A stretch of DNA of 64,000 bases from Chalara sp. BL73 (taxonomy: Eukaryota > Ascomycota > Leotiomycetes > Helotiales). The notes below the pieces were generated by a model that did not search any database, was not told the origin of the DNA, and saw nothing but the letters and a program-made list of their open reading frames with translations. Shown piece after piece: positions 1-64,000 of the stretch. Location of the stretch: the NCBI GenBank assembly GCA_918026815.1, contig CAKJVC010000150.1, positions 868,001 to 932,000 on the forward strand, in the 5' to 3' direction. The stretch's first letter is position 1, and each line of letters starts with the position of its first letter. The position numbers and the translations under genes are program-made.

Positions 1-110
1 GCTATAGATTCTCGTATAGTACCACAGCTGCCCTCTGTATCTGTAGATCCACAGCTCGTGCCGTGACAATATGCTTAGTATATATAGTATATGTTCAGTA
101 TTTAAAGTAT
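1..110 (+). repeat. LTR fragment, left-truncated by the window edge
   Basis: The first ~100 bases match, with scattered mostly C/T differences, the interior of the LTR seen on the minus strand at 12410-12761. Shared blocks include a TAGATT.TCGTAT segment, a GCCC.CTGTATC segment and a CACAGC.CGTGCCG segment, in the same order. It is therefore part of a dispersed LTR retroelement family and lies in the opposite orientation to the 12.4-kb copy. No coding sequence is attached. Confidence 0.5.
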
Positions 111-124
111 ATGTTCAGTATTTG

Positions 125-180
125 AAGCATATGTTTAGTATATGTTTAGCATATTCTGAACATATACTGAACATATGCTT
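125..180. repeat. AT-rich palindrome (hairpin), 25-nt arms
   Basis: Positions 125-149 and 156-180 are inverted copies of each other around a 6-nt loop, with 23 of 25 positions pairing. Both mismatches are C/T differences (TTTAG versus TTCAG). Neighbouring bases 70-125 carry further direct copies of the TATGTTCAGTAT unit. It lies just downstream of the LTR fragment and may be part of the same decayed element. No function can be assigned. Confidence 0.6.
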
Positions 181-479
181 TAAATAAATTTCTACTTACA
201 CTAAACTTATTTATTTAATTACAAATTCACTTACAGTAGTTTTTATAGTTGAATTAATTAAGCAACGCAAAAGTATAAATTTATTTCAAAGTTATATTGT
301 ACGTATTGCTATAAAAAACGCGAAACGCGTTTTTTTGCTGTGGCTTATTTTATGCTTGGCATATGCCGGAGTAAGGTTTCTACTCTGGCTGAACTCTTGA
401 AGCTATAATTTCTACCCTGGCCAATTTTTTTTGCCAAGGAACGCTCTACACTGGCCAAGCTTTTCTCTACCCTGGCCGA

Positions 480-700
480 GCTGGAACCCGGGAGGCAGAG
501 GTACTTGGATGGAGGAAGTGGTCTGGCTGATTGTGGAACTCAAGAACACGATAACAATTTAGACTAAGGCTATTGAAGCATTGAAAACAGGCCAAGAGGA
601 GTTTAAACAGGAACAACAATTGTTGGTGACCCAGAACGAGACCCTTCGAAGGGAAATCCGATTTCTGCAGGAGCAGATCAAGTCCCTGAGCCCGTCATAG
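480..700 (+). mobile_element. Tad-type LINE ORF1 coiled-coil fragment (relic)
   Basis: The plus strand encodes a heptad-rich segment of the type AIEALKTGQEEFKQEQ, followed by QNETLRREIRFLQEQIK and a proline/serine end with a TAG stop near 700. One in-frame TAG lies near 570. This pattern is typical of the gag-like ORF1 of fungal non-LTR retrotransposons. Only this short piece is visible. The flanks (300-480 and 700-1146) hold no recognisable gene, and the open frame at 833-1138 has no family signature. Confidence 0.45.
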
Positions 701-1146
701 GCAACTGTCGCGGCAATGCCTTCCACTACTCCTAGCCAAATCGCACAAACAAGCATACAAGGAACAGAGCATAGCTAAAATCACGCATGAGAATGACCTT
801 GCAAGCAAAGGATTTGGCATCGAAGGGATAGCGTGGATGAAGAAGAACGCCCCATTATGCCTTTGTACCGTCACAAAATGCGGCGAAACACATCTTCGTT
901 CAGCTTCTTCCAACCCACCTCCCATCTCAGCAACACCCCATCCGCCATAGCAGATCAAGCGCCGTCGGAGATCATCAAGGAAAATCCTATTGAGAAAGGT
1001 TTTGATGCCTTACACACTTCGTTCAATTTGATCCGCGAAGGCGCGAGCGTCCCTGCATTCCAGACTCGCCAGAGCAGCCTGGCCAAGAAGGTAAGTCAGC
1101 ATAGCGCCGTTTCAGTCCTCCGTATTCCATCTAGGTAGTTGACTCA

Positions 1147-4100
1147 CTAACTCGGCATGTAGAATGAGTCTTGTAGGATCTTGGACGCAAATATTTCATC
1201 ACCTTCCTTGAAAGTAGAGTCGATGTTGCCAAACTTTTCGAGCAGCACATGGGTATTGAGCGCCATCCTGTTCAAGTGTTTAGTCACCGTCTTTAGCTAG
1301 CCTTTAGTGTATTAGAACGAGTCCAGCTCCTTGCCCCCAAGCCCATTCTCTTTGTTCTTAGTCTCTGGATCCTGCTTGCGCAGGCGGGCCAACCTGTCGC
1401 ACGTGAGGATCAGCGAGCTCAGACCCGCCGCGAGGGCCGTCGACACGGAGCTGCCGCTAATGGAGTCGCTCGACTCGACGAAGGGGATGACGCCGGCCGC
1501 CACGTTCTGCCCCTGTACCTTATAAGTGTAGTGGTTCTTGTCGACGTCTCGAAGCATGCGCCCGTACTCGTCGCAAGCAGTAATCATGATGACCTCCTGC
1601 CCCTTCCATTTGGCCGGGTAGGCTGTCGGTGTGCGTGTTCCTTCGTTGTGGGTGCTGCGGGCGATGATGACCCCGTTCGTCCTCGCCTCGTCGACCTTTT
1701 TTTTCCCAGAACATTCTCCAGTCCAGGGTCCAGCATGGCGATGCTCATGGAAATGATGTCTACCTTCTTTTCAAGAGCCCACTCGATAGCCTGCATCGGG
1801 AAAAGTAAGTCGGGACGCCTTTTTTTCTCTAAGTGGAAAGAAAAGGAACGGGTGGGGGTGGGTGCCGACTAGACACGCCATACACTTACTGTGGCCGCCC
1901 TCTCTGGCGTGATTCCATACTTGCCCTCGGCTACTCTTGCCACATAGAGGTCACAGAATGGGTCCATAGCGCAGATAAGATTCGCCATTTGGGTGCCATG
2001 AGAGTCTGAGGCGAATAGCCAAGGGCAGACTTTGGAGCCATCGTACACGAAGGAGCGGGCTTCCTTGATGCGAGACCAAAGACTCCTATTCCGCCGAGAT
2101 TTTCATCTTTTTGGCTGTCTTCCAAACCCGTAATGCTGATATCTTGGCCATCGAGGACGCTTGAGTTTCCTTTTGGGCCCGGGGACGTGATGGACGCGCT
2201 ATCTTCGGCTTTGTCTTTGATCTTCCCCCCCCTGGCCTCTCCGGCCTTGTCGTATGATCTGGGCGTGATGCTTAGAATACCGTTATCGATAATGGCTACC
2301 CTCGTCCGGCGGAACTTCTGGTTGAATTGCTTTTCTCTAAGTGGAACAAAGTCGCTAAGACTCTTGAGAAACCTGGCTAGCCTAGGAGTTACCCTGTGTG
2401 CACTGTGAAGATTCAATACAAGTCAGCTATGGCCGGCTCACAGCACCATTAGTGTGGCCACACTATTGGGTTCAATAGTGTTAGTGGCACCAGGAACAGC
2501 CACGCTTCGCACGGCGTTGCATGACTTACATCTCGTCCAAGTTTACTAGTGTATGCGTTGGATTCCGGTATACGGAGTTCACCGTTCCGAATTCCAACTT
2601 GAAGTTGCACGTTGATCCGTCGGAATACTTCTGCTTCATCTCCTTCAAGCCATCGAAGATAAGAGTCTTAATCTTCTCACAGTCATCTTCGGTTACCATT
2701 TCCTAAAAGGCTGTTGTATCAGCTCTAATCTAAGCAGAGAAATACATGGCCATAAGAATGAGGATAGTTTTGCCGTACTTGGACAATATGGATATATAGC
2801 TTCTCAAGCTATAGTTTGGACGCTTAGTTGTTAGCCGCTATGTTCCATAACTACGTTTACGGGCCTTACGTTTGTGTTGGGACCCGGAAATACAGCTGAT
2901 CGATATCAAGGAGGACGGGAGAGAAGGGCCAAAAGTCTCAGAGATGGAGGAGGGTTAGACTCGCTTTCGTGAGAGTAGGAATGCCGTCGCTCCCTAACCA
3001 ATGATCAATATCAGCTCTCCTGCCACTAGAATATAAGTGCAGCTCTTTTATCACGTCTTTGGCTTTGATCTTATCGGCGTTAGTCTTGTTATTAGGGTTA
3101 GTCATGTCTTTGGCGGCATCAGAACCAAAAACGGAGAGGGACAGGTCCAGACATCTCTAGTCAAGGCGCTCCACCTCAAACCTCTTGACAGATGCGGCTA
3201 TGCGTTCTTCGTCGTGTGAATTGACTAGCCTATCTGGAACCTTGAGCTCGATGATTCGCTGCACGTTGTTGTGGGATCGCAGCCAGTCGAGGATGTCAAA
3301 CACTTCTGTGTGTTGGACACTGAGGTAAGTGTTGTCCCCGAAGGTCTCCTTGTCGTCTACCTTTAAGTCTAAGGCAGGAAATTCAGCGTAACGTATCGTT
3401 TCTTCGTACAAGAGCAGGTTTTGGTGCTCATCGTGGTGGATCAATGAGTATACAAAGTCCGATACGCGGTATAGTTTGGAATTGAATCGCGACATGTCGA
3501 AGCAGAGCTCGCGCACTTTGACCAGGTCATGTTAATTTAGCACTTTAGTCCTTGCCCGATCCGGGAAGATGAAGGAAATCAGGCAGAAACGCTTACCAGG
3601 TTCTAGTGAAGAAACATCTTCTATTAGCAAAGGATCTCTCTATTGGCCAAGAGCCCACTCTTACGGTCACATGGAGTTAGTTCACGTAAGGCTGGGATGT
3701 TGTATGTACTTACGTCCAGATTTATAAAAATTGTTTGATAGTTTCTGAATCTTGTTTGTCTGCCGGATCGTCGACGAAACTAGCTTCGTGCGTATTTCGG
3801 TCAAGCAGGCCCTGTTGGCCCAGGCCGAGTCTTTCCAAAGTTTGCTGTTATACCAGAGTGGGTAGTGCGCATCTTCGACGGCAGTTCCGCCTCGCTTCTT
3901 GCTCCTCGGCAAAGCTTCTTCGACCGTCACCGACTTGGAATATTCTGCGTGGTTGAGGAACTCCGTTACAAAGGAGAGACTTTGGTGGTACACGGCTAGA
4001 TGAAGCAGGGTGGACGTGTCCTCGATCACCTCTTTCGGTACAGCCTTCCAGATATCCATCCAACCTAGCAGTTCCGATCCCGGATTAGCTTTTGAGTCCT

Positions 4101-5118
4101 GCTCGGGCTTTGGCTCCTGTTCGGCTGTCGACTGTAGTTCGATGATTGATTCCACAACCTCGCTGTCCAACTTCTCGGCTGGGTCGGTTAGTTCGATCAG
4201 CTTTTTAATTATTTTCATGTAGCGCTGCCTGTCCTTCGGGCTGCCTCCCGTCATTTTCTCCATGGCGGTAAGGATGTGTTCGCTCTTCACAAAGGATTTC
4301 CTTAAATGCTATTGGTCGAGGAAGGCGCTCACCAAATTTTCTGAGCCGTCGTTTACGGCAGTTTTAAAAGTATAGACGAGCTGGCCCGAATTTGCCAGGC
4401 AAGAGAAGCTCAGCATCTCCCTCAGCGTTTCTAGACTTCCCTGTTCAGCCTGGGCGGCATATTGCAAAGCCATCTGCCCTCTCTGCCCCGGAGCCTGGCT
4501 TTTTATAATTTCGTATATACCGTCGTGGTTGGCCTCGTCAATGTCAGCAAGTGACTCTCTTATGCGTTTGATGATGGCGAGCTTGCCATATTTGGCGGCA
4601 TGGTGAAAGGGAGTTGCTTTGAAGTTCAAGGACTTGATTTGGAAATGCAAATTCCTGGGCTTCTCTTTCCACTTCCCCTCCTGCGCCTGGAAGATTGGGC
4701 ATCGGTCTTGGATGGACTGGTACTTGCCGGGTGTTTTGAACGGGAGCCTCGATTCCAATGGGTTCTCGAAAGAGAGATATGGATTTTCCTTGATTATCAA
4801 GTCGCAGATAACGTCTTTGGCTGCCCCAGACTGTTAGGCGAGTTCCGGGTCGATCTCCGCTATACAGTAGAGGAGTACCCATAAGATGTATTGGTCAATC
4901 ATGTTCTTTTCGCCAGACTGCAGGAAGGCTTTGATGGCTAAGATCGTCTCTGTCCTGGAAGCAGGGCCAGAAATAGTGGCCGCCTTCAGGGCGTCAGTGA
5001 TGCCATCAAACAGGATACACTCCTTTTCTAAACAATGGAAATCGGTACAATAGAGGAGTCGAAGGCAAACCCGGGTCCTTCGAGCCCGAGGGCGTTCAGA
5101 TTGGGCTTGTTGGGGCAA
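1147..5118 (-). pseudogene. Ankyrin-type / subtilisin-like serine protease (S8) gene, decayed
   Basis: One frame can be followed on the minus strand from about 5118 to 1147. The N-terminal part (5118-3680) is helical and ankyrin-like, with motifs such as TPFHHAAKYGKLAIIKRI. A linker follows at 3516-2900. Short exons lead to a subtilisin domain: catalytic Asp in VAIIDNGI (about 2290), His in DSHGTQMANLI (about 2000) and Ser in SGSSVSTALAAG (about 1450). The C-terminal tail ends at a TAG at 1147-1149. It is broken by stops at 4834-4836, 4309-4311 and 3157-3159, another TGA near 2940, stops around 1312-1320, and frameshifts near 2080 and at an A8 tract near 1701-1708. Several stops fit CAA/CAG->TAA/TAG or TGG->TAG. 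Fungal proteins combining upstream repeats with an S8 domain are known. The fusion itself is therefore ordinary, and this copy is dead. Confidence 0.75.
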
Positions 5119-5726
5119 GATTCGAGCGGGAAAGGAAAATGGACTCTGTCTACGTGGACAATAAAAATGTAAATAGCTTTGCCTTTAACACCTACTTTTC
5201 CGGAAAATCTTTCGAAGCACGCTACAAAGCAAGGATATTAATCACCATAGAGACGCTGTTGGTAGAAGCAGATGCTAGAGGAGGAGAAGCGCACCAAAAA
5301 GCCTATTTACATGTAGTCCGCCTCGGACTCGGCGCATGGATGATGGACAAGGACCAGTCGCGGTGGTACATAGAAACACTCACTCAGGCTCTTGCTAATC
5401 TCAAGCTCCGGTGGATTTGCGTGCTTGAGTTTGCATACATCGACGTAGATGTTGTCACTCAGAGGAACGTGGAAGAGGCGGCACGCACGATCGGCATGCA
5501 ATGTGTCTTCAACCACCGAGTCCCTTCCGCAAAATTGAACAATCTATCGCTTTTGCTGGTAGTATCGTATGCGTGGGATGCCAATGCTTATCCTGGAAAT
5601 GAATACTATAATGGTCTTTTGAGTGCTACTGGCGATCCTGCGGCAGGTTGCAGTGGTGCGATCTCCGAGACTCAAAATCCCGAAATCAACACCAACATGC
5701 TGAAATCATTAATTGTTTTGAATTAG
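5001..5726 (+). pseudogene. 5'-truncated DUF4804-like gene fragment
   Basis: An open frame runs from just after a TGA (4998-5000) to a stop at 5724-5726. The only late ATG is at 5139, but conserved-looking sequence starts upstream of it (GVQIGLVGARFERERKMD spans the ATG), so the true N-terminus is missing. The C-terminal part contains YPGNEYYNG, then SATGDPAAGCSGAI and QNPEIN. These resemble the GNE..G...SGDPAA.CS signature I associate with the DUF4804 family, whose function is unknown. The 5' end overlaps the antisense protease pseudogene, so the junction near 5000-5120 is probably a rearrangement point. The family call is from motif memory only. Confidence 0.5.
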
Positions 5727-6423
5727 CCTGTACTTAGTAGATATATTACCTACCTTTTACTTTTATGTTTCCCTGCCGATTGGCCTTCACATTGAAACTA
5801 CTTTACGCTCTTGATAGCAAAGAATACTAAAAATTAGGATATTAAAAGTTTGTAAGTATACACTAGTTCCAAAGACTAGCTTATAATTTAACCATTTCAT
5901 GAGTTTTTGAACGGTATAACTAATTATTGTTTTGTAGCTTTTTTTAAAAAAATTATATACATAGGATTTAGTAGTGAGCACAAACTGACACGTACAAGGC
6001 GCAAAGTAAAAAAGTATGCAAGTTTTCTACACCTCGACTCTAGTTCTATATTACATCTTGCACTTTACTTACTGAAAGTTGGGCCTTATTATAACAATAG
6101 ATCACTGCTTAGCATGAAAGAAATATAACTAGGCCAAAAAGTATGTTACGTAAAATGATTCAAATGTAACGACGCAAATAATCATGGGCTAGAATAGAGG
6201 CATATTAGGGTGCGTACAATAGGCTGAAAGTGATTGCCTTATAAGTCTACCTACGAAAGATACAAAAACATGAAGAACAACTGTAGAGAGTAGGAGCAGG
6301 CCTTTATATAGGCGACTCCGACTCTCCTCCGTATCGGCTCTGAAATCCCTCATACCTTGATCGTTACCCCTGCTCCTGCGCCATGACCTCCATCCATGCT
6401 TCGACTGTTACATCAAATATGCT
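5727..6423. other. AT-rich intergenic DNA
   Basis: About 700 bases with strong A/T bias. Every open frame here is short and of low complexity. I see no gene, RNA or terminal repeat. Confidence 0.5.
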
Positions 6424-6791
6424 TTAAAAAGTAACATTGAACACGGTGAAAAGAAGGCTATTATTGGTAGAAAGCGTACCTTCACTGGTAAAAGCTTCAA
6501 GAAAAGCCAAGTTTTGGAAATGGCCGCAGTCGGTATGCTTATTCAAGGGTTCAAAGCAAACTCCCAGCCTCGCTATTTCTCTCTGATGAAATGTCCAATT
6601 GATTTTCAGCGACCCATCCTGTGGATCGGTCTTCTGGAAGCGAGACCCTTTGTCCCGGCCCGCCACCTGGCACTTGAATCGTAGTGAATACAGTACCAAG
6701 TAACAAAGCTTGCAATCATTCTGAGCAGAATCGGCGAGCTCGTGCCAGCGTTCGTAGTGGTGAAATGTGTGAGGGTTTGTTTCTGGCTGTC
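6424..6791 (-). pseudogene. HET-domain protein N-terminal fragment
   Basis: On the minus strand the frame reads HHYERWHELADSAQNDCKLC and continues through LVLYSL to a stop at 6424. A histidine-containing line followed by L..SA...C.LC is the usual opening of fungal HET-domain proteins, which control heterokaryon incompatibility. The core HET motif that should follow is absent. In the same region 6826-7350 other minus-strand frames are open but carry stops between them. They may be decayed parts of the same gene or unrelated. Confidence 0.45.
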
Positions 6792-7478
6792 AGTAAGGCT
6801 TCCATTGTGATATCAAATTTTGATACTATATTTTCAGACTCGAGGTTGCCCTTGAATGGTCCAGATGGTTCTCGGAGGCATTCTCTTGACTTTCTGAAAA
6901 GGACCCATCATTTCCTAAGCACTGCTGCATCTCAAGCGGATCGGCGGAAGAACCGTATTCCACGTTGTGCTCAAAGAACGATTTTATCTCCAGCCTCATT
7001 TCGAGTGTCAAACGTCTCTTCAAAACCTGGCGCTGGCCGGAGGAGCTTCCCAACGAATTTTGTGCATAAGCGGCAAAGACGGTCGCCCTTTTGTTCTAAC
7101 CCAGGGTCATGTCCGAGTGTGGCTGTTCGACACTTTAGTCTTAACGCGGAAGTGAATAAGAACTTCGGTAACTGGAACGGGACTGTGCCGCCCCCGTGGA
7201 ATCAACAATCAATACTGTACTAGATTGGAAGTAAAGAGAAATGGAGTCCTGTAGAAGACTATCAGAAAGTCTTGGAAACAATGGTCTCTCCTGCTTTAGG
7301 CGCAAAAACGCATAGACTATTGATCTGCGACCCCTAGACGTTAGTTCCATGTGGAGTATGACCCCAGCAACTCTTCACCGAGAATGGCAAGACAAGTTTA
7401 CCATATCTTTGATCAATACATGTTGCGGTTCTGCCAGATTCGGAGCCATTCTGGGGTGTGGATAACTTCTGGGGGATT

Positions 7479-7500
7479 TTTATTTTATTTTATTTTATTT
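7479..7500. repeat. TTTTA microsatellite
   Basis: Four to five tandem copies of a TTTTA unit in otherwise gene-free sequence. From 7351 to 8024 I see no gene. Between about 7780 and 7930 there are several imperfect copies of a CAGTAGAA/TTCTACTAG unit in both orientations, too degenerate to name. Confidence 0.7.
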
Positions 7501-8024
7501 CCATAGCAATTTAGCTGCCATAGCGCCATGTAGACGTAACTATAGTACAGGTAATTGCGTCCCCAGTTGTACAAACTCCAATAGGTAGCCCGGGTATCCT
7601 CAGGATCCAATCTAGACTGTAATTTTCCTCGCTTAGCTCTTTTTCTGTTGTAGTTATGTCTCAGTTTCCAGAAAAGCTTTAGTATTTCTTTGCATAGGCT
7701 TTTGATTCAATTATGCATTAATCGCTAACGGCTTAATGTCAGAAATCCCCACCAGGCGAGATCCATCCTCTTACTAGCAGCGCTCTAACAGTAGAATAAG
7801 GATCTATGTATTATCAGTAGAACCTTACTAGTAGTAACGTGGCCAACCCTTCTACCAGTGATCTTCTACTAGTAAGCGCGTGTATAAGCTTCTATTGTTG
7901 CTATTCTAGCAGTAAACGGTAGTAGCCAAGGCTGATTCGTAGCACAAGCACTCGTAAAGTAGGTCTGTACTGCATTATATAACTAGGGATTGCCTACTCT
8001 CTCAGCCTACACTTGGCGCATGGG

Positions 8025-10378
8025 CTAATTCCTAGAGTCGAACATAAAGCCGAAAGAGCCTGGCCTTAAACACTCGGGTACAAACGGGCCATATAAGCAG
8101 CTTTCCTCCCATGGGGTCCCTAAGATACCCGCCAAGGCGTGAACAATTTCCGCATCAAGATTTGGTAGGTTGCCCATCAGACCTTGTGCTACATACATGG
8201 GATGAGTTGCGGCACTGAGTAGAGAAGAGAGAGCCTGCCCCCTATTAGCTTGCTTACCAGATACATATAGGCTCTGGTTGCGTGCTTACATTGGCATTAT
8301 CATCCAGCAAAACTGTCTGGGACCATTCTTCTGTGCTATTGGCAACAGCAGCACTCACTGTTTTCTCTATCGCAAGATATCCCTTGAGCATATGGGTAAG
8401 ATCACAGCCCTCCTCATTTACCATCCTCTCAATGAACCGTACAAACCATCCTAGGGCCACCAAGTCTAATCGGGCCTCGGGGTTTGCTGGATCATTGAGT
8501 GCTATGGAGAGTAGCACAAGGCTTGCAGAGACTGGATAAGGTAAGATTCGCCTTGGATCCATTAGATTCATTTACAAGACACTCGATTATGAGGATTTCA
8601 CTCTTACCAGAGCTCTGCAAATGTCTGTAGTGGTAGGGATTGCAGTAGTCCTATTGTGGCTCTCGCTGCTGCTCTGACCCTACTGATCGAGGCTACGACT
8701 TGAAAGTGTGGTATTTCCAGAACAGAAACAGAGGTTCCCAGTTGTACATTTCCGGGAGCTCGGCGTAAGACTGACCAATGTACCATGGAGACGCAGTTGA
8801 AGTATGTGAAATGTGCCAGGGCAAGATCTCTGGATTGGATTTTTTTGCTTGGCTGACTGTCTGCTGGAATTCTCGATCGCCAGTCCTGGAGCGCAAAGTC
8901 TAACTCTTGGACCGTCTTGAGAAGTCGGTCGGCTGGCTGACATAGTGATTTAGCTGTATATAGCCTATTGCGAACCTTTGCCTGTATGGTGGTAAGCTGA
9001 GCCCTTAGGCCGAAAATATTCGCACCATCTCCTGTAAAACCAAAGTCCTCATAGTCATGTTGTAATTCATTAGTTAAAAGATCTATGTCCACATCTTCAT
9101 CCGCCCGCAGAGATGGCAGACCGCAGTTAGTACTGATCTCCATGTCTAGGATATACGCAACCCAGAATACCCGGGTTCTTGCCTTTTCCATAACCTGGTG
9201 GTTGCAGTTGCTAGTCTGATTCCTCTTGACATGGAGCCCAAGTGCCTGTGATGTCCTCAATGCTATAGACAAGAAAAGCGCCGTTGTTCGAGTGTCTGCT
9301 GAAGCCTTCATAAACATCGCCATAGCGAGAAAAGATTGTACTGTCACCAAGTCGTGACCTTGGATAACAAGTTCTGGAAATACGGCATACGCGTTCTTGA
9401 AGAATGCCCATGAAAATAAGGACACCTCACGGAAAGAGTTGTTAATGGTTCTCAATTGGATCGCCATGGCAATTGAGACGTTGAGACAAGCCCACCAAGA
9501 GCGGTCGTCGAGCCGTTCTAAGCAACGTGGCTGGCTAAGCCGTTCAAGGAACCAGGGGATGTGGAACAGCGGTAATTCATCGAAAACATCTCTAATACTC
9601 TGTTCAAGCAAAAATTTGTCAGCCTCTTCCGGAAGAAGTGGCGCAGTCATCACAACTCCCAAAGCCATGGGATGCTCGGCTGATTTGTAGTGATTGATCC
9701 GTTCTTCGATTTTTCTCATCCCCTCGAAGTGCAAAACTCCATTCGCATGTGAGGTCAGTGTTAGGTGTCGAGACTGGAAGCTTTCACGCTCATCTGGCCC
9801 AGATCCCTGTCGGCTGACACAACTGTCAGTCGGATGGCGTGTTTCATTAAGGGTTTCTTCTCTGACGTGTAGGACATCGGCGGAGGTTATTAGATGGGGA
9901 GTTGGAGAGCAGTCTGCTGTTGATGGAGGCTCCCTGCTCGGCTTAGGGGTGCCGCTCTGTCGCGGTACGTCCGACTGATGAAGCAAGGCCTCCATGTCTA
10001 ACAGCCGCTTCTCAAGTGCTTGGATGTGCTGTTTACTTGGGAGCATGTCAGCTAGGCTTTACTGGGGCGCTTGAGGATGCACACTTTCTACCCGGTCCAC
10101 GCCTCTTCCGCACTCCGCGATAGATGCAATTTTCTCCGCGGCCTAGGCATGACGCACAAGTTGGCGTATTGCCGTCGCATCGACGCTTCCTCTCTTTGCA
10201 TCGCACGCAGGCCTTCAAAGAGCTATCAGCTATTTGGGCCGGCGGACTTTGATTGTAATTGGGTAGCTCTTACTTGGACGGCTCTTAGTGGTCCTTGATG
10301 CTTCGATGTCTCTGGCCTGAATTCGTCCTCACCATTCCAATGAGACAAGAGGGGTTCGCTGTCGGCTGGACGCTCCAT
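8025..10378 (-). CDS. Zn2Cys6 fungal transcription factor
   Basis: A binuclear zinc-cluster regulator of about 714 residues. Proposed exons on the minus strand are 10378-10274, 10212-10085, 10035-8608, 8551-8258 and 8214-8025, with all phases agreeing. The DNA-binding domain is in the second exon: CVRCKERKRRC, then six residues, CASC, six residues, C (C-X2-C-X6-C-X6-C-X2-C-X6-C). It is followed by a basic linker and the dimerisation helix HIQALEKRLLDMEALL. The middle contains the fungal-specific transcription factor domain, with segments such as RVFWVAYILDMEIS and LPSLRADEDVDID. The gene is divergent from the NmrA-like gene at 10870 across a ~490-bp promoter region, so it may regulate that gene. 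It would act in the nucleus. Its target is unknown. Confidence 0.85.
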
Positions 10379-10869
10379 CCGTATGCTTTGCCCTACATTA
10401 ATATTATGAATGCGATTTAGGCGTTTACCTTTTGAGAATGCAAGCATTCCCTTTTCTAATCCGGCGTGTAAAGCTGACAAATCCGGATGCAAACTGCTTC
10501 CGCCAGCCCGCCACTCCAAGACTTGGGTGGAGAACTCGGAAATTTATGGGGCTGATGATTCAGCGAATTGTGAACATAATTTACTTCACAACGAGTAGGC
10601 AGTCCTACCTGATCATTTTGTATCCGGGCCGCCTGAAGAAATAGCCTGTCAGGAAAGCGCCAAGCCAAAAGCTTAGAAATTCTACATAACTATGCTCGTG
10701 AGTCTCGTCATGTATAAAATGGCCCCTTTGGAGTACACTTTTTTCTTCACCCTCAATACAGTCAAGTACTTGATTCTTAGGTTGCGATCGATAGAGACTG
10801 CATCTTTGCTCTCCATTGGATTCCCAAAGCTCTCAAACACTTCTTGTTTATTTGTCTTTGCCCTAGGAG
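10379..10869. promoter_or_regulatory. Shared promoter region between divergent genes
   Basis: This 491-bp stretch separates the start codons of the zinc-cluster factor (minus) and the NmrA-like gene (plus), so it must hold both promoters. A pyrimidine-rich segment (TTTTTTCTTCACCC) lies about 130 bases upstream of the plus-strand ATG. No binding site was identified with confidence. Zinc-cluster factors usually bind CGG triplets, and several CGG/CCG occur here. Confidence 0.5.
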
Positions 10870-11987
10870 ATGGAAAGGATGGAAATTGTCGCCGTGGCGG
10901 GTGGCACGGGTAACGTCGGGCGGACGATCGTTGAAGCAATTTTGGCTACTGGCAAGCATGAAGTCAAGATCCTATCTAGAAAGGTATGCCGCCATCAATT
11001 GGATTTTAATTCATTTGATAACAAATGATAGCCCAATCCTACCCTTGAGTCCGAGCTTGGGGTACCCATTATTGTAGTCGACTACGCCCAAGTCGAGAAC
11101 CTGACAAAGGCTCTCGAGGATAACAACATTCACACAGTCATCTCAGCACTCACTACGATGCCGTCTCCCAACGGCGAGCATCCGAAGGAGATTGAGCTCA
11201 TTCGTGCCGCCGACGCGTCTAATGTTACCAAAAGAATGATCTCAACTGACTGGAGCATCCCCCACACTAAAGAGTGAGTCCTCTAATCCCCACTCAGCAG
11301 AGAACCGAGCGAACTGACTACGGTATCCCTGCAGGCACATTCCAAGATTTGTGACTGTGGAACCGAAGCTCCAGGTCCAGGAAGAACTCAAGAAGACAAC
11401 CGATCTGGAAACAACCCGATTCCTAAATGGTTATTTCTTGGACTACTGGGGGTTCCCAGCCGTCAAGTCACACATGCCCCCAATGACCTTGGTGGTGGAC
11501 ATACCTAACAATGCCGCTGCTGTGCCGGGGTCCGGCAACACACCCGTAGTCTTCACCCACACAACTGATGTTGCTAAATATGTGGTGGCGAGCCTGAGCC
11601 TCGAGAAGTGGGACCCGGAAAGTTACGTCATTGGTGATAGAGTCACCTGGAATGAGTTCGTCCACTTAGTAGAGGAGGCTAAGGGTGAGTCTCAAACTGA
11701 GATGGAGATACCTTAATTAAATTAGGTGCTCAGGTACGAAGTTTAAGGTCACTTACGACAGCACCGAGAAGCTGGGCAGTGGGCATTCCACTGAGTTACC
11801 AGGCCAAGCCGCTACATACAACTTTTTGCCTCGGGAGGTAGTGCAGGGCTTTGCCTCGACATTTGGTTTGTGGTTCGAGGAGGGCGCTTTCGACCTCAAG
11901 CCTGCCAAGACTCTGAACGACCAGTTCCCGGAGATTACGACAATAAAGGTTAAGGACATACTTACCAAGGCTTGGAAGAGATCTTAG
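10870..11987 (+). CDS. NmrA-like / isoflavone-reductase-like NAD(P)-binding oxidoreductase
   Basis: Four exons (10870-10983, 11032-11273, 11335-11684, 11734-11987) give a 319-residue protein. It begins MERMEIVAVAGGTGNVGRTI, a Rossmann nucleotide-binding glycine motif (GGTGNVG) right at the N-terminus as in NmrA/isoflavone-reductase proteins. Further family-like features are TVISALTTMPSPNGEH, which follows the expected beta strand, and a late THTTDVAKYVVASL segment. Introns have clean GT...AG ends and all phases close. Such enzymes are atypical short-chain reductases or redox sensors in the cytosol, and many belong to secondary-metabolite clusters. The substrate cannot be told. The divergent zinc-cluster factor at 8025-10378 is the likely regulator. 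Confidence 0.88.
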
Positions 11988-12409
11988 CTTTCTGATTGAG
12001 CACATTTCGCCGGCTGCTAATAGTGTGCAAGTTTGTTACACACACCTCCGTCTAGAGCTCTCTCGAAACGTAGCATCTGAGAAGGTAGCTTAGTTTTTCT
12101 ATAGTATGATATGTACAGAGATTTATTTTCTCTCTCAGACTACTACTATTTCCACTTACTCAGAATGTCTGGCTACTTAGTCGAGGCTATTATCAGGATA
12201 GCTAAGTCTGCTATTCAAAGCACCACAAGATTTATAACTACTGTCAAGGCCGTGGCCTTATCTCGCTTAGAGCCCCTTGGGGCTCGGCGCCTGACACCAC
12301 AGGGCTCGCTCACACTAGCCCCTAGCCAGCCTCCTATATATAAAGCACTGCTTCCCTTCCCTTCTTCTATCTCTAGCTTATTCTCTTCGTTGTAAAAATT
12401 GATAGCCGT
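11988..12409. other. Intergenic, possible LTR/promoter-like segment
   Basis: No gene is supported. At 12330-12350 there is a TATATATAAAG box followed by a pyrimidine-rich stretch and TTGTAAAAATTGATAGCC. This looks like the promoter half of a retroelement or a decayed terminal repeat next to the minus-strand LTR that starts at 12761. Confidence 0.35.
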
Positions 12410-12761
12410 TCACACTTTTGGGTCCTTCCCCCTCAGATCTACGGATCGAGATCCCTGTTTGCCTTGAGTTGTTACAACTACAGCTATCGACAAGAGCTTT
12501 ACTGTAATTGAAACCATTTCCGGACGCAAAATTAGAGAATATGTTTCAGCCGTAAGCATAATTGAAAAGTTAAGTAAAATAATTAAATTTATCATTAACA
12601 TCTGGATATACTGACAGAAACAATTTATGTGAGAGGAGCGAAAGCATGTTGTGGCGGCACGCGCTGTGCATTTACGGATACAGCGGGCAACAGTGGTATA
12701 ATACGAAAATCTAAAGCTAGAGAAAAGAGAAAAGCTCGAGAAAAGCAGGGCCGTGACATAA
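12410..12761 (-). repeat. LTR (solo or decayed), minus orientation
   Basis: Read on the minus strand from 12761, the sequence starts TGTCACGGCCCTGCTTTTC, a fungal LTR-type start. It then runs through the segment shared with positions 1-100 of the window. A related start, TGTTACGGCTCAGCTTTTC, occurs on the minus strand at 52536. The 3' boundary is not clear. No gag or pol reading frame lies on either side, so it is probably a solo LTR. The following 12762-13315 is AT-rich with no gene. Confidence 0.55.
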
Positions 12762-13315
12762 AGCATTATCTTTAACCAGCAAGATTATATACCGAAAAAT
12801 CTAGTAAACTAAATAATAAAAATTAATTTTTGTTTGTATCACTTCCTGTGATACTCCTTCGTATGACTTGCAATTGCTTAAGTTGGTTACCCGCGGGGCA
12901 CGTAGCACCGCGATCTCAGCGCAGTGCTATATATGCTCGTTGCAGGTGGTTGACTTGTTCTTGATTGTTCTAAGTTCTAAATCTACGAGTGAGAACTTAA
13001 ATACATCCATATGGTGGTCTGTGCGTCGTTCACATGACTTTATACCAACAGTTTTTAAGATTGTAAAACTTTTTTTTTTTAATAATTACAAACTAAATTC
13101 TATTTGTAAAGTTTCTTAAGTGCAGCGAAATATGAAGGTTTAAAAGCTGGCTCCCAAATATAAAAACGTGATAACTTATATAACCAATAAGATAGCAAAG
13201 CATACTTTTTATTTCCGATTGTTACACCTAGCGAGCACCGTTAATATCCCGGGTGATCGCCCGCGAACGAGACCAACATGCCACTAGGCAGCCGGTAGAC
13301 CAGTACTAAAGCCCT

Positions 13316-14151
13316 TCAATTTGTGTTATTGAACAAGCAATGTCCAGACGGACAAAGCCGGAATCCAAGCGCCATCGGGTTTGTGTTATCAATATCGTCC
13401 CCAGCCTTTGTCTTCAAAAAGCAATTTGCCCCCCTCTGCCCATTGGCACTTTCCTCCTGATTGTAATTCATCGTCCCAGCTATGCAGGGCTTCGGCCCTG
13501 AGCCAAGGAACTCGTTATACTTATTGCACGCCAAGAGGCAAGCCTCTATTGTGTATTCAAATGTGGCAAAGATGTCGTTGCCCCTGCGATCATCCCCGGG
13601 AAACATCTTATAGATCCCTGTGGTATTATAGGGGTCTCTGAAAAGTTTGGATGTGTCCGTGGGCATCTCGAGGGATTCGTAGGGTTGTGTGAGAAGGGCT
13701 TTGGAGGCTTCTCTGTTGGCCTGTCTGTTGAAAGTATTAGGGAATGGCGAAACGACATGAAGTTTAGAGACGCTGGAAGCACCTACTTCAGCTTTTCGTT
13801 GAGAGCAATTGGTGCTGTTACTAGTGCTACTAGCAGCAGAACAATCAAAGCTGCGTACGCCCATTTGGCCTGGCCTTTTGATGGAATCCATTCATTCCAC
13901 CCTCCCGGACATTGAGCTGTGCCTTGTCAGCGCGGAAGTAAAAGTGCTCGGTATCGGAGCCAACTATTATATTCTCTTTCTTTATTATAAATGAGATCCG
14001 GCTGGACGGCCGTTGGTGAAGAAGTGGGAGGGGTGGTAACTTGGAGAGGAGCCTGAACAGTCTGTATGCCATCTACGTTCGCAGCTTGTTTGTCCTCCGG
14101 GGCTGTTGTCTGTGGTGAAATTGGTGGCCCCAAAGGTGATATAGACGTCAT
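13316..14151 (-). CDS. Single-pass membrane protein with cysteine-rich C-terminal domain
   Basis: Two exons on the minus strand (14151-13787 and 13724-13316), joined by a 62-nt GT-AG intron in matching phase, give about 257 residues. Order: a Pro/Thr/Ser-rich N-terminus (APLQVTTPPTSSPTA), the segment CPGGWNEWIPSKGQAKW, one transmembrane helix (AALIVLLLVALVTAPIAL), a linker, and an extracellular region with ACLLACNKYNEFLGSG, then C, and GANCFLKTKAG. The spacing is like the PAN/Apple-type tails of many fungal membrane proteins. An in-frame TGA lies at 13927-13929. Either the gene is recently broken, or a 42-nt in-frame intron (GTTGGC...ACAAG) removes it; the intron would have a weak donor. Function unknown. 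Confidence 0.55.
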
Positions 14152-15195
14152 GACTTAGAACCGTTGGTTAAGTAGATGTTCTTCAATCCCTTAGAATTAA
14201 TAGTGATAACCCACGCCTTGTTTTGCGTATAGAAAACTCTTGCAGTCAGGCTCGGAATCATCGCTAAATAGCAGGACTGTGGGCCAGATCAAGCTCCAGA
14301 AGTGTTGCTTCCGTTCTTGCATTCTCGGGCGGGAGAGTGTCGCGGACGTGGGGTGCTCACAGCCAATACCGTGTAGGTAGGTGGAGGCGCAGATACAACA
14401 CAGCCTCAGCCCAATTATTCTCTGTACAAAACGCAATAAAAGGGTAGATTCGTGGGGAAGAGAAGTAACGATTTTGATTTGGTGGTGTTTGTGTCAACCT
14501 ATCATTGAGCTGCAATAGAACTACAGCCGCAGTCTATAGCGTGGATTTGATCTTAATCACGTCCCGCTTGTGTTAAGGATGAATTCCTCCAAGATGCACC
14601 TCATGCTATCAATAGAAGGCCTCTTAATTCCTTACTCCAACACCAGTGTGAAAGTTAGAATTATTAGTTCTCTGTGATAATGCTAGTAAGAAAATACCGA
14701 CATTTAAAGAATGTAGGAAGTAGGGGTTTACGGATCCGCCTATGACCCACTAGATCACGTGGTCCGCACAACCTCCATTTTGTAGAATCTAGAGTAGAAC
14801 CTAATACAACAACAATTATTACCATATCCATCAAGAGCAAGAGCGTGGCCTACAAAGTAGAGCTACGCCTTTTGCCCCGTGGAAGGTAAGACCCCAATAC
14901 CAACAAAGAATAAGACGAGCATAAAGGATTACAGTTAGATTATTAAAGTGTATATAATAGTGGACTTTCTGCGAGCTCCTGAAGTTGTAGCCAGAGCACC
15001 ACAGGTAACAGAAAATTCCTACATAGATAGATAATGTTTATCGCCGCCTTAACTAGGATTTAGCACACTAAAAGCGACCAATCTGTAATCGGTTGAGACA
15101 CCTCGTAACTTGTGTCTTCTAGAGCAAGTCACCGGTCAAATTCTTCATATCTTATTTCTTCTCTGCCCACCAACAAGTTCTACAAAGACGCGGCT
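14152..15195. other. Intergenic, no gene supported
   Basis: Frames are short and broken on both strands. The ORF at 14197-14436 (minus) has no recognisable features. No repeats or RNA genes were seen. Confidence 0.4.
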
Positions 15196-15975
15196 TTACT
15201 AAATATGAGGGATAAAGCAGATACAGTGATAGATGACGTGACAGATGACGTTACCAACGACGAAACCGACGAATAGACCGACGACCCCAATGATGATAAC
15301 GCATTTGGGGTTTCACTTTAACTTATCTCTGAAAGTGCCAGCCTTTGGCAATACCAAAGCAGAAGCCTAGCGCTCGGCATTTCAACGTTCCATCCTATTT
15401 AGGACTTAACTTCAGCTTTATCGACAACTCCTTTTTACGAAGTTTTGCCGACTCTTTGGTATTATTTCAAGCCTTGGGCGATGTGAAAAAAGGAAAAACA
15501 AAATATATATGGCTTTTAATATTTTGTAGACTACGTAAGCATTTTAACTAATTATATAACGTGACTAATTTCAGGTGTAAAACAGAACAAATCAAGGCAC
15601 GCTCGTGTGCCATCAGAAGAATCGCCTCCACCTTGCTGTCATCCGTAAGTCGTTCTCACCAACACCATTGCACATGCTTGAGGTGCTAGCCCAGGTTTAG
15701 CATCTCGATATCGCCGCTATCTTTTATGTGTATTTCCACGACGGCAAGCTGTGCACTGCATGCGAGTATCTAGACGTCTCTTTGTTCGATCTTGAATTCA
15801 AGAGGTTGGTCCCGGAAAAGTGGGAGATAGCAACCATTATTGCGGAGGTGACCCTGCTTTGGCCACGTATCCTAAAAATAAACTAAGACGGCGCAGATTA
15901 TTAAAGCGATAACTTACCTCTTGGATGCTTTGCAACTTGCAAACTCTCGGCCGTTCTGGCTAGGATACTGGAAGT
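15196..15975 (+). pseudogene. Degraded protein-kinase-like gene fragment
   Basis: In one plus-strand frame from about 15590, recognisable kinase-fold pieces appear: HMLEVLAQV, a TAG stop, then HLDIAAIFYVYFHDGKL, CEYLDVSLFDLEF and EKWEIATIIAEV. These match the N-lobe pattern seen in many fungal kinase-like proteins (leu-rich strand, hinge EY..vSL, then a helix). The TAG fits CAG->TAG. A preceding acidic run (DDVTDDVTNDETDE) at about 15220 is also interrupted by a TAG. No catalytic HRD or DFG segment is found downstream. This is a relic without an active site. Confidence 0.45.
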
Positions 15976-16406
15976 CCTCATGTCGCGTGGCAAGTTAAGC
16001 GATAGAGGCTAGTCCCGAGAAGCCCTTGAGTTCTCGGCAATTCCAGCATCGGGCTCTTTAGCGCCATTCCCAAACGTGAGTTTCTCCATCTAGCGCTTTT
16101 GACCCGGTCCTGACATATTATAGCACGTTTTCTTGAGCAAGGCAGCGTCTTCGTCCAGGCTGGTTCCACGGGTCCGCTTGGCAACCCAGATGCTGGGCTG
16201 TCAACTACAACGCTTGGCGATTCCCTCATCCGAACCACGATCGTCACATGACCATGCCCAACGGGTCCCGAAATGAAACCACCCAGTTCAGTGTGAAGAG
16301 TCTCCGAGATGGTAATAACTATGGATCGCTTAAAACATTTTATTCTTACTTGCATTAAAGTCAGCCAAGAAGGTCAACTAAGAATGTATTACTTTAGTTT
16401 TTTGCG

Positions 16407-16496
16407 TTAACGTACTTGATCAGTTAGCTGGCCATGTCATCATCCTGGCCACTATCCCTGCAACCACCACTTTTTTTCAATTTTGATTTGCAATTG
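16407..16496. repeat. Left terminal inverted repeat of the Fot1/pogo element
   Basis: Ninety bases from TTAACGTACTTGATC to CAATTG, with a perfect reverse complement at 18189-18278. TA dinucleotides at the outer ends fit the TA target preference of this superfamily. Confidence 0.9.
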
Positions 16497-18276
16497 TATC
16501 ACAACTACTTAAAATATCAATTTGCGGATTGAAATAATTGATTTATTGACGGTCAAGGCATGTACGAGCAGTGTGCTCTAGCGATTTACATATACTACAC
16601 TTCGCTGGGGCACGTGTACGTGCTGGAGCAACGTTTTGATCAACTACTTGATTTACAACTTCAATATCAGCTGTAGCTTGATTCAACTTGTTTTGAACCT
16701 CTAAAACCCGTAAAACACTTCTTTTGCGTACGAATGATTTCTTTACAGCTCTTTTTTTCTTGACTCTTTTATTTGCGGCTCGTAATTGTCGATTCTCAGC
16801 CGCAAGAAAAGTAGCGTTGTGCATAGCTAATTGGCACTTTTTAATAAGTTGATTTACGGCCTGAACTGTAGGACTTAGTAGGCTTTGCGTACGATATCGA
16901 ATCGATTTTTAAACAAAGTCAGTTTACAACTGTAATTTAGCAATATTGTAAAGTGTTTCAAAGATCCAGGCCGTAACAGGCTCCGTTGTAAGTAAAAGAG
17001 TCGGCGTACGCAGTCGTACGTGTAACTGATTTAATACTTGATTTGGATTAAAAAGAACTAATCCAGTAGCTTTAAATCCACTTTAAACAGTAGTAACAGT
17101 AAAAGCTTTTTGTCGTACAGATTAATAAAGCCGTAAAAACTCGGTTTTATTAATATAGTTAATGCCGACTCGCATTTGCTGTTTTACAGCTTGTCTGTAA
17201 AAACGCTTCAATTCTGCAAAGCAACTAATATTTAAAAGTTGAAAAAACTGTAAAGAATGCGCAAGCATACACAATAGAACAATGCAGTGTTCTTTGCAAA
17301 ATCGATCAAATTGAGCTGTAACATAACTTCTGTAGCTGTCAAATATTAATAATCGATATATGCTTGTTGTACGATCTCGTGTGTGCACTTCGAAAACTTT
17401 TTGCAGCTAAGCAAGACTTAATTCGTCTGTAGTTCACTCGTTATTACTAACTTTAACTAGCTAAGTTGTCGGCAGATTCTAATACTAGTTGTATTGATGC
17501 ATTTAACTTTTTAATATAATTAGCAGAAGTAGTACAAAGCCTGTAAATTAAATCGACTTTATTACAGTAACCTATTCGCGATTTTTAGGCTGTACAAATA
17601 CTGTACGAGAGTTTGTAGCTGTAACTACTTTTGAAGTAAATATTACACTTATTTGAAACCTCGTTTCGTCGAAGTTATAAATATTATTTTTCGCAATTCT
17701 ATATTTCTTAATTGTATTTCGTACGAGTCGAAACTAGCTTTGAATCACTTCAGGATTTTCGCATTTTGCTCGCTGATAATTATACTTTCGATTGTACTTC
17801 GATTTGAGCTGTGAATGTCGATTTATAAACCGTGAAACTCAGCGTTGGCCTACAGTTGGCTGCGCAGACGCGTCGCGCGTTGCTCGATCCGCAAGCAATA
17901 GATTGGCCGCATTACGTACTAATAGTTGCGTTAAGAGCATTCTACGCGTATCTATATCCAATATCTAATTAATAAGTGTCGTTTCCTCCGTTGAAGTAAG
18001 TTTACGGTTAGCAGAAGGAATACTAGACTTTGCGGGCACTCCTTTCAGTCGAGACGTTATTGTCGATCGTGGCGCGCCGTACGCAGACGCGGCGGCCCGT
18101 AAGCTTGAAAATCGGCCCAGTCGATAGGCCTGAATGCCTAAAAGGATTCTCCCTTCTGTATTAGCCATTTGTAAGGTTGGATGTTGAGCAATTGCAAATC
18201 AAAATTGAAAAAAAGTGGTGGTTGCAGGGATAGTGGCCAGGATGATGACATGGCCAGCTAACTGATCAAGTACGTT
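16409..18276 (-). mobile_element. Fot1/pogo-type DNA transposon, transposase decayed
   Basis: A 1.87-kb element bounded by TA on both sides and by 90-bp terminal inverted repeats that are identical base for base. The minus strand carries a pogo/Fot1 transposase in pieces. The N-terminal helix-turn-helix is at 18168-17965 (ILLGIQAYRLGRFSSLRAAA). A middle part includes NIYNFDETRFQ. The DDE catalytic part is at 17388-17122 (LLIFDSYRSYVTAQFDRFC, SCFAELKRFYRQ). A coiled C-terminus with a zinc knuckle (CSICKSLEHTARTC) is at 16824-16543. Several in-frame stops, mostly TAA/TAG in an AT-rich body, make it non-autonomous. Intact ends may still allow it to be moved by a related transposase. Confidence 0.85.
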
Positions 18277-18278
18277 AA
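18189..18278. repeat. Right terminal inverted repeat of the Fot1/pogo element
   Basis: Exact reverse complement of 16407-16496, including the same 7-base A/T run. The perfect match contrasts with the decayed coding region between the repeats. Confidence 0.9.
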
Positions 18279-18983
18279 GTACTTGGTAAACTAATACCCG
18301 ATTTCTAATTAAGATTTAAAATTTAATCAATTATTATATTCTATTACTTTATTTTACATTCTCCGGCGATGATCGTTATACTATGCCATACACGTTAAGG
18401 GCTGCAATGAGGGGTTTTAATTTTAAGCCAAAATCTTTTAACTCTTTTGTTATGGCCAAGGTGATCCTTGACAGAGGAATTACTATGATTGTAAGCTGGT
18501 GTGGAAGTAGATGTATCACGGTTGCGAACAGTAAAACCCGGTAACTAGTAGATAATACTATGTAAGTTAAACACGAATATTTTATTCATGGCCAAAATAC
18601 CTTGTTGCAGCCCCTAAACAACCCGTTAGTCATGGCCCACACCTTCAGCGGGTCCGCCATTTCTTCAATCCCTCCCTGAGAAAAGCGGCATTCGACGAGC
18701 AAATCTAATCCAATATTGGGCACTGCTCTGCGGACTTGGTGGTGTGCAACACGATATGCCAATATATAAGAGATCCTGACTGGAAAGTTGGGTGTACGGC
18801 CAGAGAATTGAGTCTTGCGCTCTCCTCTCTATATAATAACTATGTAAGGAAATCAGGCGGAGGAATTATGTACTTTCCAAGTCACTCAAGATAACGGAAC
18901 TGTGTCAAGATTTGAAGTTGAGAAGTTAGGCTATGTAGGTAGCTACGTTTTCTATATCATATACCTTTCGTGTGGCGAGTATT
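18279..18983. other. Intergenic, no gene supported
   Basis: About 700 bases without a credible reading frame. This is the presumed 3' flank of the receptor gene that ends at 18984. Confidence 0.4.
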
Positions 18984-20590
18984 TCACTCACACACGCTAT
19001 TCAGCTCGACCTCTGATCCATGACTGAGGTTCCTGGGAGTGCTAGGAAGCGTTGGACCTATCCTGTAAGAAGGGAGGTTGTAAGCGGAGTGACGCTGACG
19101 TTCGGGTGTGCTGTGGAAAACTGAGGGAAAGTGCTTGACTAGCAGCGGCCGGATGGTGATCAAGCAGCCACAGAACACGGCGGAGTACCCCTCAAGAATA
19201 GACCAGATAATTATGTTAGTGCTGTCCCCTATTTACTCCTTAGCATTGACTTGAAGAGCGTAGTGGGAATACGTACATGTGATATCAAGGGAGCGGATAG
19301 GGTAGGTGACTAGATAGCGTAGACGGACAATGCTGGTTATACATGCGCTAGGTAAAGTCAGTACTTATCACAATTAAGAGATGAAGTTTAAAGAGATAGG
19401 ATATGGACCTACAAAGAGCCCAAGGCGAATATAAATATAATTAATAGCCTCTTAGCCAAAGTAAGACGCAGGCTCTTTAGCTCAAATACTGGGAGCAAGA
19501 TAATCACTATGTCTTCAAAAATACTAAGTCCAGCCCCAGAAAAAACTAGAGCACTCAAGCTAATACACTTCCCTTTTACGTTCATATCCCAAGCTGCATG
19601 GACAGGAATGCATTGTAACGCGATAGCCATGAAGAATGCGAAGGCGGCGCATAGAATCCATACTAAGAAAATCTTAGCGGAAAGACGAAAGCGTTCATCT
19701 GGAAAGATGCGTAGAAAGAGGAGAAGAATTGAGATCTTAGCTAGAGCCTTCGTGCCCACGTAAAGCATTTGAGACACATAGTAGAGCTATTTGTTGTTAA
19801 AAGGATAGTTTAGAAAGAAGCCCTGCATGAGAGGCGTACCGCTTGTAGAGTTACCAGATTCTCCGGGGGAACATCCCACAAGTGTTTCCCCATGCCTCTT
19901 GTTGCAACTGATCGCTGTTAATCTCCCTTCGCAGGCAGGATCATACAAACTAGGTACATACTATATATTCCAATAACCGATGTAGGAATCATAAAGACCT
20001 GATTGCAATTCAGCCGCGGCTACAAAGAATTTGTCTATGTTAGAACTTGCACCAGCCCCTACTATTACCCAGTCATCCCACCAAATATGTGAAGTTGTGC
20101 AACGGGAGAAAAGGCGCAATACGATTATCGGAAAGACAACCACGGTTGAAACAACCACCACTCGAACTATAGCTGCACTTCGAGATGGTTGTGGGATGCC
20201 TTTACATATAACGTTTTGGGAGGCCGATGTCGAAACTGCGCCCCTCGTTTAGCATTAAAGAGACCCAAAATCCAAAGTAGCCTAGACTCCAGGACTTACT
20301 GTATTGCTCAGTACGGTTACAAGACACTAGTATGCACGCAGACAGCTGGCCCTGGAGAGTGGCATTTCCGCAGAGACAGTTTTGGATATCTTCCAAAGCG
20401 CAACCCGCCGGGGGAAGCGCCTGCCTAGAACATGCTGTCTTGAATTAGTCAGAGGTGTTGGCCAAGTGGGGACTGGGGTGTGGCCGCTCACCCAGCACGC
20501 AGGGAGATCCGGGAGAATAAGCCCAAGATCCAGCTGTGCCCGCACGATCATCGAGAGTGTCCCAAATACCAGATACCTGGAGAATTGCAT
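18984..20590 (-). CDS. CFEM-domain Pth11-like seven-transmembrane receptor
   Basis: A multi-exon minus-strand gene. The first exon (20590-20492) encodes a signal peptide (MQFSRYLVFGTLSMIVRA) and the first CFEM cysteine (LPACW). The second (20438-20300) completes the CFEM domain: TACSRQALPPAGC, CLCGN, ACILVSC. The third, from 20235, starts the rhodopsin-like fold, with VVFPIIVLRLFSRC and WWDDWVIVGA. Exons ending at 19840 (GMGKHLWDVPPENL), 19786-19413, 19347-19273 and 19221-18984 carry the remaining helices (AKISILLLFLRIFP, PVHAAWD). Phases of the last four exons close. Boundaries between 20070 and 19900 are uncertain. Such plasma-membrane receptors sense surface or nutrient cues in filamentous fungi. 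Ligand unknown. Confidence 0.75.
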
Positions 20591-22299
20591 CCCCGGTCCG
20601 AGCATGAAAGTCCGAGGGAGCAATACACAATCTTACGTGAATGGGGATTGTACATTTAAGCTGTCTGTTTAGGGGGCTAGAGGCTAAGTTCGTTGGCATA
20701 TTAGGTGTGGACTCGCGGGGTCGGATGTGGAATTGCGGGGGTGGGGTTAGTCCTTATATACTGTAGTAGTTCCAGTACCACGGAATCCCCCCCTGCTGTA
20801 ATAACTTTAAAGGCTAAAGAGTGGGGCTAGTGGGGCGAAAGCAAAAGGGCATCCTGTGAATGGTTACAAGTCCGCATGTGTTTGCGCGAGTCAAAAAGTG
20901 ATCTTGGTAAAAGGAAGAAAGCGAAGTAGCTCTCACTCGCTGGGCACCAGAGAAATTACAAGACATGGGCCCACTCTTTAGCCTTCAACCTTTATTTTAG
21001 GGGGGATCTGCTGGTAACCAATCTGTTTCCGGGCACTTCTATCTGCAGCATGCCAATAAATTCAACCCTGAAGAGAGGAGTGTTTCTTATATTTGCCTGA
21101 TGGTCATAGCTATGGCCGAGAGAAGATGTCGTCCATCCAGGTCTGATGTTCTGGGCCAACCATGCACGAACCAGTCCTTCTGGCGGGGTGTTGGCCTGGG
21201 GCTCCGAACCTCGGGACGGTTCCGATTTCTCCGACTTCTTCCGGATTCTCTGGTGTCATGTTCCGGATGCTCGACCATCCAGATCGAAGCCGATAAGATG
21301 AGCGGCAGCAGCATTGTTAAGTACCGAGGCTGTTTCAACACTGTGGGATAGTGCATATGTCACGGAGTAAATCAGAGCTATAGAATAGTCAATCGGGTGA
21401 GCGAAGTGATATAATACTGTTGTAGAATAGCTACATAAGGAATGCTAAGCAAGCCTCGGCTGCTCGCATTCCGCGTGACAGCATACCCCTAAATAAAGGT
21501 TATTTGGTAGTGGGCAGAGGCACATGCTAGAAGGCAATTCTTCCTCTCGCACAGGTTAAGGTTATCTTAATTCTGATGGCCAGGAAGATTCAGAACGCTG
21601 ACTGGCCATGGATATGAAAAATGTGACTGACGGGCGGCCCCTTTGTCTGGGCCACTAAATAATCTTTATGTAGGGTGGGGAAGGGCGGTACCGTATTCCC
21701 CACCCGCATTCTGTTGAAGGCCACAAGTGTCACGTGAACTGTCATGTGATCCGTGTACGGAATAGGTTTGGTCTCAGCCTGCAATATGTATATATCACTC
21801 GTTTTGTCTCATTAGAAGAGGAATCAAGCACTTTTCACTTTAATACATTCTCCCTGACCATCACCAACCATTTTTCGCCCATCTATTCCCTTGCCAGCCA
21901 GGATGCTTGACTCTGAAGGAGCTGCGATTCGTGACATGGGTTTCACCCGACACTGTCCCGTATAATTTTAAAGCTCTTGTGATAACAGGCTCAGTCGCGC
22001 CTTTTGATTCTTCGTCGACCAGTCTTCACCCACTGCTATTCCCTTCGATTTCATCCTACAACCCGGGGCGGTGATCTGGTCTGCGCGGATTGAGGTGAAC
22101 ACAGTGCTTGATCTAGACCTTCAAGCTGAAATACGCATTTCTCACTTCTAAAGAGGATTCTGTGATGGACTGCATTGCGCTAGCGTACGCTGATACGTCG
22201 TCAGAGGCCACTTTGGAGCCGATGTCTAAATCTGGTCTAAAGGGAGGTGCGATACAAAGCGGTACAAACGGCCTGTCCTGGCCTAATAACCTCTAGTGC
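20591..22299. other. 1.7-kb stretch without a supported gene
   Basis: Contains promoter sequence of the receptor gene and a long apparently non-coding stretch. The open frames at 21087-21356 and 21590-21784 (minus) lack family features and have no good partner exons. No terminal repeats or RNA genes were recognised. Confidence 0.4.
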
Positions 22300-24343
22300 T
22301 CAGCTCAAAGCAATCCACTCCAATTCAGCTTCGTCTTCCGACCATTTCTCTCCATCCATAATGCCATGCACATATGCAGGGCCAATGAGGATATTGGTAC
22401 CATCCTCTCGTTGTCGAATGATCATAGGCAGCGACAGGCCCGAAACCAGAAATATCCCATCTCCAACTTTCGCCATCGCTGGGGCTGTTCCAATAAAACC
22501 ATGTTCCGTAATCACGAACCGACATTCCCTCATCCGTGTTTGCACAAAATAGGTATAGATGCTCGTGAGATAGTTGGCTCTTAGCATAACGGCAATTTTG
22601 TACGTAAGGCTCTCTGTCACCTTCTTGGGATCCTGCTTCTCCTTCTCATTGAATAGTTTCCACGCCGCTTTTCGATTATGCTTTGGCAATAGATCTACAA
22701 CAGCTGTAATGAACTCAAGACTAATATGGCCTTCAGTTCCGACTGTGACCGCGGCGTACCAGTTCTCGAATCCCTCGGTGAAAGATTCCGCGTCCCATTT
22801 ACGGTTACGGTTATCGAAGGAGGAGTCAGGACGGTTGACTCGGTCATGAACGAGTGTTCTCGATAGTGCTTTTTTGACGCTTTCGCCGGTGGGGTAGGAC
22901 TTAAGACGGCCTGTCATTCTCGTCCATTCTCTGTACGCTTTCACGTGGGGTTCGAACAGATCCAAATATCCAGCATCTCTCCCCATATTATCCATGAAAG
23001 CGAATTCTTCAGCCTCGTTCCAGCCTAGAACGGTTGTGGCGCAGGACGCGATCTTGTCGATATATTTCCCGCGCACAGAGAGGCGCCCTCCACCTTGGAG
23101 TTCGAATATGGGGGTAGAGCTCTTGGAGCAAGCGAATTGAGTCGGGTTCCGGTATGGATAGTAGAATCGAGATTCGTTAAAACTGGGTACCCAGGATGGC
23201 AAGTCGGGAAACTTTCGAGAGCTGGCAACCTGGTAAAGCAGTTCGAGACTGTGATGCTGGAGGAGAGCTTTCTCAGCCGTTTCAGTATATATTTGCTCAA
23301 CCGATTTCGAATAATCTGGAGCAGGCAGGTGGATATCTACGGCCAAAAGGAGACTGTAAATGCCGTATATTACGTCTTTTGGGTTTGTTGCCTCCTGTCG
23401 CAGTGCATCATACAGCAGGGTGGAGAGATCTGGCGGATCCAGTTTGCTTTTTGTATTTCGCCGCTGGCGCAGAAGGGACTCAAAAGAGACGTGACAAGCT
23501 AGAGAGGAGTCGAAAGTTTGTTCTTCTTTGGGAGACAGTTTACCGAGGGCTTTTCGAAAGCTCATGGTGTCGAGACCCATGCACAAATCATCCCATTCAA
23601 TAGTCATTGAGCCGCACATGACGACCTTGTGCCGAGCTAAAGCTACCTCCTAAATAGTCCACATCCTCTGAAACCAGGAACGATCAAAGACAGATTCCAG
23701 AATCCCGGTAGGTGAAGTGCCGGCCTTGGCGGCTTTCGCGTCCGCTTCTGCACGCATGGGTTAATTCTGCCACGCCCGAGCTCTAAAATAGGTATTACAT
23801 ACTCTCAAGTTGCTTCAATTTTCGGTTGAAGGCAAAATTTCGAAAGAAGTTCTTGAAGGAAATGCGAAAGAAATCCTTGAGAAATCGGATTGCAAGCTCC
23901 GAGTCTGGTGTTGATTCGCCAATCCAAATGATAACTTTACTTGCATTTGAATACACATCACCCATGAGAGGCACCTGTGTGCTGCGTTCTTCCTCTGAAC
24001 TCTGGTCGATACATATTGCGTCGATCCTGGTTGAATCAACTGGACATGCTCGATAAGGGGATAGGGAGGTTTACCAAAGCATACGGTTTGACCGGCTACG
24101 AAGATGTAGGAGAGCCGCTTTACAGTTGGCGGTAATAAATAGTTCTTTGCCCTCACATTGTATTGGGAATTCTAACTTTTGAGCATCCCAGGAATAGGAC
24201 AGGGCCTCATATCTGATCTTGCTGCCTACGGCCAGCTCGGTCAGCTCGCAGCTGAGCGGGAGCCCGGGATTATTGCGAGGGGAAGGCGCGAGATTAAGAA
24301 GTCGGATTGAACGTGGCTCTTCGAGAGGTTTATACTTATACAT
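22300..24343 (-). pseudogene. HET-domain (heterokaryon incompatibility) gene with one nonsense codon
   Basis: Exons 24343-24075, 24026-23803 and 23747-22300 join in phase and would encode about 646 residues. The N-terminal HET domain is complete: YEALSYSWD, then the strand ITANCKAALLHLR, the conserved WIDAICIDQ (spanning intron 1), an ERSTQVPLMGDVY helix and VIIWIGE. After WFQRMWTI comes TAG (23650-23652) where HET proteins normally have Gln-Glu, followed at once by EVALA and an open frame of more than 440 codons. A single CAG->TAG change (CpA->TpA) explains the break, and everything downstream is open. HET proteins trigger incompatibility cell death when paired with a non-self partner. It is either a silenced allele, or truncated to its HET domain. 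Confidence 0.8.
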
Positions 24344-25531
24344 TATTGCATGGAGTGTGATGAGGGGGTGATATTCATGTTTGATTCTTCGCGGTACGGA
24401 GAATAAACGTTATTTGTTGATTAGGTGAGGCGGTGGAAATTGTGCTGAAAAGCGCACACAGTTCAGCCCACCCAATATTTCGGAGGCTTGTGGCGGTGTT
24501 CAAGGAGATCATCCAGCCACCTCGGTTATTGCACTCTTTTATGGTCGCTGCAGACCAAAAATTGTGAGTCGCTGACAGGCGCTTGAACTTGACAAATGTC
24601 TCTGCATTCAGGCAAAGAAAAATAGCTATTGCATTTGGTGATCTGGAATTACGGGCTCGCATTTATGAATAGTAGTCCAGATGAAATGAGATTCTGCCCA
24701 TGCCAGAATCCGATCTTTATCAATCTCTAGAGATTCATTACAAAATAACCCTCAGATTGCACCCCTGCCTCACTGCTAGCAGCTTTGCTCTAAATGGCAA
24801 AGTGCTTGCTCAGCCATGTACCGGCTGGCTGCGTTGAAAGCAGTGTTGCGCATTTGCGGGGAAGCTAGTTTCGCGAAGCCCCGCACACTTCCTGCTCGAA
24901 TACATTTATCGCGTCTCTAAACCAGATTGCCGGCCAGATAAACATCAGCGACCACCGATGCTGCTCGTCCCCTCCCAACCCTAACTCCAAATACTGTAAA
25001 ATGGATCAACCTTGTTCTCAAGAGGGAATTAGCCGAATACATATCCATACTCTAGTCAATTAAGGAAACCTCTAGCGCTGTCTGGGGTACCCAAAACATA
25101 TCAAGACTTTCTAATTATTCCAAACCTAGAATATAGCTAGACAAAATAGGCCGCAAAGTGACACATGCTGTTGGGAGAATACTCCCACAAACGATTTAGA
25201 GAGGAGGTACTTTCGCAATTAATTTGCAGGATGCAAAATAGCGATTTGTCACGAAGATGATCAAATGCGCTTCAATAGCCAAGAATTACGGGCGTGACAA
25301 AGTCATAAATATGATAAGCGGTAGATGAAACTGAAGATAAAAAGCTCTCTTAAGATTCGTATCCATTGCATGGTGATCTCGGCTAGCCAGCACTTTTACG
25401 TTAGCCAATGTAACGCCGATACATGGAGACTTAAAATGCCGTCTTTGACATATCGATAGCAAGTCAGTTCATTATTCATCAAAGCACCTTCATCCGTCCC
25501 GCCGCATGTTCTGCAGGGCGACACAAATCCG
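24344..25531. other. Intergenic, no gene supported
   Basis: About 1.2 kb between the HET gene start and the P450 stop codon. The open frame 24375-24662 (minus) has no recognisable domain. Nothing else is seen. Confidence 0.4.
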
Positions 25532-27113
25532 CTACTGCTTATGGCGCCTCGTCAAGTAGCACGGCCATCCATACGGCACAGCTGTAAAGTGAGTCTCAAA
25601 CCTCCAGCTTTGCCCCTCGTTCACCTGCCTAATCTCATAATCTCGAACTAACATTGCCGTCGTCTTGGAGAGCTCCATATGAGCCAGATGCCTCCCAGGG
25701 CATTGATTGTACCCAGCACCAAATGAAATCAAATATTTCTCCATTTCACGGCAACGGGAACCCATCCATCGAGTTGGCGAAAATACATCTGCGTCATCTC
25801 CAAAGATGTCGTAACGCCGGTGTATCACCCAAGGATTGACGCTGAGTATGACACCTTCACGAAAGTGACGACCAAGCACGGTCACGCCGCCTTTAGGTGC
25901 AACACGTGGTAGACCAAAAGCTACTGGTGTGTGGAAACGAAGGGCCTCTTTTATACACGCCTGAAGGAGAGGCAGTTTCTGGGTTTCCTCGTGGGTCGGT
26001 ATGTCAGCCAAGTTAGCACCGTCAATTTCCTCCCTCAGCTCTCTCAGAACCTTTTCGTTTCTCAACAAATTATAGAATAAAGCTTGCAATGTAGCGCTGA
26101 CAGTATCGGCACCGGCACCGATATTTGCCACCGCCGCAGCCAGGATCTCTTTCTCCTCCATGCGATCAGGATGCTTGGTCCGCATATCCATCCACTGTTG
26201 AATCATATCTTTACGGACTTTATCGCTTTTAGATCGGGCATCAACGGCCGCGAGGCAAGTGTCGAAAATATGCATAGTTGGCTGCAGATTGAGGTACCCG
26301 ATCAGGGGGTTTGCCAGGAGATAATCATGTGCCCACCAGAAATGACCCATGACCGCCACATACATGCCCAGGGCACGGGTGTTTGCAATCGCATTCCCTA
26401 TATCACGGCCCTGTTCAAGGAAGCCAAAATGCTTGGAGAACGTCGCCTCACCCATGATGTCGAAAGCAAGGAAATTGAACCATTCATCGAAGTTCACGGG
26501 CAGGCCGGCTTCTGAGAGGTTGTTGAGACGCCTCTTGAGTAAGAGAAGCGCACCGTCGACGTACGGTTCGCTTTTAATGACATTTGAGAATGCATATCCG
26601 GGTGCGAGATTCTTGGTCTTGGTAATGTGACGCTTTGCGTCTACTTCAGACATTTGATTGACATAGCGAGAGTCAGGAAGTGAGAAGATTCTATACCAAT
26701 CACCCTGCACGATCGGGTCAGCACATATCGTGATTAAATCTAAACTTGCGAAGGCACACCTTGTTCATCTGACTCTTGAGAACTTCAGCAATTGCATCCG
26801 GATGACCAACGCTGACCTCGTTGTACGCAATGCGAACGAAGTCACCTACCCGGGTAGGTCAGCATGTTCAGGCCTGGATGGTACAGTCCCCCCTACCATG
26901 TTTCCTATGTTCTACGATAGTTGCTTGCTCGGTATGGCCTTTAATAGCATGCAATATCTGCCACAGGACAGAGAACGAGCCCAGGAAAGGTCCAGGGATG
27001 TCACTGATAGATGAGAACCAACGTCGGCGGACCAGTGTCAGAGCTATAAATACCAAGACTGCCCCAGAAACCAACGCCACGTATGTCGCATAAGTATGTC
27101 TTTCCACAGACAT
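25532..27113 (-). CDS. Cytochrome P450 monooxygenase (secondary metabolism type)
   Basis: Exons 27113-26897, 26845-26760 and 26704-25532 join in phase to a 491-residue protein. It has an N-terminal membrane anchor (YVALVSGAVLVFIALTLV) and a proline-rich hinge (IPGPFLG). The I-helix oxygen-binding motif is GAGADT, the K-helix ExxR is in KEALRFH, and the PxRW motif is SPTRW. The heme loop FGAGYNQCPGR fits FxxGxxxCxG, with Cys as fifth heme ligand. It should sit in the ER membrane and oxidise a small hydrophobic substrate with a reductase partner. It is divergent from the methyltransferase at 27320, only 206 bp from start to start, so the two are probably co-regulated. Confidence 0.93.
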
Positions 27114-27319
27114 GACGGCTCTGTGGAATGTGATCTGGGATGGAGGCCTCGTATATAAGATGCCTCAAGGTTGGAAAAGCCAGTCATGTTTTGATTTGAC
27201 CTTCGGTCTAAACTCGGGCTTAACTCAACATCACGTGGACGACATTCGCTAGCCGCACCGAGAACAGGCCCACTCTTAACAATCCGACAAACAACCGCCA
27301 GATATCGCAAGTACAAAGT
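27114..27319. promoter_or_regulatory. Bidirectional promoter of the P450 and methyltransferase genes
   Basis: Only 206 bases separate the two start codons on opposite strands. A TCACGTGG sequence near 27231-27238 contains the E-box-like CACGTG palindrome. No clear TATA box was seen on either side. Confidence 0.6.
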
Positions 27320-28590
27320 ATGAGTTCTACTAATGACCTACAACAGCCCCACTTAGACTCAGATGTCACAACGATAAACACGATCGGCTCAGGGCTCGGA
27401 GCAGATGCCAGTGGACCAGCACTTGACCAAGAGACGGAATCCGAAGTAGGGGACGATGTGGATTCAGCCATAGAGGTTGATGTAGGCATGCTGTTTTCCC
27501 TTCTGCTTTAATAACCCGCGCTGAATTTGCAGTTCGACAGCGATTCCGGTTACGATGATGGGAGCATACACTCCATCATAAGCTCTCTCGGCTCCTTCGA
27601 ATTCGATGATATCCTCCAACACGGCCATCGATACCATGGCAGTGGCAACGTTCTTCTTCCAAACGATGAATCCGAGCAAGATCGTCTTGACCTTCAACAT
27701 CATATCTTGAAGATGTGCCTTGATGGCGCTCTTACTGCGACAAGTCTCCTTACTTCCCCGCAGCATATCCTTGATATCGGGACGGGCACGGGCATTTGGG
27801 CAATTGAGATTGGCGACAAGTATCCCTCTGCGCAAATAACTGGCGTGGACTTATCACGTATCCAACCAAGCTGGGTCCCACCAAATGTCGAGTTCGAAAT
27901 CGACGACGTGACAAAACCATGGGCTCGAACTAAAAGCTCTATAGATTTCGTTCACATTCGAAACATGGTTGGTAGTATCCGCGACTGGAAAGCACTATTT
28001 GCAGAAGCTCTCGAACATCTCAAACCAGGCGGCACAATTGAGGTTACAGATATCAGAACGCATTTTGAATGCCTTGATAACACGTTTGCGGAGAGAGGAA
28101 AGTCGTGCAAGGAGTGGCAAGACGCTTTCCATGAGATCGCAAAAGACATGGGAATGGACTTCGACCCTACCCCGAAGGTGCCGGGATGGCTTAAGGAAGT
28201 AGGATTTGAGCAGGTTCACTTGGAGTCAAGAATAATACCAGTTGGCCCGTGGCCGAGAGACAAAAAGTTGAAAACCCTTGGAGTGTATTACCTGTCCCAC
28301 ATGTTAGATGGAGGTGAGCATAATCCTGTTAGGTATCGCACCTTGCGATGGGTAGCGCTGATGGCGAATCCAATTAGGAATGGAGAATTACTCGATGATG
28401 CTATTTACAAATGCTGGTTGGGAAGCAACATCTGTACATGCGTTGCTTGGTAAAGTAAGAAGTGAGCTGAAAGATCCGGGGATGCATACCTTTACTAGAG
28501 CGTAAGTCTATCTTTTCAGTCTTTTACAAGTTACAGTCTTATAATATTCTTTGTAGATGTTTCGTAACAGGGCGGAAAAAGCTCGCCTAA
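27320..28590 (+). CDS. SAM-dependent methyltransferase, LaeA-like
   Basis: Exons 27320-27481, 27533-28313, 28378-28501 and 28557-28590 join in phase to 366 residues. An acidic low-complexity N-terminus (about 75 residues) precedes a class I methyltransferase fold: motif I ILDIGTGTGIWAIEI, motif II TGVDLSRIQP, a WVPPNVEFEIDDV strand, FVHIRNMVG, and LKPGGTIEV. The order VDLS..QP.WVPPN...IDD is characteristic of the fungal LaeA-like group, which includes both regulators and small-molecule methyltransferases. The C-terminus ends in CFVTGRKKLA, as in relatives. Pairing with the adjacent divergent P450 argues for an enzymatic role in a small metabolic pathway, but a regulatory role cannot be excluded. 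Confidence 0.9.
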
Positions 28591-29207
28591 TAATCCGTTT
28601 TGTCACTTGTTTCGTAGGTTCGATGCAATACTAGCGGCAAGAACTTCTTCCTCTATTATATAGAGGAGCAAATAAATAATTTCCCCAATTTCTATATAAG
28701 CAAATGACTATTATGATGGACTTATAGCTACTGCCAATCTTGGACATTGCTCTTGAACCTTAAGGGATTTCATTCCGTGGACTTGTGACGGTCAGTGGTG
28801 GTTGACAGCCTAGCATGTGCGTTGCCAAGCGGGACCTATGGAACCAGCCTAGGCAGGGACGCTGCCTTGCTCAAGAAAACATGCTATAACATGTCAGGGC
28901 TGGGTCAAAAACCCTATAGTAATGATTTCTATCAAAGTTCAACAGCGCCTAGAAAAAGCTTAATTTTAAGTGTAAACCAAGGACAGAAGGGTCATGCATA
29001 TATGGAAAGGCACTGATGTGGCAAAGCAGAAGCCAAGGTACAGTGAAGGAAAGTCCCGTTGTCTCTACAAATTGATAATGTATTGTCTAGCGATCTGGGC
29101 CAGGGTGCAGACTGCTCAATACAGGCCCACGCATTTCTCAAAATAAGACACAAATTTGCACATGTTAAACGGTACCGCTTGATGTGATAGCCTGACACCG
29201 GTAATAC
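28591..29207. other. Intergenic, no gene supported
   Basis: Contains the 3' flank of the methyltransferase gene. No convincing frames or repeats. Confidence 0.4.
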
Positions 29208-29605
29208 TTACAGTACATATTTGAATCCGGGATCAAGTTTTAATAAGCCTCCAAGTCCTTGCTGGGCAATTTCTTTACCATTCTTAGCATTCATATCGGA
29301 CTTCTCGTACTGCGCTACGACCTTTTCAAGCTTTTTATCCTCGCAAGCGAGGCAGAAACGCAACATTTTAGCAACGCGGATAAAGGCAGAAACAAACACC
29401 GTGTTTCCGGTCATCGCTGGTATGTAGCGCCGCCCGGTCTTTTGGTTGTAAAAGTAAGGAGCATAGGTCTGAGCAAAGATTCCAACTATATTCGTAAACG
29501 CGAGGGCTGCCGCGCGTTTTCCCACTGGTTCGGAAGCTGTGGCGGTTGGTATAAAAACGAACGATGCCTGAGCGGAAAGACAGTAGAGCGAGAATATAGG
29601 AATGT
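29208..29605 (-). pseudogene. C-terminal fragment of an MFS anion/allantoate-type transporter
   Basis: The minus-strand frame reads FVFIPTATASEPVGKRAAAL, then AFTNIVGIFAQTYAPYFYN, TGRRYIPAMTGN and a cytoplasmic tail with LRFCLACEDKKLE to a stop at 29208. This matches the last transmembrane helices of Dal5/allantoate-type permeases (helix, Y.PYFYN, loop, tail). The upstream two-thirds of the gene is missing. LINE-like sequence on the other strand begins at about 29640, so the gene was probably cut by that insertion or by a rearrangement. Confidence 0.6.
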
Positions 29606-29639
29606 CTCATAACAAAACTCATAGCGATTAAGAAGGCCT

Positions 29640-30245
29640 TAGCGTCAGTGCGAGATGATCCCAACCTCCTCGCCAGAGAAAGATCGATCGAGATCTTGAC
29701 AGAGGGCCAAACAGCACTGAAATTACTACGGAAACTAGCCCAACAGAGCGGCTAGTCTGCTCTTGAGGATATTATAAGGACCATAGCTGAGAGGGATGGT
29801 CGGGAAGCCCATCTCCGTTGAGTCCTAGCACAGGAAGGAATCGTCGGCAATGAGAGGGCCCACTAAGAAGAACACAGAACAACTAAGCTAAAATCAGCAG
29901 CCAGGTTCCTTCAGAGGACAGGAGGTGTTCAGCTGAAATCTGCTGCGATCCGGTGCGGTAGAGAGAGAAAGGACGGAGCAGGTTCGACTAAAAGGGAAGG
30001 CGAGCCAGTTCGCGCGTGGAATCGATGGTGCACTACCTCGGAAGCACACAATCAAGCTATACAATACGCTCGGGGGAAGAAGCAGCTATTTTGGCGCAAC
30101 TCAGGACAGTACACAATCGGCTCAAATCGTACCCTTTCGCTTCAGTTTAGCAGAAGACGACTGGTGTAAATGCGGAGTAGCATCCGATACAGTGCGTCAT
30201 TTGTTATTTGCATGTGAGAAATAGCAGGACGAACGCGTGCCCACA
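29640..30245 (+). mobile_element. Tad-type LINE 3' fragment (RNase H and zinc-finger end of ORF2)
   Basis: Plus-strand frames with interruptions read TEGQTALKLLRKLAQQSG and GIVGNERAH, which match the RNase H region of fungal LINE ORF2. These are followed by AAILAQLRTVHNRLKSYP and DDWCKCGVASDTVRHLLFAC, the terminal CxC...H...C finger. Multiple stops and frame changes make it a dead 3' piece. It may belong to the same family as the ORF1 scrap at 480-700. Confidence 0.65.
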
Positions 30246-31498
30246 GACCAGCTAACGCCATAACGCCTTTATATTCCTGTTACCCGTCCTGTGCTTGGCC
30301 TTTCCATGATTCTCCTTGTACTGGACCTGCCAGTTATTCTCGCAAACACGACCGCTGCTTTGACCACAGCTATATTTGGTCGCCGCAATTCTTTCTTCCT
30401 ATCCAGTGTCTTGCCTGTATTTCGGGCGACCCATGCATTTCATCCACCGCCCAATGAGGGTGAAAGATCTCCCAATCACTGCTGCAGTTCCTGGTGCAGC
30501 GGGTGGGGCTAGGCAGTAATTAGGAAGAAGACTGACGTGAAGTGAGCTGCACGGCTCCTTGGTCTTGGGGGATGACTGTAGCCTAATATAAAACGTAAGT
30601 GAAAACATACTACCTACGCTACCGTACTTATAACGGCGCTGTTCTGCTGACGGTACTGAAAGATCCACGGTGCCGTGCAAGGATATCACACCGTTATAAA
30701 GACAAAATTTCCCGAATATAACTTAATTACGGGTCTGGCGGGGAAATGAGGTCTGCAGGGATAGGCTGTAGTTTTTGTGAATTGTAAATTTAAATCGTTC
30801 CGGTTAGAATCTAGAGTTAATGTATTGCAAACTTTAAGAATTCTTTAACTTTATATATTATTAGCTAAAGTAATTTAAGTTTTTAATACAAATTTTCAGC
30901 TTGCTTTAAAATTTTACTTGGCCGAATTTGTATAGTTCAAGCTAAAGCAGTCCGAATTGCACTATTACAATCCGGACTGCTTTAGCTTAAAGTACAAGTT
31001 AAAAGGGATATTATAAACTTTAATTGTCTGATATATTAATCCAAGCCCCCTCTCTTACTTTCATTACCTTCTTACAGACATCTCGGTCTTGGAAATTGTT
31101 CCCGTCCTATTAAATATTGAAGTCTAGCTCACGAGGCTGGATACAGAACTAGGCTCGTAAAGTCTATATGCGGCATAAACCGAACTACCAATCTCTCTGA
31201 CCCTCTGATCCTATTTGCGTTAAAAAAGTATCAGAATTTGCTTCAAATGGTACGCTGATTGAGGATCTCTAGATATTTGAAAATAATCCGATTTTTCAGG
31301 TTTTGCAGCCAGGTCAATCACCATGGCCTCGGGACATTCGACAGCTTGATGTTTCAGCTGTTCGCCTTCAACAAATATTTTTCGTGCCCTAGTTGCTAAG
31401 CATTTCTGTCCATCCTGTATTCGTCGTTGTCATTCTGTTGTTGGTGGTGGCCGTTGTCGCTGTCGCCGTTCACGTCAATGCTCATCCTCCTAAATAGT
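30246..31498. other. AT-rich intergenic DNA
   Basis: About 1.25 kb without a supported gene, apart from the hairpin at 30939-30988. It forms the 3' flank of the large NLR gene. Confidence 0.4.
30939..30988. repeat. Near-perfect hairpin, 21-nt arms, 8-nt loop
   Basis: 30939-30959 and 30968-30988 are inverted copies (AAGCTAAAGCAGTCCG arms), with 20 of 21 positions pairing. It lies in AT-rich intergenic DNA. It could be the centre of a decayed foldback or MITE-like element. A transcription terminator role is unlikely in a fungal nucleus. Confidence 0.75.
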
Positions 31499-34400
31499 CT
31501 AGATGTTCTGGTACGACCATACACGGGCTCTCGTGTCCCTGGAACCGGTGGCAAAGTAGCCTCCAGCCGGGCTTGGCGCAACAGAAATGATTGAGTTCTT
31601 GTGACCCTGTAGCATGAGCTGCGTGGCGCCGGTGCGGCAGTCCCAAAACTGTACGCCTCGGTCTTCGGAGCAGGAAATTATCCAGGTAGCGTCTGGCGTT
31701 GGAGTAACAGAGATAATGGAGTCCTGTTTGCGCGTTAGCTAACCGGTTCGAGAGAGATATTGGGGGTGACACGTACCTTATGTCCTTCGAACGTTCTTAC
31801 GTATCTGCTGCTCTCAGGTTCCGGGTTTGGAATCTCCCACGGAATTCTGAGATACCACATCTTGATGGCCTTGTCCAGACTACCGCTGACCAGGTTGGTG
31901 CAGTTCGAGGACCAGGTGACAGAATACACACTATTCTTGTGGCCGTCAGATCGTCCCTCAAAGTGGTCAAGGAGATAGCCTTGGTGGAGATCCCAGACTC
32001 GGACGCTCTTGCCCAGCGAGCCAGCGGCGATGTAACTGGCGTCAGGGGAGAGGGCAACACTAGTGACAACGTCTTCGGTGGTCAAAGTCAACGTGCTCTG
32101 GCTAGTGTCAATATCCCACAGGCGAACCGTTCTGTCACCGCTACCCGACGCGATCGTGCGACTGTCGCAGGCAAAGTCGAGCGAGTAGACATTCTGCTCG
32201 TGACCCCAGAAGGTGTTATGAATCTGCCTAGATGCAATATCCCAGACCTAGGAATTTCAGTGTTCACTTTTTTACCCCAGGGGAGTGAGGATGCTCACTT
32301 TGATCAGTTTATCTTCCGCTGCGGTGGCGAGATATCGGCCGTCAGGGCTGAAGCAGATGCTTCGGATATAGAGGTCGCCAGATACATCGATTGGCTCGTC
32401 CTGTAACTCGCAGAGCTTCTCGCCAGTGGTGACGTCGAAGATCTGCGCCGATCGGTTGCAGCCGGTGGCGACGTATTTACCGTCTTGTGAAAATCTTACA
32501 CAGCAGACGATGCTCTTATGAGGCAGAGTGTGAACGAGGTCGACGTCAAGCACGCGAGGCACACTCGGGTTGAATATTACACACCAGTCACCCTTGGCCT
32601 TTTTAATTTGGAGCGGGAGATGGCCTGGATCCGAGTTGACCTCAAACTTAGCTAATAACAAATTCATTATTACCTCGTGCCCGTTTACTGCTGCCCACCA
32701 TAGCGCTGTTAGACCATTTTTATCCGTTGAGTTAACGTCGACGCCATTTTTGTCGAGCAACAGCTTGACAACAGCTGTATGCCCGTTCTTGGCAGCCCAC
32801 GACAGCGGCATACTTCCGCCATCGCACTGCACGCACTCAAGCATATACAGCCATCCATTATCCTCGAGGTCAGTGGCTTTGTCAAGGAACAAGTTGGCCG
32901 TCACATTATCCCAATAGCCATCGTCGTACGATTTCTCAACCATATACCATAACGGCGTTCGTCCTTTATTATCCTGGGAGTATGGGTCAGCGCCTTTATC
33001 AACTAGCAGCTTGACTACGGCTTCATTTAACCACTGCGTGACTGCATATGATAGTGGCGTCCGTCCGATTTTATCCTTGGAGTCTAGGTTAGCGCCTTTG
33101 TCAACTAGCAGCTTAACCACCGACTCCCAATCTCCGGTTTCGTGGTAATCAACCACATACGACAGTGGAGCTCGTCCGACTTCATCCTTAGAGTTTGGGT
33201 CAGCGCCTTTGTCGAGCAGCAGCCTGACTATCGCCTCATTTCCAACCTTGACCGCACATAATAACAACGTATGTTTATTATTTTTAGAGTCTAGGTGAGC
33301 GCCTTTGTCGAGCAGCAGCCTGACTATCGCCTCATTTCCAACCTCGACCGCATATGATAACGACGTCTGTCCATCATTATTCTCAGAGTTTGGGTCAACG
33401 CCTTTGTCGAGCAGCAGCCTGACTATCGCCTCATTTCCACCCTCAACCGCATATGATAATAGCGTCTGTTTATTATTATCTTTAGAGTCTAGGTCAGCAC
33501 CTTTGTCGAGCAACAGCCTGACTATCGCCTCATTTCCAACCTCGGCCGCATATGATAACAGCATCTGTCCATCATTATTCTCAGAGTTTGGGTCAGCGCC
33601 TTTGTCGAGCAGCAGCCTGACCATCGGCTCATTTTCACCCTCGACCGCATATGATAATAGCGTTTGTCCATCATTATTCTTAGAGTTTGGGTCAGCACCT
33701 ATGTCGAGCAGCAGCTTGACTATGGCCATTTGCCAATACTCAGTGGCCCACGAGAGCGGGGTATGACCAGAATCATCCTTAGAGTTTAGGTCAGCACCTT
33801 TGTCGAGCAGCAGCTTGACCACAGCCTCTCGCCCAGCCATAGCGGCCCACGAGAGCAGCGTCTGACCAGAATTATCCTTAGAGTTTAGGTAAGCGCCTTT
33901 GTCGAGCAGCAGCTTGACCACAGCTATATATCCGTTCCTAGCGGCCCACGAAAGCGGCGTCTGACCAGAATTATCCTTAGAGTTTAGGTTGGCGTCTTTG
34001 TCGAGCAGCAGCTTGACCACAGCTATATGTCCGTTCTCAGCGGCCCACGACAGCGGCGTCCGACCGAAAGAATCTACAGTGTCGATATTTGTGCAGACCC
34101 GATCTGCCTCTTGCAATATCACCCGGAGAGGCCCTACCAACTTATATCGCGACACGATGTGTAACATGCTAGTCCCTTCTGGTAGACGGCCGAGTGAGTG
34201 TTGCTCTAGTATACTGTAAACCTTCACCCATAGTTGCACAAGATGCTCTGACGGCCAGGAGAAATATGTTATAAGATCGTCTTGAGGGTGCTTCCTAGTT
34301 TCGCTGCATCCCACGTGCACCACCCACGAGGCCGTAGCATAATGCAATAGAGGAAAGATAGACATCAGACTGGCACGATCGCGGGTTGTTGACGAGACAA

Positions 34401-36915
34401 TCTCCTCCATTGCTAGGTACCGTATGCAAGTCCTGGACAGCTGATAGTGTGCAACCCCGGCCACCAAGTCGGCCGTCTTTAAGCTGCCATCCAGAATGGA
34501 TAGGCCTTTCTCGACGAAGAAGTCCCCGACTGACTGGTGGATAAACTGTACGACCCATGTCTTAGATGACGGGACGACCTCGGCAAGTCCGCAGCTGAGC
34601 GTCTGAATTTGCCTTATCATCCGGCCGTTGTCCGATTCATAATCTTCGGCGCTCTGGCATTCTTGTAATGACTGGTGTGGGCAATCGGCCTCAATAACCA
34701 TGGCCCATCGCAATTCGTCTACTGATAAGGGCCGCGTAGCAAAGCAGATCCATTGGATCAGTTTTAAGGAGGCTGATCCCATACCTTGGGTGAGTTCGTG
34801 GTATAGTTCATCAAGGTCTGGAGGGATAGAGTAGACTTCTGCTTCGATTTTCTTTAATCCAACACCCTTACGGTCAAGGCTCAAAACTTGCTCCACCACG
34901 AGACGCGCCCACATGAAAACGCCAAAGGCGCGATCCGTGATTAAAGCCGGAATCGTAGATGATGTTTGCGCACGGAACACAGAAAGCCGAACATCAACGT
35001 AAGTCGAAATATCCTCTCGGTTTTCATTTTCAAGACAAATTTCGAACTTAGAGTATGGAGCTAAAATTGGATAGTGTCGGCAAGTAAAGCAGATATGCAA
35101 TTGTGAGTCAATAGATGGGAAACCCTGGAACAAAGACTTAAACTTCTCGGCTAGGTCGACTGCATTCTTTTCACCACATTCGTCCAACGCGTCGATAAAT
35201 AACCAGACCGAGCGAGTCTTTAGGACCTCTGAAAGACGTGACTCAAAGAAACGCCATAGTTCCTGCTCATGCCAGTCCCACTTTTCACCGGGCTCACCGA
35301 TATCCTTACGCCTTTGCTTAAAGGTTTCGACAAGATCTGGAAATGCGTTGGGAGCCTGCCTAAGGACTTGATGAAGGAGAGACCGGAAGAGGCCAAGCGG
35401 AGCCCTTTGAAGTTCAACACCACGACCGTGAAAGAAGAATGAAAGAACAAGGTCGCTGTGTCTAGCCTCGCGATTGTCGAGAACGTATTGCAGCAATGTC
35501 GACTTCCCAGAGCCTGGTTTCCCCTTAATCCAGAGCAGGCCATGATCGCAAGCCGCCCAGTCTTTATATGTTTTGCATTGAAGCAGCCATTCGCAAGTCC
35601 CTGTGACGGCGCGGTTAATGTCATAGGAGCGGCTTTGCATTTCCGGAAAAGCTAGCGATTTTAGGCAATCTTGTGACAGGGTTAGCACTGGCCTGGGTGG
35701 GTTTTGAATTTTACAATAATATTAACTCAAATATATTCTCGCAGAAGCTATATACTAGTTCTCCTTACCGAAGCACTGGTTCTATCCAATGCATCGATGG
35801 CCAGAGCCAGTATAGGTATTCTGAATACGCTTACCAGTGTTCAAATTTTGGGTGCCAGAGCCGGGGTTATTGATAGGAGAGTCACCCAGGCTATACCCCG
35901 CTAACGAAGGTGGCAAACCCGACAGCTTCTCCGTTTGGCTAATGGATGGATGCCTGACTTGTGATTCCCACCTGGTCAGTTCTCCAAGCAGCCTGTGGAA
36001 TCCATTATCTTCCGCGGAGGCAAACCTGACCATGTCCCTATGGTTGGCATGGATAGTGATGGGATTGTAGCCCTCAAGAGTGGCGGACTCCTTGGACACG
36101 ACTTTCCCGGCCAAAGGCAGGGGTAGTTCTTCAAAGAAGCATGTGACCTCAAGAGGCCTGCCGCCTTCACGCTGTTCTCGTATCATTGCCAAGAACCTGA
36201 CTTGAATAGACTCGAGGAGTTGATTGTTCGTCCCCAAGATTTCCAGTAGCGACTTGTTAGTGGACTTGATAAGGCCAATAGCCGAGGCCGGGATCTTGGC
36301 CCAATCAGCCTTCCAAGAGCCCTTGTGAGGGGTGCCCATGAATATGATGCCTTTGGTGCAGTCAAATATACCGCGGAGATGAGGTTCGGGGTTATTTCGT
36401 GAGAGCAGAATAGCTTCTTTGCACACAATGCCACCCAGGCTGTGGGCGACGAAGATCAGGGGACGTGATGACGCATTGCAGCGGGCTCTGTTTGTCGTCA
36501 AGTCGTTCAAAAGGTTCGTAGCATGGTCGATCAGCCGGTTTGACGATGCAACCGATTTTCGCACCACGTATGCGTCGTAGCCGTACGTGAGTATTCGAGC
36601 TCTACCAAGCTCCAGCGGGAGGAGGGTCTTTGGCCAAGGTGCGGACTCCCCGGAGGCGGTCCAGGTGCTGTCCCGATCGCCGGTCAAACCGTGGACAAAG
36701 CAGATATCAACCGTGGCGTCGGGGCGGTCGTGCAGGACTTCAACTCCATCTGGGAAGGAGGGGAGCGGAGCGCTCTCAGAAGAAGGGCCCGAGTCTGTCT
36801 CGGGCGGTGATCGCGGATTAGAGAGCGCATGCTCGGAGCTCGTTTCTGGTGGTGGATTAAAGGTAATTTGACGCTGCTTCCGCCTACAAAGTTTCTCTTG
36901 TAATCTCTTCATCAT
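31499..36915 (-). pseudogene. STAND/NLR-type gene: alpha/beta hydrolase - NACHT - ankyrin - Tup1-like WD40, with one in-frame TAG
   Basis: Exons 36915-35769, 35687-32299, 32247-31777 and 31723-31499 join in phase to 1,743 codons before the stop. Order: hydrolase (about residues 55-300; VHGLTGDRDSTW, nucleophile in VAHSLGG); a Gly/Asn/Gln linker (GSGTQNLNTG); NACHT ATPase (P-loop GKPGSGKST about 438, Walker B LFIDALDEC); about 14 ankyrin repeats (about 920-1395); then a WD40 propeller (about 1415-1743). The propeller starts VPRVLDVDLVHTL, followed by VRFSQDGKYVATGCNRSAQI, RSICFSPDGRYLATAAEDK, IASGSGDRTVRLWD, LVSGSLDKAIKMW and DRGVQFWD. These blocks and their order are those of the Tup1/RcoA co-repressor. 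A TAG (35782-35784) lies just before intron 1; CAG->TAG would explain it. Unless read through or recoded, it separates the hydrolase from the sensor. NLRs of this layout act in fungal non-self recognition. Confidence 0.85.
32640..34080 (-). repeat. Array of about 14 ankyrin repeats with high internal conservation
   Basis: Within the NLR gene, 33-residue units of the type DGQTLLSYAVEVGNEAIVRL follow each other. The central five or six are nearly identical even at the DNA level. For example, the block CCTTTGTCGAGCAGCAGCCT recurs at about 33206, 33302 and 33401, 96-99 nt apart. Differences cluster in a few codons per unit (GENEP, VGNEA, GGNEA). Such arrays in fungal STAND proteins recombine and diversify. 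Confidence 0.9.
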
Positions 36916-39900
36916 CCAGGGTGCGCTGCCAAACCTCTTAGAAAGGCGAGCTCACGACAAAGTGTAGAAAATCGCAATTGTGCCTGACCTATTAGCTGCC
37001 GAATCTGGTGGTCCGTGAAGGAGAATGGCAGCTATGGGAAAAAATACGACGTCGCGAAGAAGGAGGAAAGGCGGGGTGGTGGCCAGTTGAAATGCCGCAA
37101 GCCTTCCTTTTGATCTGGGGCTGCAGTGGCTGTTGTCCAATAACCAATGTCATGCTGTCGCTGTTGCCCTTCCCGCCGAGGAAAAGGCCCAATGCTCCCA
37201 GCCTTTGGCATTTAGTCGCAAAAGACAAGGTTATTGTGGCTGATGCTATTGGCTCGTGTTGGTAATGATCTTGTGCTCGACTCGTCGTCATTTTCAAACG
37301 GACAACATTCGATGTTGAGGAGGGCTTTATGTGTTCCCATCCCAGCTGCTGCAAGATACGCTATGATTGGCTATGGATATAGGGAGTTTATCCTTGGCGG
37401 CTAATTGGTCCAAGAAAATTCCCTTGCGATTGACCCATAGTTCTCTCTGCCTGGGTGTTGTTAATAATACCATGGTAGGGCCGGCTAGAGGTACACCCGA
37501 ACTATTAACTATCCTTCGAAATTCACAATGCCACATAGCTGCGATTGGATGACTTTCCCAGGACTTTAGAACATATAAATAAAAAGGCCCCCCGAGAATA
37601 CTTGCGCTACACTCCACTCGTGGCCCTGTCAATCTCTCTCTAATACGCTGGCAGACGCTCCTCTTCATCTATTCTGGTTTCTCCTCTAGGATAGTTCGAT
37701 TAGAAGTAATCTTTTGACTAAAGTTATAGCGGCCGTCACGGACCCATAACACCTGAACACATCCTACTATTATATAAGCAAAAGTTGAAAGGCAGAAAAG
37801 CGAACTAACTAGAGGCGCGTTTTCTTTTCTTTGTCCTCGTTATTTTCTTCTGGAATCCAGTATTCTTGATAATGAAGACTTGAGAAACGCTGTGTGTGCC
37901 CTGATGGTCTTTCTACGACCCATCATAATTAACGAAAAGAGCGACCTACCTGTCCTTTTAAAGCTGCGATAGCAGGCTAAGACTACTTATTAGAGCCTAC
38001 TCAACGTGAATATCAGGAATACCTCACCACACATTAACATCATTTATTAGTTTCTAGGAAGTAGGGCCTGTAGCGATACCGCCAAGTCGAAATTTTACCA
38101 CGTCCCCGTTGCCCAGCTTCCAATCATTATACCCCTTCTGCAACCCGTACATGCCATCACTAAGTACATGAAAGGGATAGACAACTGGAGGTCACATCGT
38201 TTGCAGCAGATGGGTAATTGCACTGGCGCCTTAGTCAGAAGGCCCCGGACAACATTAGGGTTATTTTAGCCGTAATTTAGAATATCATACCAAGTCCGGC
38301 TGAACCCCAAATTGGAAGGAAGGTCACCATTTGATTGGCGAACTTAGACATATCCAAGGCGTCAGTATCTTCATTTGTGAAGACTTTAGATCTAGAAAGA
38401 GCGCTGAGAGTCGCTTGCAAGTTTAAGTTCTTACAGTGGTTTGCCCCATAATCCCAACAAGAGAACCGAATAGATTGACATTATTAATGGCCGTGTACGT
38501 GGGTCAAATTCGACTTGGCAGAAATCCACCATGCTACTAGCAATATTGTGCAAGCTTCGTGTAAGTCTAAGGTTTCGTGTTTGTTCTCTGCGATATTGGC
38601 ATTTTATAGACGCTAGCATCAATAAAGGAGCATAATCCGGCCCCTTGACGCTGGCATATCCACTGCGATAGCGTGTAGCGGACGGTAGCGTTGGAAAAGC
38701 AAAATCTAGCTCGTTAATGCTAGAGCATCCGTTACGACGGTGCCTGACGAACGCCGGCGTTGGGAATGGAGCAAATTTGACTTCCTGACGCTGGCGTATT
38801 CACTGCGCAAACGTTTTTGGGGGGAGGGGGGGGAGCTGGCGTTGAAAAAGAGAAAAATGCGCTAACGGTTCAATGGGATTTAATTAGAACCTCTTATTCC
38901 TGCTCATTGCTTAATTCTGCCCACCCGCTTGTTTCCCCCACCCGCTTATTTCTGCAGACGACTTAATTCTGCCAACTTCCCCTTTTTACAAACCTTATTC
39001 CTGTAGCCTGGAGACCTATCGGAGACCAGACCCTCTGGCCTCCGCAATCACCTTATATGCACTGAATTGACAAAAGGCTTGTGGCAGTACCGAGAACATA
39101 GGGTTGAACGATTTCCCAGCTAGCACACCTTGTGTGGCGCACAGGGAGAAGTGTCGGAGACAAGTGATGAGCGTACTTTTCTCTCTGTAGGAGTGGATGG
39201 AACTATCGTTGATGAAAGAAGAATGGAGTAAGAGCTGGGAACGCTGCAGAGATCGCGGCGTTTATGCTGCCTTCCCCATGTTCTGACTTGAACTTTGTTT
39301 GTCGGGCACAGTTAAAAGGCCAAGAACTTGAGGGGTAAGCCGTTGGATCTGAACCATTCTCGCCCGGCTAGTTAATAGCCAAGATCCAAACCCCATTTTG
39401 TGCTACCTCTTGGCACTTACCTTTGGACCGGCCATTGTCCAGTCACAAAACTCAGAAGTGTCAGGAGGAAGATAGTTTAATAATGCAATATAAAGCATAG
39501 ATGGGCACCGCCCTATTTACAAGGGCAGTTGCGGGGTCTTGAAAAGAGGTTGCCAGACGAGCGAGAGATTCGACTTTGTTCATCCGCAGCCGAGCACATC
39601 CAATTCCCAAACAAAACGCACCAAAACAAAAACAACACAACAGGCAAAAGAAATACATCCCAGCCCATGTAAACCTACCCAGCCAGTGACCTTGAACCCT
39701 ACCCAGGGCTAGTGGGCAAGCGAACATAAGGAAGGGGTCACACAACCAAAATGAACATTCAATTCCTGCAACCACTGGTGCATATTTGTTCCTAGCCTCG
39801 CGCCAAAACGAATTTTCGATGCGCATTGCTAGCTTTCAATATCATTGGCGTACATCAGGGGCTACGAACACGAATGCTAGGTGAATCGGGCGACAACACA

Positions 39901-40194
39901 GCCCCTTTAATCCCCAAAGAGAGCGCTTAAGATAAGAGATTATCCCTCGGCTCTACGCTGTTCTGTCTTCACGACTCCCGACTCAATCTTATCAGAACTC
40001 ATAGCATTCCGCAGTAGTGTGGTGTATGAATTTCAAGATTCTGTTTCTTTGCAACTGGCTACCAAGCCAGTCCGTACTGCCTTGGGGTTCGGCTAGAGAC
40101 CTAGTTCTTTGTATCACCTTGGTTAGGATCCTGTTCAGCGCCAAATCCAATATTTTTTCTAACTCAAAATGTTGCAGTTCTTCTGAGATTTGCC
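36916..40194. other. 3.3-kb stretch without a supported gene
   Basis: Includes the promoters of the NLR gene and of the downstream HET gene. The open frames at 36992-37354, 37327-37668 and 39461-39826 (minus) have no domain features or partner exons and are not called. 38640-38880 holds a small repeat pair. Confidence 0.4.
38646..38807. repeat. Two copies of a ~22-bp motif, 140 bp apart
   Basis: TGACGCTGGC(A/G)TAT(C/T)CACTG occurs at 38646 and again at 38786 in direct orientation, with two C/T or A/G differences. Both copies are followed within 70-80 bases by a GCGTTG(G/A)AAAA motif, so the whole ~100-bp unit may be a decayed tandem duplicate. No coding content. Confidence 0.6.
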
Positions 40195-42504
40195 ATGGCA
40201 ATCGCCCTCCCCTCGAGGCTTCTCGGCACTGTTGATAACAAGTTCCGAGTTTTCGATCCTCGCAGCGAAGGCGCTCCCATAGTGACAGATTTTGACATAA
40301 TCTCCCACACATGGGGCGGCCGGAAGAAAAAATACGAGTGCGAAATTCCGGGCGTGGACTGGAAGTTAACAATAGATCCCATGAAGATCGAAGAGATCAA
40401 GAAGTTGATGACGCAAGAAGACGTACTGCCGTTCATGTGGGTGGATTGCTTGTGCTTAAACCAGGCAGATGAAGACGAAAAGTCCACTGAGATTGCGAAG
40501 ATGTACGAATACTACAGGAGCGCCCGCAAGTGCCACATCCTGATAGATCTGAAGGAGGTATGGGACCCGCAGGAAGTTGTAGACAACCTAAAGTTTGTCG
40601 ACCACATAATGACCAACATTAAGAGCACGTCACTTTCCTCTGAGGCTAAGCTGACCGTGAGTGTGAACAAACGGTTATCGATGTGGGAAAGCGAAGCCGC
40701 ATGGGTCTTTCCCTTGGACAAGGCAACTGTTAGGTCCGCCGCCATTGACATGGGCGTGCTGAACTGCTACTCGACAAACATCGGCTACGTCAAGTCGCTC
40801 TTCAACAATTTCTACTTCTCCAGAGTGTGGACGTTCGAAGAAATGCTACTCGGAAAGAACATAACTTTATGGGGCACACGCAGGATGAGTATGTCATGTA
40901 TAGGGCAGCTCGATACCTGGATGGATCTTGCCATGGACTGCGCGGACAAGGCGATCAAGCTATCGGATTGGATAGAGGAAGGCAGAATTCTGAACACCTC
41001 ATCGATTGACGCTATTCTGGGGAAAATAGATGAAGATGTGCAGGATTTTGCAACTTTGCGGAGACAAGTCTTTGGGATCCACGGCGCGAGAACGGACATC
41101 ATAAATGGTGGACCTCGATGGTGGTACGAGAACCACCAGGGAATATGCAACGTCTTCTCGGCCATCTCCATCACGCCGCGCGCTTGCTATCGAAAAGAGG
41201 ACATTTTCAAAGGGCTGCTCGGCCTCTTCAAAGGGCTATTCACCGCAGAGGAGATCAAAACAAAGATGAATGGAGATAACATGGAAAGTCTCTCCTTCGA
41301 ATTCTTCAAGCAGCTCTCTATCAAGACCAGGGGCGCCTGGACCAGACTTGTGATCACTAGCGGGGAGAGGGAGAGATGGGACTGGATACCGGTGGTAGCA
41401 AATCCTAACAGCCTCCTGACCACCGACTGTTTCGCCGGCGTGGTCAGACTGGGACATCTAAATATGGACTTGGACGGCTTGGCAAAAGCTACAGCAATGA
41501 CTAGCCTTGAGGGGGCTCCCCGTAAATACATGAAGATTGTACTTAGCGAGAGCAACGCTGCTAAAGGGGATCTCAACTTTGTCTTCCAGGGCTGTAATTG
41601 TGGAAAAACCGTCAAAACGGGCCGCTTCTTCGGCACTGAACTAATTCCCACCAATGACAACCCCACGTATGTGGCCGGCGACGAGACCGGCAGAATATTA
41701 GTGCAATGCGCGACAATTTTGGGAAGTATTATGGACCCAGGCAGCGACGTCGTCAAATACAGGGAACGATTGCTCAACAATCTTCGACCCCTATGGTTGA
41801 CCACTGACCCCAGTGCAAAGCCCAAGAACTGGGCCAAAAGATGCGTGAGCGGCACCTTTTGGGAAGACCCGTACCAACACCCGGACTACAGGGCGCATAA
41901 CATGTCTATGAACTACAGAATGAAAGTCGACTGCGGATCCCGGCTCGACAACGAAAGCACTTCGAGACTTTCCTGTGAGGTTCGCGTGAATTGCGGATGC
42001 GCCATAGTTGCTCCGTTTTCGCTGGTATTCGAAGCCATAAGCGCAGTGCACGGCAGCTCCCTCGGTCGAGCCACCGCGCAACAAGGAAACGAAGGCAGGA
42101 TCGTGCTTCATGACGGGTTGGGGCTGGTACAGGTCGGAGACGTGGGCAAGGCCTTCAACCTCGTGGCGTTTGGAGGCAATATCGACGCTTATCGGATGCA
42201 TGCCCACAGCTGCCGGAGCACAAGGATCGACAAGTACGTAATCCCCAAGGCAGGATTCCCCAAAGGCAGGGCTTTGGTGAGGGAGGAATTCACTCACGGT
42301 ATCTTGGACGGAATGAGAGACTACGGATACGTGCCAACCAGTGACAGAAACGTGCCAACTCGAGACGAATACGGGCAAATGATAGGCTCCGGGAACTTGC
42401 TGATATTTAGAAAACACCCACTCGGTCGCTATAAGATCATTGGCGTCTGCATTGACGACTGGATTCAACACAAGAAGGGAAGGTCCCTGGTGACCATTAA
42501 ATAG
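40195..42504 (+). CDS. HET-domain protein, intact single exon
   Basis: A 769-residue open frame without introns, ATG at 40195 and TAG... stop TAA-type end at 42504 (IK, stop). The N-terminus carries the HET fold: DFDIISHTWGG, a WKLTIDPMKIEEIKKLM helix, FMWVDCLCLNQADEDEKSTE, IAKMYEYYRSARKCHILID, and later SLFNNFYFSRVWTFEEMLL. These are the three conserved HET blocks in order and spacing. The C-terminal ~450 residues have no repeat or ATPase domain that I recognise; two cysteine motifs (CNCGK, VNCGCAI) are present. HET proteins execute incompatibility-type cell death in the cytosol after recognising a non-self partner. Unlike the other two HET loci in this window, this one has no stop codons. 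Confidence 0.88.
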   Translation: MAIALPSRLLGTVDNKFRVFDPRSEGAPIVTDFDIISHTWGGRKKKYECEIPGVDWKLTIDPMKIEEIKKLMTQEDVLPFMWVDCLCLNQADEDEKSTEIAKMYEYYRSARKCHILIDLKEVWDPQEVVDNLKFVDHIMTNIKSTSLSSEAKLTVSVNKRLSMWESEAAWVFPLDKATVRSAAIDMGVLNCYSTNIGYVKSLFNNFYFSRVWTFEEMLLGKNITLWGTRRMSMSCIGQLDTWMDLAMDCADKAIKLSDWIEEGRILNTSSIDAILGKIDEDVQDFATLRRQVFGIHGARTDIINGGPRWWYENHQGICNVFSAISITPRACYRKEDIFKGLLGLFKGLFTAEEIKTKMNGDNMESLSFEFFKQLSIKTRGAWTRLVITSGERERWDWIPVVANPNSLLTTDCFAGVVRLGHLNMDLDGLAKATAMTSLEGAPRKYMKIVLSESNAAKGDLNFVFQGCNCGKTVKTGRFFGTELIPTNDNPTYVAGDETGRILVQCATILGSIMDPGSDVVKYRERLLNNLRPLWLTTDPSAKPKNWAKRCVSGTFWEDPYQHPDYRAHNMSMNYRMKVDCGSRLDNESTSRLSCEVRVNCGCAIVAPFSLVFEAISAVHGSSLGRATAQQGNEGRIVLHDGLGLVQVGDVGKAFNLVAFGGNIDAYRMHAHSCRSTRIDKYVIPKAGFPKGRALVREEFTHGILDGMRDYGYVPTSDRNVPTRDEYGQMIGSGNLLIFRKHPLGRYKIIGVCIDDWIQHKKGRSLVTIK

Positions 42505-44608
42505 GCTTTCTCCATAATTGTCATTTTCCTGGTCGTCGACATCATCGAATTTGACCGCGTATCCGATATCGACCTCGCCTCACCATGTTCACCATTTCCA
42601 ACTCTTCAATACTCCAGGTTTTCAATATCCAACTCTCCCTTAGATCTGACAGCTCACTGATTCAATTCATCGTTAAGCTTGTTCAACGGCAGGCCTAGCG
42701 ACTGTCAGTGCTTGCAAAACAACGGCATAGGCACCAGAATGATATAATCGATCCTTTCGCGTGGAGGGACTTCGGCAGTGTGGAATGCGTTTGCTTTGTT
42801 ATTTCCTGTTTCGAGCTCGGTAACCTGTCGAATGTGTTCGCTAATGTAGTGCGAATCATGATCCAGACTAGGAAATTCTCTGCTTGCTCGATCTGGAATT
42901 ATCTTAATGGATGGTAATGAGACTCAGAATTCTCTTGTCGCAGCTGGTGCGTGAAGATATTGAGTCTTAACCACAGATACCGCCCGAAGGCTAACCGCTG
43001 TTCAATACCCCACTTCACCCCTTTCCTCCGTAGTTACCAATGGAGTTTTGGAAAGCTCCTGTAAGTAATAATCCCTATGGTAAACATACGAATTTAAAAT
43101 ATTTAGGCCAGCACTCTCGGTTTCTGATCAAAGAATCGGTAATTGCCCATATTGTCCATATTGCCAATGCCTCTTACATGTGGCACAATTTAGGAGAATG
43201 TCGTCGTCCTTTGTTTCGACCTGTCACCGTACCTAAAACACTCAATGTCAAATTTAGCTCAGTTGCGTCACCTTATGCGTAGATATCTACTTGAGTTTGA
43301 AGCTTAATGAGTCGCCTTGATTATATATCAGGTGCTACAATGGACTGCGAAGTTTCATAAAGCTTTTTCGATGAAGGAATTTTGGGGTATGAAATATTGA
43401 CAAAAAAAGACAAAATGAGATCAGGATTGAATCGATCTATAGACCGAGCTAGAATTCTCTTCGCATAATGGTAGTGTCTACGCTAGTCGCCTGGTGCCGT
43501 ATGGAGCTGCATCAACGTTTAGTTCAGCTCGCGCGATTCCAGCGGCTTGGTGCGGACTCTGCCGTATCCTTACTATCAACTCCAGGCTAGCAGAATCTAA
43601 TAACACTAATTAGCGGGCAAGGGCAGTGCGTAAGGACCCTATGTTGCCGAACCCCGACCTCATCACTTATGTCCCCGGCATTGAGCTTGGGTTGCGACTG
43701 AGACTTCGGAACCATCTTTAAGACATAGTTTTCGGAAACTTGAGCAATCCCTCCTACCCGAGCGGTAGGAGTAGTTCCTTTTGGGTATTGCCTACGCGTA
43801 GAAAAAAAGTCGAAGAATATCATGCTTCCACGACATCTAAAATCAAACACCAGTTCAAGGACCCTCTTACTTTTGTTATCATCATTACCATTGTTCCGAT
43901 CTTTTGTCTATGTCAGCTTGTTGGATTTGTGGCACGACTAGAGAGGGCGGCAGGCTCATCGGTGGCTTGGGTCCCCCAAATTTGGGGAGGAGCAAGAGAA
44001 ACCCAGCAAATGGGCTCGTCCTGTGTGGGTATAGACAAACGCCTTTGTAGAAGAAAACACCCGGAACGATCTATCAACGTAGCATTGCGAGTGGGAGATT
44101 TGATGGTTTAGGAGGGAAGAGGTTGCTTGGGTTCAGCGTTCGATACATTTCATTCCTGGCGGCGCTGTGGGCGTGCACTTTGAGAGGAAAAGAGTTGCGG
44201 TCATTCTTTCTTGACACTCTGTGATAGCGCTTCTATCAATCATCAGTCAAGGTGCACAGCAGGTGTAAATGGCTCACTTTCGTCTTTTAGCAGCGAGCGC
44301 TGCCGCCTAACTTTTGGGTGTTTCGTCTTGCTTGATGCGGGCAATATGGACTGGAAGGAGGAGGGTAACAAGTGGATTTATATTGCCGCTGGGGTTGATG
44401 GGCAGAGGTGGATAGAATATTTAGAGACACAGCACCAGACGAGGGTTGATGAATGCGCTAGAGTTGAGACTTGTAGTCTACTCGGCTATTTGAGTAGGCT
44501 AGGCGAACCATGATGTCCAGAAATCATTACATTATCAATAAGTCGTTACAACCTTAACGGCAAGCATACCACTGGCTCGGCGCTGCGCCTGAAGCCTTGA
44601 GCTAACAT
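42505..44608. other. 2.1-kb stretch without a supported gene
   Basis: Several open frames (42708-42917, 43040-43282, 43740-44111, 44211-44513) are short, have no domain features and no partner exons. No repeats or tRNA genes were recognised. Confidence 0.4.
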
Positions 44609-46392
44609 CTAGTCGACCCTTCTCCTCGCGGTGACAGTGAACTCCCCATGGAACCTCGCAATGATCATGGCGTCCCATCGCATATCCTCCCTCGTCGTAG
44701 TGGTCTCTAAGTCAAACCTTCTCACCAGGTGTGCTGTTATCAGATATAATTCCATCCACGCAAGATTAAGGCCAATGCAACTCCTCGGGCCACGAGAAAA
44801 CGGGACCAAGAATTTGTTCATCTCTTGTAGATCTCCCAGCTCTCCGTTGTTCTCGTCCTTCAACCACCGCTCTGGAATAAAACTTTTCGGGAATGGAAAG
44901 ATATCTTCGTTATGGTGGATGATGTATGCAGACATACCGACTTTAGATCCGGCAGGGACGAAGCGGCCATCGGGTAAAACAACACCACCTTTCGGTACGA
45001 TCCGCGGCATGCGCGATGAAAATACACTTGCGAAGCGCAGCGCCTCCTTTAGCACGGCGGTCAAGTACGGGAGTTTCTCGACCATGAGGAACGGGGCGGT
45101 GTCGGTTGGGCGAGGAAGCACCGTCTTGAGTTCGGCTAGTAGACGGGAGTGTACGTCTGGGTTTTTTAGGATTTCAAACAGACCTACGGTGGCGCTCACA
45201 GCTGTGGTGTCAAACCCGGCAGAGATCATATTTGTCACCTCATGAATCAGGCTCTCGCGACTCGGAACTGAAAACCCCTTGTCAGGATTAGGAGTGACCA
45301 TGCGTTCCATCAAGGTCGGGAAGGGCGGGGTGATTCCCGCTTCAAAGGCGGCCGTGAAGTCTTCGACGAGCTTGTTCGTTAACTAATACAAATAAATAGA
45401 CTCAGCAAAAGATGGAGATGTGCTTTAGGGAAAATGGCTCCGTACAATGTGCAGCTTCGTTCCCATCTCTATCGTCTCATTAAAGATGCTCGAGATCCGC
45501 AGCGGCAGAAACCGAACCACCTGGCGAAGATATGGGACGGCTTGAAAATTGTACAGGTTGTGGAGATAGGCCGTGAAGACCTGCACTTCGTTTGAATGTA
45601 GTTCATCATGATAGAGCGCGTCAAAGCTCTTGCCCAGGCAAAACTCGGAGATAGTATCAATTGTGACGCTCTTGATGGCCCATTCCACATTCGCTCGTCG
45701 CTTGAGGGCGTCAAACTCATCTAGGCGGGCACACAACAAGTCGATCTTCCCCATGACCATAGTCTCGAGCTGAAGGATCGACCGACGGGAGAACAGTGAT
45801 TCAAGCTGCCCACGTCGGATTTTGTGCTTGATCGGATCCTGTTCCATCGCGGTTGAGGTACTTGACTGACCGACATCGGATTTCGGGACAGCCTTTAGGA
45901 AGCTGTCATTGTTGTAGAGTGTATGATAGAAACGCGGGTCCGAGATGACGATATCATCCGGCCGAACACGAATTGCAACCCCTAGAAGGCGATGGTTAGT
46001 GATACGAGAGATGCGGATTCCAGGTTGTAGCATTTCATACCGTATTTTGGGTCTCTGTGCATTTTTTCCAACAGGAATGTTGTTTGTCCACATTTGCCCG
46101 GTTTGGTTCCTATATTATGCCACAGCTCCCACCTGATGCCATCCAGTCAGTCGTTGACTAGGTGATTAAAAGAAATTGGAGGGGGGGGGGGGGGGTTCAG
46201 TTCTCACCATGCTGACACCGCTGCAGCTGGATGGCCGGGGTAGATAGATAATGGACTGAAATAGAGCAAATAGATTGCGCGAGCAGTGTAATAAATCGCA
46301 TGATAGAGTAAAAGCGCAAGAAGACAGCCAAATGCCAGCTGAGAAGGCGAGGCTTCAGAGAGAAGATCCCTCATTTTGTCTAGGGGAGACAT
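44609..46392 (-). CDS. Cytochrome P450 monooxygenase, second locus
   Basis: Exons 46392-46208, 46132-46041, 45981-45446 and 45382-44609 join in phase to 528 residues. The ATG at 46392 (MSPLDKM) is preferred because it puts a hydrophobic anchor (FGCLLALLLYHAIYY) near the N-terminus. An in-frame extension to 46614 lacks family features. Motifs: YPGHPAAAVSAWWELWHN after the anchor, DPKYGVAIRVRPDDIVISD, I-helix SAGFDTTA, K-helix KEALRFA, FIPERW, and heme loop FSRGPRSCIG (FxxGxxxCxG). It should be an ER enzyme acting on a hydrophobic substrate. Intron 1 holds a 15-base G run. The MFS transporter at 47808 is divergent from it. Confidence 0.92.
46181..46195. repeat. Poly-G tract in intron 1 of the second P450 gene
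   Basis: Fifteen consecutive G on the plus strand, so a C run early in the transcript's first intron, just after the donor site. Length variation here is expected and would not change the protein unless it disturbed splicing. Confidence 0.85.
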
Positions 46393-47807
46393 TCTGGTAG
46401 GCAGGAGCGAGCAACCCAGGACGGTGAAAGAAAATGAGTAGTCGCCTGTTCCGTCTATACGACGTGTTTTATGAGCTTGGGGACCACCAAAAAGTATATT
46501 TAATCCCCAGGTGAACGACAAGTCATTTTCCAGGCTGTCCCGTTTACTGGCGACTACTAGACATGGGCTCTGCAACTTTGGACGTACGGGCATGGGCCCA
46601 TAGATCAACTTCAAGGATCACACCCGACATGAATCTGCACGCAAACAGCCTTTCTCCAGCATGGGGCGAGCGGAGGATACTTTGCCATCCCGCTGATAGG
46701 CGTTTGCACGTCGTATCACGCTGCTCAACATCCCGAACGGATCAGCTGCAGTGCTGACTGGACGATGGGCGGTGTCTCCATCGCCGATTCGTCATGGCTG
46801 CGATCTTTAAACAGGCGTGCTGTTGCATGAGCGAGTTCCAGATAGGGGCTTTGCAAGGCGGTGAGAGCATTGCACTACAGCGTGCCATCCCGGGAACTCG
46901 TCCCCGATCTGAACGTACCCCGCCCGCTTTAGTGGGTGGCCCGGGCCGGCTAGGGCAGCCACCAATGAGACCCAGAATGTGGTGCTGCCGTTTTATTGGA
47001 CTCGGTGCGGTCGTCCGCGAGGTGGGAAACCACTAACCGTCACGACGGTCAATCTCTATAGTATTCCAGTGAGGTGTCATAAGTCTGGATCCCCAGACCC
47101 CTGTAAGAGTCCGGCTTACTAACCCCAATTCAGGCTTGTTTATCCTATTCCCTAGGCATTCTTTGGTATGGTGGGCACTGTTCGGGACGAGGACGGGCGA
47201 GTCGCCGCCAAACGTGATTGGGGAAGTGTCAGAGCGACAGACCGATGAGGAGAAATCTGAGCACGCCTAGAGGTACGCGTACTGTCGGCTTCCACACTCT
47301 GGCGGTTCTTATTGACTCGTACAATGCATGCTGTCAAGCTTTCCGTCACACAGAGATCTACAATCGTCCCGCTTCTAGAACTCTGTCGCTTGACGAACTA
47401 CAAGGTGGTCTAAACGCTAGCTCCTAATTCAGAGGGAATGGAACGCGGAGTTCGTGTAGAGAGTTCATGGTGTAGCAAAAAGCACTGCTGGGAGCTACTA
47501 TTGGACCGCATTGCAGGGTTTTATTGACCTCTCTGGTTAGAGGATTTCTCAGCTTACAGAAATGATGGATGCAGAAGGAGGTGTCAGGGTAACTTGCCCG
47601 TCGCTGATGGTTTGCAGAAATGAAAAGTGGCACAAAGGCTTTTCTCATGCGGATCAACGAAGCTGAGAAGACTCGGCTAACCCATCTTGACTAGAGTCGT
47701 TACGAAGCCCGTTACCACTGCTGATATATGTACGGTATATATAGATAAGGGATTGCTCATTTGCTTGAGCCAAGTGAGCGACTATCCAACTAGAACACGT
47801 CGTCACT
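46393..47807. promoter_or_regulatory. Region between divergent P450 and sugar-transporter genes
   Basis: About 1.4 kb between the two start codons. No gene inside is supported. GC-rich patches near 46900-47000 stand out from the AT-rich surroundings. No specific binding sites were identified. Confidence 0.4.
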
Positions 47808-49657
47808 ATGGACCAAGAAACGCGTCTAACCTCTCTTCCAAAGCCCAACATGCTTGCGAAGCATATGCTCAAGGTAAGTCTCGCTTCTCAGTATGGGTTG
47901 ATTGCGCTAATGCGTTCTATGATAGCTCTATGGATGTCTTGCGGTCGCAGCGCTGAACTCGATAGTGTTCGGCTATGATGGTTCTCTGATGAGCTCTATT
48001 AATAGTTACCCCCAGTATCGCGAGTACTTCAATTTCAGCAACACGGCGGGCACGCCAGCAACGGGCATTGTGTACGGTCTTTACCCTATTGGAGTCATCG
48101 TCGGATCCTTCTTTTCGGGGCCAATTTCAGATTATGCGGGTAAGCAAAGCTCTCTCCGTCTAGTTCGCCTATCTGTACATCTTCGATCTTAATCAAGAAA
48201 ACAGGTCGTCGGTTTGCAATCATGATCAGCGCTATTGTGATCATTCTAGGCGCGATTATTTCAGCAACCTGTCAGAGCCTGAGTGCTTTCATGGCCGGCC
48301 GATTCATTCTTGCCTTCGGGGCTGCTATCACTTTCGCTGCAGCAAGCGCATACATGGCGGAATTGGCGTACCCGACACAGCGTGCATTCACTGTCAGTAT
48401 GTACTTCGTTGTATATTACTTCGGATCGATCCCCGCAGCCTTTATTTGTTGGAGAACGAGTTCCATCCAGGGCACAATGAGTTGGAGACTGCCGCTCTTG
48501 TTTCAGGTCATTGTTCCAACGGTGATATTTGTACTATCATGGGCCATTCCAGAGGTAAGCATGACGACCGTATTCTATTGCTTCGATCGTGACGTTCCAG
48601 AGCTGACCTGCACTATCTCAGTCCCCAAAATGGCTTGTCTCTCGGGGACGGGATCAGGAAGCTCTAGAAGTGCTCGCCAAGTACTATAGCGATGGTGACA
48701 TCAATGCGGCTGTTGTTCGGCTTGAATATAAAGAAATGCTAGAGCAAATCGCACGAGATGCATCTGACAAGCGGTGGTGGGACTACCGCGAGTTCGTCAA
48801 TACTACTGAAGCCCGCCGTCGATCAGTGCTTGTCGTTCTCCTCTGTATGTTCCCAGCTTTTAAGATGAGGATTACAATGAGATATCTTGCTAACTAATAT
48901 CAGCACTCTTTAATTCGTTTTCCGGGGCGACTGCTATGAGCTATTACTATCCCCAATTTCTCCAAGCCGCTGGGTTAACCAGCCTCAACGAGCAGTTACT
49001 TCTGCTGGGCATAACCGGCGTTGTCGCATTCGTTGGAACGATAACCGGCACTGTTCTTGTCAATTACATCCGGCGTCGGACGCAGATGCTTACGGTCATC
49101 GTTGTCACGCTCATCTTATGGGTTCTTATCATTATACTAAATGCCATCAATGTTGTGCATACTCGGGAAGGCAACGTGGTAAAAAGCCGAAGCATCTCAC
49201 TTGGACAGCTCTCGCTACTATTCATTTTCACCTTCGTGTTCTGTACCGGCTGGTGCCCTATTCAGATGGTGTATCCAATCGAGTGCTTCCGCTACGAAAC
49301 TCGAGCGAAAGGCATGGCAATGTATCTAGTACGTCTCACGCTCTCACCTTAGTCATTGCGGAGTGATTCCCTACTGATCTGTTATACTAGCTACTGAACA
49401 ATCTGGGCCAATTCTTCAACACCTTTGTCACTGGGATTGCTATCGCGAATATCCAGTGGAAGTATTATTTAGTATTCTTATGTGTCGTTCTTTCCCAACT
49501 CGTCCTGGTCTACTTCTTCTTCCCGGAAACTAGCAAATTCACACTGGAGGAGTTGGCTAAAATATTCCAATCGAGTCATCCTGTGAAGGCTTCCCTGCAA
49601 TATGAGGCTACTCGAAATAACACCGAGGTGTCGGAGGTGGTACAGAAAGATGGGTGA
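47808..49657 (+). CDS. MFS sugar transporter (hexose/lactose-permease type)
   Basis: Six exons (47808-47873, 47926-48139, 48205-48554, 48622-48844, 48904-49328, 49391-49657) join in phase to 514 residues. Twelve transmembrane helices can be followed. Family motifs: FGYDGSLMSS in helix 1, GRRFAIMISAIVIILGA after helix 2, YMAELAYPTQR in place of the usual PxYxxE-xP-R box, PESPKWLVSRGR at the loop 6 end, GTITGTVLVNYIRRR in the second half, YPIECFRYETRAKGMAMY, and FFPETSKFTLEEL at the end. It belongs in the plasma membrane and would import a sugar or related compound by proton symport. The substrate cannot be read from sequence. No disabling changes were seen. Confidence 0.92.
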
Positions 49658-51068
49658 ACTTGGCTTGTTGCAGATGTTCGCAACGGACTGAGAGTTGGAG
49701 GGGTGGGTATGTCACCTTCCTCCTGTGTCAACAAAGGCTGGAATGGCTGTATACCTTATTACGGTCCTCGTCCACAACCTAACTATTCTGTGCGGTTTGG
49801 GTGATCTACATTCATAGAAGGTCAACTCAAGAAGCTTAAGGTATTCGTTGGCAAGATTACAAATACATTTACTTCCTATTTTATCATTACGTAGTAGATG
49901 AACTTTCCGCTCCTGAATTGTAAAGTTAAACGCGGTGCTGCAGCACTTGACGTTCCTGACCGACAAAATGCTTACAGTGTGAACTTGGCGGTAAAAATAC
50001 TTGTTAAACTTTTTAAGCTTTACCAGGAACTTCTTACTTTTTTTGTCCTGCACAATTACTGGATAGTAAAAATTTACGGTTATTATTCTGTAATTAACCA
50101 AAGAAAACCGCTTTTTACTGTTGCTTTATTATAATGTTCTATTTTGTTAGCGACAATAGTGAAAAGAAATAAATGGTATGTAAGTTTACCTAAAAAATAT
50201 TTACAATATATAAATGTTAACTTATTTCTAAAAATTTGTTGTCAGGTGCTAGGATGTCACGTGCTAAGTGGCAGTCAGGGGCTCGGCAAAGGCTCTGAGA
50301 TATGGCATGCATAGGCACGTAAAAAGTCGCCAGGGGTACACAAAGTATAAATAAGGAACTCGGGACCTAGTGAAAAAAAAGTAAAAATTGGTTTTTGTAT
50401 CAATATAAGTTAATTTGCATTGTGGAGGGGAACATACTGAAGAGCAAGAACAGCAACAGGATCTAGCACAAAACCTATAGGCGTGATACCGATAGCTGTG
50501 GCATACCGGGAAGAGCACCAGCGAGCCTAAGCTTTACATAATAACTAACCGTTGATAGCTGTAAAAGTGTAATATATAGAAGGGTAAAAGGCGTGTTGTG
50601 TTGATCATGATGTGCTTTCATACCGAAAGCAAGGCGTGCAACGGTAGCAAACAAGAATATGCAGTGAATCTCCAGTGGGGTAATATACAAATTATTTCCT
50701 AAATTACTGCAATTTCATTTGTTCCTTCAACTATTCAATTAAAAGTGGTGGGCGGGATTACAAAATTAATGAGTTACATTGGGTTATCTGCATAGCGCTG
50801 GCACGAGCAACTAGATAAAGTAAGGATTTAACAAAAAGCGCCTGAAACTGATTTCGCAGTCTACTACATGACATAGCTAGTCGATGTTCCTGTGTTTAGC
50901 TTTTGCTAACACTCTGATGAGTGCTGCATACAATACATAGAAGACGTTTTCCCAATTATACTGATTTTGTATTTTGTGCATTTTCCCATTAGGGCTATCT
51001 TCTAAGTAATCAATAAGTAAGCAACCATAGCCCCATGGATTACTGTTAATAATGCCAACATACCCCTT
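49658..51068. other. AT-rich intergenic DNA with LTR remnants
   Basis: No gene is supported. The 128-codon open frame 49712-50101 (minus) is lysine/asparagine-rich with no family features. An LTR-like block is listed separately at 50240-50480. Confidence 0.4.
50240..50480 (+). repeat. LTR-like segment
   Basis: Starts TGTTGTCAGGTGC. It contains a promoter-like TATAAATAAGGAACTC at about 50346, followed by an A/T-rich run and TTTTTGTATCAATATAAG. A similar TTTGTTTGTATCACTT string occurs near 12830, beside the other LTR. No gag or pol lies next to it. Boundaries are not defined. Confidence 0.35.
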
Positions 51069-52116
51069 CTAAGGGGATCCCCATTGTGACCTCAGCCAAT
51101 CCCAGAATGACTCCGGCGGAGGATCAATAGTGACAAGCTCATTGAGGTTAGGTCGTTCGAAGTCGTACCAGCGTTGTTCAGTCGCCGTTAGTTCGTGAAT
51201 TTTGTTAGTTCTGTATACGTCTTGGTAGTAGATAGCTTGATCAAGATGCTGTTGAAGATCTCGTGCTTCGATAATATCGGTTGAAAACAACATTCCTAAG
51301 TGTTATTAGTATCAATCTGGAAAAACTGCGACCATTAAAAGCGTACCGCCCTTTATAGCTTCGGCCCATTGTAGTATTTCAAAAACTGTTCGCCGTTCGC
51401 TAGCTATACGTAACTCTTCTGGCTAAGTTTGCGGATCTAGCTTTATAGCGGCAGTAACGAACTTTATCGCATTATTTACTGAAATCATAGAAATATAAAT
51501 TTGTTGTCTCAACGAGTTCCGATCCACGATTTCAGGAATGTTATTACCAATATCCATCAAGTAAGCTCTTTGGTAGTTTGCGCCAGTTGAGTTGCCGATA
51601 TTAAGAGATGCTAAACCTTCAGAAGCAAATCTTTCAAAAAAAAAAACTCTACAAGCAAAAACAGTAAAACGCATTATACAACGACTTTGATTAGTCCAAT
51701 AAAGAAGCCTTTCGAGTGCTGCTGATTTACCGCGATCTAAAAAATCGTGTCGTTTTCGACAAGCTGGAGGCCCTTTAAATTCGGCAGGCACAAAACGACG
51801 TACGTTAACTGCGGCAACAGCATTTATAAGGTTGATTTGGCAAGTGCCAGAAATAGTCGATATAACAAGATCGATTCCTTCAAGATGGAGCTGTAAGTTA
51901 GACTGACTATTATAGTCTACAGCTACAACTTGATAGCCATACGCTGTTGTTAAATCTGGTTGGTCCTGAAACACGAGTCGAACTAGAAACACAGTATAGA
52001 GGAAAAATAAACATTACTGCTCTTGATAATATAATGAATTGATATGCAGCCTCATTGAGATGATACGCGAGAATGCGTGCTAATCCGCCGGAACCTGCTA
52101 TTGCTATTCGCATCAT
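51069..52116 (-). pseudogene. NmrA-like oxidoreductase gene, decayed
   Basis: Reading on the minus strand from 52116: MRIAIAGSGGLARILAYHLN (Rossmann Gly motif), a short intron, YGYQVVAVDYNS, GIDLVISTISGTCQINLINA, VRRFVPAEFKGPP, and GNSTGANYQRAYLMDIGNN. A TAG follows (51423-51425) exactly where PQTWPEE would be expected (TGG->TAG), and the frame continues open with ELRIASERRT and later RWYDFERPNLNELV. The order matches a common fungal NmrA-like family. The AT-rich codons and the W->stop change point to RIP-like decay. It is distinct in sequence from the intact NmrA-like gene at 10870. Confidence 0.75.
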
Positions 52117-52339
52117 TCCAATTCCGTACTCTGCGCCTCGTGCACTGATATAAGATCTAAGAGCAGGTTTTTGTAGGTACCAAGATACTGGTTCATTGAG
52201 CTCTGGTACCTCAGGCTGATCCGTGCGTTCGCTTCGTGCTCAGGAGTAATTGCTTAAAAGTCGTTACCTGCCTTGTCAATATGCATGGATGACCAATTGC
52301 CTTTGAAGACACACCTTGACCGATCTCAATATCTGGCTC

Positions 52340-52540
52340 TTCAACAATCAGACCAGATTCAATGGGTTTTCCACCGCTCCCGCCGTACTCAGCTGCCAAT
52401 ATCCACTTGCGATCAGCATCAGTATGGTGGATTGCGTTGTGAAGAAAAGTCGCCCAAGTAGCGATAATTCATAGGAGAAAGAAGCTACTATTAACCGTGA
52501 AAGAAGAATAAAGTTCGAGAAAAGCTGAGCCGTAACGGCC
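52340..52540 (-). repeat. LTR start related to the 12.76-kb copy
   Basis: On the minus strand from 52536 the sequence begins TGTTACGGCTCAGCTTTTC and continues TCGAACTTTATTC. This parallels TGTCACGGCCCTGCTTTTC at 12761, with differences that are mostly C/T. The similarity fades after about 40 bases, so the rest may be a different LTR subfamily. From here to 53141 the DNA is AT-rich with no gene. Confidence 0.5.
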
Positions 52541-53141
52541 TGAAATTGAAACATAGATTTGAATCGAAAAAGTGTGATCACAAGCTTGTAGACTCGGTCT
52601 CAAGGCAATGAAAGGTACGTTTGAGTAAAATTCGCCGAACTAGCATAGCTCGCTTTCGGTCACATTTGTGCATATTTCGATTGATGTTCGATACATTATG
52701 TTTGTGCCACCGAAAAAGCAGGCAGATTTAGATATATGTCAACAACAACTGAATTTCTGTGTATATTGCCTGTCGGTCCGCAGAAACACTGACGATGATT
52801 GCCTGTCAACTAAAAAGGCCATCAACTCGTAGTATTGTAATAAGTAATTGTTGGTGTTATAAAAAAGCGGGCTTAATAAATTTTCATGTGGTATTTGAAA
52901 GCCGCTTAAATCGCGTTTTGAAACTAGTTAGTTGTACAAGTGTATGTCATAGCCTGCATGTTTCTAGCATGACCGTCACGCGTGCACGTACCACAATCTC
53001 TAAGTTATGTTATAACTAATGAAAGAACGGCTAACCTTTATTCCAGTAGTAGTAAGATGTGATGTAAAGCCGTATGAATCTAATACGAATTTATCCATAT
53101 TAAAATAAATGCGATTATATCGAGCCAATAACCACACCATT

Positions 53142-55239
53142 CTAATAATATCCGATCTCTACATAAGACCAGCTAGCGAACCGGTCATTAGCCTCCCGAA
53201 GTACCCCGTTCCATTCGGACCCATTTGCCGAGCTGGTTGGTATTGCTGTTGCAGTACAGCGGAGGCTTCTTGGCTCATGTGACCTTACAATAATGTCAGC
53301 CAAAGAAGCCCACTTACATTCGACTTGCGCTTCAACAGAGACAGACACGGTATATAGAGGACTCACCGTAAAGTGCAGGCCCAATCCTTCGTCTGGATAA
53401 ATTCTCTTCGAGCGGCGGCTGGACTAAACCTGATAGGATGTGATCCTGGATCATAGTTTGAGGATTAATCGCACCAGGTGACAGGCCTGGGGTATTGCAA
53501 TCATTGAAGTGGAATATATTGCTAACTAGAGGTGCTGAGGTGAATCCCATCGGGCTAGAACGGGAAAGAGTTTCGAAAGTCGCAAGGGGTGCTCTCTGTT
53601 CTGTATTCTCTTCTTGGAGGTGCTTATTTCGTTTCTCTAAATGAGTCTTTCCTTGATCCATCAGTGGAAATGTATCCCATAGAGGGGTTGTTAGGGGACA
53701 GTCAAATGCCGGGGAAATGTTGTTCAGAATCGTGGATAATTCGTCCCAATCGAAATCAAGAGTGGTAATATAAAGATCAGAAAGGCCACAGCCTGGTGAG
53801 TTAGGTTCGACCCAGCCCTCGGAAGAGACGGGGAAACCTATATCTGAGAGAGGGAGAAGAGGGTCTGTATTATGAGGCGGCTTCGAACTTGACATTGTTG
53901 TGTTCTGAGCATGTTGCGGTAACTTAGAAACTTGAATTATAACACGCTTGAACAAGCCAGGCTTGTCTTCCTCTTCCCCTCCCTCTTCTTCATCCTCGGG
54001 TGCACCAGTCAAGACGCTCAGTGAGATGGCCATCCTCCCATATCCAGAAGCTTTTGGTTGTGCTTGCTGAGCAGGCTGGTCCTCTTCATCCTCGGTCCGA
54101 AACAGCATCTTACACTCCGAATTCTTACTAAGCAGGAGTCAGTATTGGCATCTCTCGCATACGTGGAACCACTTGCCATTCTATCAACACTCCCTTCTTT
54201 TCGTCCGATATTGTATCGCATTTTGGACACACGACGCTAGTCTTATTCCTATCCTTGAATATCATACTCATCTCGACCTTCCGTCCAGGCACAGAGAAAA
54301 GAGACCAGGGCTGACCTTTCGAGAAGGCAGTCCCGGTTGAGCGGTCTTCGATTGCGTATTCACGCTTCTGAACTTTTTTGGCCCCAGGACATTCCTGGAA
54401 AAAGGATCGCAGATGCTCCTCAAATGTCTATGGCGAGTTAGCAAGAGATCAGAATCGCCTCGTGTTAAACTTTACCTCCCATGAAACCACAATATCGAGG
54501 GGAATCAACAAGAGTCTACCTAGTGCGTCCTCTAATATCATGGGATTCTGCTTCCAGGATGAAGCGAAGCCTTTTGGCGCGTTTCTTCGGGTCTCAATCC
54601 CCTCGATATACCTCCCCAATTCGTGAATTGTTTCTTCAACGACGGCGCTAAGATCATGAGTTAACCTGGCAGAGAATTTGGTAATGCAAGTTGAAACATA
54701 CATTTGGCTGATGCATTGATTGATCCTCTTCGTTGTTGCAAGGTCGGACTGCTCAATCGAGCGATGCAATGCTCTAGATTCAGTCCTTTCTTGCATCACA
54801 AGAGTTCTTTGACGTTTAATGTCCTCTCGCGGATTCTTCAATCCGGCTCGCACACTGCTTCAAATCAATAATTGCTCATATTCGAACAGAAACGCATCAA
54901 CTGACCTCGCAGCAATGGACGAGGGCTTTCGACAGGACCGACTGCGGGACACGCGGTTCTTGACATTTACAGGGTCCTGACCGTATGCTTTCTTATATGC
55001 TTTCTTATATGTTTTCCACCCCCACTCCTTGAATTTGTCTTTGTATACTCGAGTCCTGTCAATTTCATCGAGTCAGGCATGTGTGATGCGGAAAGGTCAC
55101 GGGGCTGGAGAAGCGTGGCTTACGAGGCTGCAAATCCGTGCTCCTTCAACATTTGCTGCCGAACTTCTTCAAGCGGATTTCTTTGAATCAAGTACAGCCT
55201 CTCGATCTCACTCTTGACTTCTATCCACTTTTTAGTCAT
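53142..55239 (-). CDS. Clr5-domain protein with coiled region and zinc-ribbon-like cysteines
   Basis: Exons 55239-55124, 55055-54906, 54857-54476, 54427-54177 and 54127 onward join in phase. The N-terminus is a Clr5 domain: KKWIEVKSEIERLYL, VRQQMLKEHGFAAS, then VYKDKFKEWGWKTYKKAY. Next is a helical region (VMQERTESRALHRSIEQSD), then a TFEEHLRSFFQECPGAKKV block with YAIEDRSTG and MSMIFKDR, reminiscent of ubiquitin-like regions in fungal NLR-associated proteins. CPKCDTISDEKKG and ECKNSECKM form two CxxC-type pairs. The intron before the second pair appears to be GC-AG (GCAAGT...CTTAG, 49 nt). The rest is acidic and low-complexity. The 3' end is uncertain (stop at 53332, or 53142 after another short intron). 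Clr5 proteins are fungal nuclear factors of mostly unknown role. Confidence 0.65.
54991..55015. repeat. Short in-frame tandem duplication in the Clr5 gene
   Basis: A TTATATGCTTTC unit is directly repeated, which repeats the residues KKAY twice at the end of the Clr5 domain. The 12-nt length keeps the frame. Confidence 0.7.
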
Positions 55240-56919
55240 ATTTAGGCTGAATTATTGGGCCAACGTTTGGAGGCGAAGGAAAAGCGTGTGCTTATGATAC
55301 GAGATCTGTGGGGAGGATTATCGACTCGTTGAATATCCCTTTCTAATGTTTGTCAACTGCGGATGTGGGTTCGTGGGAAAGGAGGTTAGAATATAAGTTC
55401 TTCGTGCTGTTATTATATCGAGCGTTGTCACTGCCCGTCCCAGAATTGCTTGGGCTGTTTGTTCTGCCCGTGGTCTCCGAAAGTGCAGTTTGTAATGCTG
55501 AGGCTGAGGTGGCGCGCATCCAGCGAATCAGGGCGATAGTCAGGAACTGCACTTTGACTCGTGCTCGGTTGCTATCCTATCAGCCCCTTCCTTCTCTTCC
55601 CGCCACCACTCTGTAGTGAAAGTGCAGAAGTTGAGCAAGCACAAAGTCATGAGCTACTGTACCTTTGGAGTGTTAAGACCGCGGGAATTACTGTATAGGA
55701 TAGGAATTGACTAAAAGCCTGCCTTTCAAAACAGTCCCCAAAATCCGTTGCCCGACAGGTTTGTGGTCGACAAGTCTACAGCCGACAAAGCCTGGAGCCT
55801 GTTGGTCATCGGCAATCTTGCGATCGTGGAAACCCTGTTCGCTTCATCCCAGCATTTTGTTATGAACTCGCCTATATTACAGTTCGCCAACTAAAAATAT
55901 AGGTCAAGCTCCCCCAACTGATTCGTTGCGTCGCCGCTTACGTAGACATCGTCACCCGTCCTCGTTATGCACAACCTAGAACCTGTTTCCAAAACAAACG
56001 ATGCCGGTTTTATAGCCAACATCACCACCACTCTTTACAGAAACCCTAACCTACGACTTAAATGGAGTCAGGATAATAATTTTTTTTCCAGTTAGTTTTA
56101 TTACTTAGTATTCGCAGTCAGGTCGTATAGTCGATCCTTACATACCCACCGACCTTATTTGGCCATTTAAGTCGGTCACAAATGATTTTGGCGAAAGATC
56201 TTTTTCCGATAAATGAGGGGGGGGGGGGGGGGGGGGGGCAAGAAAGATTATGGAAGCCCCAAGGTCTGGGCTGGAAAAGAGCACGGGGCTCTTTTCCAGA
56301 CATTCACGCAAATTGATCGGGAAAACAGCGAGCGGTCGGATCACGGCAAGCCCCCCGGTTAGCCTGAGCGGGAGCTCCCCTCCCCAAAAAAAAGATGCAA
56401 AACATACAACAGTAGGGATTCGCTGGTGGTCACCCACCCAACTACTAGTCTACCGATCTGAGGCTTATGTATGGCAGAGCGGACGGGATGCCCAGTTCTC
56501 CTCAGTCTATGGTCGTATGTAACAGGAACTGGCTGAATCAAGCTTTTATGTAACGAGCAAGCCTTTCGAAAAACCTTTTGGGGTCAGCTAACCCGCCAGC
56601 GCACCGACGCTCCTGATTCTCTCAAAGTTTTTTTTGTGTTTTGTTTGTTTTATGGGATTTTTTCCACGGGAATTCCTTGGTTGTTTCTTCTCAAGTTTTC
56701 TAGTGATATTAATCACGACGAGGTTACCCGGGACAAGACTTTAATCAGCAACTATGAGGCCCTTCTATTTAGGGCCCAACACTGCCAACAGCCAACACAA
56801 ACTTAGGGACTCATGGGCTAACCAACTATATTATTACATGCTCGGGCCCACCAACACCAACTCTCTTACTCTGCTCAAAAGCAACAATTGGAGAAAATCT
56901 AGCGGCCCCCGTTATCCGC
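55240..56919. other. 1.7-kb stretch without a supported gene
   Basis: Contains the promoter of the Clr5 gene and, towards 56.1-56.5 kb, a segment with a long G run. From about 56540 the sequence may be rDNA spacer attached to the LSU fragment. The frames here have no domain features. Confidence 0.35.
56217..56238. repeat. Poly-G tract, 22 bases
   Basis: An uninterrupted run of 22 G on the plus strand. It could be a true mononucleotide repeat or an assembly-sensitive site. No gene spans it. Confidence 0.85.
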
Positions 56920-57298
56920 TTACCCTCAGCTGATCCGCATAACAAGACACGTCTACAGCTTACAGGACGGAGGCCGTCAACTAAGTCGTATGCAAAGGAT
57001 TTATCTCCACGCATAGTAAAATTGCAAGACGTCAGCTAACGCGACGGACTTTCACCGCTGCGCAAATGCCAACAAGCTAAGATTCAGGGCGAATGGCCTA
57101 TTCGTACCGACTACGATGTGTGGGAGAAAAGCGTCCCTTTCTGGCATGGATTATGACTTAGAGGCGTTCAGCCATTATCCAGCAGATGATAGCTTCGCGG
57201 CACTGCCTTGTCAGACAGCCGCAAAAACCAATTATCTGGATCAGCGGTTCCTCTCGTACTAAGCTGAATTACCATTGCGACGCCGGTCATCAGTAGGA

Positions 57299-57345
<47 letters not shown>

Positions 57346-57352
57346 ATTGGAT
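56920..57352 (-). rRNA. Ectopic 3' fragment of large-subunit (25S/28S) rRNA
   Basis: Read on the minus strand, the sequence contains GGGAACGTGAGCTGGGTTTA, GACCGTCGTGAGACAGGTTA, CTTAGTACGAGAGGAACCGC, GATAATTGGTTTTTGCGGCT, GCCGCGAAGCTATCATCTGC and GGCTGAACGCCTCTAAGTCA, in the order of the eukaryotic LSU 3' end. It runs to a CTGTAAGC...GTAAGC segment near 56925 that corresponds to the gene's 3' terminus. It starts abruptly near 57352, has substitutions, and has no 18S or 5.8S beside it. It is a displaced, non-functional piece and not an rDNA unit. Sequence to ~56560 may be attached spacer. Confidence 0.85.
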
Positions 57353-57371
57353 CGGTGCAGCCTGGAAACTT

Positions 57372-58964
57372 ATGCTAGTCCTTTTAGTCGCCCGGCTCTT
57401 CCTCGATTGCCCAATCCACGCCCCAGGTCTCCACCCCAGATGCTTCTACGCTCAAGATCTCGTCAAGCGTAATGCCTACGAAAACAACTTCCTCGATAGC
57501 CAGCTGCTCTACAAATCTTCTAGACAAGCATATCGTGACAACCGGTGTTTGTGTGCCACAATGCCCTCCACAAGCGCCAGCGACTTCGATCTCCTTTTGG
57601 TATGTCACAAAAACCACTCCTATTTATCCGGCGTCCATTCTGTCTGCGACTCCAAGTTTATCAACCGTCGTGTTGGACAATGCAAGAGTGAGCTCCGATA
57701 CTAGAGTTTCCTTACATCTGGCTAATTGTTCACAGTTGCTGCGAAATATGTGCATTGGTATTAAATCTAACCCTAATCACATTCTCTTTGAACCTGCTTA
57801 TTCATTAGCAGGACAGGTATGAGCAAGCTCGTAGGCACGCCAACGAACACGGTTACTATCACGCGGCATCGAGATAGAAACATTCGAGAGGCGAATCGCA
57901 ATGCCGTGTGCAAGCAATCTTCAAAACTATCAATATGTGGCGTAGCAAAAGACCTCCCAGAGGGTTACCCAAGCTACTTCGGCGACGATATCCTTAATCG
58001 TTGGTATCTCAACCGAGAATGCGACGAAGTGAGTATATTCCCCTTATCATCTATGCGGCGTACGAGGCTAAAGGATTCCCAAGTTTTCTTTCGGTATGTA
58101 GATCCGCTGCGCCTCATGGCTATTTTAGGGACTACTGTGCTCATATTCTATCTTTCCCAAGCTTCATCATACGAAGGAGGACCAGGAGGCTCAACCTGGT
58201 GCGTCACAAAATGGGAGAACATTTGGGGTTCTGGCAGGATGAATGCGGCGAACCGGCTTTGAGATGGCCAGCGCTATGAAGTTATCATCGATCCCAACAG
58301 TTGGGATTGTAGTCAGAGCGGGCTGGTTGCCGGTGGAGGTCCTGCAGGTGCGTCGCGACCAGCCATCAAGGAAAGATGGGATCAAATATCGGTCGAGACC
58401 ATTAACGGCAGTACGTCCACATATTCTGTTGACCGCTCTAGAAAATCTACTAATCTCGCTCGACTAGCCGAGCTCTACACAGATGTATTTGGACCGGGCT
58501 AACATGGACTTGGAGTGTCTCTCGGCGAGCTGGATCTCGGAAGGTTCGTGCCTTCCTGCAATACGTATTTATATAGTACCAAGGAATGGGTGCTAACACT
58601 GAGCAAGCTACTCTCTCCAGTTTCGCGTCAACCAAGGAACAGTTGATGGCCTATTAGTTCTTGATGACGAAGGACAAGAAGCTACTGCATTCGCTGTCTC
58701 GCCAGTCACAAGTCTGCAAAACTTCGATATCAGCATCTCGGATCCCGTATACGGCGCCGTGCTCTTCGCAAGGACGACCCATACCAACATTAATATCACA
58801 TATTCATTCGTGAATGGATCAGGAACCGCATCGGGGTCAGCATCTCCAAGTGCCACGAGGAAGAGTTCAGGTGTATCAACGAGGCCCTTTGTTTCTGGCA
58901 AATCAATGTTTATTATTGCTTGGACGGTAGGGACGGCAGTGCTAAGCTCTCCAGCACTCTGATT
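57372..58964 (+). pseudogene. Secreted protein locus with NucA/NucB-like nuclease domain, disrupted or unresolved
   Basis: Three regions in different frames suggest one secreted protein. (1) 57372-57820: Ser/Thr/Pro-rich sequence (STPQVSTPDASTLKISSS). (2) 57819-58262: REANRNAVCKQSS, RECDE followed by a GTGAGT donor, and after a gap SSYEGGPGGSTWCVTKWEN. The CDE...SSYEGG...CV..EN order matches NucA/NucB-type deoxyribonucleases, but the usual YPFA after CDE is not intact. (3) 58600-58964: FRVNQGTVDGLLVLDDEGQE, and a Ser/Thr tail ending in a hydrophobic stretch (MFIIAWTVGTAVLSS), like a GPI-anchor signal. No single exon model connects all parts. The rDNA fragment abuts the 5' end. It is either a multi-intron gene or a decayed one. 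Confidence 0.4.
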
Positions 58965-59425
58965 GTAGTTGTGGCGTGGTTAGGAGAGCGTGGCTGGTAA
59001 GGTGCTTCAAAGCGGCCACTGGGTGATTGTCTCTGCTCGCTGAGGCGTAGACCTCTCGTGTGTGCAGACCTATGCGCCTGATGAATACCATGCTCCACCG
59101 CCATTCCATTCGCTCATCCTCCCCCATACTGCTGATTACATGACAAAGAACCCGGATCTTCAAGTTTGCTATTACTTTCTGTACATCCCACATATGCAGT
59201 ACATCATCTTAAAAATGAGGTCATCTGCCTTTCAATCCTGCCGCAGTTTACTTCCCTCGAGGCTGATCTAAAGAAGAAGTTTGGTACTTTTCAAACCAAG
59301 CCGCAAAACTACCCTCCTACTGAATGCTACTGAATTTTTGTTAAATTTTACACTTGCCTTTATCGTTGTGTTGTAATCCTTGATGGAACCACTGGGGATT
59401 TATGAACAGGAACCTCTAGGGATTT
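58965..59425. other. Intergenic, no gene supported
   Basis: Short broken frames only. The right part (59270-59425) may already belong to the retroelement described next. Confidence 0.35.
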
Positions 59426-60189
59426 TATCAAAGTGAAAAGTGCTTGATTTTGCGATCTCGTACAACTTGATAAAGTGTTAGATTAGTCCAAGTCTAGACC
59501 AATTTCCTTGAATGTTTCGTATTCGTACGAATCCGTATTGTTGTTTACAGGTTGTTCATTTGTTTCAGGAGTTTGTTCAGGAGTGATTAACTGCTGATTG
59601 TTTTCGTACGAAGTTTGATCATTCAATTCAGACTCTGGAAGTTCTGTGTCCATTTCTTCTTGATTTTGAGTTCCTGTATCAACTGTAATTGAATCGTATA
59701 CTTCTTCTTGTTCTGGTTCTGCATATAGCGTTTGAATTGTGCGAAATGTAGTAACCGGAATTGGATTGTAGTCATACGAAGGATCATAGAACTGTGATTC
59801 ATCAAACGTAACATCTCGAGTCACAATAACTTTTCTTTGTCTTGGAATCCACACTCGAAAAATGTTTGATGATTCATATCCCACAAGAAACCCAATTTCA
59901 GCTTTTGGATCCGTACGATCTAGCTTGAGTCTTCTCTGAATCAGTGGATAGGCTTTGCATCCATATGAAACAAGGTGTCTCAAGTCTGGACATGGATTGA
60001 CTCTTTGTACGAAAACGATCAGCAGTTAATCACTCCTGAACAAACTCCTGAAACAGAAGAACAACCTGTAAACAACAATACGGATTCGTACGAATACGAA
60101 ACATTCAAGGAATTGGTTTAGCCTTGGACCAATCCAACATTTTATCAAGTTGTACAAGATCGCAAAATCAAGCACTTTTCACTTTGATA
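59426..60189 (-). mobile_element. Ty1-copia retrotransposon fragment with inverted duplication
   Basis: The minus-strand frame 59983-59483 reads HLVSYGCKAYPLIQRRLKLD, then IGFLVGYESSNIFRVWIP and VIVTRDVTFDESQFYDP. These are the conserved residues after the integrase core in copia polyproteins. A Glu/Gln/Asn-rich spacer follows. Neither the integrase core nor the reverse transcriptase is present. About 190 bases at 59426-59615 are repeated in inverted orientation at about 60000-60189, with roughly 90% identity by eye, leaving ~400 bases between. Confidence 0.75.
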
Positions 60190-60496
60190 GATTTCATGTC
60201 GAAGCGCAACTCTGAAGTCGTTGAACAAACTTAGGGTAAGCTCGGGTTAAATTCACACCGCATCTGTGGAAGGTCACATGGCTGAAAACAGTACCCTGAT
60301 TGAACTCGAAGGGTTATTGGCCAACACCGAGAGGCTGGTGATTTCGTGATTTTACCCGTTTTTTCTGGCCAACCACTTTTCAAGTTTCTGCCACAATATG
60401 AAGCATTATCTTGGCGACATTAAAGTCCCTGCTTGCTGCACATTTAATTGCTAAATTAAGACACGGGAGCGCCAGTCTAACGTATGAGTGACACGT

Positions 60497-60505
60497 TAAA
60501 AAGAA
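60497..60505. repeat. Left target-site duplication of the MULE (TAAAAAGAA)
   Basis: Nine bases immediately outside the left terminal inverted repeat, identical to 63086-63094 outside the right one. Confidence 0.9.
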
Positions 60506-60578
60506 CGGCAAATATCTCAAATACCATCAAAAAGTCGATAAATATCTGAAATACCACCACTGAATTTGGAGGCTTTCT
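60506..60578. repeat. Left terminal inverted repeat of the MULE
   Basis: Starts CGGCAAATATCT and ends GGAGGCTTTCT. Pairs with 63013-63085, with six mismatches. Confidence 0.9.
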
Positions 60579-60593
60579 CATATACCACAAATG

Positions 60594-60720
60594 ATGGTAT
60601 TTCAGAAAGCCACCAAATAATTGATGGTATTTGAGAAAGCCTCCAACACTCTTAAATTTTTAATGGTATTTCAGAAAGCCACCAAATAATTGATGGTATT
60701 TGAGAAAGCCTTCAACACTC
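60594..60720. repeat. Subterminal 58-bp direct repeats of the MULE
   Basis: 60594-60651 and 60663-60720 are almost identical (ATGGTATTTCAGAAAGCC... to ...CAACACTC). They may be transposase binding sites. The ATGGTATTT unit also recurs in the terminal repeats. Confidence 0.85.
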
Positions 60721-60803
60721 GCTGTAAGCACGTTGTAGGTACGCTGTAAGTAGAATATTGGCCAGAAATCAATGTACTTTTATTGTTGTATTCCTAAAAT
60801 CAA

Positions 60804-62774
60804 TTATATTCCATACGCTTTCCCAGACCTTGTAGAAAATCGTAAAGCTAGATCTGTAGGTTGAATAGAATCTTGATCGAAAATATCGCTGTCGACTTCT
60901 GAAAAGTTATAGCTGCTATCACTTGTATCCAGCTCAATAGCCTGATCAACCTCTTCAATTTGTATGCCTAACTCTTGATCGAGGCGTGATTCCTCTTCTT
61001 CGTCGGTACTCAATTGATCCTCTTCTTCCTCTCTACTATCCTCATTCTCAGATTCCGATTGTAGCCATTCGTAAGCTCGTTCTCGACGTCCATTTGAAAC
61101 AGGCTGATTTGTACAACGACGGCGATTATGACCCCATTCAAGGCAATTCCCACAGCGTGTTTGTTTTCTGCTCCACTGGCCTTTGCGTACGCGTTTTGTT
61201 CGAGGTCGGCCAGCTGCTTTGCGCAAAATCGGTGGCTTAATTGAATCGTCACGAGGAAGGTTTTCGATTGAAACTGGTAGTACTGTATGGCGGTAAGTCG
61301 ACTCGTAAGCCTGCGTAGTGAAATACTGATCAAAAAGCTCAATTGAATCGATTCGCAGAAATTTTGCAGCGGCAATTGCGTGAGAACAAGGCGATTGATA
61401 CTCATTGAAATCTGTACAGTCGCAATACTTTTGATTCAAAACAACTACCCACTTCCGGCCTGATTCAGGATCCTCGACTTGCGCAATATTTTGATCTGAA
61501 AGATAAACTCGATATCGACGAGAAGCTTGTATTCGGCTTTTGAATTTGGCCATTGGCACGTTAGCAAGATCATTAGATTTGCTAGTTTCTGAACGCCTTT
61601 TGAACCACGTTTCAGTCGCTGCCAAATAAATACCGTCTAGTAATCGAAGAGGAGGCAAACGTCGATAATCACTCCAAACTGAATTCAACGATTCGACAAT
61701 ATTAGAAGTATTATGGCCAAATCGAGGATATTTAGAATATGCTCTAGTCCAAAGCTCTTTGTCGATATTGCAAAGGTAATCGAAAGCAGGCGTACTTAGT
61801 TCTTTCAACTTCATCATTTCGGCTTTGAACAACAATGGCGTTTTAGCTTTACATGCTCTCCAGAAAAGTGGCTTCACTTTGTTACCGAATCTTTGCTGTA
61901 AGTTATCTGCAATATGCTGACAACAGTGAAGATGAATTGCTGCAGGATACTCCTCTACTATAGCTTTCGCCATACCCTTTTCACGATCAGAAATAAAAGT
62001 ATGGCGACGTTGCAAAGTTACTGGAAAAGCAATCTTTAAATGACGTAAAAACCAGCTCCACCAATACTCTTCTTCAATAGGTACTAATGCCCAGGCTAAA
62101 GGCACTACTTTGTCGTTGGCGTCGATTCCACAACAAATCAACAATATCATACGATATCGCGACTTTGTATGAGTTCCATCAAGAGCAAAGAACTGACGAA
62201 GCTGTTTTGCAGCTAAACGAAGAGGGCCTGGAGCAAAAAAAGCTGCTTGGAATACGTTATCAGCCTGCGTTTGAAGTACAGCGTAATTGTTTTCATCGAT
62301 TTCTTTGAACCTTTCGATATAGCTAGGAAATAGCGCAAACGATTCAGTTTCATCACCATACATCTCGTCGAGAACAGCCTGCTTTACACGATACGCTTGA
62401 AGGTACGGAATTTTGTTATAAAATTGCAAGCGTTCAGTTGATTGAATTTGCTTTGGAGTAATTCTAGGATTCTCGATAATCGAAGAACGGTGATGAGGTA
62501 TTATATACTCCAAACTGTTTGTATTTGAAGCTTGAAAGTGACTTGCAGGAGAGCAAGTATGGGGTTCCAGATGAGTTATAACAACTCCTTTTCTTTTAGA
62601 ATTACAAGCTCTAATTTTGAACTTGCAGTTACGCGGCGTTCGACATACAATATTGAATCGTTTTTTATCTGAATGAGTAGCTTTCCATGATTCAGAAGCG
62701 TTTGCAACAAAGCTTTTGATAGCTAACTTAGCTGAAGAAATATCAGGAAACGTAGAGCCTATTTCGAGAGCCAT
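60804..62774 (-). CDS. MULE transposase, full length
   Basis: A 656-residue single-exon protein, ATG at 62774, stop at 60804. The N-terminal FLYWCH/FAR1-like part (MALEIGSTFPDISSAKLAI; CRTPRNCKFKIRAC, then THLEPHTC) suggests zinc-dependent DNA binding. The MULE catalytic core follows: FFALDGTHTKSRYRMILLIC (first Asp), PIEEEYWWSWFLRHL, FISDREKGMAKAI (second Asp), HLHCCQHIADNLQQRF and NTSNIVESLNSVW (Glu). A SWIM zinc finger (CDCTDFNEYQSPCSHAIAAA) and a CCHC knuckle (CGNCLEWGHNRRRC) come next, then a strongly acidic tail (SREEEEDQLSTDEEEESRLD). All expected domains are present and unbroken. It acts in the nucleus to cut and paste the element. Confidence 0.95.
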   Translation of the reverse strand: MALEIGSTFPDISSAKLAIKSFVANASESWKATHSDKKRFNIVCRTPRNCKFKIRACNSKRKGVVITHLEPHTCSPASHFQASNTNSLEYIIPHHRSSIIENPRITPKQIQSTERLQFYNKIPYLQAYRVKQAVLDEMYGDETESFALFPSYIERFKEIDENNYAVLQTQADNVFQAAFFAPGPLRLAAKQLRQFFALDGTHTKSRYRMILLICCGIDANDKVVPLAWALVPIEEEYWWSWFLRHLKIAFPVTLQRRHTFISDREKGMAKAIVEEYPAAIHLHCCQHIADNLQQRFGNKVKPLFWRACKAKTPLLFKAEMMKLKELSTPAFDYLCNIDKELWTRAYSKYPRFGHNTSNIVESLNSVWSDYRRLPPLRLLDGIYLAATETWFKRRSETSKSNDLANVPMAKFKSRIQASRRYRVYLSDQNIAQVEDPESGRKWVVVLNQKYCDCTDFNEYQSPCSHAIAAAKFLRIDSIELFDQYFTTQAYESTYRHTVLPVSIENLPRDDSIKPPILRKAAGRPRTKRVRKGQWSRKQTRCGNCLEWGHNRRRCTNQPVSNGRRERAYEWLQSESENEDSREEEEDQLSTDEEEESRLDQELGIQIEEVDQAIELDTSDSSYNFSEVDSDIFDQDSIQPTDLALRFSTRSGKAYGI

Positions 62775-62878
62775 GATACGATATCGATAAAATTACAATT
62801 GAAAGGAATAAAAGGATTTCAAGTTACAATAGTATTAAGGTTTGTGGGTCATGTGTTTTAGTCTCTTGGCGGCAAATG

Positions 62879-62989
62879 GTGGTACGTCAGATATCTGCCA
62901 ACAAAATGATGGTATTTCAGAAAGATTACCTGTAACTACTAGAATATCTGAAATACCATCATTTGGTTGGCAGATATCTGACGTACCAC
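62879..62989. repeat. Subterminal inverted repeat (43-bp arms) of the MULE
   Basis: 62879-62921 and 62947-62989 are reverse complements with one mismatch (GTGGTACGTCAGATATCTGC... arms), and can form a hairpin inside the right end of the element. Confidence 0.9.
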
Positions 62990-63012
62990 TGTTTCAAAAC
63001 GGTGGTACGCCC

Positions 63013-63085
63013 AGAAAGCCTCCAAATTTAGTGGTGGTATTTGAGATATTTACTGACTTTTCGATGGTATTTCAGATATTTGCCG
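63013..63085. repeat. Right terminal inverted repeat of the MULE
   Basis: Reverse complement of the left repeat with six mismatches. Ends in GCCG before the TAAAAAGAA duplication at 63086-63094. Confidence 0.9.
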
Positions 63086-63094
63086 TAAAAAGAA
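63086..63094. repeat. Right target-site duplication of the MULE (TAAAAAGAA)
   Basis: Identical to 60497-60505. Confidence 0.9.
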
Positions 63095-63339
63095 TTAGAT
63101 TATCTATTCTTCCCTTCGTTTGTTGAATTGTCAGGTGCTACTTCATACCTTTTAGTCGATACCATCAGATTTTTCAACTTGAGAAGCCGCTATGGATGTT
63201 TGAATTGATTTTATTCAATCTGTGCTTCAGGTTCTCTTTGATTGCGCGAACGTCGCCTTGTTCTTAGCAGTACTGTCTAGACAGACTCTGTCTTCAATCC
63301 CTGCGCACTGATACCCGGTGTTGCTTTACCAGCCCTGCC

Positions 63340-64000
63340 ATGACTACCCTCGATTTGTTTAGCAGAGCCCTTGGAGACGTGCCAAAGCTTTCCTGTGGGG
63401 CAATACAGCCCGGCACTACCCCAGAATTTTCTCTTGAGTGCTTGCGAACAAGTGCAAAATGCTTTGCGCTTCCATATGGTGGTTTGGGGTTTGTATCTCA
63501 TATCCTGACATACTACTGCCTTGTTATGAATCTCCTTGAGAGGACACCACTTAGGCCATGGAAGCACGCAGAACACTCACGCTGGAATCTCTTTCTCGGG
63601 TGTGCTGCGCTCATCATCACAACAGTCACCGCTGTCTTAGCAACAAGGAGATGCAATAACAAATACGACCTCGAGTTTTTGAACGCCTGGTTGATATGCA
63701 CTTCGGTAGCAAGTGCTGTAGCGGGGATTATGGGACGTGGGACATGGCTGTTCATGAGATCTCGATGGTGGTTCCTGCGTTCTCGAAAACCGGCAGATGA
63801 CCAACTCGATATCAACTACCACCCACAGCCGTTGGAGCAGAATTTGGAGAGCTCACAACCTGTTCAAGATGTGGAGCGCCGTGAGAGATGGGGTCAGCGA
63901 GTAACTCGGTTTGCAGTGATAGGGACTTGGCTTACTGGTGGAATTCTAGGGCTATTAGCGTCCTTGAATAGCTTGATTCTGACATGGAAAGCCGCTCCTG
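63340..64000 (+). CDS. Multi-pass membrane protein of unknown function, partial at the window end
   Basis: The frame starting ATG at 63340 stays open for 220 codons to the last base, so the gene runs out of the window. It begins MTTLDLFSRALGDVPKLSCG. Four hydrophobic segments can be seen: GGLGFVSHILTYYCLVMNLL, LFLGCAALIITTVTAVLA, LICTSVASAVAGIMG and FAVIGTWLTGGILGLLASL. A cytosolic-like hydrophilic loop (PADDQLDINYHPQPLEQNLE) sits between the third and fourth. The short PLRPWKH motif after helix 1 recalls a family of fungal integral membrane proteins of unknown role. The minus-strand frames over this stretch (63277-63822) look like shadows. The start could lie further upstream if there is a 5' exon. 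Confidence 0.65.
   Translation, partial: MTTLDLFSRALGDVPKLSCGAIQPGTTPEFSLECLRTSAKCFALPYGGLGFVSHILTYYCLVMNLLERTPLRPWKHAEHSRWNLFLGCAALIITTVTAVLATRRCNNKYDLEFLNAWLICTSVASAVAGIMGRGTWLFMRSRWWFLRSRKPADDQLDINYHPQPLEQNLESSQPVQDVERRERWGQRVTRFAVIGTWLTGGILGLLASLNSLILTWKAAP

Follow-up and report, generated by a model that had tools for sequence, protein, structure and literature searches.

Integrated decoys are carried by plant NLRs such as RRS1. In fungi, a report on Sordariales describes nine NACHT NLRs with C-terminal copies of the CHK2/PRD-4 kinase, which are proposed to be integrated decoys (PMC12258605). HET-E, HET-D and HNWD of Podospora are NACHT receptors with a C-terminal WD40 propeller; their repeats are homogenised in tandem and under diversifying selection at codons 7, 9, 25 and 27 (PMC1805685, PMC2873952). 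We describe here a gene whose predicted product carries the propeller of the corepressor Tup1 behind a NACHT-ankyrin receptor, an architecture confirmed by the gene model. A domain scan would miss such a propeller, because WD40 counts as a canonical NLR repeat.

The gene lies on a contig of 1.88 Mb. It occupies positions 36915-31499 of the window (the whole stretch of 64,000 nucleotides analysed), on the minus strand like all features given below, and is modeled with four exons encoding 1721 amino acids and a single terminal stop. From N- to C-terminus the order is hydrolase-like domain, NACHT, ankyrin repeats and complete Tup1 propeller, in agreement with the first-pass annotation, which had read hydrolase, NACHT and ankyrin parts followed by a full WD40 propeller over exons 2-4. 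That annotation had placed the propeller at residues ~1415-1743; the propeller is present, with its numbering corrected to 1403-1721, and Tup1 homology begins near residue 1383. All three introns (147, 51 and 53 nt) have GT...AG borders.

Exon 1 (35835..36915) encodes the alpha/beta-hydrolase-like domain (residues ~70-310), assigned from the gene model, profile matches and the locus C7:1348004, a hydrolase frame adjoining an NTPase-repeat frame, which it matches at 70%. The match to DUF676 is weak, at 19.6 bits just below the cut-off of 20.3, and that to Abhydrolase_6 is also 19.6 bits, below the cut-off of 26.3; the nucleophile elbow AHSLGG (residues 157-162) is preserved in the fusion. The domain is of the type named sesB-like in the fungal NLR literature. 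Intron 1 (35688..35834, 147 nt, GTAAGC...CCAG) had its borders placed by frame and consensus alone. The 5′ section (34101..35687) of exon 2 (32299..35687) encodes the NACHT/NPHP3_N P-loop NTPase and the stretch before the ankyrin repeats, with profile matches to NPHP3_N (PF24883, 117 bits, residues 390-564) and to NACHT (C129:903122-903535, 32 bits, cut-off 26.7). GKPGSGKST at residue 416 and LFIDALDE at 523, which we take to be Walker A and Walker B, are both preserved. The middle section (32623..34100) encodes ankyrin repeats to residue ~1382, mainly in 99-nt units as seen from direct repeats at that spacing, and Ank_2 scores 341 bits against the fusion protein. The predicted protein has the features by which fungal NLR/STAND proteins are recognised, namely an NTPase of NACHT or NB-ARC type with Walker A and B motifs, an N-terminal effector domain and C-terminal superstructure-forming repeats.

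The Tup1 homology enters in the 3′ section of exon 2 (32299..32622), which encodes the linker (from HLPLQIKKAKGDW), all of blade 1 and the greater part of blade 2. The junction with the ankyrin repeats falls within one open frame of 1149 codons (35721-32272), and the model has no intron from the ankyrin repeats up to where the propeller begins. Intron 2 (32248..32298, 51 nt, phase 0) lies between KLIK and VWDI, exon 3 (31777..32247) continues from the end of blade 2 to the end of blade 5, intron 3 (31724..31776, 53 nt, phase 0) follows EGHK, and exon 4 (31499..31723) encodes blades 6-7 and the stop codon.

The Tup1 linker VPRVLDVDLVHTL and the blade motifs that the first-pass annotation had quoted were located in the translated model, and its proposal that a copy of Tup1 was fused to a NACHT-ankyrin receptor holds good, given the junction in one open exon and the comparison with the genome's own tup1 (C62:802524-804564, 604 aa). 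From the pre-propeller linker through the last residue, 236 of 341 residues are identical between the two, and the C-terminal ends correspond (RARVWSYQNI in the fusion, RARIWSYKNI in Tup1). Propeller identity is 70% over 320 aa to own tup1, 48% over 342 aa to yeast Tup1 and 39% over 293 aa to the closest of ten further WD40 loci of this genome that were compared. The yeast Tup1 structure (PDB 1ERJ) is matched in a single stretch, 1-314 (E 2.8e-94); a repetitive, designed-like chain (2YMU) outscores it, 339 vs 319 bits, via six repeated partial stretches. The fusion has seven distinct blades, each aligning one-to-one with its own Tup1 blade, and near-identical tandem repeats in the style of HNWD were not found in the propeller. 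Direct repeats of at least 40 nt at positions 28000-39000 form three families, all in the ankyrin part and none in the propeller.

In yeast, Tup1 makes many contacts through its propeller, and Ssn6/Cyc8 binds its N-terminal Tup_N region, which is also the tetramer domain. Tup_N was absent from the fusion among the best 25 of 48 Pfam matches, which weakens the earlier idea of a response to Ssn6/Cyc8. The sole Tup_N match of the genome (25.9 bits, below the cut-off of 28.7) is an exon of own tup1.

A tree and a comparison of introns, both named in the first-pass annotation as ways of checking the Tup1 origin, bear it out. The fusion groups with own and yeast Tup1 (support 100/100) and separately from seven NLR-type WD40 domains of the same genome, whose distance to NACHT matches is 1.3 to 3.3 kb. 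This second tree kept seven of ten own comparison rows; L037, L038 and L039, WD40 rows on contigs without NACHT among the matches listed, were dropped for very long branches, and the Tup1 clade also appeared in the first tree with these three included (90/99). An AU test in which the fusion was constrained to join the seven retained NLR WD40 domains, opposite own and yeast Tup1, did not reject the constraint (p 0.156, lnL 1.83 lower); in an unrooted tree this equals pairing own tup1 with yeast Tup1, so what is tested is the branching order within the Tup1 group. That order is left unsettled by the tree, which pairs the fusion with own tup1 at 83/60. Counts of shared residues weigh against the AU-test alternative: 73 are common to fusion and own tup1 and not yeast, 39 to own tup1 and yeast and not the fusion, and six to fusion and yeast and not own tup1. 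Tree, identity and blade-by-blade register rule out an ordinary NLR WD40 array; sequence comparison supports the propeller as a copy of Tup1.

Both propeller introns (2/2) are common to the fusion and own tup1 in position and phase (both phase 0), and a retroposed tup1 is ruled out by their retention. Blastn homology of window positions 28001-39000 to the tup1 locus begins at 31500, in the stop codon, and ends at 32589, within the linker, with no segmental duplication including the flanks seen in that comparison. The copy may have arisen when the 3′ portion of a tup1 gene was duplicated at the DNA level and landed on the end of a receptor that formerly stopped after its ankyrin repeats. A NACHT-ankyrin paralogue, C129:1129373, has an open frame ending directly after the ankyrin repeats, the shape expected of such a receptor ancestor. 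A recent origin is unsupported: fourfold sites differ at 70/106 between propeller and tup1, a comparison qualified by GC3 of 0.64 in the propeller and 0.47 in tup1. The corresponding counts are 74/112 for the hydrolase vs C7, 35/62 and 40/91 for NACHT pieces vs C22, and 66/105 for the NACHT-ankyrin part vs C129:1129373. From the divergence at silent sites, related species would be expected to have the fusion as well. The dS between propeller and tup1 is saturated (~21 by maximum likelihood, undefined by NG86) and gives no date.

A domain of a conserved host protein has here been copied onto an intact receptor, as in an integrated decoy, and the propeller is plausibly a Tup1-derived sensor of that kind. 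For one gene in one assembly, we put at about 50% the reading that this is an NLR-type (STAND) receptor with a second, Tup1-derived sensor, working like an integrated decoy. Binding of a foreign or altered protein (the effector of a parasite, or a partner of Tup1) to the propeller copy would release NACHT autoinhibition; oligomerisation would follow and activate the hydrolase, leading to cell death or defence.

The propeller could instead have been captured by chance and now be a plain binding scaffold sensing something unrelated, its Tup1 origin merely historical, which we judge unlikely. Fungal NLRs commonly use WD40 as a sensor fold (PMC4986451), and the fusion changes far faster than tup1, with 39 private changes vs 6 and a branch of 0.41 vs 0.055; Tup1 constraint is, by these measures, partly lost in the fusion propeller. 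Face changes are clustered on blades 4, 6 and 7 (6/12 vs 2/16 on blades 1, 2, 3 and 5; p 0.044 for a post hoc split), and those on blades 6-7 include K>E and G>R. Of the residues common to yeast and own Tup1, the fusion retains 16/23 on the face vs 147/179 elsewhere (p 0.16), and the interaction face is not specially retained. In a test by loop class, retention of Tup1-conserved residues is 35/42 for top loops, 101/123 for strands and 15/23 for bottom loops (top vs rest p 0.66), with loop borders drawn by hand from the WD40 pattern and not from coordinates. Against a mere scaffold, there is no excess change at the four positions of the interaction face where fungal NLR WD40s diversify (8/28 vs 73/258, p 1.0), in a test on two diverged sequences, not alleles, with blade register set by hand. 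At these positions blades 1, 2, 3 and 5 retain 14/16 Tup1 residues, and omega is low across the whole propeller. Between fusion and tup1, dN is ~0.21 with dS saturated, and fixing omega at 1 costs 136 log units; the size of the pairwise omega is unreliable because the slow tup1 branch is included and silent sites are saturated. The propeller looks constrained by purifying selection.

Quite improbable is a regulator of Tup1 signalling in place of a non-self receptor, its tetramer-less propeller competing with Tup1 for repressors or recruiting the NACHT-hydrolase to Tup1-bound factors. It would suit a retained propeller with Tup_N not found among the best 25 of 48 Pfam matches to the fusion, many contacts of yeast Tup1 being made through the propeller. 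The N-terminal architecture, that of an ordinary fungal NLR, speaks against it (PMC4986451). An artefact of annotation or assembly, or a decaying gene, so that the ankyrin receptor and the Tup1 copy would not function as a single protein, is very improbable given the single open frame across the junction, the length of the contig, the intact splice sites and frame of the model, and silent sites far diverged with most amino acids retained, which rules out a recent misjoin of the tup1 locus.

The decoy reading would make the propeller a bait, letting the cell notice anything that attacks or binds Tup1, a master gene-silencing protein. Such a bait would mark Tup1 as a worthwhile target in fungal cells and offer a direct means to fish for its attacker. 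Because one genome holds both tup1 and the copy fused to the receptor, the two form a matched pair for residue-by-residue decoy tests. We know of no effector acting on fungal Tup1. In plants the Groucho/Tup1-family corepressor TOPLESS is a hub of pathogen effectors (PMC12886408), and by analogy Tup1 may be an effector target in fungi. More tentatively, with the odds somewhat against it, fungal NLRs might guard the Tup1 hub via an integrated propeller; this would imply that Tup1 is acted on by unknown parasites, mycoviruses or rivals of fungi, much as TOPLESS is by plant pathogens, and fungal NLRs may hide further decoys annotated simply as WD40.

The fusion resembles plant integrated-decoy NLRs such as RRS1 in that a copy of a host protein domain is joined to a receptor. 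With the Tup1/RcoA/Rco-1 corepressor (1ERJ and own tup1) it has in common the propeller, linker, blade order, both propeller introns and C-terminus; unlike the corepressor it is without a detected Tup_N, is joined to a receptor and evolves faster. Compared with HET-E, HET-D and HNWD, its seven blades are distinct and Tup1-matching, with no excess change at the positions diversifying there. The first-pass annotation knew of no described case, which stands for a Tup1-propeller NLR fusion in the literature searched, in so far as the sources were available; the general integrated-decoy idea was already published for CHK2/PRD-4 (PMC12258605). If the decoy reading is true, this would be a further fungal NLR, after those with the CHK2 kinase, built on a copied housekeeping regulator. 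In both systems a conserved single-copy regulator has been copied onto the C-terminus of a NACHT receptor complete in its three parts, the copy being a kinase there and, seen in one genome only, a Tup1 propeller here.

We found a receptor joined in intact reading frame to a propeller that is, judged by its sequence, that of Tup1. The gene runs on the minus strand from 36915 to 31499 of the window (C129:868001-932000, in a genome of 58.7 Mb and 199 contigs whose genes point to a filamentous ascomycete), and is modeled with four exons encoding 1721 residues. Pfam matches are to a P-loop NTPase (NPHP3_N, 117 bits) that also scores above the NACHT cut-off in a profile search of the genome, to ankyrin repeats (Ank_2, 341 bits), and to WD40 in seven stretches (191 bits). 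The DUF676 and abhydrolase matches of exon 1 are weak, both below cut-offs; this exon shares 70% identity with a hydrolase frame at C7:1348004, and the fusion retains Walker A, Walker B and the AHSLGG elbow. Behind that hydrolase frame, within C7:1343500-1352500, comes another open frame, presumably an NTPase with a run of almost identical tetratricopeptide-like units, each ~42 residues long. The ankyrin part of the fusion consists of 99-nt units, with 300-nt copies 66–85% alike, and looks like the usual fungal NLR sensor.

The genome's own tup1 lies at C62:802524-804564 (five exons in the model, 604 aa, Tup_N 72.6 bits). Its alignment with the fusion covers 341 residues, 236 of them identical, and has two gaps of one residue each. 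Homology begins ~20 residues ahead of the propeller, at the motif LPxxxKKxxxDWxxIFNPxVPRVLDVDL (yeast Tup1 has a linker of similar kind), and ends at the final residue of both. The first-pass annotation had proposed that a copy of TUP1 was fused to the receptor, and tree and introns bear this out. When the fusion, own tup1 and yeast Tup1 are placed in one tree with seven of the genome's own NLR-type WD40 domains, the first three fall on one side, apart from the NLR domains, with support 100/100 (90/99 when three long rows are left in). Both propeller introns of tup1 are found in the fusion at identical positions, each in phase 0, so the copy arose from DNA rather than mRNA. A propeller search of the genome counted 225 matches in all; among those listed, the window gene (95–99%) and tup1 (64–80%) stand clearly apart, the best-scoring of the others covering 249 residues at 43%, with short fragments going up to 50% (72 residues).

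A single 1149-codon open frame continues through the ankyrin repeats into the Tup1 linker. About eight residues separate the last repeat (LLLAK) from the onset of Tup1 homology. A paralogue at C129:1129373, 46% identical in its NACHT part, has a NACHT-ankyrin open frame that stops directly after the repeats, the form that the ancestor of the fusion should have had. The closest NACHT (60–61%) is on contig C22, where ankyrin repeats come after it and the sequence ahead of it is, we presume, HET-like. From these comparisons the gene looks like the product of usual fungal NLR domain exchange plus one unusual piece; such exchange is described as usual (PMC4986451). The genome is rich in NLRs, with 87 NACHT matches (E up to 0.001, counted per exon, not per gene).

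Other frames in the window include a 799-codon HET (heterokaryon incompatibility) domain frame at 40105-42501 on the plus strand (47.9 bits), with the receptor gene's 5′ end ~3 kb away, and a Mutator-like transposase frame at 60810-62792 on the minus strand (MULE, MuDR DNA-binding and SWIM matches). Cytochrome P450 frames (25538-26764, 44615-45382 and 45431-46114) and a methyltransferase frame (27515-28450) perhaps belong to a metabolite cluster (25538-28450, 44615-46114).

In a pairwise comparison of fusion and tup1 the propeller is constrained: dN is ~0.21, and fixing omega at 1 drops lnL from −2227.6 to −2363.3, although this comparison takes in the slow tup1 branch and, silent sites being saturated, the magnitude of omega is hardly meaningful. 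Polarised with yeast Tup1, 342 columns hold 39 changes private to the fusion and 6 private to tup1 (two-sided binomial p 5e-7); the fusion is therefore released from part of the Tup1 constraint. It retains 163 of the 202 residues common to yeast and own Tup1.

Is the interaction face remade as in other NLRs? With numbering that starts from the G of GH, variability among the 39 WD40 repeats of seven NLR-type loci in this genome is highest at positions 7, 5, 23, 25 and 4. Positive selection is reported at codons 7, 9, 25 and 27 in Podospora NLRs (PMC1805685), by our reading positions 5, 7, 23 and 25 with an offset of two. At these four positions across seven blades the fusion differs from tup1 at 8 of 28 sites, against 73 of 258 elsewhere, and thus has no NLR-type excess of change. 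The face is conserved in Tup1 itself, since yeast and own Tup1 differ at 5/28 face sites and 98/258 others (p 0.039). Of the face residues common to these two, the fusion keeps 16 of 23, no better than elsewhere (147/179; p 0.16), which counts against a simple decoy, a copied host domain serving as bait. Changes fall at 6/12 face sites on blades 4, 6 and 7 and 2/16 on blades 1, 2, 3 and 5 (p 0.044, for a split picked after the data were seen). The face is part kept, part remade.

The propeller would act as a sensor. As it copies a hub protein, the simplest candidate for its natural ligand is a molecule able to bind Tup1. By the general NLR scheme, activation would proceed through NACHT oligomerisation to hydrolase output. 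Given the likeness of its ankyrin repeats to an ordinary fungal NLR sensor, the receptor may sense through two modules. This picture draws on the sequence of one gene in one genome.

By term counts, three NLR surveys (PMC4986451, PMC12258605, PMC9815663) never mention Tup1 in their main text, and no Tup1-NLR fusion was found in titles and abstract openings of the listed open-licence papers on Tup1, RcoA, Groucho, corepressors and NLRs. The 2025 survey of Sordariales reports 185 non-canonical domains in 378 NLRs and proposes an integrated decoy, the CHK2/PRD-4 kinase at the C-terminus of nine NACHT NLRs (PMC12258605). It counts WD40 as a canonical C-terminal class, in which a propeller from Tup1 would attract no notice. 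The plant protein TOPLESS, a member of the Groucho/Tup1 family, has been termed a hub targeted by effectors; its second WD40 domain is bound by Jsi1, an effector of Ustilago (PMC12886408).
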